This document shows, piece by piece, positions 1 to 64,000 of a DNA stretch of 64,000 bases. The stretch covers positions 2,861,463 through 2,925,462 of the forward strand of contig JAJEKV010000037.1 of assembly GCA_021234155.1 (NCBI GenBank), read 5' to 3'. Position 1 is the first letter of the stretch. The number at the start of each line of letters is the position of its first letter. Under the pieces are notes generated by a model. The model saw only the letters and a list, made by a program, of their open reading frames with translations. It made no database searches and was not told the DNA's origin. This DNA is from Isoetes taiwanensis. Lineage: Eukaryota > Streptophyta > Lycopodiopsida > Isoetales > Isoetaceae. The position numbers and the translations under genes were made by a program.

Positions 1-3000
1 CGAGACATGAATAAATCAGGGAGGCTTGAGGGCGCCCACAGTAAGGGTCAAACTAGGCCTAAGCTTATTGAGTTACTTAGACGGAATGGGCTAGAGCACA
101 GTGGCTAATTCTGAGGAGGACGATTCTGATAATAATTCCATCCAGCTAAATCAGGCCCTATACTAATTTAGAATGCTGTAGTTGTTTATGCTAGTGGGGA
201 CTAATTTTATAAGCTATATATTCAGTCGGTCATCTAGGCGTAAATTTGATGATAGATTTAATTGCTTAAGTGGCCCTGGCATATGAATTGCTTTCTCAAA
301 TTACTGTGATGACATGCTTTTGTTGCTGCTTGGCTTTTTTGGACATGGCTTAGTTGTAGGCATCTTATAGCATTGGTCTATGCATATGCTTCAAGCGTAA
401 ACATTTATTTACAACAGAAATTAATAAGGAGCAAGAATATGTAGCATAATAACAGGGGGTTTCTTTTGTATTTTTGTACTTTTTTCCCTAAGGTTTTTAT
501 ATGATTTCATGGATGTATTTGATGAGGCATACTGATTAGTATATCTAGAGTGCGCGTACGGTTGAACTAATTTTGATGCCTATATCCAATGGTTTAGACC
601 CATATATCATATATTTATTTTTATATTGTATTTTCGTATTGTATCAAATATCCTGCTCGACATGCAAGGCTCGAGATAACCCATTTTAGGGTTATGTGTT
701 GGGAATGAAAATGAAGATTTTTAGGGAAGAATCATTTGTGGGCGGATTAAATTGATCATCTCATTCGTAAATTCTGCGCTAGCAGGAGAATTCCGGTTTT
801 GACAGTCGTGATCTTCAATGCCTTTTTTTTTTCGAGGTACCCATCATAGATCGGATCTTCGTTGGAGCAATTCCGGTGCCCATGTAACAAAATACACAAA
901 TGGGTCGCCTTCTCATCTACGACATACTGGAAAACACATGGCGGTTGTTTAATCGCCATTTGTTCCGCTTATCCGGTTTTACATTCAAAACAAGAACATA
1001 GGTTACTTTGGATGTGGGATTGAGCTATGAAACCGTAGTTTCTCAAGGCCAAAGAAGGGCGGCGTCTTATCACTTCTTCATTTTCCCATATTAGTTTCTT
1101 GCATCTAATCTTTAATATGAGCTACGAGGAGCCTTGGGATTCTTGAAAAAAAAGGGCGCGTGTCTTGGGGTGCGATATTATTTCGATATCGTTACTCCTA
1201 ATTGTTGTTTTACGGGCTCACGGTTCGGGGATTTATCATGTGCTCATTCACAGATTTAAGTTGGAGTTTCTGAAAGAGTCTTCTTTGTTGGTTATTAGGT
1301 GTGTGGTTTTGGATGGATGACCATACTTGCGAAAAAGCAGCCTTCTTCAAAACTGGAACTGTTTGGGGTTCTTTCTTTGCCTATCGGCTTTGCCCCATTT
1401 GAATCTCTGATTTTCACATCTATAATTGTTCCCCCTCTGTTTTTTAGGTCATTTGTCGAATTGTGGTAGGATATTTGATTTCTTGGGGAGTTATACAAGG
1501 AATGAGTAATTATTGGGCAATCGACTTACTAGGATGGGTCACACTCTCCTTTTTTGTGAGTTTTGCATCGGACGACATCATACCGTTTGCCTTTTCTAGA
1601 AATTGAGCGGTTCTTGAATCACCTATCCGGTTCGGATTACTTCAGCTGGTCCAATAATATCAAATGGACCTCCGATTCATCCTCCCCGGTTGGTGTAATA
1701 TGGCTTGATGCCTTTTCGTGTTGATTGGCTTCAAGAAAAGAAGATGCTAAATCTACAAGGCAAATGAAGACTCTATATGAGACAAATCCAGCCTACGTAT
1801 TAAAGGGACTTTGTGATCTCGGCAGACACAAGAAGTTTGCAATCGTCTATATCTTCATATTACTCCAAACCAGGGAAATCAAGGTAAGGTCCACTTTTAC
1901 ACGAATGAAAACAAAATTCATTGATTTAATCTCATTGAATTGATTTATTCGGTTGAAGCAAACGTTTTTTACACTTCTCCTTTGTATACATCGATTTTCT
2001 TGTCCAATAAATAGCATATTTTATGCGGTTGCCATTTCAACAATAAATTCTTCCTTTCCCGGGATGTATCTAAGCCGTGGAGGAGAAGTGGAAAGTATGG
2101 TGGAAAATGAGTAGATATTGTCCTATGCTTGAATCCTTCTTGCGAGATGTTCTTGGCATATTCAACCGGATTCTTTCCCTAGTGACCCAACCGGATTAAG
2201 CCTGTTTTGCACCTTTCTAATCATTATGCCGAAGATTTCTTCGCTTCCAAATGTGTATTTGTCATTTGGGCATGTGGGTTTTGTAATTGGGTATTTGTTT
2301 TACGTGTCGTGTTTAGGTGCTCCATAATTATAGGGTTGAATCGGGGCATTGGCGGGGAGTTTCGGAGATCCCCATTTAAGGTTAGGCGAAATGTTTGCAA
2401 ATTTTTGTCACATTGGACTTGAGTATTAGTTAATTATCAAGTTGAATGTGCATTTGATGATCAGGGGAACAATTGCCATTGGCACATTTTTTTTCTTTTT
2501 TTGATGAGGAAACAAGTTGGAGAGGCTATTGTACAGACAATTGCTTTATTAGACAGTTGCTTTATTAACGTTAACATCACACATTCCATTCCATTCGACA
2601 CAATCACATGTGAATTCTCAAGTTCAATATAATTGTTCAAGTTCTAAATATTTAAACGATGGTTATCTAGTATACTTCAAATATTAAATCCTTAGTGCAT
2701 ATTTGGATTCCAAGGTTCAAGATGCAACCCTACACTATCTTCATGTTTTAAATGTCTTTTATATTCTCACGTCTGTTTTTTTTTTAATGGCCCGAAGGGC
2801 CAAAAAATTTTTTTAGTATAATAACCAACACATAACTACCATTGACATTAATAAATATAACCATTGGATCCAACACATTTAAATTAAAATCCCCCTTAAA
2901 CCCCCTTTGGTTTGGGTGCATATTCACACGGGGGGTGACGTAGGGCAGCGAGAGCCCTCATAATTGTATTTTGCACGTACGAAATCAACACCATATAGTA

Positions 3001-3507
3001 TTCCGGTTGAAATCTTATAGTATTTTGCGAATCTTATTATACAGTATAGCAAATCTTGTACTTGCATACCCCACAAATGAGGAACTTTACGTACGGTGTA
3101 GATTAAGGAATAAGGGGCGGAAGTCGCAAAGAAGAACAGGCTTGAACACAACCGCCAGACTTAGGTATTTTTTCTCTGTCATTTCATGTATTATACGCAA
3201 GTTACTAATCAGGATTTATAAATCCAGAGCAAGAAGAGGACGTTGTATCTTCTCAGGAAAGACATGCAGTCCTTGTTATCACGTTGGACTTAAGGTAACA
3301 TGCATACATTCTAGAATGGGACTCGCATGGAACCAACAAACTGCCCACTTAGACTTGCTTCTCATTCATCTCAGCAGATTTTCTACAATGGTGGATAGTG
3401 GGTAGCCGCACACATGCGAACTACCCATAAAAAATAAAGGGAAAATCCAATTATATCATTTGGACCCCAACAAAATACAATGCTAATAGAGACTGGGCTA
3501 GTGTACC
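1..3507. other. AT-rich non-coding DNA
   Basis: No open frame here has domain-like composition, and I see no RNA gene or transposon terminus. Frames reach at most about 144 codons and read as random translation. Short homopolymer runs occur near 830 and 2485. I cannot assign a function. Confidence 0.5.
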
Positions 3508-3588
3508 TGCCGAAAGCTTATCACCGGGATTAAAAAACCCCGCCCTTTCGGGTTTTCGAGGAAAAACCCTAGTGATAAGCCTTCGGCA
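3508..3588 (-). repeat. Hairpin motif, copy 1 (LINE 3'-UTR-like)
   Basis: An 81-nt inverted repeat. The outer arms, TGCCGAA-A-GCTTATCAC and its complement GTGATAAGC-C-TTCGGCA, pair over 16 bp with one mismatch. The inner part carries AAAAAACCCCGCCC, TTTCGGG and TTTTCGAGGAAAAACCC. The same inner core occurs at 9671-9737 and 28885-28955. The 28885 copy lies about 50 nt after the stop codon of a LINE, so this copy is probably a detached LINE 3' end. It is called minus because the LINE sense strand there is minus. No coding LINE sequence is visible beside it. Confidence 0.55.
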
Positions 3589-4159
3589 AGGGGCTTGGAC
3601 AAACATAAGGCATAAAAATCACTCCCAAATCCCACAAATGGAAAAGTCGAAACAGATGCCGCTCGCTAACCTGTACCTGCACATCACCAACAAAACAACA
3701 AGACAAAACAAACCTCCCAGAGTGGAGGGGCTGATTACGCGCGTGCCACGCGATAAAAATACAATAACAAAGAAGGGGGGGGAGGGTGGGTTCAAAGAGA
3801 ATAAGGTACTGCTGAGAGAGAAGAGGAAGCGCCGATGAGACGTTGATGCAAAACCGCGCCTAAAATAGCGAACTCCCAACCAGAATGGGCATGCGCCGCC
3901 CGCATGCATGTATCCCATTCTAGAATGGCGATCCGATATCTCGGATCGATGAGATTATATTGATATTTTAACATGTATGTCTACAAGGCAAGCTACAGAG
4001 GCATGGATCCTTTCCTTAGATATAGCCTTTGGAAAGACCAGGTTTATTAACCCTCTAGTTCAAAAGTGCATCCATGTGCCATACGATGATATAAAGATTC
4101 TAGGGTATGAGCTAATTCAACCACTTATGGACCAACATGTAATCTTTTGACTAGTATAA
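3589..4159. other. Non-coding spacer
   Basis: Nothing recognised. Overlapping minus-strand frames at 3619-3974 are serine/leucine-rich translations of a purine-rich stretch and have no domain character. Confidence 0.4.
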
Positions 4160-4976
4160 TAAGTATTAATAAGATTACTGCAAAGGTTTAAATGTTATTA
4201 GCTATACTAGTGGTGTTCTCAAATTGGCAATCTAAAGCAACACCCACTTTCTAAAGCAAGAATCACTGAAATATTAACTTAAATATAATCCTCATCCTCC
4301 CTTTCCTTCATTCCCTTTTCACGTGAATCCCCATTTCTCCTCATCCCCCCATTCTAAATTGCAATTCCCCCATTAGGCCCTCATTACCCTTATTAATCTT
4401 ATCCCCCATTCTAAATTGCAATTCCCCATTGTAAATTGCAATCCTCCATTGCTCTCTCATTACCCCTACTAACCCTGGCTACCCCATTTCACGTCGTCCC
4501 CCATTCTTCATTTTTTTAGTAGAAATCCTCATATTCTAAATTGCAATCCTCCTATTACTCCTTCATTACCTCCAGTAGCCCTGACTACCCCATTTCTCCG
4601 CATCCCCCATTCTTCATCTCTTACAGAAAATCCCCACGTTCTAAATTGCAATCCCCCATTACTCCCTCATTACCCCTACTAACCCTAACTACCCCGTTTC
4701 TCCTCATCCCCCATTCTTCATTTTTTTTTAAGGAATCCCCATGTTTTAAATTGCAATCCCCTTGTTACTCCCATCATTACCCCTAGTACCCCTAACTACC
4801 CCATTTCTCCTCATCCTCCATTCTTCATTTTTTATAGAAAATCCCCATGTTATAGATTGCAATCCCCCTATTACTCCCTCAGTACCCCTAAGATAGCACT
4901 AAAATCCTCTTCTCCTCAAAAAATTATCCTTTGCTCGTCAATCCCCCATTTCCAAAAGGGGGTATTTTAAGGAGGA
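4160..4976. repeat. Duplicated repeat copy 1 with 105-bp minisatellite
   Basis: About 0.8 kb that recurs in direct orientation at 18706-19529 with very high similarity. It begins near TAAGTATTAATAAG and ends near CCAAAAGGGGGTATTTTAAGG. Inside is a C/T-rich minisatellite: the anchor TTGCAATC occurs at 4436, 4541, 4646, 4751 and 4857, a period of 105-106 bp. Because 105 is a multiple of three, an 81-codon frame runs through it; I regard that frame as an artefact of the repeat. The surrounding unique sequence differs between the copies, so this is a dispersed repeat rather than a local duplication. Confidence 0.85.
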
Positions 4977-6599
4977 CGTGGGCATCATTTTTGATGTGAT
5001 AGAGTCTTTCATATTATATGAAGACTCGATGTAAATATCTATTGCTCCTTATGGAACTTAAAGTGTGTATAATACAGCTATAAATAGTGAAGCATAATAC
5101 ACATGTTCATAATTTGAACATTTATCAAAAAAGACGTGAAATACCCCATTTATCATATTTGAGCTGTTGCGTGGCGTTCCTCATAATAAGATGCAGGTTT
5201 GTCTTATCCCCTTTTGTGACCGAGTGTCCAATATTACCCGGAGTATCCAGACGCTCCTTAGTAATACTTTCAGATAGTTCATCCTTTACTGTAAAAGGTA
5301 ATGATGTAACCCTGGGAGGAGCATTGATCTTGATGTTGGAGCTATTAGATTTCGTTGGATTTCCTCATCCTTGAACCCTTATTACTGCATGTGCTAATTG
5401 TCACAGAGTTACCTTTGAGAAACTTCATGGATTTAATATAGTCTTCTCATATATATCATAAGACCTTTTGGATACTCCAAATTTAGATGGGCCATGGGAT
5501 TTTCTACTAATTTCAATGTCATACCAATAAGAATTCTCCTAACTTCCAGATATGCTACAAAGGCAACCACACCATCCTTTAGTGTGGTTTTAAGATAGTT
5601 TTTTAAAGCCACCATCTGTCCAGCCGCAGACTCTTGCCCCTTTTTTTTTAATCAATGGCTAAGATTGTTTGCCCTAATTTTGATGCCCATATATGCCCAT
5701 ATATGCCCCCATGCTACAAGGGCAACATCATAGCCGTGGACCAAGTAATTTAATGGTTATAATCAATATTACATATAAAGGGACATTATATCACGAGAGG
5801 CATTATATACCTAATATATAACTGTAACACAAGGCCTCCAAAAATTAACTATTATCAGTTTTTCGCAGTAGTTTGTACATGAAACCACTATAATAAAATG
5901 ATATTACTTTGTGGGTTAATATGTTGAATAAGCATGAATAGTTACATAATGTGGTTCTTGCATATGATTTATTATTCTAGTTTGTTATCACATTTCATCA
6001 TCATGGTTTTTATCATGGTTTACTAAATATGTTCTTCCTAATGCTTTATTGCTATGTTTTAAGCATGTGATCCTTTAGTAATGTAGGACAAAACCAGTAA
6101 TGATTTATGTGTGTGAAACTTAGTGGTTGACTAACAAAGCTATCTAGATCATTTTATTTGAAAGAGTGTTGTTCCATGCAATAAAATATCTTATTTTCAT
6201 TCAAATATGTAGGATAAACTATTTATGGTTTTTTTGTTAAGATAGTGAATGTTTGCATCTTATAGTGTGTTTACAATGGTATTTTGGACAATTTAGTTGG
6301 TATTGGTTTATCGAACAAAATGAGACAAACTCTACTAGATTTGGCATTTAAAGAACATGAATTATCAGCAATTGTCATAACTTTTTCTATTTATAAGTGT
6401 TAATGGTTTCTCAATCATATTCTTATGTTTTTATTCTGTAATCTATAATGTTTTATACAAGAAATCAAGAAAAGTTATTGAATGTACCATTGTTGTTTTA
6501 AAAAGCAAGCTGATAAGTTGTACACAAAACCACTAGCACTTTGATGCAATTTTTATGTTAGAAACATCAAACTTTCGGTCAAACCAATATATGTCTTTA
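4977..6599. other. AT-rich non-coding DNA
   Basis: No coding signal recognised. The motif AAACCACTA recurs loosely between 5880 and 6540 and again near 11060, hinting at an old repeat family, but I could not define boundaries. Confidence 0.4.
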
Positions 6600-8460
6600 T
6601 CATAAAATAACCAAGGTTGGTTTGTGCAAGATTCTGTATCAGACAGACCCTAGGATTTGAACCTAGTTATTTCCATTTCGCCCTCATCCAACTAAATTTT
6701 ATGAAAAGATTCATTTTTGTAGAAAGAGCAGTGTACCCAATGACCAGTGTACCACCAACACCTGCTTCGAGAGGAAAAATTCCTGCAAAAAAGATAACCT
6801 TAACAGAGAACTGCAATAGTACAAGATCTTGAGCAAACTGAATTGTCATATGCTTCTGGCCTTGGAAGGGTCCCATGGTTTTTCTAAAACAGGTTTCACA
6901 AGATTAACAAGAACAGAGCAGAGAACTGCCAACTTTCACTTACTTTCCTCTAATATACGACTAAAATTCATAGTATACAGAGGCAGATGACAATGCACAG
7001 TATATTATTATATTATTTATGTCCATAGACATTGAGACTTTCGTAACAACTGCATTCAATATCACACAACAATGATTTACATGTCATATAAAGAAAAAAG
7101 AAGTAAATTACTCTGCCATGCAAGAAAGTAAACCATTACAGAATCTGAATTCATGAACATACAGAGAACATCATCATCAAATGGAATATATGAAATGGAA
7201 TATAAACGAGAAGGTTGGTATAAAGGTTATACCTTGTTGAACATGTTGTAGGTACTTTGTATGTAGGACTCTCAAAGCTGCAAGCAAATTTAATCTAAAC
7301 AATCCAGCGCAATGCTTAGTTCCTGCTGAGACAGTACCTAAGAGATGCTGATAATAACATAGGAATCATGATTCTTATCACATTCAAATAGAGGTCTTGG
7401 ATTCTGATCCACAATCATGGAACTCCCCATGTCCTTTTACTGGTAAACAAACATCCGAGCCCATTCATGAAAAGCAAAGGGCAAAAATAAAATTCAACAC
7501 AACAAGATAAAAGTACCTCAGTCTTGGATTTGAAAGTAAGGAGTATTTGGAGATGCTGTAGTGGCTATCAAAAATGTCACTCGGAAGCATACTTACAAGG
7601 ACCATAAAAGCAAGACTAGGACCAACTGAATAAAAAAGAAACGAACCTTGACAATGCTTAGCTATGCCGTGCAAACCTGGTAATTCCTTTCCCAGCACTC
7701 ATGCCCTCTGGGAAACTTGTCGACCTCCATGCATGTGACATGAAATTACAAGTTAATATAACATTAAATAATCTACCTTCAAGATGCTGGTCTGCAAATA
7801 GCCACCACGATTTGCTCTGTCATTATTTCCTTCTCCCCATCGCATCCTTATAACATGTAAAAGAATGAGCAACCATGTTCTGTTAATCCCTGGCTCCTGC
7901 TAGAATTCTGAATGCGGCACTAGTGTTGCCATCTCTCGAAATACATGATCAATAAAGCAAAATTATAGTCCTCAGCCCTCATTGACTGAACGATGCTACA
8001 CCGTGAAGACATTGTAAGCCATTTATTGTAACAAATCTGATATTGACCATTCTTCAAACTGCAGCTCAGATAAACAGTGATAATGGAGGATACAAAAAAT
8101 GAACGAGGCAATGCTAATAGGTCACAATATGGAAGAACAAATCAAACAAAAAATGACAGCAAGAGACTAGTGGAGCATTTAGATGACATCAGATTATATG
8201 GATGCAATCCGCAAATAACATCTGATAAACCAGGAGATATTTGAAACAACAAAACGAGGGAAGAATCAAGACAAGACTTACGTTTTTGATAGATATGCCA
8301 TGGGCTCTTCTGTCACCACGAACACTTCATGTAATTGCTTTGTCGCCGCCCTGTAAGATCTGCCGCCATGGTTACGTCGCAGTAGCTTTAGATAGGGTTT
8401 CAGAATTTAGGGTTGCCTTACCTTGCGCCGAAACTTTACATTTGAAGCATTTGCCTCTGA
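6600..8460 (-). other. Possible degraded gene or exon fragments
   Basis: The minus strand has some exon-like features: a good donor (AAAAC|GTAAGTC) at 8281-8282 after an open stretch containing ATGGCATATCTATC, and a polypyrimidine acceptor (TTTTTTGCAG) near 6777 before an open stretch. I could not connect these into a phase-consistent model and recognise no domain. It may be a decayed gene or chance. Confidence 0.2.
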
Positions 8461-8665
8461 AATGATACGAAGGTTTTAAAGTTTTATGATGTAAAGAAAA
8501 TGCCATTTGAGGTTATCGCCTCCACTCCACTAAATCCAAAGTTTCCAACATAGAACCTAAGATGGGAGATGCAAATTCTAGTGCATGATCATCGTTTAGT
8601 GTCTTCCTCATCCTCAGCATCTACAAAATAATAGTCCGCACCATGATAATGCGTGTGTCATAACC

Positions 8666-8803
8666 AGTTGACATAAACATGCACCAAATTATCTTAATTG
8701 ATTTTCTAGTTTTAGAATAACTCTGACGATGCAGTTGACATACACATGCACCAAATTATCGTAACTAGTTTTCCAGTTCTAGAATAACTTTGACGATGCA
8801 TCC
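8666..8803. repeat. Tandem duplication, 67-bp unit x2
   Basis: The block beginning AGTTGACATA and continuing through ACATGCACCAAATTATC to TCTGACGATGC occurs at 8666 and again at 8733 with a few substitutions. Confidence 0.8.
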
Positions 8804-8900
8804 AATGAATGTGGGCCAAATTGCTAAAGGATATGTATTGTGCCGATGCTTAAATCAATTCCTTGGTTTTTGGCAATTCAATATCAATATTATAAAATAA

Positions 8901-9105
8901 AGGGAAAATTACCAAAATGTCCCTACAATTTGGCTTTTTTTCCAAAATACCCCTAATGTTTCTAGAATTACCAAATTATCCTCAGTCAATATAAATATAC
9001 AAGGGAAAATTACTAAAATGCCCCTACAATTTGGTTTTTTTCTCAAAATACCTCTAATGTTTCTAGAATTACCAAAATGTCCTCGGTCAACATAAATACA
9101 ATATA
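8901..9105. repeat. Tandem duplication, about 101-bp unit x2
   Basis: AGGGAAAATTACCAAAATG, then CCCTACAATTTGG and CTAATGTTTCTAGAATTACC, occurs at 8901 and again at 9002 with minor changes. The minus-strand frames here are products of the repeat. Confidence 0.8.
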
Positions 9106-9670
9106 TTGATATACTACACATCTTCAAACTTTTGTATTTACCAAAAACCCCCTGAGTCTTGCACCAAAAATGACAGCGGAGTGAGACAAGTCCGATGAAG
9201 CAAACGTCTCCAAAATTTTGCACGACAGCTGGGGCCCCTTGTGCTCATGCTGCTAGAGCCATTCTTCATAAGAAGGAAAAGGTGCAATCTTACACATATA
9301 GGGGATATTCTCTTCAGGCTTATTGTGATACTTATGCAGAAGTAATTGCACCTGCGCTGCTTCATCGAAGGAGAACCTACTTGTAGAAGGTGATATATTG
9401 CCTCTTGCAACTTCTCGTCTCCCCGGACATCTTTCAAAGCGTCAAATTTGTTCTAATCACGAGGATGGAGATGGTTGAGTTTTAATTATAATATCGTTCA
9501 CTTCATGAATATTTTTGACAAGATTATGTGCTCCCACCGGTCCATGTGATGATGGATACGGCTTCAATAGGGTTACTATAACAATATCTCCAAGAAATGA
9601 TGGATATGTGCACTCAGTTATGTCATCTGATACTCCCTTGAGATGTATCACTATACAGTTTATCTGCATG

Positions 9671-9737
9671 CTTATTACTACTAAGGTTTTTCCCTCGAAA
9701 ACCCTCGGGGCAGAGGTTTATTAATCCTGACAGTAAT
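9671..9737 (+). repeat. Hairpin motif, copy 3 (LINE 3'-UTR-like)
   Basis: It contains GGTTTTTCCCTCGAAAACCC, CGGGGCAGAGGTTTATTAATCC and a short outer pairing of ATTACT with AGTAAT. This matches the core of the hairpin at 28885-28955 read on its minus strand. It is in the plus orientation here. No adjoining LINE coding sequence is visible, so it is probably a truncated LINE 3' end. Confidence 0.5.
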
Positions 9738-11157
9738 CCTTTGTTGTGCTCTTAATGTGGGTTTCATAGGCCTACTGGTCTTCATGGACAATAAAAACCC
9801 ACTTAATTCAATTTGATACAAAACTACTAGTCTCAATTGTATATACTTGCAATGCATTCTCTTTATAGATGAAACGAGATGGGATGATTCTAGCCTACTT
9901 TGATAGCTGTCAACTATAGTTTCCCACGACAATGAGAATATTGCAAAACGGAGCATCCAATAAAGAAATTTCTTCGAGATGGCTCTTAGATCCATTTTTG
10001 TCACACATGGGAGTCATGTTTGCACCTCATTTGGCACCTTTAGTCTACAAACCAAACAATACATCAAACTGAAGAAAATTTGATATAGTAATCATAAAGC
10101 TGGTGGTCTAGCATTGGAATATTTGATCTTATTATAATACAATTATAATACTTCAAACCATTATTCAGTCTATGTTTGAAGTAATTGCCCCTTTGCAAAT
10201 TCTAAAAATATACAAGAAGATTTTTTCATGAATAATTCATATCCTCAAATTTTTAACATATTGGATCGGGGTTCAAAAAATATTTGTGGTATAACCAGAA
10301 AATTTGCCCGTGTATGTTAGTGTACATCGGATTTCCTATATATTAAAGCTAAAAAATATTGAATTTTACATATAAACTCTATTTTTGCTACTAGTTTTTT
10401 TGCTGACATGCTCCTAACCCCCACTTTTTCGATCCCAGTTTGGACCCCTACTTTTTCGATCCCAGTTTGGAATACTCCTTAGACTCGCCAAAAACTCCAG
10501 CTTAGTTAATTTAATCTTACCTAGCTTGTGGAATTTGTGTAAATGAACTTCCATATATCCATTTATCGCCTCTTTTGGTAGAAATGGCTATCCTCAATTT
10601 CAAAGTTATAAGTTATATATATGTGATGATTCCTACTTTATGAGGATGCCTATATATCACAATATTTGATGAAGTAACATCTTGAAAGAATAATTTGAAA
10701 TGGGAAGAGAAGCATTAATATGTAAGCTAGCTCCTACACATAAACTGTCGGGGCCGAAAATCACTGACACTCACAAATGGCTGAATATAGGTGCAATAGC
10801 CTTGAGGTGTTATGGGACTCCATTTTTTTCATTTTCATTCCACCAAAACTATACTTACACTTATTATTCTAACAAGCACTATGTAGTCATATTTTTTACC
10901 TTCAAATTACAAAGTCTTAACGTGCCATTACTAGTTTTAATGAACCAATATTGTATGCGTGAAATTCCTCATAAACCACAATAGTTTAAACAAACCGCTA
11001 CAACATTGATAACCAGTGTTAATAATCATGGTACAAACTACTACCAATTTTGAGAAACCACTATGGCATGTGGTTTTCTTAGATCAAATAAATTCATGCA
11101 TAAAAACCATATATCTCGTGGTTTTTCGGTGATCTGGTATTGGTTAAATATAGTAGT
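9738..11157. other. Non-coding DNA
   Basis: Nothing recognised. A small direct repeat (CTTTTTCGATCCCAGTTTGGA, two copies) lies near 10425-10475. The last 150 bases have short inverted repeats around AACCACTATGGCATGTGGTT. Confidence 0.4.
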
Positions 11158-11955
11158 TCATTTTTGGGCTCCTTGTGTAATATGGAGAGTGTCTTTCCCG
11201 ATGGAAAAATGAGTAACCAGGTGCAGATCCCGTTCCTCAACCAGCAGATAATCCACCACACTGGAGCCGCCCCCTTGGTTCTCCTGTCTACAAGTGCAGC
11301 AGCTGGAAGACGACCATTGTGCCAACCCATTACAAATAACCAGGTCAAAGATACTACCCAGCAACAACAACTGCCTGCCATAGCGCGAAATATGGTTGTC
11401 GTCTGATATCCTTGACCAAGCTACCTCTGCGGGGTTCAACTGCAAGACGTCCTCTGCCAGGGGCTCAAATTTTGGAACCTGCTCGGCTCCTGTGCGTGCA
11501 TTAAAGTCGCCAAGCAACATAACCATACCCAACTGTTTGTGCTGCTGTATGTCATCATATAGATCGACATAGGGCTCTAATCGATCCACATCCGAATGAG
11601 TGTTATAAAAGTTGCTCTCGGCATGTGGAAAGTAGCATGCTGCTATGAGAAGACTGTCGCCACTGTCATACTGCACTCGCATCCACAAGTAGCGATTGTA
11701 CACATGCGTTTTTTGTGCAACGAGGCCGAAAAGTGCCTCAAGGTTGCCGCGGTAGTAGCAGGCAACCCCGCCATGCCCTCGCTTGCACATTGCACTCATT
11801 GAACACCGAAATGCGGATAGCTGGAAGGTCCGGGTGGTCAGTGCCCACGCATGCTCCCATGTTTTCATGAGGAAAATGAGATCCATATCTGGTGCAATAG
11901 CATTGAGACTCTTGCCTTTCTGCCAGGGAAAGCCTCGACAGTTCCAAGACACCAT
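11158..11955 (-). pseudogene. LINE A endonuclease/exonuclease/phosphatase domain
   Basis: An open frame of 265 codons with the apurinic-like endonuclease signatures: SWNCRG at the start (residues 3-8), LGDFNARTG near residue 148 (catalytic Asp and Asn), and SVVDYLL near residue 228. In non-LTR retrotransposons this domain nicks target DNA to prime reverse transcription. The final family motif, a SDHxP-like block carrying the catalytic His, is missing: the frame ends in unrelated sequence just after SVVDYLLVEERD. The stretch is uninterrupted but cannot be a working enzyme. The expected continuation into reverse transcriptase is absent. Confidence 0.85.
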
Positions 11956-12835
11956 CCGGAGGCACAGTTCCTATTTGTTGGCATTCGATGTGGGCCTTCG
12001 ATGATCTGCCCGGTTGCGGGGGGGCTTGATGTCGCGGCGTCGAGCAAACAAAGCGCGGCGGGAGCGGGAGAGTGCGGTAGAATTGGCGATGCGATAGCGC
12101 CCCGAGGAGTTGCAGCGGCTGCGCATTGCCTCGGCGACCTCAACAAAGGCCGGAAAATCTGGCTTTGCCCGGACAAGGCAAGGCCCCCTCTACGACGGGC
12201 GTCCGACGCCTGGGCAGGCTGGCGCCCGGTGGGACCCCCCAGACGGGGGTGAGATCCTGGTCGACATACTCTGAGCAGTCCCTTCGGTTGCCTACTCGGC
12301 GCTAGGGATGGCCTCACGTACTCGCGATATGCGCCCGCATCGTGAAGGTGACAACGCGCGGACGATCTGTGCGTTGAGTCCCAAGGCGGCTTGCTCTAGC
12401 AATGTGTACCGTAGTTGGGAATGACATTCGAGATAGGATCTCATCCTGGATGCGCTTGGTGAGATCTTCTCCTCCGAGAGTCCACGCACCACCACATTAT
12501 GGCGTCGGCGGCTCTGCTCCTGCTGCTTACTGAGTCGAGGGGCAACATTAGATGTCCCAACAGGTGACGCATGTTGGCTGGAGTGTGTGGGCTACTCACA
12601 GTGAGGGCGGTGTGGTGTGCGAGATGGAGGAGATGGTGTCTGTCAGCCTGTTTGGCGACCTGTGGGCTGTGGGGCACGTGCGCTTGGCTGTCCCTGTGTT
12701 GCGGTCTCTGCTGCCTGGAGCCGGGAGCCTAGCTCCTGTTGGAATCTCTGCTGCTTGGCCAACTCATTTGTGCAGTGCCGCAGGTGTTCATGGACCTCAG
12801 CATGGAGGCCGCTGCCCTAGAAGCTATATGGCATA
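11158..12835 (-). mobile_element. LINE A: 5' half (ORF1 + endonuclease)
   Basis: A locally GC-rich block read on the minus strand. The upstream part (about 12830 down to 12630) encodes a coiled-coil-like, Gln/Glu-rich segment (HCTNELAKQQRFQQELGSRL), typical of a LINE ORF1. The downstream part encodes an endonuclease domain, listed separately. The order ORF1 then endonuclease is that of a non-LTR retrotransposon. No reverse transcriptase follows, so the element keeps its 5' half and has lost its 3' half, the reverse of usual LINE 5' truncation. The frame is broken several times between the two parts, so it is inactive. Confidence 0.75.
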
Positions 12836-13952
12836 ACAAATAAAAGTTATTAAAGGTTCACACCCTATATATGGTCTAAACGTTTATTTTAAGAAAAAAT
12901 ACTTCCTATGTTTGAAAATACGATATTTGATTAAATATTTGATGATAGATGTTGCAATGGTGGCAACAAAAATAAATAATGCTAAACATAAACCTCTTGG
13001 GCCCATTTATACTGAAAATTTTGACATCATTGGGCTTCAAAATTTGAAAATTTATTGTACTTCTAATATAGACGAATGGGGTTAGGGTTTCGGTATTTCG
13101 ATATTCTATTTTCACATAAGGCAAAAAAATGGCCGGATTTGCTGCGGGCGGAGCTCTGCACTGCTATAAAGCCATATTTGATATAAGGCAGAAGCGTACA
13201 CTGCGGAATAGGCAAAGCTCATACATGGAAGATGATGGAACTGCTTGTTGAAACTGTTAAGGATGATCCTCTGCATTGCTAAATCTGCAAAGGAATGCAT
13301 TGCTAAATCTGCAAAGGAATGAATGTGCCGGATGTACACAGTCTCTAAAAGAACCCTGTCGCTGGGCAATCAACTAGGGTCTGATATGCTACTGGTAATA
13401 TTTTCGTTGCATTTTGTCCAGATTTTTGCTCAAACTTGATAGTTCGTAAAAACCATAGAAGTTAAAACAGAGTTCTTAGTCTGATGCAGAGCTAATATGG
13501 CCGAAATGATATTTCAAGAACACTTGATATCTAAGCCATGGAAGTTGGGGAAATCGAACATGGAGCAATGCAAATGATTCACGGATAAAAGGAGCGAAAA
13601 GTATCAGGTTTTGTCTGTTAGAATCGATATTCTTTGTGCATATATGTTTTGATATTTCTGAGTAAATGCATATGGATTGTGGATGGTTACATACAAAAAA
13701 TAAGGCATTGCTTTAATTCTTTCTGATATGCACGTTGATTATAGTCTGCTGCTAGGTAGATGTGCATGCAGGGTCATCCTTGATAGTTTGTGCATGCTTG
13801 GTTAGAGTAACATCTTCATTATTCAAGGAGTGCCAGGGACATCCATTGTTGGTAATCTTTGTGCATCTGCAATTTGTTAACCATTTTGTGGATACTATCA
13901 AAAAAAGTACTCAGCCAGCTAGAGTACAAATGCTAGCAGTATCAGAAATGTT
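12836..13952. other. Non-coding DNA upstream of a candidate gene
   Basis: It holds a TATA-like CTATAAA at 13164-13170 in a locally GC-rich context, which could be the promoter of the six-exon model at 13953, and a 26-bp tandem duplication (TGCATTGCTAAATCTGCAAAGGAA unit, about 13270-13321). No other gene seen. Confidence 0.35.
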
Positions 13953-16900
13953 ATGGCTACTAATATTCCTGAACTTGTTGAAGACTCTCAACTAGAAGTG
14001 GACGAAGATACTGACCCAGGGGTCCCTCTCAATCAGGTTTCCTAACATCTGCAGAATATCTTGTATTCTGGTTTAATTCATATTCTTACTCTTACTGTAA
14101 TTTTAAGTGAAGGGTGATAAACTGCATAAAATGTTTGGACCATTTTGTTTCTTTGGTTCTCTATGTTCTTTGTTAAACATGCATTTTTTATTTCTCTAGA
14201 ATCTCTTATTTATACCAGATAAAAGTATGGATGTTAAGCTCTCCGGCATCCTAAGATCAGAGTATGCCACTTTCCTCATTCTGCACTTTATTTGTTCCCT
14301 TACTGTTATGAGTTAATTCTCAGTGATTTTCTATATTCAAGGAGTCTTGCACCACTGCACTGGAGAAGTATGGGGTTGGAGTCTGTGGCCCTCGTAATTT
14401 TTATGGAATTATTGGTAAGGCTTTCATTATAGAGTTATAACATTTTATTATGAATCATTAGGACGTTAATACACAGAAGAGATCCAGCCTAGAAGGCAAT
14501 ACCACTTTTGCAGAGGACATAGACAGAAACAAAACTCAGCTGTGTTCTATGGCCCATTAGACTGTAACGAAGACAATAGCAATAACTGGACATGTTGTAA
14601 CCTTTCAGTTAGGCAGAGTAAAAGGAATGAGAAGTTATGCATAAAGTGCAATTCATGCCCGCAAAGGTGCAGTTTTAACCTTTTTCAGAAAAGTTGTTCC
14701 TTATTTGATGAAATAAGGATATAGATTGATTTTCTAAGGTTTTGAAAGTTTTGGCCGTCGGAAAAAAGTCCTGGCACTCCAAAAATCGGGAAATATTTTG
14801 GGCTTTGGGTTTTTGCAGATAGAAATGCCTAAAATGGGCAGTGCCAGATTCAGCATGCACACCACGATTGCTCAGATCATGCAGGGTTTCCATAGTATTC
14901 CGGCCAAATAGTTGCATTTACATGCACTGCAGAAGATGATTCATGCACTGGATAAATGAGTTCGGGATTCTGGGAACATTTTAGCAAAAGGGCTCCTTCC
15001 TCGGATGGAGCTTATCCTTTGTGCATGGAGCTTATGGATTTGGGCCGCTTGAGCCTTGCTACTTACTGTTCTGAGCAGATTTTCTGTTTGTGATTGCAGA
15101 GATTGTAGCTAGGGATATATGGGCAAGATCTGGATTCATCCTGCTCCTAGATGCTGAAGATATTGATGTATACTTGCACCGTCAATTCATGTCATTTCCT
15201 TAACTTACATCATTTTTATTATTCTATACTTCACAGATTATGCATCCAAAATCTAGATCTTTATTCCAGTATTCTTGATTGAGGCTTTTTTCTTTGCAAC
15301 GCTCTAAGTTGCAGTGTCATTTAAATAGGGTTGGTCTTTCTTACAAAAAATTGACTTGCAACTATGATGCAGTGGCAAAGAATGAGCCTGTTTTGCATTT
15401 CCTTAAAGAGTCAAAAGGAATTTGCAAGAATCATCACAAATAGGATGGAGATTAGTGCAACACTCCATTTCTCTCCCTTTAAACGTGAGAGATCTAAGGT
15501 GATAGAAATTCCTTAGACTATAGAAACATTTTGCAAGCATTGAATGTTCTTATATTATGATTTCTTCTTGAGCATCAATTACGGTTATTGTATTGGACGA
15601 TGAAATAAATTTCTCGATTGTTGTTTCAGGATGATGTCTCTAAAAAAGCATTATTCACGACCCATCATTTATCTGATGGAGATATATCTGATGGAGGTAA
15701 TATGTTTTCCTGTGTCCTAAGGAGTATTATCATGTAGCTTTGGTTGGCTTTATCTACAACTCTCTAGATCAAGAAGGAAAAGCTTTGATCTATTCTGGGC
15801 TAGCATAGGTTGCTTCTGTTATAGGTACCAGACTATCTAGGTAAGTAAATAGTTTAGCTCCGGTGGAATAAGAAAGCCCCATTTTAAAGTGGATTAATAG
15901 ATGCCAGCCAAATTGCTTCCAAATTGCTTCCAGTGAAATAACAAAACCCATGTTAAAGTGGATTAATGGATGCCGGCTTCATACAATATGATGGAACCTC
16001 GACACAAGTAATTAATCCTAGGTAAGTAAGAAGACACAAGTCTCAAGACCTTGCAAATGAAGATCTGTAGCTGAGCAGTCCATAGAAACGACAGTCTTTA
16101 GAAGTCCATAGAAGTGGTCGTACAGTACATTGGCTCCATGTTTATCCCATGGTTTATTCTTAAAAGTTGATTTTTTGTTGTGCCGCTTCTGCAATAGAGT
16201 ATAATACCCTGCCTTAGAGAGAAAGGAGCTCTATGTATCTACTCAAATTAGGAAAATGCTCAAACATGAATCTATTCGACATGCTTCGAAAGAGTCCTTT
16301 TGTTATGGGTTCCGAAAGCTACACATGGAATTCTTAATGAGATCTTAATTGAGGTCTGTGCATTGGAATTTGATTCTCTATCACAACATGCCCATTTGTT
16401 AATGTGACCAAGTTTGCGCCCAAGATATGTAAAAGCAAATATTTTTAGCAGATCAAAAAGTGAGTCCTTTGTTCACTCCAAGACATAGGTACAGATTCTC
16501 ATCACGGATGCCGGTAACTCCCAGCCATAAGAAATGCAAAGTTATGTTATGTACCGTTCGCATTTCTAAACATTGTGGTTGTGATATGTTCAACAACAGA
16601 CGTTGAACTGAACTGCACGATCATAATATGAGCATAGCCAGCATTTTATTTTTTGCAGATGCTATAGAACACAAGGAATCAGAGGTGGACATAGCAGAGG
16701 TATAGAGAGCACAAGGAATTAGTCTATGGTCTCAGATGACAAAAATGATTAAAGAGACCTTGGAAGCTGAAGGTCTCGGGGATTTGATTGAAGCTTGGGC
16801 ATTTTTGATCTACAGACAGCAGACACTTCACAAACCTGTTGCAAGCTAACAGCTTCAAAGCAAATGGCAATTCTTGTACTTTCTTTGCTTTGCTTTGCTT

Positions 16901-17142
16901 TGTCTGGAAAGCATAGAAGTGCATCCTTATTAGGCTTTGAATCCACTGCAAAACAGAAGGGAAAACGAGTTTAAGCTTGCATATGGCCATCATAATTTCC
17001 AACCATGTTAGCACCAGACCATTGAAGTTATGCTCCTGTAGCTAGAGCAACCAGCATCTAGATAACTAATGTCAACAACCTCAATCCGTCTCATTTTGTT
17101 TTACAGGAGTTCTGGTACTACCCTCTTGACCATGTATTTTAG
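13953..17142 (+). CDS. Candidate six-exon gene, about 122 aa, one LCB1-like exon
   Basis: I propose exons 13953-14036, 14342-14414, 15100-15167, 15630-15696, 16659-16699 and 17107-17142. All introns are GT-AG (donors CAG|GTTTCC, TTG|GTAAGG, GAT|GTATAC, GAG|GTAATA, GAG|GTATAG; acceptors end TTCAAG, TTGCAG, TTTCAG, TTGCAG, TTACAG). The reading phase agrees across all five junctions, from ATG ([13 protein letters not shown]) to a TAG after YYPLDHVF. Exon 2 reads [17 protein letters not shown], closely resembling the [17 protein letters not shown] block of LCB1, a subunit of serine palmitoyltransferase, the first enzyme of sphingolipid synthesis. Its flanking exons do not resemble LCB1, so the enzyme itself is not encoded. 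Exons 3-5 are acidic and unrecognised. It may be a mosaic of captured exons, a short new gene, or an over-interpreted chance alignment of splice sites. The start is simply the first ATG in frame. Confidence 0.45.
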
Positions 17143-18676
17143 GCCAATCATGTATACAAAAAGCTGGCATTCAAGTCAAATTTGCTTAACCAAGCGCCTC
17201 TTTATTTTTTAGATATTCATGCCAACTGTTTTCTACAGCAAACAATTCATGCAGGCTTCATGAAACTGGAATGATTATTCTCAATATGAGAGACGAATGC
17301 ACAAATTCAGTCATTTTCAAGTTGTATAAATCCAGAAGATATAGCAGAGGACAACATGAAAGCTAGAGGTAAATTGTCATCGTACAACTCTTATGGCTAT
17401 TTAAATGGCAGTTTTACCATTATAATAGGCCACAAACAATGATGCAAACTTGAATATGCGTCTTTGTAATTACCAAGGCTAGCACAATGTTGTTCAATCC
17501 ACATACGACACAAGTACAATATGCTTATTAAACACAGAGAATCGAAAGCTACCTCTAGCTTTTTATTTGCTACAAAGAAGTCTTGCTGAATCGTGTCAAT
17601 CCCCTCAAGGAGTGAATGTACCAAATATAATGTTTGAATCTTAAGAAACACACACAATGTTTGATACTACTTTCATTTGCATGTACTAAACTATACGATA
17701 GTTTCAAAGGGCATTATTGACAATATGCTTAAAAACTCAATAAACCCCAAGGGGACATATAAGGGTTGCCATCACCATGGTACATGCCAAATTGACAACG
17801 CCAAAAAGTCCTCGGTTGTATCAAAGAAATCCAACGTCGGTTGTATCAAAGAAATGCAATTACTAACTTTTACTTTTGAGAAATGCTAAGTGTGTGTAAC
17901 AATCAAACACTTATGAGCTTATTGCCTCTATTGTCTCTTGACAATCACTCTCCCTAATGCTCAACCCTAACCATTGCAACTTTACTTTTAAGATCAAGCA
18001 CATTTTAGAACTTTTAATTTGGCCTAGGAACATGCAGAGTAATTATGATTAAGCAAATTTAATGCTACTACCCACTACCCAAACGCAATTAGATGAATAT
18101 ATATCTCCAATTTCCTATATATTTGCCACTCCACAATTAACAATATTGTCACAAATGCTTCTTTTAGTGATGGCCCATGTGGTTCCTATCTCATATGTCA
18201 AATATATAATTGCAGTAATTAGAGCTGCACACCTTAGCAATGGAGGGTCCATGTGGTTTTGTATGATCGAGTGCTCAAGTCTTAAAATGTTGCTATGGCT
18301 CCTTATCATATAGGTTCTCCAAATTGCATAGTCTTGCAAATCTTATGGTTAGCCCATAACGAAACAATCACATAACAAACTCCAATAGTTAGGTACCACT
18401 AGAAGATATATTTTATATAATACTATGCATAACAACTACTATTTTTAGAAAAACAAAATGGAGCTCATCACACTATATATGGAGAATAAGAGTTTTATAT
18501 TTTATAACTGTGACAGCTTATATTTGAGACAAATTACACTTCCCCTTGATAAGAATAGATGCTTCATCTTCATGCTAAAGCCAAAGTGCTCATTATATCA
18601 CCATATATTCGACACAACTTGCACTTTCTCTCCAAAACCATTTTAGTTACAAAACGCTTTTCAGGTTGGTGCTAAA
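17143..18676. other. Non-coding DNA before a Helitron terminus
   Basis: No coding signal recognised. The sequence may be the body of the Helitron whose 3' end is at 18705, but I found no matching 5' end beginning with TC after A. A short duplication (GGTTGTATCAAAGAAAT, two copies) is at about 17813-17855. Confidence 0.3.
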
Positions 18677-18705
18677 GCCCGGCAACGCCGGGCATCCATA
18701 ACTAG
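18677..18705 (+). mobile_element. Helitron 3' terminus
   Basis: A stem-loop GCCCGGC-AAC-GCCGGGC (18677-18693) is followed 8 bases later by the terminal CTAG (18702-18705), then a T at 18706. This is the classic plant Helitron 3' end: a GC-rich hairpin about 10 nt before CTRR, inserted before T. Two similar termini occur at 20178-20205 (minus) and 28743-28771. The 5' end was not located. Confidence 0.75.
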
Positions 18706-19529
18706 TAAGTATTAATAAGATTATTGCAAAGGTTTAAATGTTATTAGTTATATTAGTGGTGTTCTCAAATTGGCAATCTAAAGCAACACCCACTTTCTAA
18801 AGCAAGAATCACTGAAATATTAACTTAAATATAATCCTCATCCTCCCTTTCCTTCATTCCCTTTTCACGTGAATCCCCATTTCTCCTCATCCCCATTCTC
18901 CTCATCCCCCCATTCTAAATTGCAATTCCCCCATTAGGCCCTCATTACCCTTACTAATCTTACCCCCCATTCTAAATTGCAATTCCCCATTGTAAATTGC
19001 AATCCTCCATTGCTCTCTCATTACCCCTACTAACCCTGGCTACCCCATTTCTCGTCGTCCCCCATTCTTCATTTTTTTAGTAGAAATCCTCATATTCTAA
19101 ATTGCAATCCTCTTATTACTCCTCCATTACCCCCAGTAGCCCTGACTACCCCATTTTTCCGCATCTCCCATTCTTCATCTCTTACAGAAAATCCCTACGT
19201 TCTAAATTGCAACCCCCCATTACTCCCTCGTTACCCCTACTAACCCTTTCTACCCCTTTTCTCCTCATCCCCCATTCTTCATTTTTTTTTAAGGAATCCC
19301 CATGTTCTAAATTGCAATCCCCTTATTACTCCATCATTACCCCTAGTACCCCTGACTACCCCATTTCTCCTCATCCTCTATTCTTCATTTTTTATAGAAA
19401 ATCCCCATGTTATAGATTGCAATCCCCTTATTACTCCCTCAGTACCCCTAACATAGAACTAAAATCCTCTTCTCCTCAAAAAATTATTTCCTCGTCAATC
19501 CCCATTTCCAAAAGGGGGTATTTTAAGGT
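18706..19529. repeat. Duplicated repeat copy 2 with 105-bp minisatellite
   Basis: Near-identical to 4160-4976, in direct orientation. The TTGCAATC anchor (one unit has TTGCAACC) falls at 18997, 19102, 19207, 19312 and 19417, exactly 105 bp apart. Its left edge coincides with the Helitron CTAG end at 18705, so the Helitron appears to have inserted at or beside the start of the repeat. After GGGGGTATTTTAAGG the copies differ by a 16-bp indel, then share TTTTGATGTG before diverging. The 146-codon frame running through it reflects the repeat period. Confidence 0.85.
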
Positions 19530-19988
19530 TTTTGATGTGTAACCTTGAGGATGTCATTGGGTTAGTTACTCCGGTTACTAGAGGAGAGCTTGAAGTGCCC
19601 CTCGTCTAAAGTCTGGCCTTAAATTTCTTAGCAAATCAAATGCATAGCCCACGAAGAGCAGGATCATGGGTAGAGTGTGCTTTTGCGTTTATAAAATCTA
19701 TCTGGCAGCTTCTTGGGATGCCAGATAGATGGCGCGAGCTTTAGTGCTTTCCACTACGTTCATTTTAATAATCAAAATCGCAACACAAAGCGACGAAGCT
19801 GGATTTCACCAATCAGCCACAATCTGCATCTGCAACACAGTCAGAGGAATCCCGTTTGACAGATTATACAGAGAGGGGCGATCGAAGGTGTTGCTACCGT
19901 TCGGGTCCCTGTGGCGTTTGGCCTCAAACTATTTGCGCTTGTGAATACGATAGACTATGCTGCTGGAATTGGTTTGCGATTACATTAG
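19530..19988. other. Non-coding spacer
   Basis: Nothing recognised. An inverted pair, TCTATCTGGCAGCTTCTTGGGATGCCAGATAGA in outline (about 19698-19731), forms a small hairpin. Confidence 0.35.
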
Positions 19989-20090
19989 ACGAAATTTCAA
20001 CCATCTTGAAATTTCAAGCTGGTTGAAATTTCGTTGGAGAATTCGAAGGAGCTATAAAATTTCGTATGAAATTTTAAGCTCCTTCGAATT
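19989..20090. repeat. Two adjacent near-perfect hairpins
   Basis: Hairpin 1 (19989-20034) is a 46-bp palindrome with arms ACGAAATTTCAACCA and TGGTTGAAATTTCGT around CTTGAAATTTCAAG, with one mismatched pair. Hairpin 2 (20040-20090) has arms AATTCGAAGGAGCT and AGCTCCTTCGAATT extended by AAAATTTC/GAAATTTT, a 1-base bulge and a 4-base loop GTAT. They lie 5 bases apart and 88 bases before a Helitron end. They could be a tiny foldback element or a small-RNA precursor. Confidence 0.85.
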
Positions 20091-20177
20091 ACTCCTTCCA
20101 AAATAGTTTTGAAGACAAGGATGAAAGTGCACCATTGTAAAAACCAACAAAGAAAAACCCAAGTCTTTTATTTGAAA

Positions 20178-22028
20178 CTAGTAATGGTGCCCAGCGTTGC
20201 TGGGCAAATGTTGGGAACATTTGTGGATGGAAACCTATTCAGCTCAGACTCATTAACCAAGTCCATCATATCTAGGCTATAAGAGGTTTTTGTGCATTTG
20301 ATAACCTTCCCTTTGCTCTATCCTGCATATCCTTTTTTCCTCATTTTCTTACACACTTTCTTTTTTCCCTTTTCTTATTTTTCCTGCACATTTACTTTTC
20401 TCCTTCTCTCTCTTTTTTTTTTTCTTTTCTTTTTTACCCTCTTCTCCCTCCTCTTTTCCTTCTTTTTCTCCTTTTCATTTTTCCCTTTCCCTTTCCCTTT
20501 TTTGACGGCTTTTTTCCTTCACTTTTCACCTTTCTCCACCCTTCCCATTTTTCTCATGCTCTTTTTTCCCTTTCCTTTTCCCATTCCTTTTGCTTTTCTC
20601 TTTTCCCTTCCCTTTTCTCATGCCCTTTTTGCATTCCCTTTTCCCCACCTTTTTTTTTTTATGTTTTTCTTCCTCTCCTCACCCTCTTCTTCTTTATCTC
20701 ATGTCCCTTTTTTCCCATTTTCTTCTTCCTTTTTTCCTTTCCTTCCCCCCTTTCCGCCTCCCTTTTTCTTTTTCCCTTTCCTTCTTTTTTCATCATTTCC
20801 CCACCCTTTCCCTTTTTCCCGTGCCCTTTTCCTCTTTCCTTCCCCCCTTCCTTTTATCTTTCCCTTTCCCTTTCCTTTTTTCTTTTCCCTTTTTCCCATG
20901 TATTTTTCCATTCCCTTTTTTCCACTTTTTTTTACTTGCCTTTTCTTCCGCCTTTCCCTACCCTCTTACCCTTTTCCCCGTCCCTATTCCCCTTTTTTTC
21001 TTTTTTTTTCCCCTTTCCCTATGCTCTTTTTCCCTTTATTTTTACCCTTTCCTCACCCTTTCCCTCTTCTAGTTTTTTCTGTGCCCTTTTTCCCTTCCTC
21101 TTTTCCATTTTCCCTCCTTATTCCTCGTGTTCTTTTTTCTTTCCCCTTTCCCCTTTCGCCTCCCATTTCCTTTTTCCTTTTCCTTCTTTTTTTCATCCTT
21201 TTCTCTTTTTCCATGCCCTTTTCCTCTTTCCTTTCCACCCTTTTTTTTTCCTTCTCTCTTTTCCTTTCCATTTTCCCACACCTTTTTCCATTCCATTTTT
21301 TCCACCTTTTTCACATGCCCTTTTTCCTCCTTTTCCCACCCTCTTCCCCTTTTCGCTTTTCCTCTTTTCCTATCCCATGTTTTCTGTTCTCTTTTTTGCT
21401 TTTTGCTTTTCCCTTTTCCCTTTTCTCTTTTTCCCTTTCTTTTTTTCGTTTCCTCACCCTTTTCCTCTTCTCGTGCCACTTTCTCCTTCCTCTCTCATTT
21501 CCCTCTCCCTTTTCCTCATGCCCTTTTCCCTTTTTTGCCTCCTTTTTCCTTCTTCCTTCCCTTTCTATTTTTCCATGCCCTTTTTTCCTTCTCTCCATCA
21601 TTCTTATCTTCCCCTTTTTCCCTTCCGTCACCGTTTTCGTCTTCACCTTTTTCCCGTTGCCCTATTTTTCTTCCTTTTCCTCCCTTCCCCTTTTCTTTTC
21701 CCTTATTCTGTCCTCACCCTTTCCCCCTTTTCCTTTTCATAGTGTCCTTTTTTCCTTCCTTTTTCTCCATTTCTTTTTCTTTCCCTTTTTCGTGCTCTTT
21801 TCCCTTTCCTTTTCCCTTCTCCGTCTTTCCCTTTTACCCGTGCCTTTTGCCTCTCACTTTGCCCTTTTCTCTACCATTTTCCCTTTCCTCTTAAGAGATC
21901 AGAGCATCGCCAATCACGGTGGTGGGAAGTTGTGCGATAAATGTCGGCCTTCGAATGCAATCAGACGATCTCAACTATCTAAATTAGGGTTTGATTGAAG
22001 ACATACACTAAAACTTTATAATATAAGA
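20178..22028 (-). mobile_element. Complete non-autonomous Helitron
   Basis: The 3' end on the minus strand is a stem-loop GCCCAGC-AAC-GCTGGGC (20189-20205), then CACCATTA and terminal CTAG (20178-20181). The 5' end on the minus strand begins TCTTATATTATAAAG at 22028, the TC-start and AT-rich pattern of plant Helitrons. The flanks are A at 20177 and T at 22029, as expected for AT-targeted Helitron insertion without duplication. There is no Rep/helicase coding sequence, so it is non-autonomous. Almost the whole interior is a homopyrimidine tract (homopurine on the element's own strand). Confidence 0.75.
20305..21892. repeat. 1.6-kb homopyrimidine (C/T) tract
   Basis: Almost pure C+T on the plus strand, built from variants of CCCTTTT and TTTCCC with only scattered purines, often as ATG or GCC. 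The long frames here (up to 568 codons of Phe/Ser/Pro/Leu, and Lys/Arg/Glu/Gly frames on the other strand) are consequences of composition, not genes. Such tracts can form triplex (H-DNA) under supercoiling, and this one is long for a plant. It lies inside the Helitron 20178-22028. Confidence 0.95.
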
Positions 22029-22543
22029 TTTCATTCTTTAGTAGGCTGTATAACCCGAGAGAACGAGTTCTCTGCAATTCTGGCTTACTACGATGCACTC
22101 CAGCACAGCCAATTATCATGTGGCATCTATATACACCATTGGAAGAAGACCAGCCAATTTTAATGTGGCATCTATATACACCATTGGAAGAAGACCTCTT
22201 CTGCCTCTCATTTGTCTTACCTATGATAAAAAAATTATAGTAGATTTTGAATGTTTTCATCCTATCTCAGTGCCAACTAGTACGTTAGTAATTGGCGTGG
22301 TCAATTGTCTCAGTTAATTGTCTCGCATATATGGCCAGAAGTGCAGTCTGAAAGATCGACGGACAACTGATTGTGAAGTCAGGTTTTCTGTGTTTGTTGG
22401 ACTATCCCTTTTTTTTCCTACTATCATTCAATTTGAATAGTCCAGATATCATTTTAATGCAAGTTCTCGATTGTTCTTCCATACAGGTTTGGTTCTCCAA
22501 TGTAAATTGATTAATTCGTTCTCTTGTGCTCTGACATTAAGCT
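22029..22543. other. Spacer downstream of the hydrolase gene
   Basis: It contains a 45-bp tandem duplication at 22106-22195 (CAGCCAATT..., TGGCATCTATATACACCATT). The remainder is probably the 3' UTR and terminator region of the minus-strand gene ending at 22544; no clear polyadenylation site could be fixed. Confidence 0.5.
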
Positions 22544-24823
22544 TTAATTTCCAGAATGACGAGCTACAAACTTTTCAATGAGCTCATTCACTAAGTTAGG
22601 GACCTCATCCTGAGAATTTGCAAACCAGTCAAGGATTAATACATAAGAAGACTTCAAAACATTGAAATTGATTTGCAATGAGACCTGTGGACAGTGCCCA
22701 GCATTTGGGATCACAATAAATTCTTCTACTGCAGTGAAATTTGCCAAGCTACTTCCTAAAGCCAATGGCTCCCAAGGATCCTTCTCTCCCCAGAGAATAG
22801 ATACTGGACACTGGTTAAATCACAGAAGGCAGTGATTGAGTATAACGTAACAACAGCATGAACATGTTGTAGACACAGATGCTTACCTGTACTTCAGAAA
22901 GCATCTCTTCAGGGAGAGGGCCACCTGAATAGGATATAAAGTCCAAAAAGACATCTGCAGCACCTTGTTGCAGGCCGGGGAGCAATATCTTCTCGATTAA
23001 TTCATCGGTCACAGCAGCCTCATCATAATAACACTGTGAAAGAAAAGCAGACATCAATATAAGCCAACATCAGGCGAGACTCATCAGTGTTGTAAGCACA
23101 CCACATACAACATGAAAAGAAAGGTAATGAAGAAACTTAAGGATACACTACACCTGACGCAGAATATTTCTGACAGCATTTTGTGAGGCCACAGATTGAA
23201 AGAATATGCGTCCAATCTCCGTATTCCTGAAGCCATGAATATGTTGCTAGAACCAGGTTTGAAATACTGACAATTAAAACCTTCCTATGCAAATTTGCTT
23301 ACTAAGGATGTTAAAAGAGAACATGGCCACACAAAATATGCTGTTATAAGTGCATTTGCCGGTAGAAGGTTCATATGCAAATTTCTAATTGAGAACGTTA
23401 AATGTATAGGATGTGCAACTCTGACAAACTGTTTATTTCGAAACAGAAAGGACTTAATAATGCTTCACGCCATATGCTCCAAATCTCACCCACCTTAGCA
23501 GACTTTGCAGACTTTTAACGAATGGTTGTATATACCATGCTTGTTTCTTGATATGTAACAAACGTAAGGAGACATTTAGAAGTTGAACACCTTGTACTAG
23601 TTGAGGGGTAGTCAATGCTGCTTGAAGACCAACTATTCCTGCACGAAATCATTAGATCATTGCTAAAACATAACATCTAATATGTGTTCCTATTAAATAA
23701 AGCAGTTTAATCTGAAGATAAGTGAGAAACTCATCAGCAAAATCCAAACTACTTAGACTCCATTACATTTTCAAGTTTGCAAACAAATTCTTCCTTGTTG
23801 GAAGGGGACGTTCACATTAAGGGCAACCTGGACTCCCCCAGGTTAGTAATAAAAAGCTTCTTGGCTACATGCGCCCAACAGTATCAACATTAAACAAAGA
23901 CTACACGTAACATGCATTTACCCATTACTGCACAAGTGGTACTTCCAGTGTTGATCTAGCATTCAACGAGCAATGTGCTAACGGACCAAGGACCATTTAA
24001 GAATCTGCCGCTTTAAGCCAAACCAAATAAAAACAGATTTTGTGCATGTACAGGTTCAAAAAAGGAAGACCAATTTTTGCAATTTTTAAGATCTAGTAAA
24101 TCTACTTTTTAATGCATCTCCCAAAAACGAAGCAATTCTCAGGTGCATTAGCTTCTTGGTATCAAGGAGGAGTACCTCCAATTGAATTGCATATTAGGAA
24201 AGCACGATCCCTTATGATGTCTGTGCAAAAGTCCAACACTTGCTTTGCCCAGGTATCAAAGTTATATAATGAATTGGGAGGCAGGTTCCTCGGACTTGGT
24301 TTATCTGAGAACCCGTAGCCTAAAAGGTCGATTGCATAAACTCTATTTGACTGTGCCAGTACAGCTAAATTTTTGCGCCAATGATCACTAAAGAGAAAAG
24401 ACATTGGTGACTCCCCATTTTTAGAATAACAAGCTCAAAGCCATTATAACTACCTGTTGGCGCCAAACCCATGAATTAGAACAAGCGCAGGCCCGCTGCC
24501 TCCTGCAGTTTGATACCTAATATTGTAGCCGTTCCATTTCCAGAAGCTGTTTTTGAAGATCAGAGAATAAGAAATTTATGTGCTTCACAACCATTACATA
24601 AAAACATTCATAGTCAGTATAGAACACAGATGATACCGTAAATCGTAACACTTAACTGTTCCGATGTTGCAACTTGGGTGCAGGCCTCTTCAATTTGAGA
24701 CGCCCTTATAGCAGCCCATCTACTATTAACTAAAAATAAGCAAGGTGGTCTCAACTTAATGCTGTGCAGCTCACAAGAAGGCTTAACAAACGAGACATGC
24801 TGCCGGAATGAAGCAGTCGCCAT
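22544..24823 (-). CDS. Alpha/beta hydrolase, chlorophyll dephytylase (CLD1)-like
   Basis: Exons in transcript order: 24823-24637, 24546-24454, 24387-24176, 23638-23494, 23226-23154, 23033-22887, 22810-22685 and 22609-22544; all introns are GT-AG. Visible landmarks are a transit-like N-terminus (MATASFRQHV..., basic and Ser-rich), WKWNGYNIRYQTAGGSGPA, oxyanion-hole HGFGANSDHW, nucleophile block CNSIGG (split by an intron), ILWGEKDPWEP with the acid Asp, and NAGHCPQDE with the catalytic His, ending ARHSGN. This layout and YSGGPLPEE match the plant plastid hydrolase group of CLD1 and At4g36530, roughly 350-380 aa. CLD1 removes phytol from chlorophyll in thylakoids; sharing that substrate is inference. 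Phases agree from exon 2 to the stop, but exon 1 to 2 is off by one base as I place it, so a micro-exon, another start or a frameshift is possible. MATAS was chosen as start because it begins a transit-like stretch; the frame is open upstream to 25018. Confidence 0.88.
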
Positions 24824-25040
24824 TAATCCTTTACACTTTGAAGAGGCATTCCTAAGGTTACATTGCACAAGAGCGACATGGTACGTGGCTCTACCGGTAC
24901 CAGTTGACTGAAATATTGCGAAATGCTCGCTAATGTGGCCATTGGATAAATAAAAGGCTGTTTTCATTTCAACCCTCCATTGAGTAATGATGATCACCCT
25001 GGGATTCCACACCACCAAGTTTTATTTTGCAATTATACAA
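24824..25040. promoter_or_regulatory. Upstream/5' region of the hydrolase gene
   Basis: Presumed 5' leader and proximal promoter of the minus-strand hydrolase gene, bounded by a dispersed repeat starting at 25041. No TATA box or motif was confidently placed. Confidence 0.35.
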
Positions 25041-25222
25041 GTTTTTGGGTTGCCCCTAAGGGGGCAAACCCTCGTTTGTATGGGTTGTGGCATATCCTGA
25101 GTATATGCTGGAATATACTCAGAATATGTTGATGACTGCTCCAAACCGATTGTACCCTGTAAACTGGCGGTCATTTGCGTTCTAAATCGAGGATGGTCTA
25201 ACCGGTTAACTGGCATGGCAGA
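25041..25222 (-). repeat. Dispersed retroposon-like repeat, copy 1
   Basis: About 180 bp similar to 35151-35332. Shared landmarks are TTTTTGGGTTGCCCC, a second arm GGGGGCAAACCC, GCATATCCT, a 36-nt hairpin (25092-25127), ACTGCTCCAAACC and CTGGCGGTCA. Copy 2 ends in a 28-base T run on plus (A tail on minus), so the family looks like a minus-oriented retroposon 3' region here. The hairpin stem ATATCCTGAGTATAT / ATATACTCAGAATAT has one mismatch. It sits just upstream of the hydrolase gene. Confidence 0.75.
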
Positions 25223-25267
25223 TAGAAGCTTGAATTTGATGAATAAGCTTGGATCATGTTGCCGTTC

Positions 25268-25352
25268 TATTCGGGACAAGGGCAAGAATGGGCATTCAGG
25301 ACAAGGGCAAGAAAGGGCAAGGATGGACATTCGGGACAAGGGCAAGAATAGG
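25268..25352. repeat. Short G-rich minisatellite
   Basis: Imperfect repeats of GGGACAAGGGCAAGAATGGGCATTC, about 2.5-3 units. The 86-codon frame across it is not considered coding. Confidence 0.75.
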
Positions 25353-25931
25353 TTTTCTAGCACCGATGGTGGAATAGGTATGATCTCCCTTTCCCCTGGC
25401 TTCCAAGTTTGGCTTCAATTTATGGCGGCCACCTCAAATTGGCTTGTTTTTTCTAGCTCTTCCATCTTCGGCTGAGCTGCAGTTTAAGGCTAGAGTTTGG
25501 TTTCGAGATGATTTCTGACCTGGAGGGATAGAACAAGCACCTTACACACAAAGCTCACTCAATGAAGATGCACGGTAACTATACCGGATTCTTTTCTTCA
25601 ATTTTTTTTGTGAATCTAAACTGTCGATCTACATCCTCTACCCATTCTTCCTGAATTAAACCTGGGCTTCCAAGTTTTTCTTTGCCTCTCTTTGCTGTCA
25701 GTTGGATACATTGTAGCATATTTTAATACCTTTGGTACTACAAATATAGTCGTCAAGCTGTTTAAAAAATTCAAGAGATGTAGGTTGAGGATGGAATGCC
25801 AGACGACAGGAGTAAATACATGAACCCAGTCAAAACTTCTATCAGTATTATATTGACAGATGCATTCATTCCTTATAATACATCCTTGGCACTCCTCAAC
25901 TTTTATGGATAACTGACAAAGGGTTTAAAAG
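25353..25931. other. Non-coding spacer
   Basis: Nothing recognised. Confidence 0.4.
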
Positions 25932-26626
25932 CTCAAGCCTCTAATATCTTTGAAATGATATTAGCAGTAGACATTTAAGTTACAGTTCTATATTTTTTAT
26001 GTAGGAAGAAAAAGCTTCTCTTCAAGAAGACCATATCTTACCTTGAGATGCCCAGAGCTGGAGGACAGTTGATATATGCAAGCATATTTTCTCTTTGAAA
26101 CAGGTCCTTACTGGCCTTAGTAATTCTGTTCACACCATATCCAGCGTACAATTACAATAAATATGGTAAGAGAGATTCTATAGAGGACATGTCTGACACG
26201 CACATATCTTGCACTTTGAGATATCTTACATTTTAATGCATATGTACATATCCCTTCTCTCTGCTCTGAATCACAGATGCTTGCATTCATGATCTGGGGC
26301 ATTTTAATCCAACTCCTTTCACAGACAACCTATTTCTTACTGGCAATTTTAAGATCACTCGTCCATGGTTTGCAGGCAGTCCTTTGTTATTCATTTAGGT
26401 AAATAATCTCTTTCATTAAAATCTAAAACTGAATTATCTTAACGGTTTTTTTAACAGGTGACCAGATTTGCCTTGTCGTAGAATCAGCATAGGCTTTGTC
26501 TCTAAATGGTAGATGGACCGTCCATTTGGCACTTTATTCAATCATGGGCAGAGGCTACAAGGGTATAACTCTGTCCACCTATCCTCTTGTTACATATTGC
26601 TACCCTAGATCATAATCTACCTACAA
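25932..26626. repeat. Direct duplication, copy A
   Basis: About 695 bp repeated in direct orientation at 27446-28279. Shared blocks include CTCAAGCCTCTAAT, GGAAGAAAAAGCTTCTCTTC, GTCTGACACGCACATATCTT, CCATGGTTTGCAG and ACTCTGTCCACCTATC. No open frame is conserved between the copies, so it is a repeat or segmental duplication rather than a gene. Confidence 0.85.
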
Positions 26627-27445
26627 GTCTCCTCAATATTTAGGCTTTTAATAAATTGTAGAGCCTGCATCGCTTGTTCAGTGTTCCACTGCAATAGAAA
26701 TAAGATGCTTCATTAAAATCCTCTCTTAGTTCCAGCTTCACTTCTTGAGCGTATATGCACTATGTATGGCAAAAAATCTCGCAAGCTGTTGAATAGGGCA
26801 ATCAAGCAGATCTGATCCACTTCAGTTGGCACATCTCAAGGAGAGACTTTATTGCTCAACAAATGAATTGGTTCAGCATACGAATCCTTCTAGCTATTTT
26901 TTAATAGAGGTTCATATTTCATGTGGATTCTGTGATTTCATTCTAATGTCAATGACATGATTGATTTTGTGATGCCACAGAATGTCTTCTAAAATGGTTG
27001 AAAACATCCAGAAACCACAAATACAAAGACTGCAGATACTTGAAAGCACCTCCATCCATTCTAGGCACATCTGTTTCACAGAATTATTAGATCCCTCTAG
27101 GCTGCAACTTAAGCCAATAGTAATGATCAACATTTATGCAGTTTTCTTCCAGATGTTAGAACAGAACATCATGTCAACATATGAAACTTTTTTTTGAGTA
27201 AACATATGAGCACGATTTTTAGTACATCCCATGTAGCGAATGGCTCTGAAAGCTATGGTATGATCATTTGGACATGATATTTAGGATATAAAATTCAGAA
27301 CTGGCTTGTAGCTATGCTTTCGATAAGGCTGCACATGCTATAATTAAACATCTAACTCGTGTCTATTACAGATATATAATCTTTGCAGGAGCACAATCTT
27401 TGGTAGAGATCCAAGGAGTTACAATTCTGTTAATTAAATGCGAGC
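26627..27445. other. Unique DNA between the two duplicate copies
   Basis: No coding signal or repeat recognised. Confidence 0.4.
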
Positions 27446-28279
27446 CTCAAGCCTCTAATTTCTTCGAAATGATATTAGCAGTAGACATCTGAGTTACATT
27501 TTTGTATTTTTTATGTAGGAAGAAAAAGCTTCTCTTCAAGAAGACCATATCTTACCTCGAGATGCTTGTAGCTTGTTGGAGGACAGTTGATAGATGCAGC
27601 ATATTTTCTCTTTGAAATAGGTCCTTATTGGCCTTAGTAATTCTGTTCATACCATATCCAATGCACAATTACAATAAATATGGTAAGAGAGACTCTATAG
27701 AGGACATTTGATTTTCTTTGCTTTTAAGGCTTTATGCACTCATGATATGAAAATTCAAACATTGTTTGTAGATATATACGAAATCCAGTTAGAGTGACTC
27801 TAATCCAATATCACAATAGGGGATCTGACACTTTGGCATGTCACATGTCTGACACGCACATATCTTGCACTTTGAGATATCTTACATTTTAATGCATATG
27901 TACATATCCCTTCTCTCTGCTCTGCATCATAGATCCTTGCATTCATGATCTGGCTGGGGCATATTAATCCAAATCCTGTCACATACAACCTATTTCTTGC
28001 TGGCAATTTTAAGATTACTCGTCCATGGTTTGCAGACAATCCTTTGTTATTCATTCAGGTAAATAATCTCTTTCAATAAAATCTAAAACTGAATTATCTT
28101 AACGATCTTTTCTTCCAGATTTGCCTTGTCATGGAATCAGCATAGGCTTTGCCACTAAATGGTAGAGGGACCGTCCATTTGGCATTTTGTTCAATCATGG
28201 GCAGAGGCTACAAGTGTATAACTCTGTCCACCTATCTTCTTGTCTCATATTGCTACCCTAGATCAGAATCTACCTACAA
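27446..28279. repeat. Direct duplication, copy B
   Basis: Second copy of 25932-26626. It carries about 130 extra bases (around 27705-27845) just before the shared GTCTGACACG block, so either an insertion here or a deletion in copy A. Confidence 0.85.
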
Positions 28280-28742
28280 AATTTTGGCATTATGCTTGCC
28301 GTAAATTTATTAATGCTAGCAAGAACATTTTATATTGATTGAGTGAATGACCCTTGCATCCAACTCTGAAAAGTTTGCAAGTAGTTTGCCAATGCTACCT
28401 TTGCCACATTCCGAACCTAAGTTTCACATACATGAATCACAACTAGAAGTCACATTTACTCAAATTATGTTATCACAAATCTTTACAAATATACATTATA
28501 CCAATCGATGTTCCTTCTCCCATTTTTCTTCAAGTTTACCAAGCAAATATCTGCGGCTTTATAGATGCCCACAGCCGACAATGCTCCCGCTTTGTCAATG
28601 GCCCTTGCGATACCATACACATTGACATTCACATATAAAATCAATATTCAAACACCCGTAAACATCAACTTCACTACTCAACACAACCACAACAATTGCA
28701 GTCTGATCCACAAATTGATAAATATGACAAATAGTTTCTAAA
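28280..28742. other. Non-coding DNA before a Helitron terminus
   Basis: AT-rich; a 92-codon open frame has no recognisable domain. It may be part of the Helitron that ends at 28771. Confidence 0.3.
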
Positions 28743-28771
28743 GCCCGACAACATCGGGCATCTATTACTAG
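28743..28771 (+). mobile_element. Helitron 3' terminus
   Basis: Stem-loop GCCCGA-CAACA-TCGGGC (28743-28759), then ATCTATTA and CTAG (28768-28771), followed by T. It has the same architecture as the ends at 18705 and 20178 and a related hairpin sequence. The 5' end was not found. Confidence 0.72.
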
Positions 28772-28884
28772 TTCTATTTCATCATATTTTATTAATAGCT
28801 TTTTAATAAGAATAAGAATAAGAATAGTTTTTTATCGTCCACTGAGACCAATCGGCCTATGGGACCCAGAAGGAGCGCATCAAA

Positions 28885-28955
28885 CTTATTATTGTCCGGG
28901 TTAAAAAACCCTCGCCCCGAAGGGTTTTCGAGGGAAAAATCGTGGCAGTAATAAG
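28885..28955 (-). repeat. Hairpin in LINE B 3' UTR (copy 2)
   Basis: Outer arms CTTATTATTG and CAGTAATAAG pair with one G-T wobble. The inner part, AAAAAACCCTCGCCCC, GAAGGGTTTTCGAGGG and AAAAA, folds further. It lies about 50 nt after the LINE stop and before the CTTATT tail. Copies at 3508 and 9671 keep the core while the outer stem bases differ and still pair. Confidence 0.8.
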
Positions 28956-29006
28956 AATGTTGTCAAACTGTACATGTCAAGCGCGTGCCCGAGGACATAG
29001 CTAATC

Positions 29007-29732
29007 TCACATGTCCATGACCTCCTGAAGGTATGATCCTAGCACCCGTACGGATGCCGTGCTCAATGTCACATGTAGCGGCTGGCCAGGCCTGACCAAC
29101 TCAGCATAGCACGTCCGGATTTGATCATATGTTGGGCAACTTTTAAGGGTATGAGATTCATCCTCAATGACTCCCATTTGGCAGCATTGACAGAGCCTGT
29201 CCTGACGTGGCTCACCAATCCATCTGCCTGTCTCAATTCGAAGATGATGTGCTCCTGTGTGAATAGAGGCAATGAGTCTGCGTCTTTTCATGGGCAAGTG
29301 GGTGCGCAGGTAACATTGTGGGCCTCGTTCTAATGTGGGATTTATGTGGTGCTGGTAGTGTGCTGTCTTGACCTGTTCAAGGGCGCTGGCATCCCAAAGC
29401 TTGCTGATGAAGCAAGCGTCAAGATATTGCCTCAAGCTATGGCGATCTGCCTATGTTTGCACATGTATGCACCTGTGCTCCTGCACATTCCATCTAGCCA
29501 TCCATTGGGCTCTCTTTTCCCTCCAGCAGGCCTTGAGGCGTTGTGGCCCCATTGCCATGATATAAGCTAGTTTAGGGAGATGAGCATCGTCTGTATTGAC
29601 CACCTTCTGAAAATAGACAATGTGGCGATCAAGGGCCCCGCCCTCTGAAGAGGCAAGAATCCTGTCTCCTGCAGTAGAATTTGATATGGGACTGTGGACT
29701 TCACCCCTAGTGCTCGTACCAAGAAGGCTTTC
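29007..29732 (-). pseudogene. LINE B C-terminal domain
   Basis: After the CACTA junction the frame resumes as ESLLGTSTRGEV, continues to about 29451, and with one interruption runs on to 29007. The terminal part has HLRIETGRW, then CQCCQMGVIEDESH and LKSCPTYDQIR: a Cys-Cys-His-Cys cluster of the kind found at the C-terminus of many plant and animal LINE ORF2 proteins, thought to help bind the RNA or target. The first residues join directly to the segment before the insertion (LEQVQ), showing both belong to one protein. Confidence 0.85.
29730..29732. repeat. CACTA target-site duplication, left (TTC)
   Basis: TTC immediately before CACTACAAGAG; the matching TTC is at 33217-33219. A 3-bp duplication is diagnostic for CACTA elements. 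Confidence 0.9.
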
Positions 29733-29774
29733 CACTACAAGAGAATGCCTGCTAGACGTCAGGAAAATCGTCAG

Positions 29775-30080
29775 GCAGTCCAAGGTGGGTTTTTAAGCGC
29801 ATAGTGACGATTGTAATGACGACTGGGCTGACGTATAACCTGACAAAAACTGTCTGATGCATATCCTGACGAGTAGCCTGATGCAAAATTTTCTGACTAT
29901 TAGTCTGACGAAAACTCTGACGAACAGCCTGACGATTGGTCTGACTAAAGGTCTGACGAGCAAGTTGACTAGTATCCTGACGTGAACGTCTGACCAATAT
30001 ACTGACTATTAATCTGACTATTTAACGTCAGACAAATAGTCAGCATATTCGTCAGAGTATTAGTCAATTTATTCGTCATA
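29775..30080. repeat. CACTA left subterminal repeat array
   Basis: Dense copies of CTGACGA, CTGACTA and their complements (GTCAG). The 81-codon frame rich in Arg, Gln and Thr is produced by the array. Confidence 0.85.
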
Positions 30081-32869
30081 CTTATCATTCCCTCGAATTC
30101 GAAGCTTGGCTTGTATGTTTTGTTTGAATCATTAGCACTTTAATGGCATGCATGAAACACAATAACTTTTACGTCAAGGAACTAATGAGAAGCACAAAAC
30201 ATCACACATTTTCCCTTTTGAGGCCTTGAATCTAGTTATTAGACATTGCACTTCAAACAAAGTGCACTTAGACATTGCACTTTAAACAAAATTTTGGGCT
30301 AAGTTATGGGAATTAGCAATAAGTGACAATATGGCCTGAGGGGATGCACACTCAGTGAAGGTACTAGTCATGGCCGAGAAAGGTATTAGTCATGGCATGA
30401 GGGGATGCACACTCAGTGAAGGCCTACATGTTCCAACTCATAGGGTGGCCACCTAGGACCTGGGGGGGTGACATGGGCAAGTGACATTGTATATTACATT
30501 TATTTGTTAAGATTTAATGATTGAGACTCTGGTTTTCTTTTTACTGGAATTTAGAGGCATCTTTTGGATCATGATAGTTGGCATGGTGAATATGCTTGAG
30601 CGTATTGACTTGATGACCAATAGACAAGTGGGGACTATATTGACCTCATAAATTTCAATCTGACATATAGTTCAATTTGGTCTATGGTTCAATTTGGCCT
30701 ACATTTAAGGAAATACAAAGTTAAAAATATAAGGGCCTAGGTTTAAGGTCACTTATGGCAAGATTTGGCAAGGACTTGAAAATTGCACGAAATTTAACTA
30801 TGTTGAACTATATTGGAAATTCTGTAAATCGTTTTAATACATTGCATTTTATGTCTTTGAAAAAATGCCTGTAGGGCAAAACTTTTTAGGGCATGTTGCC
30901 CGCTAGCTCCAGACGGCTACTGCCGGATTTATTTGGTGCCGATCAGGCGCCATACAGATGTCTGATTCGGTTGGGAACTAAGCGACATCTGGTCGCAACA
31001 TATTTGGTCGCAGATGATCCGACCTGGTGAAACGACTCTGCCTGCAAACTTCATTTTGCAAGGTACAGAAGCTTCAGGAGTTTATTTGCTTATCTGATTT
31101 TGCATTTCAAAGAAGCTTCAAGATGTTTTTGTTTGAATCAAGGCTCCATCAATCAGGTCATCTCTTGGGAGAGAGCAGTCGTCATTGGAACCCATCAATC
31201 TGATAAATGTGGGCGAGTTAGTCTGCTTAGGCTCTTGGCACACCAACTATGGCCTTTGGGCTGGAGTTGTATGAATAGGTATCAACGAATAAGTAATGTT
31301 GTAGCAGAAGGGAGCTGTCACTATTTTCCTACATCTGGTTTAACACATTTGTATGGCTCATTTGCAGTAAACACGGATTGCTTGGTGGTGCATGGAGCAC
31401 GGATGGTTTTTCAATGGCCTTTGCAAGGTTTCAAAGCTTTGTAAGGTTTACTTTGTAAGGTCTGCATTCACAACTTCAAGGGATCATACGATGCATGGAG
31501 GAACCAAGTCTGTAGAGGGGAAGTTAGGTAAAGTTTGGACCTTGCCTAGCTTTAGAAACATCTGCTAACTTTAGCTAAATTATGGCCAGACATATGCAGC
31601 AAGATCCCCAATCGATTCAGGTATTGTGAATAATAATGTCATGTTTGTATCTTTGCATTTGTGCTCTGGTCACTTTCCTTGAGTTGGGCACCATATAGGC
31701 TTCTGAAATATCATTTATGCTGTTGGTGTTGCTTCCATTTTCCAGATATTTGCAGGTTAACCTTTTGCTAATTCACAGTAGCAGGTCTGTTGAATCGCAT
31801 ATGCCATTTCTGGATGGAAGCCCTCACTGGGTAAGCCCTTGCTTTGAGTATTCGGTTTTTTCCATGCGTTGATTCTTAAAAGAGAATCTATTTTCAAATT
31901 TTTTGAGATTGCTAGAATAGGTTCTAGCGAGTCCGAGGTCAACATTTCAGCCATGATGCATGGCCAAATGCAGGTCCTAAGCTCTTCTGAAAACAAGCAG
32001 GAAGACAAAGCAAGTTGTGGTTCTCTTTCCGCCATTATTATCTACATTATTTGAGAAGCTGTTGGCTAAATGCATGCATGAGCAGGAAATAGTGCCTGCA
32101 GTAAAGACACAAACTTGGTATCTTATCCCACCATTGAAGCTGTATTGTTTTAAACCATAGAATGCAGTAAAGCTTATCTACATTCTTTGAAAAGTCCTCT
32201 GTTTTTATTTTCCATGACAACAATTTGTGATCTTCCAATTGCCTTTCAATAATTATCGAACTTCAATAGTATGTGCAGGTTCAGACTTCAAGAATCTGTG
32301 CAGATTCAAACTGGACTGCATGAAGAAATGCTAAAACATCCTTATCCACTCTATTCAGTGCAATGGCAAAAGAGCAACTGCGCAAAATAAGGTGCATCCC
32401 TTATGCCATGGATTCTTTGCTCAATGAATTTAGGTTATTGTGCATCCTTGGGACCAGTAAGGCTGCTCCATATCTATATTGCATTTGAAAGTTTTTTATC
32501 CATTTTCGTTTAGTGTTGTGAGTATTTAATTTGCACAATTTTTATAAGCGTTATCAGAAGAACTTGAAGTAGAGGACAATGATATTGCTCCTTGGATTTC
32601 TTTCTGGAAGCTATATATTGCTTGGAGGATAACCCCTACTTGCAATTGTTTCTGCTTTCCATAGCATTGACCCCTAATTGCAATTGTTTATAAGCTGTTA
32701 TTGTTATTACAAGCAAGTTGTATTTATGCTAGAATCTTGTGTTGTTAAGATTCTTCAATCAATTTTGTTGTATAATTTGTACGCTCTAGTTTTATACCAA
32801 GTTGGAATATCAGGGTTCAAATCCCTGTTTGGTAAATAAACATCACACATTACTTCTATATCTTGGTCT
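30081..32869. other. CACTA interior, no recognisable gene
   Basis: Internal non-terminal part of the CACTA element. It has a local duplication (GGGGATGCACACTCAGTGAAGG, two copies, about 30337-30422) and open frames at 31100-31444 and 31757-32035 with no domain I know. A tRNA T-arm-like GGGTTCAAATCCC at about 32814 lacks the rest of a tRNA. It may contain captured host sequence. Confidence 0.4.
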
Positions 32870-33174
32870 AACTACCTGACTACTATCCTGACTAATGTGC
32901 TGACCAATATCCTGACTAATGACCTGACCATGGACCTGCTTAATATGCTGACTAATATGCTGACTAATAGGCTGACTAATATGCTGACGATTCCCCTGAC
33001 TAATATTTCCTGACTATTATCCTGACGAGCACCCTGACGCATGATCTGACGCATGGCTGACGATTCACCTGACGCATCGTCTGACGAACAATCGTCAGAT
33101 AATATGAGTCAGGCTAATCGTCAGGTAAACATCAGCCAGCCAGCCTGGGAAGTTGTCTGATTTGTGAAGGCTTT
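32870..33174. repeat. CACTA right subterminal repeat array
   Basis: Repeats of CTGACTAATATG, CTGACCAATATC, CTGACGCAT and complements; a mirror of the left array. Frames here read as Val/Ser/Leu/Arg repeats. Confidence 0.85.
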
Positions 33175-33219
33175 CTGACGATTTACCTGACGTCTAGCAG
33201 GCATCCTCTTGTAGTGTTC

Positions 33220-34480
33220 TGCACCTGCTCCAAGTCATTCCAAGTAGCGAGGGATACTACTGGGCCCCATACTTCAATCCCGTATAAAAGGACAGGCTCC
33301 ACTAAGACCTTGAACGTGTGTGATTGATGGGTCCAATCATACAACTCCGCTCTATGACTATTGTTTTGCATTACATATAGTGCCTTCCAGCCCGCCGTAA
33401 CTCGTAGCCGTATGGATGTGTCCCAGTGCATAATAGAAGGAAACTCCACTCCCAAATATTTGTATGTGGATGCTACTTCCACATTCTGCCCTCGGTAACT
33501 GAAGGAGGGGATCCTCGACTATCGTGAAGATGATATGAAGACCACCTTAGTCTTGGCCAAGTTGATGCGCATATCAGACGCTTGACAAAATGTGTCCAGG
33601 GCATCGAGATGTCGTTGCATGTCTGCTGGTGTGTAAGCTAGGAGGTCCACATCATCAGCATATATTAACTGCTTGATAATCTGGTAGAGAAGGTGAGCAT
33701 TATCAGCAAGCCAACTCTCCAATTGATCAATGTAAAGCCCAAACAATGTTGGGGAGAGAGGGCATCCCTGACGGACCCCGATACTACATCAAATGGTTGG
33801 CTTGTCGGCTGCAACCGACCCGAGCATCTTTCATATAGCCTGTACACTGCATTCTGCAAATCTACAGGAACCCCCAGCTGTCGCAATCTTGCCCATAGTT
33901 TTTCCCGAGGCACAGTGTCAAATGCCTTCGCAAAATCTATGAAGCAACAATATAGATCCTGACGGCAGTTCCTGCTGTCTTCAACCAGAGTTTGCAATGT
34001 GAAGATATGGTCAATGGTTGAGTGTCGGGGTCTGAATCCTGCCTGGGTGAGGGCCCGTATCTCTGCTGCCTCTGCCCAGCCCGTCAACTGCTGCTCGAGA
34101 ATCCCAGCAAGCAATTTTGCAAACACCGAACTGACCATGATTGTTCGGTAATTGGCTGGGCAGTGCGGGTCACCTGCCTTATAGATGGGAACAACTTTGC
34201 TATTGGTCCACTGCAGCGGGAAGCCTTCCTGTAATGCCTTGTGGCGGTCAACACTGGTATTATGGATGGCCCTGCCCACTTAAGCAATTCTGCCTGCATA
34301 CCATCCAGGTCTGGGGACCATTGGCAAGACGCTGTAAGCCTTGTTCCACGTCCGAATCTGTGGTTTCTAGCACTGGGCCTTCTTGCAGGGGAAATGCTGC
34401 ATGTGCACCCCGAGGGTCGTATAGCTGTTGCAAGTATTGCCTCCACTGCTCGGGAGTGATGTTCCCCGTGGGTCGCATCG
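33220..34480 (-). pseudogene. LINE B reverse transcriptase (frameshifted)
   Basis: Read on the minus strand across several frames: WRQYLQQLYDPRG and DGMQAELLKWAGPS (fingers entry), SKVVPIYKAGDP and PANYRTIMVSS (domain 1-2), AGFRPRHSTIDHIFTLQ, FIDFAKAFDTVPREKLW (first catalytic Asp), FGLYIDQLESW, YADDVDLLA (catalytic box, about 33662-33636), and ASTYKYLGVEF with YGIEVWG before the CACTA junction. The GCPLSP block before FGLYID is broken by a frameshift near 33750, and another lies near 34270. All the core blocks are present in order, so it is a decayed full reverse transcriptase that copied the LINE RNA at the nicked target. Confidence 0.92.
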
Positions 34481-34813
34481 CTTTCTAAGAACCCTTCGCC
34501 GAAGGTCCCGGGTGACGCCCGTGAGGTAAAACATTTCCTTTGATGCGCCGCAATGTACCGGCCTTCTTAGCTTTAAGGAAGATGCGCATCGTCGACCGCA
34601 TGTGGGCGCAAAGCGGGTCTCGTGGACTTGGCGAGCCCGATTTGTGTTCCTTGCACTCGCATCAAACCATTGATTACGCGGGAAGGTTGTGTTCCCGGAG
34701 GTCCGTCGGGCGCGGCTTATCCCCAAAGCATCTCTCGCATGATCCTAAGCACATCACCAGCCGGCCGGGTCATTTGCTCTAGTGTAGGATATTGCAAAAA
34801 TTCGCCAGGTCAT

Positions 34814-35068
34814 CTATAAGCATCCGGGCATAAGCCCCCGCATGTTCATAATCCAATCGCAATGAGGCATGTGAGGAGTCAAGTTACCGGGGGTTCGCAC
34901 AACTTGCCACGCCAACTTCAAGTAAAGTGGTAAGTGGTCCGAGTCGATCTCTTCATCCCTATTAGTTGTTCCCACTGAAGTGCTTGACGACATGCATATC
35001 CCCTTTCGTGCACCAAAGACATAGTCCACCACACTGCAAAATTGAATCCAAGTCCTAATACTGCCCAA
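34814..35068 (-). pseudogene. LINE B endonuclease C-terminal fragment
   Basis: SVVDYVFGARK and SDHLPLYLKLAW are the last two motifs of the LINE endonuclease fold. The N-terminal two thirds are absent: sequence beyond 35100 is a different retroposon with a homopolymer tail. LINE B is thus 5'-truncated inside its endonuclease. Confidence 0.8.
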
Positions 35069-35103
35069 GCCCTCTGTTGCGCCTTTTTGCTAGTTTTGGC
35101 TTC

Positions 35104-35332
35104 TTTTTTTTTTTTTTTTTTTTTTTTTTTTGATTTCACATGTTGTTCTAAAATTTTTGGGTTGCCCCTAGGGGGCAAACCCTTGCTTATGTGCGTTTGT
35201 GGCATATCCTAGGTATATGCTGGAATATACCTAGGATATACTAGTAACTGCTCCAAACCTATTGTTCCCTGTAAATTGGCGGTCACCTGCATTTTGGATC
35301 GCTGATGTTTTAACTGGATAACTGGCAAGGCT
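35104..35332 (-). mobile_element. Retroposon with 28-base tail (repeat copy 2)
   Basis: A run of 28 T on plus (35104-35131), an A tail on minus, adjoins about 200 bp similar to 25041-25222. A perfect 15-bp stem with a 6-base loop (GCTGGA) at 35204-35239 and the pair GGGTTGCCCC / GGGGCAAACCC are prominent. The tail and small size suggest a SINE or a 5'-truncated LINE end. I see no convincing RNA polymerase III A/B boxes. Confidence 0.65.
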
Positions 35333-36261
35333 GTATCATTCTGCTGTGTCCTGCACTTCCACTAGCAAAATGGGTTGATTCAAAACAAAATTGACGGGCT
35401 GATTCAAAAAATCAATGCGTCGCTAGCATGAATCCAGCATGCCCAATTCCTGCCAGAGGTCGCAAAGTGAAGGGCAAGAGAAAATTTGGCAAATGTGATT
35501 CTTGCAATTTATAGCTTTTCCTGTTCAGATATCGATGTATTAGGATCTTGGAAATTTGAACCATCTATGACTGGGTGTTAGTCAATTAGGACTGGGAATG
35601 AGCATCCATCTTTGGTCGTGTGAGACATTGAAGCCTATGCTTCTTGACCTTCCTGATTTTGCTTTCTCATGGCCAGGACTGCATTCTAAATTGTGTAATT
35701 GACACACTCAGATCCATTGTTTAATTTACCACCAACGTTTCTAATGCATTGATATATTGCCCAGATTGCGATCGGCAGTCTGGTTTCTGTAACAGGCTCC
35801 AAGCTCACCTAACCCCACCGCTAGAACTCTTGATAAAGAGTTCTCTGCGAGATTGCTGGTGCAAAGTTGAGAATACTTGCCAGTTTGTAAAGATGTGGAA
35901 CCCCCAACACGTTTTCTGATAAATCGAGCAAGAATGGATAATTCCCATCGCAAATAAGTAGTCGGAAACTCTCTATGAACCCAGCTTTTTCAGTTTAGGC
36001 CCACGAATCTTAGTTGGAATGTCTCCAGTGAGGTTGAGATTTACTAGCTTTCTATATTTGTTTTGTAAATAATGTTGATAAGGTGCGTCCGTTCCTCAAA
36101 AAGCAGTGACAGTGCTCTATGACCAAGCTACACAACAACATCCATCTTCCAATGTAAAAACAACTTATATTTTATGTGTTGCATTTTTTTTTGCTCTGGA
36201 GTCACAAATGTCGTCATATATAAAATGTGGCATTCATAGGTCTAAATCAGGGTTGTAAATC
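35333..36261. other. Non-coding spacer
   Basis: Nothing recognised. Confidence 0.4.
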
Positions 36262-36264
36262 TTA

Positions 36265-37255
36265 GGGTCAATTCCCACTAGCAGTTAAGTTAGGTTAAAT
36301 AGGGCAAATAAAGTAAACTTGCTTTCACACTAGCACTTAAGTTACTACAAGTTAAGTTAGGACTTGGTTAAATTTTAACTATGGGTAACTTAACTAGGCC
36401 ACTTTCATACTGATAATAGTTAAGTTAAATTAAGTTAAAACTTTAACTGTTCCCCTTATTTTAAACTAGAAGTTAAGCGACCTAGGAGAGGTACACTTAA
36501 CTCGATTAAGAACTAACTTAACCTAACTGTTAAGTGAGAAAAGGGTGACAATCTAGTTAGGTTAATTAATTTTTATATGAAAATGGCTTATTTCTCCTCT
36601 TTGAATAGCTAGACTAGCTCGAGGATGAAAAGTTTTTTGGATTGCCTCCACTCAAGGGACAATTTATTAGGACCGAATTGAATTGGAGGTTAGTTTTGGG
36701 ACCTTGGAGCATATTTTGGGCATATCTAAACATCTAACAACTAGACTTTGTGGTTCCTTTTTTGGTAGTGGAAACATTTTTTAGATTTTTTCAAGAAGCA
36801 TGTATGGGTTTTCCAATGCCAAGAAAAATGTGACACCCACCAAAAGTAATGAGACATCCAAATTGAGGTTGAAAAAATGAATACAGAGAGAGAAAAAATA
36901 GAGACAAAAATATTGGAATACAGAAAGAGAAGAGAGAGAAAATAAACTTTGTATGATATCTTTAACTTAATGGCATCTTTTAACTAAAGTCAGAAATGGA
37001 CTTAGTTATCTCTAACCTAACAAAGGCTCTTAACTACTAATGTGAAGCACCAACTCATTATAAATGTTAAGTTAAGTTTACGAATTTAACCTAAATGATC
37101 CCTAACAAATGTAGTGGGAATGTATACCTTCGTAATCCGTTAAGTTAGTCTTAATTTAACGACCTTAATGGGAAAGCATAAACTCTTTTTAGTTAAGTTA
37201 AGAGATAACTAGCTGGTTAAATTAATTTAACTTAATGGCGAGTGGGAAATGGCCC
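36265..37255. mobile_element. PIF/Harbinger-like non-autonomous element, 991 bp
   Basis: The left end GGGTCAATTCCCACTAGC and the right end, complemented, GGGCCATTTCCCACTCGC form imperfect terminal inverted repeats of about 28 bp, flanked by TTA on both sides (36262-36264 and 37256-37258). TTA/TAA target duplication with GGG-start termini is typical of Tourist/PIF-Harbinger elements. The interior repeats AAGTTAAGTTA and its complement many times near both ends. No transposase frame is present. Confidence 0.82.
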
Positions 37256-37570
37256 TTATACATTTGAATATGCACAATGTTCTCACCAATATATCATAAT
37301 TATAAAGGAAGAGTGATTCATACATTATTTCTTTAACTTCATCCGCATCAACACCTTCACGCAACAATGCCGCATGTTTACCTCCTCCCGAGCACAAAAA
37401 ACAGATCAGAGGTCTTCAAGGAGTTACTCCATTTCTATGCTAACGAAATATGTATTTCCATCCTCTGCTCTATTAGACTTATCCTTATGCTTCTACAATA
37501 CTTTCTCCATGCTGAGCACCAAAGATTTCTTCAGGCCAATGCCCATAAAGTCATGGTATCAAGTATTCTA

Positions 37571-37667
37571 TTATTTTGAAGTAGCAATTTTGATTGATTG
37601 TGTAAACATGACATTGAAGTATGATTTAAGCCATTTCACCCTCTGGCCATGGAGGGCAACCCTCCGT
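37571..37667. repeat. Inverted-repeat partner 1
   Basis: About 97 bp that recur in inverted orientation at 46994-47089 (shared TAGCAATTTTGATT, AAGTATGATTTAAGCCA and CCATGGAGGGCAACCCTCCGT, with small differences). The two copies flank the zinc-finger gene, LINE C and the first copia piece. The family is unknown. Confidence 0.75.
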
Positions 37668-37734
37668 GCACAGCACCTTGTTTTATACAGTTCAGCAACC
37701 CAGATTTCACACAAGGAGTTCAGGTAATTGAATT

Positions 37735-37766
37735 CGGGCGATGGGCGATGGGCGATGGGCGCGATG
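37735..37766. repeat. Microsatellite (GATGGGC)n
   Basis: About four units of GATGGGC on plus. Confidence 0.85.
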
Positions 37767-38770
37767 TCACCAGGAAATGCGTGCCACCAGGTATTTTCGG
37801 TCTTTCTGGTTATTCTTTTTGTAACTTAGCTTGCAAACGGTTTCTATTCTGGCCGGAGGTCCTATCAGTAATGTGTAAAGAAGAGAGACATGATTTGTAA
37901 AAAAGGAAGGGGGATATGGGCATGAGCTAGAAAGGTAGAAAGATGAATCAGCATTCATACTTATTATATCTTTGACAGAGGCATAGTACATGTCTCGATT
38001 AAATTTGATTCTTTGGTATAAAATATATATATAAGTGTGGGAGAACTGCGAAACGATGAAGCGTTATTCGTACACCATATGAGGAATATCATAGGAAGCA
38101 ATAAGCAAAGCACGGTGATTGCCATGATTGAGGCCTCCCACCTAACAAAAACAATAAAATTTGGATATGTACGGCGAGATACTAACAGAAATAATAAGAA
38201 ATAGGTGGGGATACGAGTCCGTCTGTAACAGAAAACATAAGTAGATTAGACAACATAAGGAATTGGCGATTTGGTAGCACGGAACATCAAAAGACGCCGG
38301 GGGGAGATGCACGAGAAAGAGCAAAAGCTGGAATGAATGACCCGTCTGATACGTATGTATGGGGAGGTTTTTAAATAACGAAATCGTAGACCATCGAAAA
38401 AAATTCCCGCTACGAGACACGTCGCGGTAAGGTAGTGCATCCACGGCGACGGCGAAGGGGGCGTAACCATGTGGATAAACATGAGAGGGGCTAATTGGAA
38501 AGCGTTAATTCAGCCTTAAATAGATGAAGGGCGCGATAATTAAAGAGGGGCCAAGGGAGGGGGCAAAAGGGATAGCCGTTAAGGACTATACTTACAAGCC
38601 TACGAATAAAAGGTAGGGTACGACCTGGCACAAAATATCGGCAAAGAATACGTCGCATTAACTACACCGAATACGAATAAATGATGGCGGCCTTGGACAT
38701 GACAGGATAAAGACAAGACGTGACTAATGGAACGCTGAAAGATGAAAGGAAACCCTAAAACCGATCAACA
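37767..38770. other. Non-coding DNA upstream of the zinc-finger gene
   Basis: AT-rich, becoming more balanced toward 38700. No gene recognised; presumed promoter region of the gene starting after 38771. Confidence 0.35.
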
Positions 38771-38778
38771 TATAAATA
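38771..38778 (+). promoter_or_regulatory. TATA box (TATAAATA)
   Basis: TATAAATA lies about 100 bp upstream of the first ATG (38878) of the zinc-finger frame, a plausible core promoter spacing with a short leader. Confidence 0.45.
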
Positions 38779-38877
38779 ATGCCGAAAACCTTCTCGCCTT
38801 TTTAGGGTTCCAATTCGGTTCAAGAAGAAGAAGCTGGAAGGAGACGAGAATCCCGCAAACAGTGCGACCGGAATAGG

Positions 38878-39448
38878 ATGGACAAGGGAAAGAGAGCGCT
38901 GGAGGTGCGTGAGGGGGGAGATCGGGCAGTAAGGAAGAGAATCCAGGTAATCCAGAAATCTCACGGTGCCATACAACCCCGGAGTTAGAAGAGCTCAATC
39001 CATCTGCATCCGCGAGGCGGATTGCCTGTGCCTGGAGAAAGGTCTTACTTCTTGTTATAATTGTGGCCGGGTACATTGTCTATTCTGCAATAGGATCCAC
39101 CACGCTCAGGGGATGAAAGATCATGGATATAAGCTGAGCCTGTTAGATTATCTCGGAGTACTAGCTGATCGGAATGACACGGTGAGAAGGCGGGACAAGG
39201 AAAGGGTAATATCCTGCTTCCAGGTGCTGCAAATGCACGCGACAATCCAGAAATCAGAAAGTTACAAGCATGATTTAGTGATAGGTGATTTCGGGAAGAT
39301 ATGTGTGAACTGCTGTGAAAAGAATCCACTGGAGTATACGTGCCGGGCACTGTTAGCCAGAAACTCGGAAAAAATACAGAAAGATGGAGAAACATCAGCG
39401 AGAAAAGGAAGAACCAGTAAAGCAGCTGAGGGCGAAGGCCTGAAATAA
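38878..39448 (+). pseudogene. B-box/PLATZ-like zinc-finger protein, frameshifted
   Basis: A first frame opens at ATG 38878 (MDKGKRALEVREGG...) and stops at 38986. A frame offset by one base carries the rest to 39448. The second part has a dense Cys/His array: CLCLEKGLTSCYNC, GRVHCLFCNRIHH and a later H in KDHGYKL, and nearer the C-terminus CVNCCEKNPLEYTC. This order (Cys pairs, CxxC, CxxC, His, then a distal CxxC...C) resembles a B-box and the plant PLATZ family of zinc-dependent, AT-rich-DNA-binding proteins; the match is by spacing, not by the family's signature words. No ATG starts the second frame, so the one-base shift would inactivate it unless an unseen intron corrects it. The 3' sequence looks like an ordinary plant UTR. 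Confidence 0.45.
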
Positions 39449-40199
39449 GATTTGCAGAAGACGGAAAGATAATACCGAACAATAGGGAGGGGCTCCTGAT
39501 CCGGACTGTTCCAGACTGCTGCTAATATATTTCTGTGCTCTAATGGTGGGGTGCTATATGACTTGTTTCAATTGCTCTGCACTACTTATGCCTTTGTTTT
39601 ACTTCTAAGTTCTCACTTTTCCTTACTCTTAGTGATAAGTTCTAGCCCAATTTTGATCATATGGCGCGAGAACTTTAACATCATCATATTATCATCTATG
39701 TTTTGCAAAAATCCTGAATCTTGCCTCAGTTGTGACAGCACTGGAAATAGATCCGGCGAGTAGGAAATGTAAAGTGTACTGACAAATGAAATAGAACACC
39801 GGGAAGTCCCTCTCGGTCTCCAAAAATGATCTTGCATTTCTTGTTCTTCTCGTTGTTTGTTTGAATAGTTAAACAAATAAAGAACTTTTGGACCGAAAAC
39901 AATGTAGGGGAACACAAGAAAATCACATTGAAACGGAAAACGCAGGAGGTAGCCGGGGAATACAACAGAAAATACGACTACAAAAGTAACAAGGAGGATC
40001 AAGCAGAAGGGTCAAGACAACGCACAAAGGGGAAAAACGGGGAAAAACAACAAGGAAAAAGGTGGTGGACAATAATGGTCCGAGAATATGGTCACAACAG
40101 AGAAACATCGACAAGCACCGCGGTTGAACAATACAAATGAAGCTAAGATATTCACAAGACAAATGGCAAAAGGAACGGACACGAGAGATATATAGTAAA
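39449..40199. other. Non-coding DNA between zinc-finger gene and LINE C
   Basis: The first 300 bp look like a 3' UTR. From about 39880 the composition becomes purine-rich on plus, as in LINE C. The exact LINE C 5' end is unclear. Confidence 0.35.
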
Positions 40200-40229
40200 T
40201 GTTCGGACCCGAAAGTGTCTGAGAAAAAG

Positions 40230-40640
40230 TTGGCGGATCGTAGAGATTCAACCTCCACAGACACCACGATAGCGAGGGCCGACCCACCAACCGGGTTAAA
40301 GTGTACCAACATAAACTCCCAAAAAGCATGAGTAATGGAGGATCGCAAGATCCAAAGAGTAAAAGGCGGGACGGAATAAGATCACGGAGACAGAGGCTCA
40401 GCCTCCGCCAGACACCGTGGATAGCGAGGGCTAGACCCACCAACCGTAAATCCGGACCACTATAAACTCGACCAATCGTAAAACCGCAAAAGTTGCATAA
40501 AGCACATTGCGATACTGAAAAAGAGTATAAAGAGGACGGAAAAGCTACGGACGTAGAGGTTCCACCTCCGCATTACACCGTGATAGCGAGGGGCCAAATA
40601 AACCCACCAACTGGTATCCGGACCACTGTACACTCAAAAT
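40230..40640 (+). repeat. LINE C 5' tandem repeats, about 155-bp unit x3
   Basis: GATAGCGAGGG recurs at 40268, 40430 and 40582 (spacings 162 and 152), each preceded by CAACCTCC/CAGCCTCCGC and followed by ACCCACCAAC and an ACCACTATAAACTC-like block. These lie just upstream of ORF1, like the promoter monomers of some LINEs. Confidence 0.75.
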
Positions 40641-41076
40641 ACAGGGAAGGAGAATAAAAATACAATCAAAAAGGAAGGACTTTGATACACGGGACAAGGT
40701 ATACGGGCCAAGGAAGCTACGACCTCTCAACTAACTCCTCGGAATACGACTAAGGACATAAAGACAACTACCGAATCCCATAACATGGAGGGAGGAGATC
40801 ACCCATAGCGAAATCTTCATAGGGAGACACCCGAGGGATCGAAAATAAATAAATGATGGGGGCAGGAATAATTAAGGGTAGCCGTCCCAATATTTCGAAT
40901 TCAAATGGGATTAACGGTGATAATTTTTGAATTTTTGAATTCTTGAATTAGAGGACCGTTCAGCAGCGCAATATATAGAATCAACACGGTAAAGATACCA
41001 ACCCCTGCCACGGATTTTGTAGCGGCGTCTCGCATTACCGGAAGAATACACGCGACACCCAGCAAGACCAAGAGCA

Positions 41077-42099
41077 ATGGCGAAAGCGGCCCGATCTCGG
41101 CCAGGAAAGCGAAGATGGCAAGGGTACGGTAAAAGTCAGCAAGACCTCCAAGATTTTCTCGCTCAGATGGATAAGCACTTGGAGTCCAGGATCCCTCGTA
41201 TGGATGCCCTCAACACGCTAGCGGAGACAGCCAACCGTAATACGGCAGCCATCGCAAACATGGACGTGAGGATAGAAGGGGTGGAAAAGACAAGCGAGGA
41301 GATGCAACAAGTGAGGATGAACGAAATTGAGGAGGAAAAAGCCAAGATCCGGAAAGGTTGGTTGAATTAGAAAAATGTTGAATTGGATGCATGGGAATCA
41401 TTTGATAGAATAAAACCGCATATCATGGAGTACGAGGAGCGTAATAGAATTAAGCATGACGTTAAAGCCGATAGGGGTAGCAAGAGAAACCTAACGAGGA
41501 CACATATTGATTCACGCTACGTGATGGAGACGGTGTTCAAGGAGCATCGGAGTGTCGTTGTCAAAGCAGTACGATCAGGACAATGGAGAGGGCGGGCGAG
41601 GCATATAAACCTGACTCTCAGAGACCTGACAGCCAAAGAGAGAATACTGCGCACGGGGGCCAGACTCCAGACTGAGAAATGGGATCATAGTTCAGGAAGC
41701 TCTAACAATCATGCAACGACAAGGATTTGCCACGGGGAACTAGCCAAAAGCAAGGAACTAAACCAAAGCAGGAATACAGTGGTGGGTCAAGAATGGCGTG
41801 GTGTTCCCCGCACAAAAAGGACACGGAATTTGCGGGGCCACGACAAAAGGGATGAAGGAGGGATATCGAACCGTGGAAGGAGACCCCATGTGGGGAAGGA
41901 GAACATCAACCCGGTAATGATACCAACAAAAGGGCAGGAAAAACGGGACATCGTGGGGAATAATGATCAAAGAATCGAGGCGAGCCATCACAAAGAAGGA
42001 GGAAGAAACGAAAAAGGGGAAGGCGCAAACCGAGGTCCCTCGGGCGGGAGCATGGGTACAACCCCAGCCGAAGGACCAAAGCACCGAGAAGGATGGTGA
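41077..42099 (+). pseudogene. LINE C ORF1 protein (one in-frame stop)
   Basis: A 340-codon frame from MAKAARSRPGKRR to GPKHREGW, broken only by one TAG at 41368-41370; both halves share the same phase. Residues about 20-95 (QQDLQDFLAQMDKHLES to EEEKAKIRKG) are heptad-like and should form a coiled coil. The second half is basic (RGRARHINLTLRDLTAKERIL), consistent with RNA binding, then a low-complexity Gly/Lys/Arg tail. This is the layout of LINE ORF1 chaperone proteins that coat the element's RNA. It is followed directly by the endonuclease region. Confidence 0.7.
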
Positions 42100-42159
42100 A
42101 CGAAGCGGAACAAAACAAACCCCCAGAGAGGGCAGCCGAGGGAGGAGACGTCAAGATAT

Positions 42160-45100
42160 GGTAATTTGAACCTTGCTTTGGGTATCAGGTGGGACTGACG
42201 GAGAGGCCGGAGGGAGCGATAATTGTGACATAATATGTCTAGTAGAGACATGGGAACATAACATAAAGAGGCTACTACCTAAGGGAGGGCTACCAGCTAT
42301 TCACCCGTTGGAAAGATAAGAACTTCAAAGCGGGAAGAGGGAGTGCGTGTCCTTTGTTATGTCAAGGAGAATGTAGCAAATGGTACATGTATTTTACACT
42401 CGGATGTCAATAAAAGATACATGGTACTTAGTATGCAATTGCAAAATAAAAAGATCTAATATTGATCATAGCATATTACCCAAAGAAAGTAGTGACAAAC
42501 TAGAACCAAGTAGAACCGGGAGAAACCATGATGAAGTGGAAGGAACAGGGGACCAATGATACTAATAGAGATCTAAATGCCGAGGCAGGTCGAGCAAGCG
42601 CAATATACAAGTATAGATGAAACAAATGGACAATGGACCCAAACGGCAAGATCAAAAGAATGGAATAGACGAACTAAGGACAAGGGCGGGATCAATGCTA
42701 AAGGGAACTAATGCTTTCGGTATGCACGACCACGGGGGCCATCATAGCCAATGGGGTTGAGATGGCATGGATCGGGGGGAATTCACAAGTCAACGCTCAT
42801 GGGAGAAGTATAGTAGATTACGTGATAATGAATGAACGGCAGCAGTGCAAAGATGTCGAATTGTAACCCTAGAATGGCCAATTGGGAGGAGGAGAGTCAC
42901 AGAGGCCCATGCGTTTGACAATTACAAAGGGGGGGAACAACCGAAAAAATGAAGAACAGCATGAAACGTAAGAGAGATAGGGGAAAGCTGAAAATACATT
43001 TCCGCAACACAAGCACGCAGCATCGCTTTGTACAAGTAATCAAAGAGGAAATGGGGAAAAGAAATGGAGGAGCCGCAGGCGTGGGGAGAATGGAGATGCT
43101 CAATGACATAACTTGAAGAAAGTGGCATTAGAAATATTCGGGAAAAGAAGGAAGAGAAAGGAAAATAATGCCTTCAAATCTTCAATATGGTATGACGATG
43201 AGTGCAAGGAACGAAGAGAAGGAAAAGTCAAGGCCGCTCGAGAGGTAAGGAAACATACCAAAAAGGAAAGAAACGATATATCTAAAGTTACCGAAAGCAA
43301 AGAGGAATAAGAATCTGATGCAAAGATCAATGGGGGCTGGCCAAGCTAATCAAAAACAACCACGCAAGTTCCAGGGTGGATTTAAAGAGAAAAAAAGCAA
43401 GGGAATAAAGGAAGTGAAATCACACAGCAGCATTGGAACAACAGGATGGGAGAGAACTATCTTGAAAAACTATATAAGGCAACACCCCACCCCGACCAAT
43501 ACCTGAACTAAAAATAACGGACAGGCCATGCTTCGAAGTACAGGAAGTGATGATAGCATTGAATGGGATGGCCAACAACAAGGCCCCAGACCTATACGGA
43601 TTAACTGTGGAAGTACTAAAATGTGCAGATACCACTATAGTAAAGCAGGTGACAGAGATATTCAATGGTATAGTACACGCAGGGCTTCCAAACAGATGGG
43701 CGTACAACAGGGTCATACCCCTACACAAGGGGGGAAGTAAACAGGAACACGGAAACTACAGACAATAATGGTAAGTTCCATTTTACGCCAAAGTGATACG
43801 GGGAAGGTTCTAGACAATAAATTAAAGCAATGGGCGAGGGGGAATTTGAGAGCACAAAGGGCAAGGGGCTTTTAGGACCGAACACTCAACAACGGACCAC
43901 CTAGTGACTCTCCTGGATACTAATAGAGCATAATAGAGGCCTCGCGAAAAGAAAGTGATATCTTTGTTTTGTGGATTTTAAAAAGCTTTGATACGATTAC
44001 CAAGGGAAAAGCTTATACGGAGGCTTGTAGACATGCAAGCAATTAGAGACGTGGTAGGGGCAATTCGAGATTGTACTATAATGTATATGCAAAAATAGAA
44101 GAAGAAGGAAAGGCAATAGATCTGTGACCGCGAAGAGTCAAACGGGGATGTCCATTATCTCCAACACCGTTGAATATATATAGATGCCCTGATTTTATAG
44201 CAGAGCGACAAAGGGGGACGTGGGCGCCCCTACACTCGGGAACCAAGGTACCTATCATGCTATATGCTGATTGATGATTTGGGCATGATGGCCACAAAGA
44301 ACAAGGGAATGCACAGACATCAAACTACTAGAGATCTTCTCGTGAAAAGACGGGGCTAATAAAGAATCTCACAAAACCAAAATAGTCTTTTTGGTAACAG
44401 AAATAATCACAAGCCGTTCAAATATCTAGGGACAGAATTAGAAGAAGCAAATGAGTACAAGTATCTAGGGTATGATACACATGGCACAGGGGAAATGGGC
44501 TTAAAGGGCGATGCTAGATTCCAAGCAGCCATAGGAAGCTACTATAACATGAAAAACTTCAACAAACAAATAGAATAATAGACTGGAAATTAAATGCTAT
44601 CTATTCGCACATTGAGTCGCCACAACACAGCTATACGGGCGGAAGCCCTGGGACCGGGGCTAACAGACAAGAAAAATGGGAAAAGAAAGAAGGGATTTTG
44701 GTACGAACCTACATAAACGAGAATTTAAACTAAGGGCAAATACACCATTGACAACCATAGTATATGAGACAAAAATCTAACCTATGGAGGTGAGAGCATG
44801 GGAAAGGACCATCGGATACATCATAAGAAATAATGCGGTGAAAAAGTCGAGAAGTTAGCAAGCATCGCAATCAACGAATCAGCAAGGTCGCACATCACCA
44901 CAAGCAAAGGATGGTTTAGGGATGTAGCAATATGGACCCGAGAAATGGGGCTAAATTTGAGCGAATCGATCGATGAAGGCCAATGGAATGAGGAGTGGGC
45001 AAGTAAAGCTACGCCGGGCATGGTGCAAAGAAGACACACAGGACCCAAAACAATGCGCTTGTATCAATATTTAATCCAGAGCAGATGATAGGACAACAAA

Positions 45101-45300
45101 TGTACCAAGATAACATGCTTGGAAAAACGGAGATCGAGATATTTTAGCAAAGTTCGGGATGGGATGTCATGATCTGAGAGAATTGAAAAGGACAGTGGAG
45201 AAAAATAGAAAAGACAGGGGACAAAGGCTATGCGTAATGCGGATGAGTGGAAATAGAGGGACTAAAACCACATGCTTAACGGTATGTCCAACTTACACGC
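42160..45300 (+). pseudogene. LINE C ORF2 (endonuclease + reverse transcriptase)
   Basis: Recognisable in pieces across frames: CLVETWEHN (about 42236) and SIVDYVIMNERQQ (about 42809) from the endonuclease; SIWYDDECKERR (about 43172) from the linker; then MANNKAPDLYGLTVEVLKCA, GLPNRWAYNRVIPLHKGG (43547-43740) of the reverse transcriptase; a TEHSTTDHLVTLL block near 43880; KSFDTITKGKLIRRL near 43985; YKYLGYDTHGTGE near 44460; and a TKTTCLTVCPTY block near 45265 from the C-terminal Cys region. Order and spacing fit one ORF2, but frequent indels and stops destroy it. Confidence 0.8.
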
Positions 45301-45715
45301 GGACATCGGGAAAAGTATAGGAGAGTAAGGTGGGGACAATCAAGACATAACATAATGGCAAGGACGTAAACAATGGGAGACCTGGCGGATGCAATGCAGG
45401 AGATGCCGAAGCATTGACACGGAAGCACATGAACAAAAAGGCTTACGATATGATTTGCTAAAGAGGCAAATCATAGACGCCACTAAATGTACACCTTTAA
45501 AAGTCGCTTTGATATAGACGACACCTACCACGACTAGAAGCTAAACAAAGTAGGTGCCTGCATTAATAGGAAAAGTGAGCCTTGAAGAAAAGGTTACAAC
45601 AAAACAGCAGTGATGAGCTAGTAGCCCCCACCGGGGAGCTCGCCCCGCGCTACACAAGTCCGAGAGGCCTCGAGGGCACAAGGGACAATAATGTATTCTA
45701 TTCTATTCTATTCTA

Positions 45716-46985
45716 GATCAAGTAGTAAGATCCCCGGACATGCTCAAGAATCAAACATCGGCCAAAGTCAAAGCATGTACAAGTTGGAAATGGAGATTTG
45801 CAAAGCTATAGAAGGATGTGGAATGTTGGAGCTCTTTGGATCTTGATGGAAATGTAGTCGATGTTGAAAATGTGTTATGTGTTCCTAGTTTGATTAAAAA
45901 TTTAGTGTCGTTGTGCCGGCCTAGTAGACTTGGGATATAAAAATCTTCTTTGAGAAGAAAGTATGTAAAGATCTTTATGAATAATAAATTGAAATTTTTG
46001 GCAAATCAAGTGGGCAATTTGTTTCAATTTGAAAATGGTATTGTTGATGGAGTTAATGTTTGTTCTAATGACGATATGGAGACTTGGCATAATGAAGCTT
46101 GCTCATACACATTATAATAATGTGAAGTTTATGGCAAAAAAAGGGCTTATAGAATGCAACATACTAGAAAATCATAAATGCATATGTGAGGGATGCATGT
46201 TGGGAAAAATTACTAGACTACCATTCCCCGAAATCACATAAAAGGGCTGAAGGAGTTAGATCTAGTGCATACGCATCTATGTGGCCCTTTGAATGTTAGA
46301 AGCGAGAAATGGAAAAGATATTTTATAACATTTATAGATGATCATAAAGAGAAAAGTGCAAAGGATATTATTTGACACCTAAAAATCTCAAGCTCTTGAA
46401 GCTTTCAAAATGTATGTATCGAAAATGGAAAGGCAAACAAACAGAAAATTAAGATGCATAAGCTCAGATAGGGGAGGGAATATTTATCCGTGGTTTGAGT
46501 CTTTTGCGGGGGCTAAAGGAATGAAGAAAGTTGACATGTAGACATACTCCACGAAAAATGGAGTTCTTTGAAAGGAAGAATAGAACATTACTTGATGCAA
46601 GAAGATCAATGTTAAAGTTCTCGGGTTTGCCAAATAAGTTGTGGGAAGAGGCTTTAAAAACAAAGAATTTATGTTTCAAAACAGACTTCCAACATCTAGT
46701 TTGAAAGGCAATATTCGAGTTGGTGTGGTTTAATAATAGAAAATATAGATTATGATCTCTCAAATCATATGGATGCTTGGGATATATTCATGTTCCAAAG
46801 GAATTAAGACAAAAAGTTGGACAATAAAGTAGAAATAGGATATTTTGTTGGATATGATGAACAAAGCAAAGGTTGTAGAATGTTTGTACACTGAACAAAA
46901 CAAAATTGTGATGAGCGTGGAGACATTGTTTTCGATGATCATTCTCACTATAAGAATAGACAGATCCTAAAGGAAACAAGGTCTT
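45716..46985 (+). pseudogene. Ty1/copia fragment 1: GAG-pre-integrase and integrase
   Basis: DVENVLCVPSLIKNLVSL (about 45857), then KLAHTHYNNVKFMAKKGLIE with CICEGCMLGKITRLPFPE (46089-46235), are the GAG-pre-integrase zinc block. LVHTHLCGPLNV and KWKRYFITFIDDH (46260-46340) begin the integrase core. ELRQKVDNKVEIGYFVGYD (46800-46858) is the typical integrase C-terminal block. All on plus with many frameshifts. The polyprotein stops being recognisable at about 46985 and appears to resume at 55266, so an insertion may separate them. Its 5' part and 5' LTR are missing, apparently cut by LINE C. Confidence 0.85.
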
Positions 46986-46993
46986 TGCGCAAG

Positions 46994-47089
46994 ACGGAGG
47001 GTTGCCCCTCCATGGCCGGAGGGGTGAAGTGGCTTAAATCATACTTGAAAGTCATGTTTTTACAAGAAATCAAAATTGCTATTTTAAAA
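46994..47089. repeat. Inverted-repeat partner 2
   Basis: Complement of 37571-37667, with small indels. See that entry. Confidence 0.75.
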
Positions 47090-48263
47090 ACATTGATATT
47101 TTGTGAAGGTGATGGTACCAATTTGCATCACTAACTCCTCCTTAGATGTTGAGCTCTTACCTTTCCTCCCAAGACCTTTCCAAAAGGTGACTTGGCATAT
47201 AAGGCCTACATTCTTTTAGGCCTTTATGGGCTATGCTCAAGGAGCCCTCCCCAGCTGAGGCTGCATCGCTAGATCTTTCATAGATTCTAGCTCAAATCAT
47301 AATAGTCTACGGGTAAAAGACAAGCCCGACACGAGTTGTAACGATCACATAAGTGGGTTTGAACCATACACATAATCAACCGGCCCACGTCCACCACACA
47401 GCTCTCATTAACCACAATAAAATTCACCATACGGCTCTACCACAAAGACCATCCGCTCCACTACAAAGATCCACCATACAGTCCCATGATCTCTCTACGG
47501 CATCCAAATCCACATATCCTTGATTCATCACATAGACCACTCATCTCCACCACATAGCACACAGTCGTTTATCATCTGCACGCATCCATCCATCCATTTA
47601 TCCTTCGTGACCTGCATTTTAGATCATAATTGTAACAACCCAGATAAAATAAAAAACAAATGGCCTCAAAGACGATTGGCTCGGATTATAAGATCCATAT
47701 ATGCTTGCTTCACTACACTGATCACACATCTCCACCACAACACCACACGACTTCACTACCACGACCTCTTGATCTTTTTGCACAAATCCAAATCCATACA
47801 TCCTTGGTGACTGTATTTCCCAGATCATAATTGTAACAACCCAGGATAAAAGACAAGCGGCCTCAATTGCTAACAAAAATTTGAAGAGCACTAGATGGTT
47901 ACGCCCCATCACTTGTTGTTGGTCATTCATCTTCATGTAGACAATCTCTAGCAATATATCCAAGGCATCTCCAATTTATGATACTTCATATTCCTCTTAC
48001 CCCATTTACATTAACTAATCCACCTTCGATGCGGGTCGCGAGACCTCGGTTGTCGCCGATGATATGTACCACTGCCCCCATTTCTTCATGTTGCATGGCA
48101 TCTAACAACAACATTGGATATAGCTACTTGCATTGAGATAATAAATGAAAAGTTTTTCCTTTTTTTGAAGGATCACATTAACTAATATTAATCCAGAAAA
48201 ATACAAGAAGAGCGGTATTAGGGTACTCCTGCCCACACCATAATAAGTGTACCTATCTACAAC

Positions 48264-48660
48264 TCATGCCACAAATCTCCCGTGAGTGTCTACAATGTGG
48301 AGGTTCTTTCCCCGACACACGCCTTGACCTGCTCTTTCCGAGGGGATGCCAGATACGATAGATATAGCTTGTACCTCAGCTGCGGGACCAAAGCATGAGG
48401 CTGCATCTCTGCATTCTCGAACACCTTCATGCGTCGTCGCTTCCAGATGAGCCACAACAACCGGGGCTTTACGGATGAAAGGCGGACTCAAGGGACCACC
48501 TACTAGGGTACACCCCAAAAGAACCTCTTGGATCATGAGTGAGGTATGAAAGAGGCACTGAGCCCACCGCCATGCCGGGCTGAATATCGAGAAACGAGAA
48601 ACATGCACCGGTTCCGTGGTCTCCATCTGATCACCACACATGGGACATAGAAATCACGAT
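48264..48660 (-). pseudogene. LINE D C-terminal remnant
   Basis: Read on minus, MCGDQMETTEPVHV resembles the zinc-knuckle region that follows many plant reverse transcriptases (CxxCG...ET..H), and an overlapping frame gives WKRRRMKVFENAEM, like the WKxRxxxxFE block after it. No reverse-transcriptase core is visible next to it, so it is a short decayed piece. Confidence 0.4.
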
Positions 48661-49039
48661 CCGAGGGTTGATCCCTGAACCCATGTGTTCACCCTCGAGA
48701 ACGCGCACACCGTCACAGCCATCATACCGAATCTTGGGGGCAGATTGGGTTCCACACCCACCTCCGTGATAACCCCTCATCCCCGGCACCCAAGACTCCA
48801 CCCATCCCAGGGAGGCAACTCATCTTGAACCCGCCCGAAGCTCATAACAGACCTCACACAAATTTGAGGGATCCACTGGGTGGCACTTCCACACACGCCC
48901 CGATGCCCGGTGGGAGGGTGCGGTGGTAGAGCATTAGCCACCCGCCCTGTGATAGTACAACCTCGCTCCTCGGGCCGAAATCTATAACGCGATTGCCGGG
49001 TATAATGTAATGACCTTCAACTTGATGATTCCTCAAGAG

Positions 49040-52000
49040 AGGAGTATCACCATCTAGCTTATGAAGTCACGTATTGGAGAACGGATAATCCAAATTTGGA
49101 CATATGAAAAAAATTGGATTCCAAAATCCAAGTGTCAAAATTCTTTGAATAGGTGTCATACTTAAATGTAGTATATTTGTTTCCTCCAGGGCACTTGTAT
49201 ACATTCATAGCTCCACTGAAAAGTGGAGGCAGAGTCACATATTTTTTGTACGTTGCAAAATACAAATAACAGAGATTCTTCTTGTAAGATAAAGGACTTG
49301 GAGAAAGTTAAAATGTTCCTTCTTGGTACATATCCATTCTTCAACTTTAATGAGAAACCTTCTTTTTGACCATTACATTATGTAAATAATATAAATCGGA
49401 ATCAAGAAGCCATACTTTAACACCTAACGGAATGATGAACACCATAGAAGAGTTTTTTTTTTTTTTTTAATGTAATGAGATGACATATCATCTTTCCATC
49501 AGATACATACCTTCTAAAGTTTTGACTTTAAAGATTGAAGTATTGCGCACATCCTCTTTCTTTAAAATTTCTAATCATACTAGGCATGCATTTGTGCCCG
49601 CTGCTATCTTTCTGCTACATTCGCATCATAGCCCAATAGGAAGGAGCAAAACAAAAGAATTACTAGGAAATACACCTAATTGTCTGAATCATAAGTATTG
49701 TTGAAATGTGGGCAACCTGTATGTTGCACAATGATGACCTGTATGTTCCAGCAGATTGCTAACTGTAACAATGCTACATGTAATGTTTTAACACTTGAGT
49801 CCTAGAAATTGTTCATAAATGTGTCTCTGAGGAGATTTGCAGGGCAAAAGAAATGAATAATTATGCCTTTTGATGTGTATATCACATTAATTTTTTTTTT
49901 TTTTTTGTCCTTACTCTTTCGATGTAATGCTTTGATTTCTATCTACATCTTAGCTATCACCTACAAAATCATAAGCACATAAGTTCTAGGTTTCTACAAA
50001 CACCACGATTTTGATTTCTACAAACAACAGGGTTCCCTCTTTTACTTGGGGTTATTCTTGCATATACATATACAACAATAAAGCGGATCATGTTTTCTAT
50101 CCACGAAAACTCATGAAACAAGTGAACTAACGGAAGTTAATAAGTTCTAAAAGCGAAATCAAAATATTTGATGGTACCTTTGCGTTAAAAAAACATCATT
50201 CTATGTTAACAAATGATGTCAATGATGACACACAACATACTACGCCATTTTAAATTGGGACTACTCAAGACAAAGTTGTATCTGAGAAAACATCATACAC
50301 ATAAATAAGTGCATAAATGCTAAAAGCGTTTCCAGTATTTCTGTCGCTATAATATTCTTACACCTTATTATGGATACTTCCATATATCGAGCAGTGACAA
50401 ACATGGTTTATATCCTCCTTTGTCTCCTCCCTTTTGTCATGCGCTAAGGTCAAAACTCATTGAACTTACATCCATCAAGATCTTGGTAGAATATAGTCCC
50501 TAAAGAGAAACAACATGAGCAGACACATCTAGCAAGGAAAATAACCTCAAGCCTTTCTCCCACCAAGTTCAAGTGATTGTCTTGGCGGTGAAAAGCGTAT
50601 TGCTAGAAAAAATTTGAAACAAAAATAAATAGAGAGCCTTTCTTTGCAAATGCTAACACAAAGTGTGAAAAAAGAAAATAATCTTTCTGCTTGTCTTTTT
50701 TCAAGTCACCTTATCTTATTTGGCGGAGATAGAGAGCTCCATGCAAATAAGCCATCAAATGTGAAATTCTCATGAGGCAAAACAAAGCATTTTCCCTATA
50801 TATCATCTCCGTTGAGTGAAAGGAAAGAAAGTAACAAGTCTTGTGCTACTTTTCGGCTAGAAATTTAAAAGTTAACCTCATGTAAAATGTCAAATCTTGC
50901 AAATTCACATCACATGCGAGAATGAGTTTACATTTTCAAAATAAAATTCTCTGACTCAAGCGACAACACAGTTGTATCGGAATAAGCAGGATGTTCATGG
51001 TTTGAGCAGATTACGTGTAGGTGCTTAAATACTCTCCTAGAACACTCAAAACACACTGCAAATAAAAGAAGGATCAGCTGCTCAAATGTTTTGGAAAAGA
51101 AACAAATGCAACCCTAGATCGAAATCCTCGGACTCATTATTGAGTATTAAGAGTTGGCCTTAATATTGACAACATGGAAGATATGTAAGAAAATAGTAGG
51201 ACTCAAGAAAATTAATTTGAACTGAAATTTAAGGCTAAGGCAGTTGTCTATATTGCCTCGTCCCCATAATCCCAATGTTAATAACTCTATGTGAATTACT
51301 TTCCTAATTCTATACTTACCATACACAATATATGGTTACAGAGGATTCACTAGCAAGCAAGCAGGCAACATACCCACATTCAATCTCATATTCATGGCTC
51401 CCATTACTTTAAACATGAGACAAAAATAAAAGGCAAAGCGTACCTTTCTTTATATGGAAGACTTGATTTAGAGGTCGGAGAAATTCAACTAGTAAAAATC
51501 GTGAACATGAATTTGCTCAACTTTGGACAGTGGTTCTCCCCAGATGGAGCTCCGATTTCTACAATTCAAAGTGAAACATGATCAACTCAAAGTGTAGTTT
51601 GCAATGCAATTAAAATCCACTTAATCCCCAAAGGAGTATAGCTCAACTTATCGCATTGAGCACATGCACCTATTTACGGGTATGAAAACTGCGAAAAGAT
51701 TAAAAAGAGGCATATGACTCAAGCCTCTCATCTGCATTTTGCTTGCATGGTGGATTAATCGGTATTCCGGCAGGGGTTTGAAGATTTTAGCATTCCGTTT
51801 CAAAGCCGCCACAAGCGGTTCCCATCGATAGCCTTCCAAAATGCCTTCAAGACTTATTTCATGCATTAATTCATGACCTTACACTAGAAAAATAGTTTGA
51901 CCATGATTTGTATCGAACCATAGATAAAAGCTGCTCAACTAATATGTCTTACCTTAAAAAATGATATATATGCCAGCATGTTTCCAAGCATTAACGCAGC

Positions 52001-52040
52001 AATCTCTTAAAGTGAATCAACCTGAGCAATACGTAACTGA
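49040..52040. other. AT-rich non-coding DNA
   Basis: No coding, RNA-gene or transposon signal recognised; homopolymer runs at about 49451 and 49892. Confidence 0.4.
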
Positions 52041-52065
52041 NNNNNNNNNNNNNNNNNNNNNNNNN
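52041..52065. other. Assembly gap (25 N)
   Basis: Unresolved bases. The 60 bases on each side resemble each other (CATGTTTC, AAGCATTA, CAATCTCTTAA, GTGAATCA in both), so the gap lies in a tandem or collapsed repeat, or is a join of two overlapping ends. Confidence 0.98.
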
Positions 52066-55000
52066 TACTTGACATGTTTCAAGCATTACTTATGACAATC
52101 TCTTAAGTGAATCAGCACGAGCATACATATAATCAGAATACTGACAATTTATGAAGTGATAAATCAAGTTGATGACTAAATATACTGCCTTTGTTATCAC
52201 TCCCCTTTTGCTTATTCCTCATGATATAATGATGCTATAACTTAGCAAAACAATCAATGCCAAGTATGAGTACAAACTAGAATCTTTGGCTCACCTCTCG
52301 GCCCTAATGATGACTTAGAAGCAAAAGAACAAAAACATAGTCTCGGAACAAAATCAAATGAGGCCTCATCTTTTCCATACCCACCTTTAATTATTTAACA
52401 CAAAAGTCCGCACGTCTCACAGCCCATTCCCACCGTAGATCTTTTAGGATAGTTTCAAATGAAACTATCTTGAAAGAAAGATATTTCTTATGGAAGAACA
52501 TGAAGGCTTATCCTACACTACTTGAGGCATTTGTAGCTGTAACCATTTGCCAATTATAGAGTAGCCACATGAAACATCAATACAATATAATAGAGATTAA
52601 GGTGATAATGCTTGTGCACTCACCACATCCCATTGTATTTCTTGTATACAACGAAATAAACAATGGAAATAAACATTACGATTCATTTGCTTTCGAGGAT
52701 CATTCTATGTAGTGTATATCGATTATATGGATGGAGTTTGATTGGAGGAAGGTGAATCTTAGGACCTATCCGCGACTCGACAAGCTGCTCTGTTCTTATT
52801 TGGAAAGGTTATCTCGGAATACCGCTTTTATAGTTTTACACTTACATTTACCACTTTTTCTTGAGTTTACCTTGTTTTGGGGTTGGGGGCCAGGTTCTAC
52901 TCAAATAATTTTACAAAACTTCACCTTTAAGTCTGCACTTTATTCCATTTTTATATGTATGCTTCCAATGTATTGCAAGCACGATAAGTCGAGTCATCAT
53001 TCATTGAATATTGCCATGATAGATATTTATTCTTATTTCACACAATGGATTCTTAAGAAGTTGTGTTTGTGGACATGAGCCTCAAATAGGCATACTCAAG
53101 ACAATACAAAGGAAAGCAAAATCTTTCTCGAGGAAAATCGAAAACTTATCATAAGAAGGCGCTGTAGCGCCAAGCGTTCCAAAGCAAGATAAATAAGCGA
53201 TAAATTACAATGTCACCTATCCACCTGCAAAACATAGGAGGCTAGCATATACTTACTTGTAAAGCATGTCAGTGACCCTTTGGTGGAGCTAAAGCTAAAA
53301 GCGAATTGAAAGGTACGCGAAAGAATTCACTTTGGCTACTTGATTTTGCTTTAATATATAGATGCCATGCTTAACCACTTCGAAATGACATCATCGCCAT
53401 ACACCCACGCCTTAACACTTGATCTTGATATAAAAAATCCACGATGGCCACAAATTGACACGCCAGCACAACCATTCTTAACTCATCTCAGGTCGCGAAT
53501 CTAACAACTTCTTAACATCTCAGTCGCCCAGATCCTAAAGTTCTTAAAACACTAAACATTCAAAGTAGGAGTGATAAGCTCTTGAGACCTAGAAAGAATA
53601 GAGATAAATTCCAACAGTATCAATAGCACACTCATGAGAACCCAATCAAAAAAGAGGAGTGCAAGTGTCGCTAAGCGAGATAAAGTATTGATCATTTACA
53701 TATACCCAATTTAGCGGTTTTCTTTGTATTGTTAAGAATTTCCTTATCAGCGAATTTCAATCCACTGAGATTGATAGAAACGACATCCTACGAGCTATAT
53801 AGAGATAATCTCAGTCTCATGGGATCCTAAAAATACATCAGTATGGTGGTGGAACGTAAAAGATGGAGTCAAAGAGAGGAATGCAGCGAAGATCCAAATA
53901 CAAGGTGAGCGAAAAGTAAAGTTTTCCCTTTTACACTGCATACAGGGACAACTGGAACACCTTGAGTTCTTTTGCCCATCTTTGGAGATATTATTGAAAG
54001 ATCTCGTTTCTCTGATATGATAGCGCAAGCTTTGATTATTCCATGGCTAAAACTTACACCCTTAAAAATGAGAGACAGAGAGCTCTTTTTGAGGCAGTAG
54101 TACCTTGAGTCATCCACCCAATGCCTTCCACCACACACCTTTGGAGACTAAAGGAAATCACATACTTAAAATTTTGCTTGTCCTTACCAATTTTGAGGCC
54201 TTGATCAAGGCACTGCCCTTAGAAGCTGCTGAAACTCTTTACAAAGGGAACTCAGTATATCTCAAAGCGAGTTCCTTTAAAGATCAAGGGGCGTTCAAAA
54301 TTACATACACTAGAAAAAGTTATACAAGCCTTTACACTGCGGCACTTTGAAATATTGATGCCTTCAAGCTAATACAGTGATCCTCTCATTCTTTTTCAGA
54401 TTTTCCCTTCTATGCCTTTGCAAGAGTTCATTATCACCAAGAACTATTTGTTCGCCGCACCTTTCACTATGCTTGAGCATTTTTGGCTGACATTTTGAAC
54501 ATCTTTGCTGCCCACGCTGTAAAGTATTTCACGGTCTTGCTTAGCTTAGAGAGCCACTCCATGCAACACTTTTAAAACCAATTAAAACAATATACATTTG
54601 CTTGCGAAGGGGAGCACGAAGAAAATGCATTAAGTCCCCTCACGGCCTTTATCCCTTTACATGGCCCGAACTTCGGCGCATTTCACGCTGGCAGCGGCCT
54701 TGAATGAATCCACGGCTCCTCAAGATTCAAGTTATACAATTTGGAATCATTCTACTCCTTTTGTCCTCGCAATTTTACATCGAGAAAAATCTAGGAACTA
54801 TAGAATTAAAGCGCTTACCTATTCTTTTCTTTAACATTTTGGGGCTTAAGCGAGGTCCAAAATTTGCACTTCCTGGCCTTTCCAGAAGAGGTTCCTTTTT
54901 GAGATATTGGGTTTGTTCTTAAGAACTCTTGCGGCCCCATTTTAAGATTCAATCCATAAGAGCAGAACCTCCGAGGATTTGCAGGATGAATTAGTAATAT

Positions 55001-55265
55001 TAGAAGCGGCCTTGATAGTTTGAAGAAAGCGAGAGGCAAGGATAGGCGTAAAATTGACGGACGGAGTTAGCAGGTTTCCATTAGGGTTGCCCGGTGAGGC
55101 AGCGGGATTTGTGTGGGGTTTTGGGCGTCATTGGCACATTAAAGTATCTTGGTATATATTTGGAATATGTCGCGAAACCCATAAAAGCGAGTTTGCTAGG
55201 GGCAGCAAAATCCCTAAAAGCGAGGCGATCCAAACAAAAAGCGAACAATTTATGGTAAAAGCGAG
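52066..55265. other. Non-coding DNA
   Basis: No domain recognised in any frame. AAAGCGA / AAAAGCGAG words are unusually frequent around 55180-55265, just before the copia sequence resumes. Confidence 0.35.
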
Positions 55266-55770
55266 GATGATATGAAAGTAGAGGCTGAGATTGATATGAA
55301 GAAGAAGCAAATAAGCTCAAATGAAGAACAGAGGCCAGTCTTTAGAGTGAATTACATAAGTGTGCTGATACCTGAGACAAAAGAGTAAGGAAGAGAAAGA
55401 AGACACAAAATTTGCTGAAAAATTGAGAAAACCACCATTAAATGAAGGGGGAATATGGCGAGGGTTGGAAAGTGGAAGAAGCAAAAGGATTGAAAAACTC
55501 TCACGAATTACGGATCAAGGACAAATATTAGCAATCGAACATCATGTTGACTTCACCGCTATGAAGAAGTAATAAATAGCAGAAGAATGTTGGATTAAGG
55601 CAATGGAGGAGGAGATAAAATCATTCAAAGACAACTTTGGAACTTTTGATATAGTGAATAAACCCGAAATACCAGTATTTGTAGGAAACAAGTGGATTCA
55701 CAATTAAAACCAACGGTGATGGCACAGTTTAAAGCAAGGTTAGTGGCTCAAGGCTTTTCCGAGGAGAAGA
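55266..55770 (+). pseudogene. Ty1/copia fragment 2: start of reverse transcriptase
   Basis: Contains an acidic linker, then AMEEEIKSFKDNFGTFDI (about 55602), GNKWIHN and a GDGTV / KARLVAQGFSEEK block (55720-55767), the first part of a copia reverse transcriptase (normally KWVFK...ADGxxxRFKARLVAxGF). It stops at 55770 where a gypsy element begins, and continues after 59282 with KLT...MHWNLEIHHMDVKAAF. Confidence 0.82.
55766..55770. repeat. Gypsy target-site duplication, left (GAAGA)
   Basis: GAAGA directly before the 5' LTR; the same 5 bases are at 59278-59282. Confidence 0.75.
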
Positions 55771-55937
55771 TGTAGCGGGCCCATGGTAGGCAGCTTTCGA
55801 GTATTGAACCTTAGATATTGCACATTAAGGAAGGCGTTCAGAGACCGGCATAAATGGGTAGAAGCGACTACTCATAAAAGCGTCTGACGGTGTTGCCAGA
55901 TTGGTTAAGGGCATGTGCTCGGTTAGGAGCGTCCGCG
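55771..55937 (+). repeat. Gypsy 5' LTR, about 165 bp
   Basis: Starts TGTAGCGGGCCC and ends near GAGCGTCC before GTTGGTATG. Pairs with 59122-59277. Confidence 0.75.
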
Positions 55938-56519
55938 GTTGGTATGTCGAGGCGGGTTTAAGTTGATGGATTGTGAGATTTTTGATTATTGATGATATTT
56001 GCTATAGTTCCGATTCTTATGGGTTGGGATCTCAAAGAGGGAGTTAGACCTGAGGAAATTTTGAGGTGGGTGGGCTAAGTGGAACCCGATGTAGCCCGGT
56101 ATCTTGCGATCCTATTACGGCAAGTGTTCTGTGAAATTAATGTCGCAACAAAAGGCAGTACGGTGACAAGGTGAGTAAGGAGAGTCTTGAAAGGATACTA
56201 AGGGAAGTATTTTGGGGAGAAAATGCATCGCAGGGGATGATCGCGAGGACTGGTAGAAAGCCCAGAGTGGGGGTTGAGAGTTTTACTTTAAACTCATTGG
56301 CTCAGAATTACATTTAAAGGCTGTATTTGGCTCAAGCGTATTTAAATTGGATTTGCTAGAGTATAGTGGGAGAATTGACTACTTGGAAACAAGCGATTAC
56401 ATATCAAAGAAAATCCTAATGGAGATAAGCATGTCTTTGGAAGGATTACCTTTGTCATTAGGTAGTTTACACCTTTGTCGAGGAAAAGTTTTAAGAAGCA
56501 GTTAAGAAAGGTTGCATAA

Positions 56520-58990
56520 GAATGGGATGTGCATTTTTGGGTACGGCGGAGATTCTGAGGAACAACCTATTGCTCACGAGATCCGAGAAGTGTTGGATGA
56601 GTTCTCACGTGTGTTTCCTAAAAGAATTAACGAGGTAACACTCCACATAGAATGTAGGTAAATCATAGAGATAGAACTTGTTACAGGGCTGAACCTCACG
56701 TCCAAGACCACCATATAGATTTGCATGCATTAGAAGAGATGCGGCACGGGTGGAAAGAAAGCGATTAAGCGGAATTATTTGGAACAAAAGGGGTTTTACA
56801 TACGGCGAGTGTTTTACGCGCCATTTTAGAACATGATTACATTTGCAAAAGATGCGGTAGGGACAGTAAGGTTGTGTATTGATTACCGCATACTTAACGG
56901 TCTGATGAAGAATAGATATACGTACTTCTAGGGTTGATAGGCTATTTGGCCAGTTGGGACAAGCTAAGTACTTCACAAAATTTGATCTACGATCTGGATA
57001 TCATCAGTCCGGATCAAGGACCTGAATATTTATAAAATTTGCATTTAGGACCGCTCACGGACATTACAGCGAGTTTGTTGTAGTACCCTTTGGATTGACA
57101 AATGCTCATACCACCTTTATCGTCTAATGGGTGGAATGAGATAATGGAGTCTTTCTTGGATAAGTTTATATTGGTTTTCTTTGATGATATTTTGGGTATA
57201 TTCCAGGACATTAGAGGAGCATATGGAACATGTAAAAGCGGACATTAGCTATTTTCGGCAAAGAAGGGTTGTATGGTAGTATCTAAGTGTTGCTTTTAAA
57301 ACTAGATTGGTATACCTTGGGCATGTTATTGAGGAAGAAAGGGATTGGAGCAGATCCTTTACAAAGGTTGAGGCTGATTAGGGATTGGCCCACACCAAAG
57401 GCAGTGAAGGAGGTAGATCATTCTTGGGATTAGCGGGAGTATTCTTGTAAATTTGTTCCCTAAATTTCACGAATTGCTACTCCTTTGACTTCTTTTAATT
57501 TGGAGTAAGAAGAAGAATGATTTGCATTGGTGATAATTGCGTCGAGAAAGTTTCAAAATTAAGGATGTTTTGGTTAGTGCACAATTTAGGTTAAGAGCAT
57601 GAGATATACATACCAGTCTTTGATATACAGGAAGAAGCTATAGAAGTCTTCTTTGTAGGATAGCGAGTTTGTGCCTTATATATATCTACGTAAAGGGTAT
57701 ACTCTGAACAAAATTACCGATTACATGATCTGAGAAATGTTAGCCGTATATCCATGCCTTGAGGGGTATGGAACTATTATTTCTTTGGGTAAATGCGTTT
57801 CTCTTTGGTACACTTAAAATCACAGTATTTTACCAAAGCAAACTATATTTGAATAATAGCCAAAAGAGAGGTGGATACAATTAAGAAGAGTATGATTTTG
57901 AAATTGAATATCAACACAGCAAAGAAAATGTGATTCTTGGTCACTTTGTATCCTAGAAGGTCATTTTTAACCTCTATTGAGTGTGTTACAAGGGCAATGG
58001 GGATCACGGATATTCTTATAGAGTGGGAATGATCCATATTTTACTTTTTGTGTTGGAGAACCCTCAAGATTTTTCGAGGTATGCATTATCCAGAAAGGAG
58101 TTTTATATTATAATGGCAGTATGTGTATTCCTATGTGGTCGGGGAGTTGAGATTGAGGTTGCTACATAAAACACATGATAGTCCTTTAGCGAGGCCACCC
58201 GAGGGTACACAAGAGCTTTGGGGAAAATGTGCGAATTTCTTTTGGCCGGGCGGGAAAGAAGATGGTAAGGGTGTGGCAAGCTGGGTGTTTGTATCTTGTC
58301 AAAAGGTAAAAGTATCAAGGTTTGAGGAGCACGGAGGAATTCCTGACCTTTGGTAATTCCATCTTCTAAGTGGGAGAGTATTTCCATGGACTTCATTGTT
58401 GAACTAGGACCGCGTTAGGAGGTTATGATGCAATCCCTATGTTGTGGTTGGCCAGAGGCTCACTAAAAGCGGGCCATTTATGCCCTCACGAGACTACACT
58501 CACAGTGATGGATGTGCTGAGGTGGCTGTTAAGGAGATTTTTGAGATTGCATGGGATCACGAGCTATTTCACGGACCCGGGATACAAAGTTTATGAGTCA
58601 ATTTTGGCAAGGGTTGTTTCAAAATGGCTGGGACTAAGTTATATGCGATTACATCTTATAGATCCTCAAAGCGGAGGATATGGCCAAGCTGGAGTGAGTT
58701 AATCAAATCTTGGAGGGATATGCTGGGATGTATGTGCCTAGTCAGCAAAGGTATGGGATTTCTATTTGTATTTGGCGGAGTTTGCATACGATAACACTTA
58801 TCAAGATTCCATCAAAATATAAGGTCCTTTTTGAGGCAATGTATATGGTAGGGCGTCGTTGTCTCATAGTGGAGAGATCCCCAATGAGAATATTGCAGGC
58901 GACTAATGAGGTACTTGAAGGACATGGATGCTCAACTAAAAAGGAGACTTTCCTTGAGAATTTGGTACATGGCACAAAATAGACAGGCCC
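56520..58990 (+). pseudogene. Gypsy pol: reverse transcriptase, RNase H, integrase
   Basis: Across frames on plus: HEIREVLDEFSRVFPKR (about 56576), ITFAKDAVGTVRLCIDYRIL (about 56836), a KYFTKFDLRSGYH-like block near 56967, YEFVVVPFGLTNA-like words near 57066, FFDDIL (about 57177, catalytic Asp pair), EEHMEHVKADI, RLVYLGHVIEE and RSFLGLAG (57210-57445) of the reverse transcriptase; HDSPLARPPEGTQELWGKCA and FFWPGGKEDG with SCQKVKVSRF (58170-58320) of the integrase zinc region; DRLTKSGPFMP-like and KEIFEIAW blocks (58450-58550) of the core. Many frameshifts; inactive. Confidence 0.85.
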
Positions 58991-59121
58991 GAACAATCAC
59001 GGAGATTTTTGGTTTAATGGTGAGGTTATCTTTGAGAAGATGCCACAGGAAGATGCTAGTGGATTCTTAAGTGAGTTTAGAATGGCCCATGAGGGACATG
59101 GGTTGAATTTTGGAGGAGGCA

Positions 59122-59277
59122 TACTTAGACCCATTGTTGGAGCCTTTCGAGTATTGAACGCGAATGTGCACATGGGAAGCGTTCAGAACACCGCAGCATA
59201 AATGGGTAGAAGCGACTACTCGTAAAGCGTCTAGGCAGTGTTGATTAGTTAAAGGCATGTCGAGTTAAGAGCGTTCT
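59122..59277 (+). repeat. Gypsy 3' LTR, about 156 bp
   Basis: Begins near TACTTAGACCC after the purine run at 59109-59121 and ends GAGCGTTCT, followed by GAAGA. Divergence from the 5' LTR is substantial, so the insertion is old. Confidence 0.72.
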
Positions 59278-59282
59278 GAAGA

Positions 59283-60639
59283 AAGGGAAAAAGGTATAAT
59301 GAGATAATATTTTCTCAGTGGTTAAGCTCACAGAAATTTTGAGGGTATTTTTTAGCAGAGGTACAAATGCATTGGAATTTAGAAATACATCATATGGATG
59401 TAAAAGCTGCTTTTCATCACGGTGAAAAGAAAATATTCATATGAAGCAACTGCTTGGTTGCTTGAGGAAAAAGATTCCAGAAGTGTTTGGAAACTTCATG
59501 TTATATGGCTTAAAAGGCAATCATGGCTTAGAGCGAAATCACCACGTGAATGGTATTTTTGCATAGACAATTTCCTAAGAGCCTTGAGGTTTTGAAAGAC
59601 TACAAAATGAAGTAGAATCTATATACAAATTCGGAGATAGGAGAAAAATTTTTGTTTAATTGCATTATATATGGATGATTGCATAATGATGTAAATAGTC
59701 AAAAGTTGCTTGCTTGACAAGATGCAAAAGATATTTTGAGAAAAGCAATTTGAAATAGTGACCTTGGTGAGTTAAGAGCAATTTTAGGATTGAAGTATTA
59801 GAAATAGAGACAAAGGTATTTTGTCTTTATGAGAAACAAACATGTTGAAAATATGCTTAAAAGGTTTCATATACGAGATGCAAGAATAGCAAAGGTCCCT
59901 AATGCTTTACTTGAGTCATAAGCTAAGCGATATTGTTCATTGATAGAACCACCAAAAGGGAGGATACTGGAGAAAATACCATACGAGGAGAGATAATAGG
60001 TTGCTTACTTTATTTGTCCAATGATACAAGACGACATTAGCTACTTTCGATTGAATGTTTTGAGTAGATATTGCAATTGTCCAATAAGAAACATTGGAAA
60101 GCGACGAAACATGTTAAAATATTTAAAAGGGACAGCTAATCCTTGGAATCACATTTACCTCGATGATTTGAATTTAAAAAGGCTTTAGTGATGCAGTTAG
60201 GGGAGGAGATAGAAATCTGAGAATTCCACAGCATGAGGTTATGTTGACATTTCTTGGAGGGAGGAGTAATAACTTGGAGAAGCAAAAGCAAAAGTACGTG
60301 GCAATATCTTCAACGAGAATTTGAGTATCGCGGCCTAGTTCATTGTATAATCATTGGAGGAACTTGGTTTTAAACAAGACAACTCTGACTAATATGGTAA
60401 TACGATTATAAGGTTACTGACGCAGTAAAAACCCGGTCAACATGAGAGAACAAAGCATATCAAACTTGATGTGCACTTCATTAAATATGAGAGAAGGGGT
60501 TAGCATATACAAATGTGTTACATTCATACAAGAGCTTTACTTGATTCTTGCGGTATTTCAATAAAAGCACTAGTGGAGAAAAGTTTCTGAAGTTGAAGGC
60601 AAAATTAGATGTGATGAGCACGTGTCTTTGAAGGAGGAG
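59283..60639 (+). pseudogene. Ty1/copia fragment 3: reverse transcriptase and RNase H
   Basis: EVQMHWNLEIHHMDVKAAFHHG (about 59361; usual form DVKTAFLHG), GEKFLFNCIIYG (catalytic YVDD region, lost by mutation), SDLGELRAILGLKY, NKHVENMLKRFHI, RDARIAKVPNAL, MIQDDISYFRLNVLSRYC (about 60018) and NMLKYLKGTA (about 60110) follow copia order through RNase H. The tail MSTCLGEV-like words precede a purine run AAGGAGGAG (60631-60639). It joins with fragment 2 across the gypsy insertion. Confidence 0.85.
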
Positions 60640-61160
60640 TGTAGAATATGCGAGGAAATATATTAGCATGTCATACGCAGGAGTTATCATAAAAGATATA
60701 CTGAACAATACGTATTTGTTGAATTATGTGAAGGTTGAATATAATTTAGCTGAAGTTGAAAACGAAAAGCTAACTTTAATAAAGGGAGTTCATACCATCT
60801 GAAGCTTAAATTGAGTAGGCATATATTTGGGGTTAAAAACAATGGTTTATACCATTTGTAATATGAAGGTTGAATAGATAGAATAGGAATTCGATGGGTG
60901 GCTTATAAATTCAAACCATGTATAGTATATACAAGACTAAGGAAGTCGGCATAAGAAATCCACATGGTAGGAACCTTACCCGAGAAGCGTTAGGATCCAG
61001 AGCCCAATAAGTAAGATATACGAGGAAGATTGTAAATACCACGGTGAGCAGTCTTGAGGTTTGAGAGCGATTGTAAGCAGTCTTTTAAATCATATTTTTC
61101 TATGGTTGATGGTTTTATAAAGATAGGGGAGATAGCATTGGATTAAAGTGTATTTGTATG
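60640..61160 (+). repeat. Probable copia 3' LTR
   Basis: Starts TGTAGAATATGCG directly after the polypurine tract. Internal purine-rich AT sequence follows; I cannot place the end for lack of the 5' LTR. Confidence 0.45.
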
Positions 61161-64000
61161 TAAAAAAATCTAATAATGTAGTGAATTTACTTAGTGCATA
61201 GGTTGATTATGGTGTCTTGAGATTTGTCTTGAACATTTGTATGTTTTAGACAAAAGGCTTCAAATATTAAATGATTGAGATAAACTTGATACGCTAATGG
61301 TAATGTCCCTATCCTTGACAATCTAAAATTTGCAATCGAGCGCCTTCAAATATTCCACCATTCCATGCATCAGGGTAGTGCTGTATTTGTATTTATTAAC
61401 CACCGGCATATTTATGAGTATAATCCTACTGCATATCACGGCTGATATTAACTGCATGCATGGTATTTTTATTTATTATTCCCTTGCATCCCATAGTAAT
61501 ATAATTCCACAGCATACCTCAAAATCCTAGGTCTAAGATTACGGTCTAGCCTCCAAAAATTCAACCCATGTCCTCCTTAAGAGCATCTCTCGAAGCTTAG
61601 AAAGAATCAATTAGCATCACCGCGTAATACTTCACCGGGGACAAACGCCGCCCATTGAACCAAAATCGCCCGTATCGTTCGCCTCCTTGAAGCGGCGGGT
61701 CTCCTCTTCTGCGAGAATAGGCGGCAGATTACTCCTCTTACGAGAATACATTACGGTTGGGGAGTCTGAAAGTTCTCACACTACCATGGAGTCACAGCAT
61801 ATGGGAAAGATCAAAATATATTTCTCAGGGAGTTACTCCAGAGTGGAAGAGCGTTGCTGTACTTTAGTCACGAAGATAACTCTATAATCCACTAATGTCC
61901 GAAACTTTTAACAAGGTACCTGTAACTTCCCCAGCGGGCACGGCGGTTAGCCTCTCCGGTAGCTGGAAATAGCATGATATCACAGATTGGATCTACTTAA
62001 CCCTTGGAACTCGAGAAATTAACACATGCATGCCTTAAAGAAATTAATCATTGTATGTTCTATGGTCCCAAAAATATACTTGCACACATTGCACAAATAA
62101 CCCTTACGACAATTAATATTCTTGATAACTACCAATAAGGCCCATTATATAATAAGAATAAAAATCAAGTTTATTGAATAGCAATCCACACTTCTACTCT
62201 TGCCTTCTAGCGAAGCTTGGCTGCCTCTCGGGCATCTCACCTCTGCTTACACCATCAACCCGCGGGGTTAGTCACACCCGGACTAAGAAATTAGGGGTCG
62301 GGGATCTAGGACATGTCACAGCATCAGCAATACAAAGCATTAGCTTACAGAAATATTACCTCCAACCTTGCAAGTAACTGGCTGCAATCCAAGATACTAG
62401 TCAACAAGCATATCCCTTTATAAACATGACCATTGCAACTTCATTCCATTATTTCAGAAGACCGCATATATAGAACTAAGCAATCACTTAGCAGCATTTG
62501 CAACCAATATTCCTCTGCGAATTAGAGCAAGGTCAACAGAATTTGTCCAGGGCCGGTGACATAAGTGGGGTAACCGCGTGTGTACACACCCATCCGCAGC
62601 TAGCGTCCAACTGGAGGACCACTTAGCATGCGTAGCGTTTGTACCATACGGTGCTCGGTAGCGATGTTCCAAATAATAACATTTACATTCTTCTTGTAAA
62701 ACATGAGTCTAGACCATACAGCACCTAGACTCGGCCGAGCTATATGTCGAAGAGTTATACCATATATAAGTCATAGCAACATGAATTCCACCCAATATCA
62801 ACTAGGCACATTACCATATCAAATTTACCTCATAAAATTCCATAGTTTACACTTCATGCAACAAAAGAAAATTTTAGTTATATACTCCATTATGAACATT
62901 ACTATCTCTCACGATGCAACATCACGATGCTCAGAACAAACAAAATACAACCTTAGCTAATATCTTATTATTTTAACTAGATCAATTTCCTTCAAATTAC
63001 TACTTATAACCTTAGTGGCGTTAAAGCTATATACAACTAACTTGCTAGTTTGTGATTCGTCCATTTCATTTCGTAATACACACCTCTAGCATGTATTTTC
63101 GGCGCTACTCTAATTTAGTTTATTCCAAAGGGTTTGCCATATATAGCAGCATTAGGCTACACATTTAAGTAATCATAAATAACTTATACCCATTTAACAC
63201 TTAACCTTCCTTAACTTAACCCTTATTCTTAAGATAGAAATTACTAACTCCAATTCCTTTATTTCAGGGCAACCATTGTGTTTTGTTTTAACTAGCCTTT
63301 TCTTTTCCTATTAACCTATTAAATAACTTTTCTTATTATTATTAACCTAATGTAACTTACAAAAAGCGCACGGCCTGCAATACACAGATCCGGCCTTCAG
63401 ACCATCGGATCCAGCCCCAAATCACCTGGAACATCCCGATTTTGCTCTCAAAGGTTGGATCATTTCGGCTTGTTTTAGCGCAAATCAGATATTTTGGTAG
63501 TTCGTGGCCACCAAGATCAGATTATTTGCAGCCAAATCTTGCTTCAATCGCCCTGATTCTATATTCTTTGGTCAATTCGACCTCACAGAGCCCAATTGAC
63601 CCATTCAGGGCAATTTCCGTGCTCTTCAAGCATTCCCAAATCAATAAAGATCGCTGGCGTTCCGCCAGCAGCATGCAAGAAGAAGGAAATATTATTTGCT
63701 GTCCTAACCAGTTTCTGCCGAAATAATATGATGCCAGTCCATTCTGCCACGAAGCTCTAGTTATTCCTAAAAGCTGCTTAGCTCTTCTATTACAGATTAC
63801 AGTTATCATCATGGTAGAAAAATGTGGAGACAACCGGCAGATATTTTACTAGCCATGCAAGCTTCAAGATATTTCAATACTTAAAGTCACTATCACCAAG
63901 CGTACATTTCCTATATGATTCAATTCTAATCCTATATTTGGATTACTTAACAATAAAAACAAAGCACAGCTTTACTGTATACGAGCAATACGTAACCGTA
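61161..64000. other. Non-coding DNA, possible LTR edge
   Basis: Nothing coding recognised. On minus, TGTGACATGTCC at 62320 starts a stretch that resembles plant LTR beginnings, but no partner LTR lies in the window. Confidence 0.3.

Follow-up and report, generated by a model that had tools for sequence, protein, structure and literature searches.

A single exon of LCB1, serine palmitoyltransferase subunit 1, was found at 14342-14414 on the forward strand of the window, the 64-kb stretch of DNA that was analysed as a whole. The LCB1 homology of this exon is accompanied by a Helitron 3′ end further downstream and by an open six-exon chain running through it, and no LCB1 neighbour rose above shuffled sequence anywhere in the window. 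On balance, we favour an origin in which a DNA transposon, probably a Helitron, made a copy of a short genomic stretch of LCB1, which then drifted. Captured gene scraps of this kind are already known, and the exon is most likely one further example, which at best would yield chimeric transcripts.

The LCB1 exon and the nearby Helitron ends

The exon, numbered 2 in the six-exon model discussed below, matched Arabidopsis LCB1 (7yjm_A) with an E-value of 6.6e-9 in a phmmer search of PDB. With tblastn, 20 of 24 residues were identical to Arabidopsis LCB1 (83%, 47.8 bits, E 2.68e-8), and its assignment to LCB1 in the first-pass annotation is therefore well supported. When the three forward-strand frames of 13000-18704 were compared with PDB up to E 1, four LCB1/SPT1 sequences were the only matches and all fell into one frame, in which exon 2 reached E 1.7e-5 with phmmer; the other two frames returned no match at this threshold. 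The tblastn match begins at the first codon past the AG and ends one base short of the donor GT, and the raw-frame phmmer match is one residue longer at each side. The copy has thus retained the exon plus its borders. The exon ends in phase 1.

With regards to drift, the core of exon 2 differs from the Arabidopsis sequence KYGVGSCGPRGFYGT at 3 of 15 residues. Over the same 15 residues, the SPT1 of 7yiu, which we take to be the human protein, differs from Arabidopsis at 1 position and that of 8c80, presumably from yeast, at 4. Among the three changes in exon 2, only the exchange of G to N hits a residue that is identical in all three solved SPT1 compared. As 8c80 SPT1 departs further from Arabidopsis than exon 2 does, the core changes hint only weakly, if at all, at drift or lost constraint.

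Helitrons are characterized by a 3′ CTRR with a short hairpin just upstream and a T next to it, and by a 5′ TC after a host A (as described in PMC2575219). The Helitron 3′ end at 18675-18705 (+) has this 3′ structure: the hairpin GCCCGGC-AAC-GCCGGGC is followed by CTAG and then T. It is a perfect, G+C-rich hairpin of 7 bp with −9.6 kcal/mol (z −2.77). A sister 3′ end, again a hairpin plus CTAGT, lies at 28741-28771 (+), and together with the structure it upholds the Helitron end that had first been noticed at 18705. A 22-base pattern built from both ends matched just those two places (mean of 0.00 in 100 shuffles), and 0 matches each were obtained in prokaryote and viral contigs. A third, more diverged Helitron-like 3′ end with a hairpin plus CTAGT is located at 20178-20208 on the reverse strand and is outside the 22-base pattern. 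Three Helitron-like 3′ ends, at 18705 (+), 20178 (−), and 28771 (+), are thus found within about 10 kb. Two of five sites with a hairpin and CTAGT (3572 and 35244) were dropped as not being of this type, and the same was done for two of five sites from a further Helitron-end search (12260 and 3880).

The LCB1 exon lies 4.3 kb upstream of the 3′ end at 18705 and in the same orientation, and it is plausible that this Helitron spans the exon. A tentative candidate for the 5′ end is TCCTATATATTAAAGC at 10334-10349 (+). If it is correct, the element would measure 8.4 kb, with a LINE endonuclease-like fragment inside it in addition to the LCB1 exon. A near-copy of TCCTATATATTAAAGC with one mismatch occurs at 53348-53362 on the minus strand, giving 2 occurrences including the site itself compared to 0.02 expected for a pattern picked after seeing the site; at up to three mismatches, 10 matches were counted and 3.57 were expected. 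However, the base preceding the candidate is T and not the expected A, and no start common to the 28771 element and the 18705 region stood out from shuffles, as 15 pairs beginning with TC were found with a best of 19/26, compared to 13-27 pairs with a best of 19-21 in 20 shuffles. Both observations weaken the case for capture by this element. When 5′ ends were compared with the 20178 element, none of the 25 best pairs stood out clearly.

A Rep/helicase gene belongs to autonomous Helitrons only, and non-autonomous elements do without it. Six frames of 10001-19902 contained no Pfam match up to E 1 in a scan that is insensitive, as the long X-bearing six-frame Pfam scans missed the endonuclease match that was seen with a single ORF at E 0.0063. 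This LINE endonuclease-like piece, at 11161-11970 (−), is below the cut-off of Pfam. A LINE reverse transcriptase piece was identified at 33668-34279 (−; E 1.2e-10).

The Helitron end at 18705 also marks the beginning of the second copy of an 820-bp direct repeat on the forward strand (4157-4972 and 18703-19528; 94.5% identity over 831 aligned columns), which mostly consists of 105-bp C-rich tandem units. A reading of the repeats as LTRs was rejected, as their ends show no TG...CA and no target duplication. The left flank of the copy at 4157 was sought upstream of 18705 and reached a score of 26 compared to 23-32 in 10 shuffles, so that the insertion site was not revealed.

Several other features were recorded in the window. 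An alpha/beta hydrolase gene with several exons is represented by pieces at 22547-24970 (−), with an Abhydrolase_1 match at 24165-24434 (E 7.4e-7) and a weaker one, below the cut-off, at 22547-22819. A direct duplication of about 700 bp (25932-26626 and 27446-28279), approximately 90% identical in two pieces, lies in the interval from this gene to the Helitron end at 28771. A pyrimidine-rich stretch (C and T) of approximately 1.5 kb with long open frames on the forward strand covers 20330-21890. A 74-bp inverted pair (9654-9727 and 28899-28972) is 77% complementary around CCCTCG/CGAGGG, and a similar motif was seen by eye near 3530. At 52041-52065, 25 N follow in a row.

The six-exon chain

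The gene model of the first-pass annotation was reproduced exactly: at 13953-17142, six exons and five GT-AG introns keep one frame open from ATG to TAG, with a length of 122 codons plus the stop. All exons are on the forward strand. Exon 1 (13953-14036; 84 nt, 28 codons) ends in the donor CAG/GTTTCC, which ranks 18 of 161 donors. The LCB1-like exon 2 of 73 nt has an acceptor of rank 24 of 228 and a donor of rank 6 of 161. Exon 3 (15100-15167; 68 nt) combines an acceptor of rank 4/228 with the weak donor GAT/GTATAC (rank 54/161), exon 4 (15630-15696; 67 nt) has ranks 5/228 and 3/161, and exon 5 (16659-16699; 41 nt) has ranks 1/228 and 11/161. Exon 6 (17107-17142; 36 nt) follows an acceptor of rank 2/228 and ends with the stop TAG. 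Four of the five acceptors are thus within the best five of 228.

That the consistent phase of the exons is remarkable in itself was not confirmed. With exons of 30-200 nt and introns of 60-1300 nt, approximately 2.07e10 six-exon chains from ATG to stop are possible in the studied stretch, and between 3.3e8 and 2.9e10 were counted in each of 60 dinucleotide shuffles. Because so many chains fit the stretch, phase consistency alone means little. The strength of the splice sites was scored with approximate weights for plants, with no training on this genome. With a fixed background, the chain scored 32.0 bits, and an equally good chain arose in 29 of 1000 shuffles. When the base composition of the stretch itself served as the background, this was the case in 1 of 60 shuffles. 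Among 76 same-length tiles of the window, 3 held an equally good chain (the LINE region, 5861-9090 on the minus strand, and the hydrolase gene). The splice-site strength of the chain modestly exceeds chance. A cluster of strong splice-like sites was observed at 6533-8506 (−), where an open chain outscores the one at 13953-17142; Pfam matches in the scanned pieces of this cluster were no better than E 0.42.

Against this background, we give close to even chances to the chain having arisen by chance around a single relic exon of LCB1, with the rest non-coding. The sheer number of possible chains, at least 3.3e8 in every shuffle, and the 29 of 1000 shuffles of equal score fit such a construction. 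Furthermore, the top-scoring chain (34.5 bits) in the stretch runs through exons 3-6 and omits exon 1 and the LCB1 frame of exon 2, and the proposed start codon at 13953 is covered by an out-of-frame ORF with ATG at 13930 and 13948 and a TAG stop at 13993-13995. In a transcript starting further upstream, this ORF could interfere with translation from 13953. However, the placement of four acceptors among the five best and the block of exons 3-6, which fewer than 1 in 100 shuffles equalled, argue against chance. The likelihoods that we assign to a chance chain and to the capture of exon 2 add up to more than one, since they answer different questions, namely whether the chain is real and where exon 2 came from, and both can be true together.

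Given the donor of exon 2, exons 3-6 form the best tail, and their score was reached in 6 of 1000 shuffles and in 6 of 176 tiles (1 being the block itself, 2 in the hydrolase gene, 1 in the LINE region, and 2 in 5953-9400 on the minus strand). These counts provide weak evidence that some splice sites of the block may be, or may once have been, real. They are also what lends weight to the idea that exons 3-6, and perhaps exon 1, belong to a lineage-specific or unrecognised host gene, with the LCB1 exon lying adjacent or inside by chance or having been shuffled in. The block is the best tail chain as well as part of the best six-exon chain, and two of the six tiles reaching its score overlie the alpha/beta hydrolase gene. 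However, the LINE region and one unassigned stretch score equally high, the donor of exon 3 is weak, and no credible homologue was found in Pfam or PDB, so that we regard such a host gene as unlikely. The last point is tempered by Pfam also missing exon 2.

In the homology searches, neither Pfam nor PDB gave a credible match for exons 1 and 3-6, either singly or joined. Exon 1 had no Pfam match, a longer version of the exon 1 piece had no PDB match, and exon 4 had no Pfam match. As exon 2 was missed by Pfam too, short exons are hard to place, and the silence of Pfam on them is a weak argument. The matches that did appear, each with an E-value above 0.03, were taken as chance: DUF6839 for exon 3 (E 0.068), and designed TIM barrels (E 0.031 and 0.044), a pilin (E 0.36), and an NADH:FMN oxidoreductase-like protein (E 0.69) for exons 3-6. 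A possible likeness of exons 3-4 to ABC transporters was unsupported in Pfam.

Search for longer LCB1 copies, and possible coding roles

Residues 17-477 of Arabidopsis LCB1 were searched against the whole 64-kb window with tblastn, alongside 30 trinucleotide-block shuffles. No second LCB1 piece above shuffled sequence was found in the 64 kb, and a full-length coding sequence was not detected. The next-best match, at 52711-52902, reached 27.7 bits and equals the top of the 30 shuffles (21.2 to 27.7 bits). It contains two in-frame stops, lies 38 kb from exon 2, and corresponds to the part of LCB1 that overlaps and follows that of exon 2. The sensitivity of the search was estimated by a simple, ungapped simulation with uniform substitution, in which a 24-residue LCB1 piece reached 28 bits in 98% of the trials at 79% identity, in 73% at 65%, and in 38% at 55%.

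Based on these detection rates, a full LCB1 pseudogene inside the window that has decayed as far as exon 2 is very unlikely. The first-pass annotation had named a decayed full LCB1 pseudogene around exon 2 as the result that would speak against its reading, and none was found within the 64-kb window; we reject it, save for strongly decayed neighbours, as pieces with an identity of 55% or less are mostly missed. It is also improbable that exon 2 is what decay has left of a complete LCB1 duplicate. The weak match at 52711-52902 falls in a suitable part of LCB1, and neighbours of 24 residues at 55% identity escaped detection in 62% of the simulated trials. However, neighbours as decayed as exon 2 should be detectable, and the match itself is distant, interrupted by stops, and no better than the best shuffle.

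We attach still less probability to a recently formed chimeric gene whose otherwise new small protein would include an internal LCB1 exon brought in by a transposon, or to a transcript with an LCB1 part that gives rise to small RNAs against the parental LCB1. Least probable of all is a newborn chimeric gene for a functional 122-residue protein, for which the frame open over six exons, the strong acceptors, and an ATG with a purine at −3 and G at +4 can be cited, and against which the lack of a Pfam domain and the upstream ORF overlapping the start can be held. Transposon-mediated exon capture or the birth of a new gene had both been considered at the outset; the reading of exon 2 as LCB1 and the Helitron end at 18705 both stand, and the birth of a new gene gained no positive support, with no homologue of the other exons found.

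Probable capture of the exon and known systems

The favoured course of events would begin with a Helitron, or another DNA transposon, copying one internal LCB1 exon, including its splice sites and some adjoining intron sequence. A lone exon flanked by AG and GT, in a window where no further LCB1 segment rises above shuffles, fits a template of genomic DNA and not one of mRNA. The captured piece would later have drifted in surroundings rich in transposons and in Helitrons. Since the acceptor of exon 2 and its good donor are preserved, splicing could include the exon in a transcript crossing the region, and the six-exon chain would be one possible splice product among many paths, probably without a function. 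However, exons 3-6 have splice sites of greater strength than expected (6 of 1000 shuffles), and gene capture by Helitrons is reported to be common in maize and scarce in Arabidopsis and rice (PMC2575219).

For maize, a 2026 review (PMC13317346) gives about 2,791 Helitrons that carry sequences of 376 host genes, and captures are reported to give chimeric, alternatively spliced transcripts (PMC4528327). The same review describes captured fragments as usually non-functional pseudogenes, although numerous ones are expressed. As captured fragments mostly end as such pseudogenes, the case presented here changes little by itself. If transcribed, it would be another natural case of exon shuffling by a DNA transposon, with a clear donor gene. 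Our literature search found no paper joining serine palmitoyltransferase LCB1 with a Helitron, and none for Helitron in combination with TATATTAAAGC.

For better comparison, plant LCB1 itself can be considered first. The 24 residues of exon 2 are 83% identical to the Arabidopsis protein, whereas the remainder of its 482 residues was not detected in the 64-kb window. Pack-MULE and CACTA elements (Tgm-Express) resemble the present case in the outcome of exon-piece capture: short exon pieces are carried along by a DNA transposon and then spliced together (reported in PMC1947982). Unlike in these systems, no convincing terminal inverted repeats were found in 9500-19600 among the 25 longest of 70 pairs (18-30 nt, 70-89%). 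A further close parallel is seen in the non-autonomous, gene-fragment-carrying Helitrons of the maize type. Here, the 5′ end is a candidate only, but as in those elements, a host exon with splice sites lies near a CTAG 3′ end and in the same orientation.
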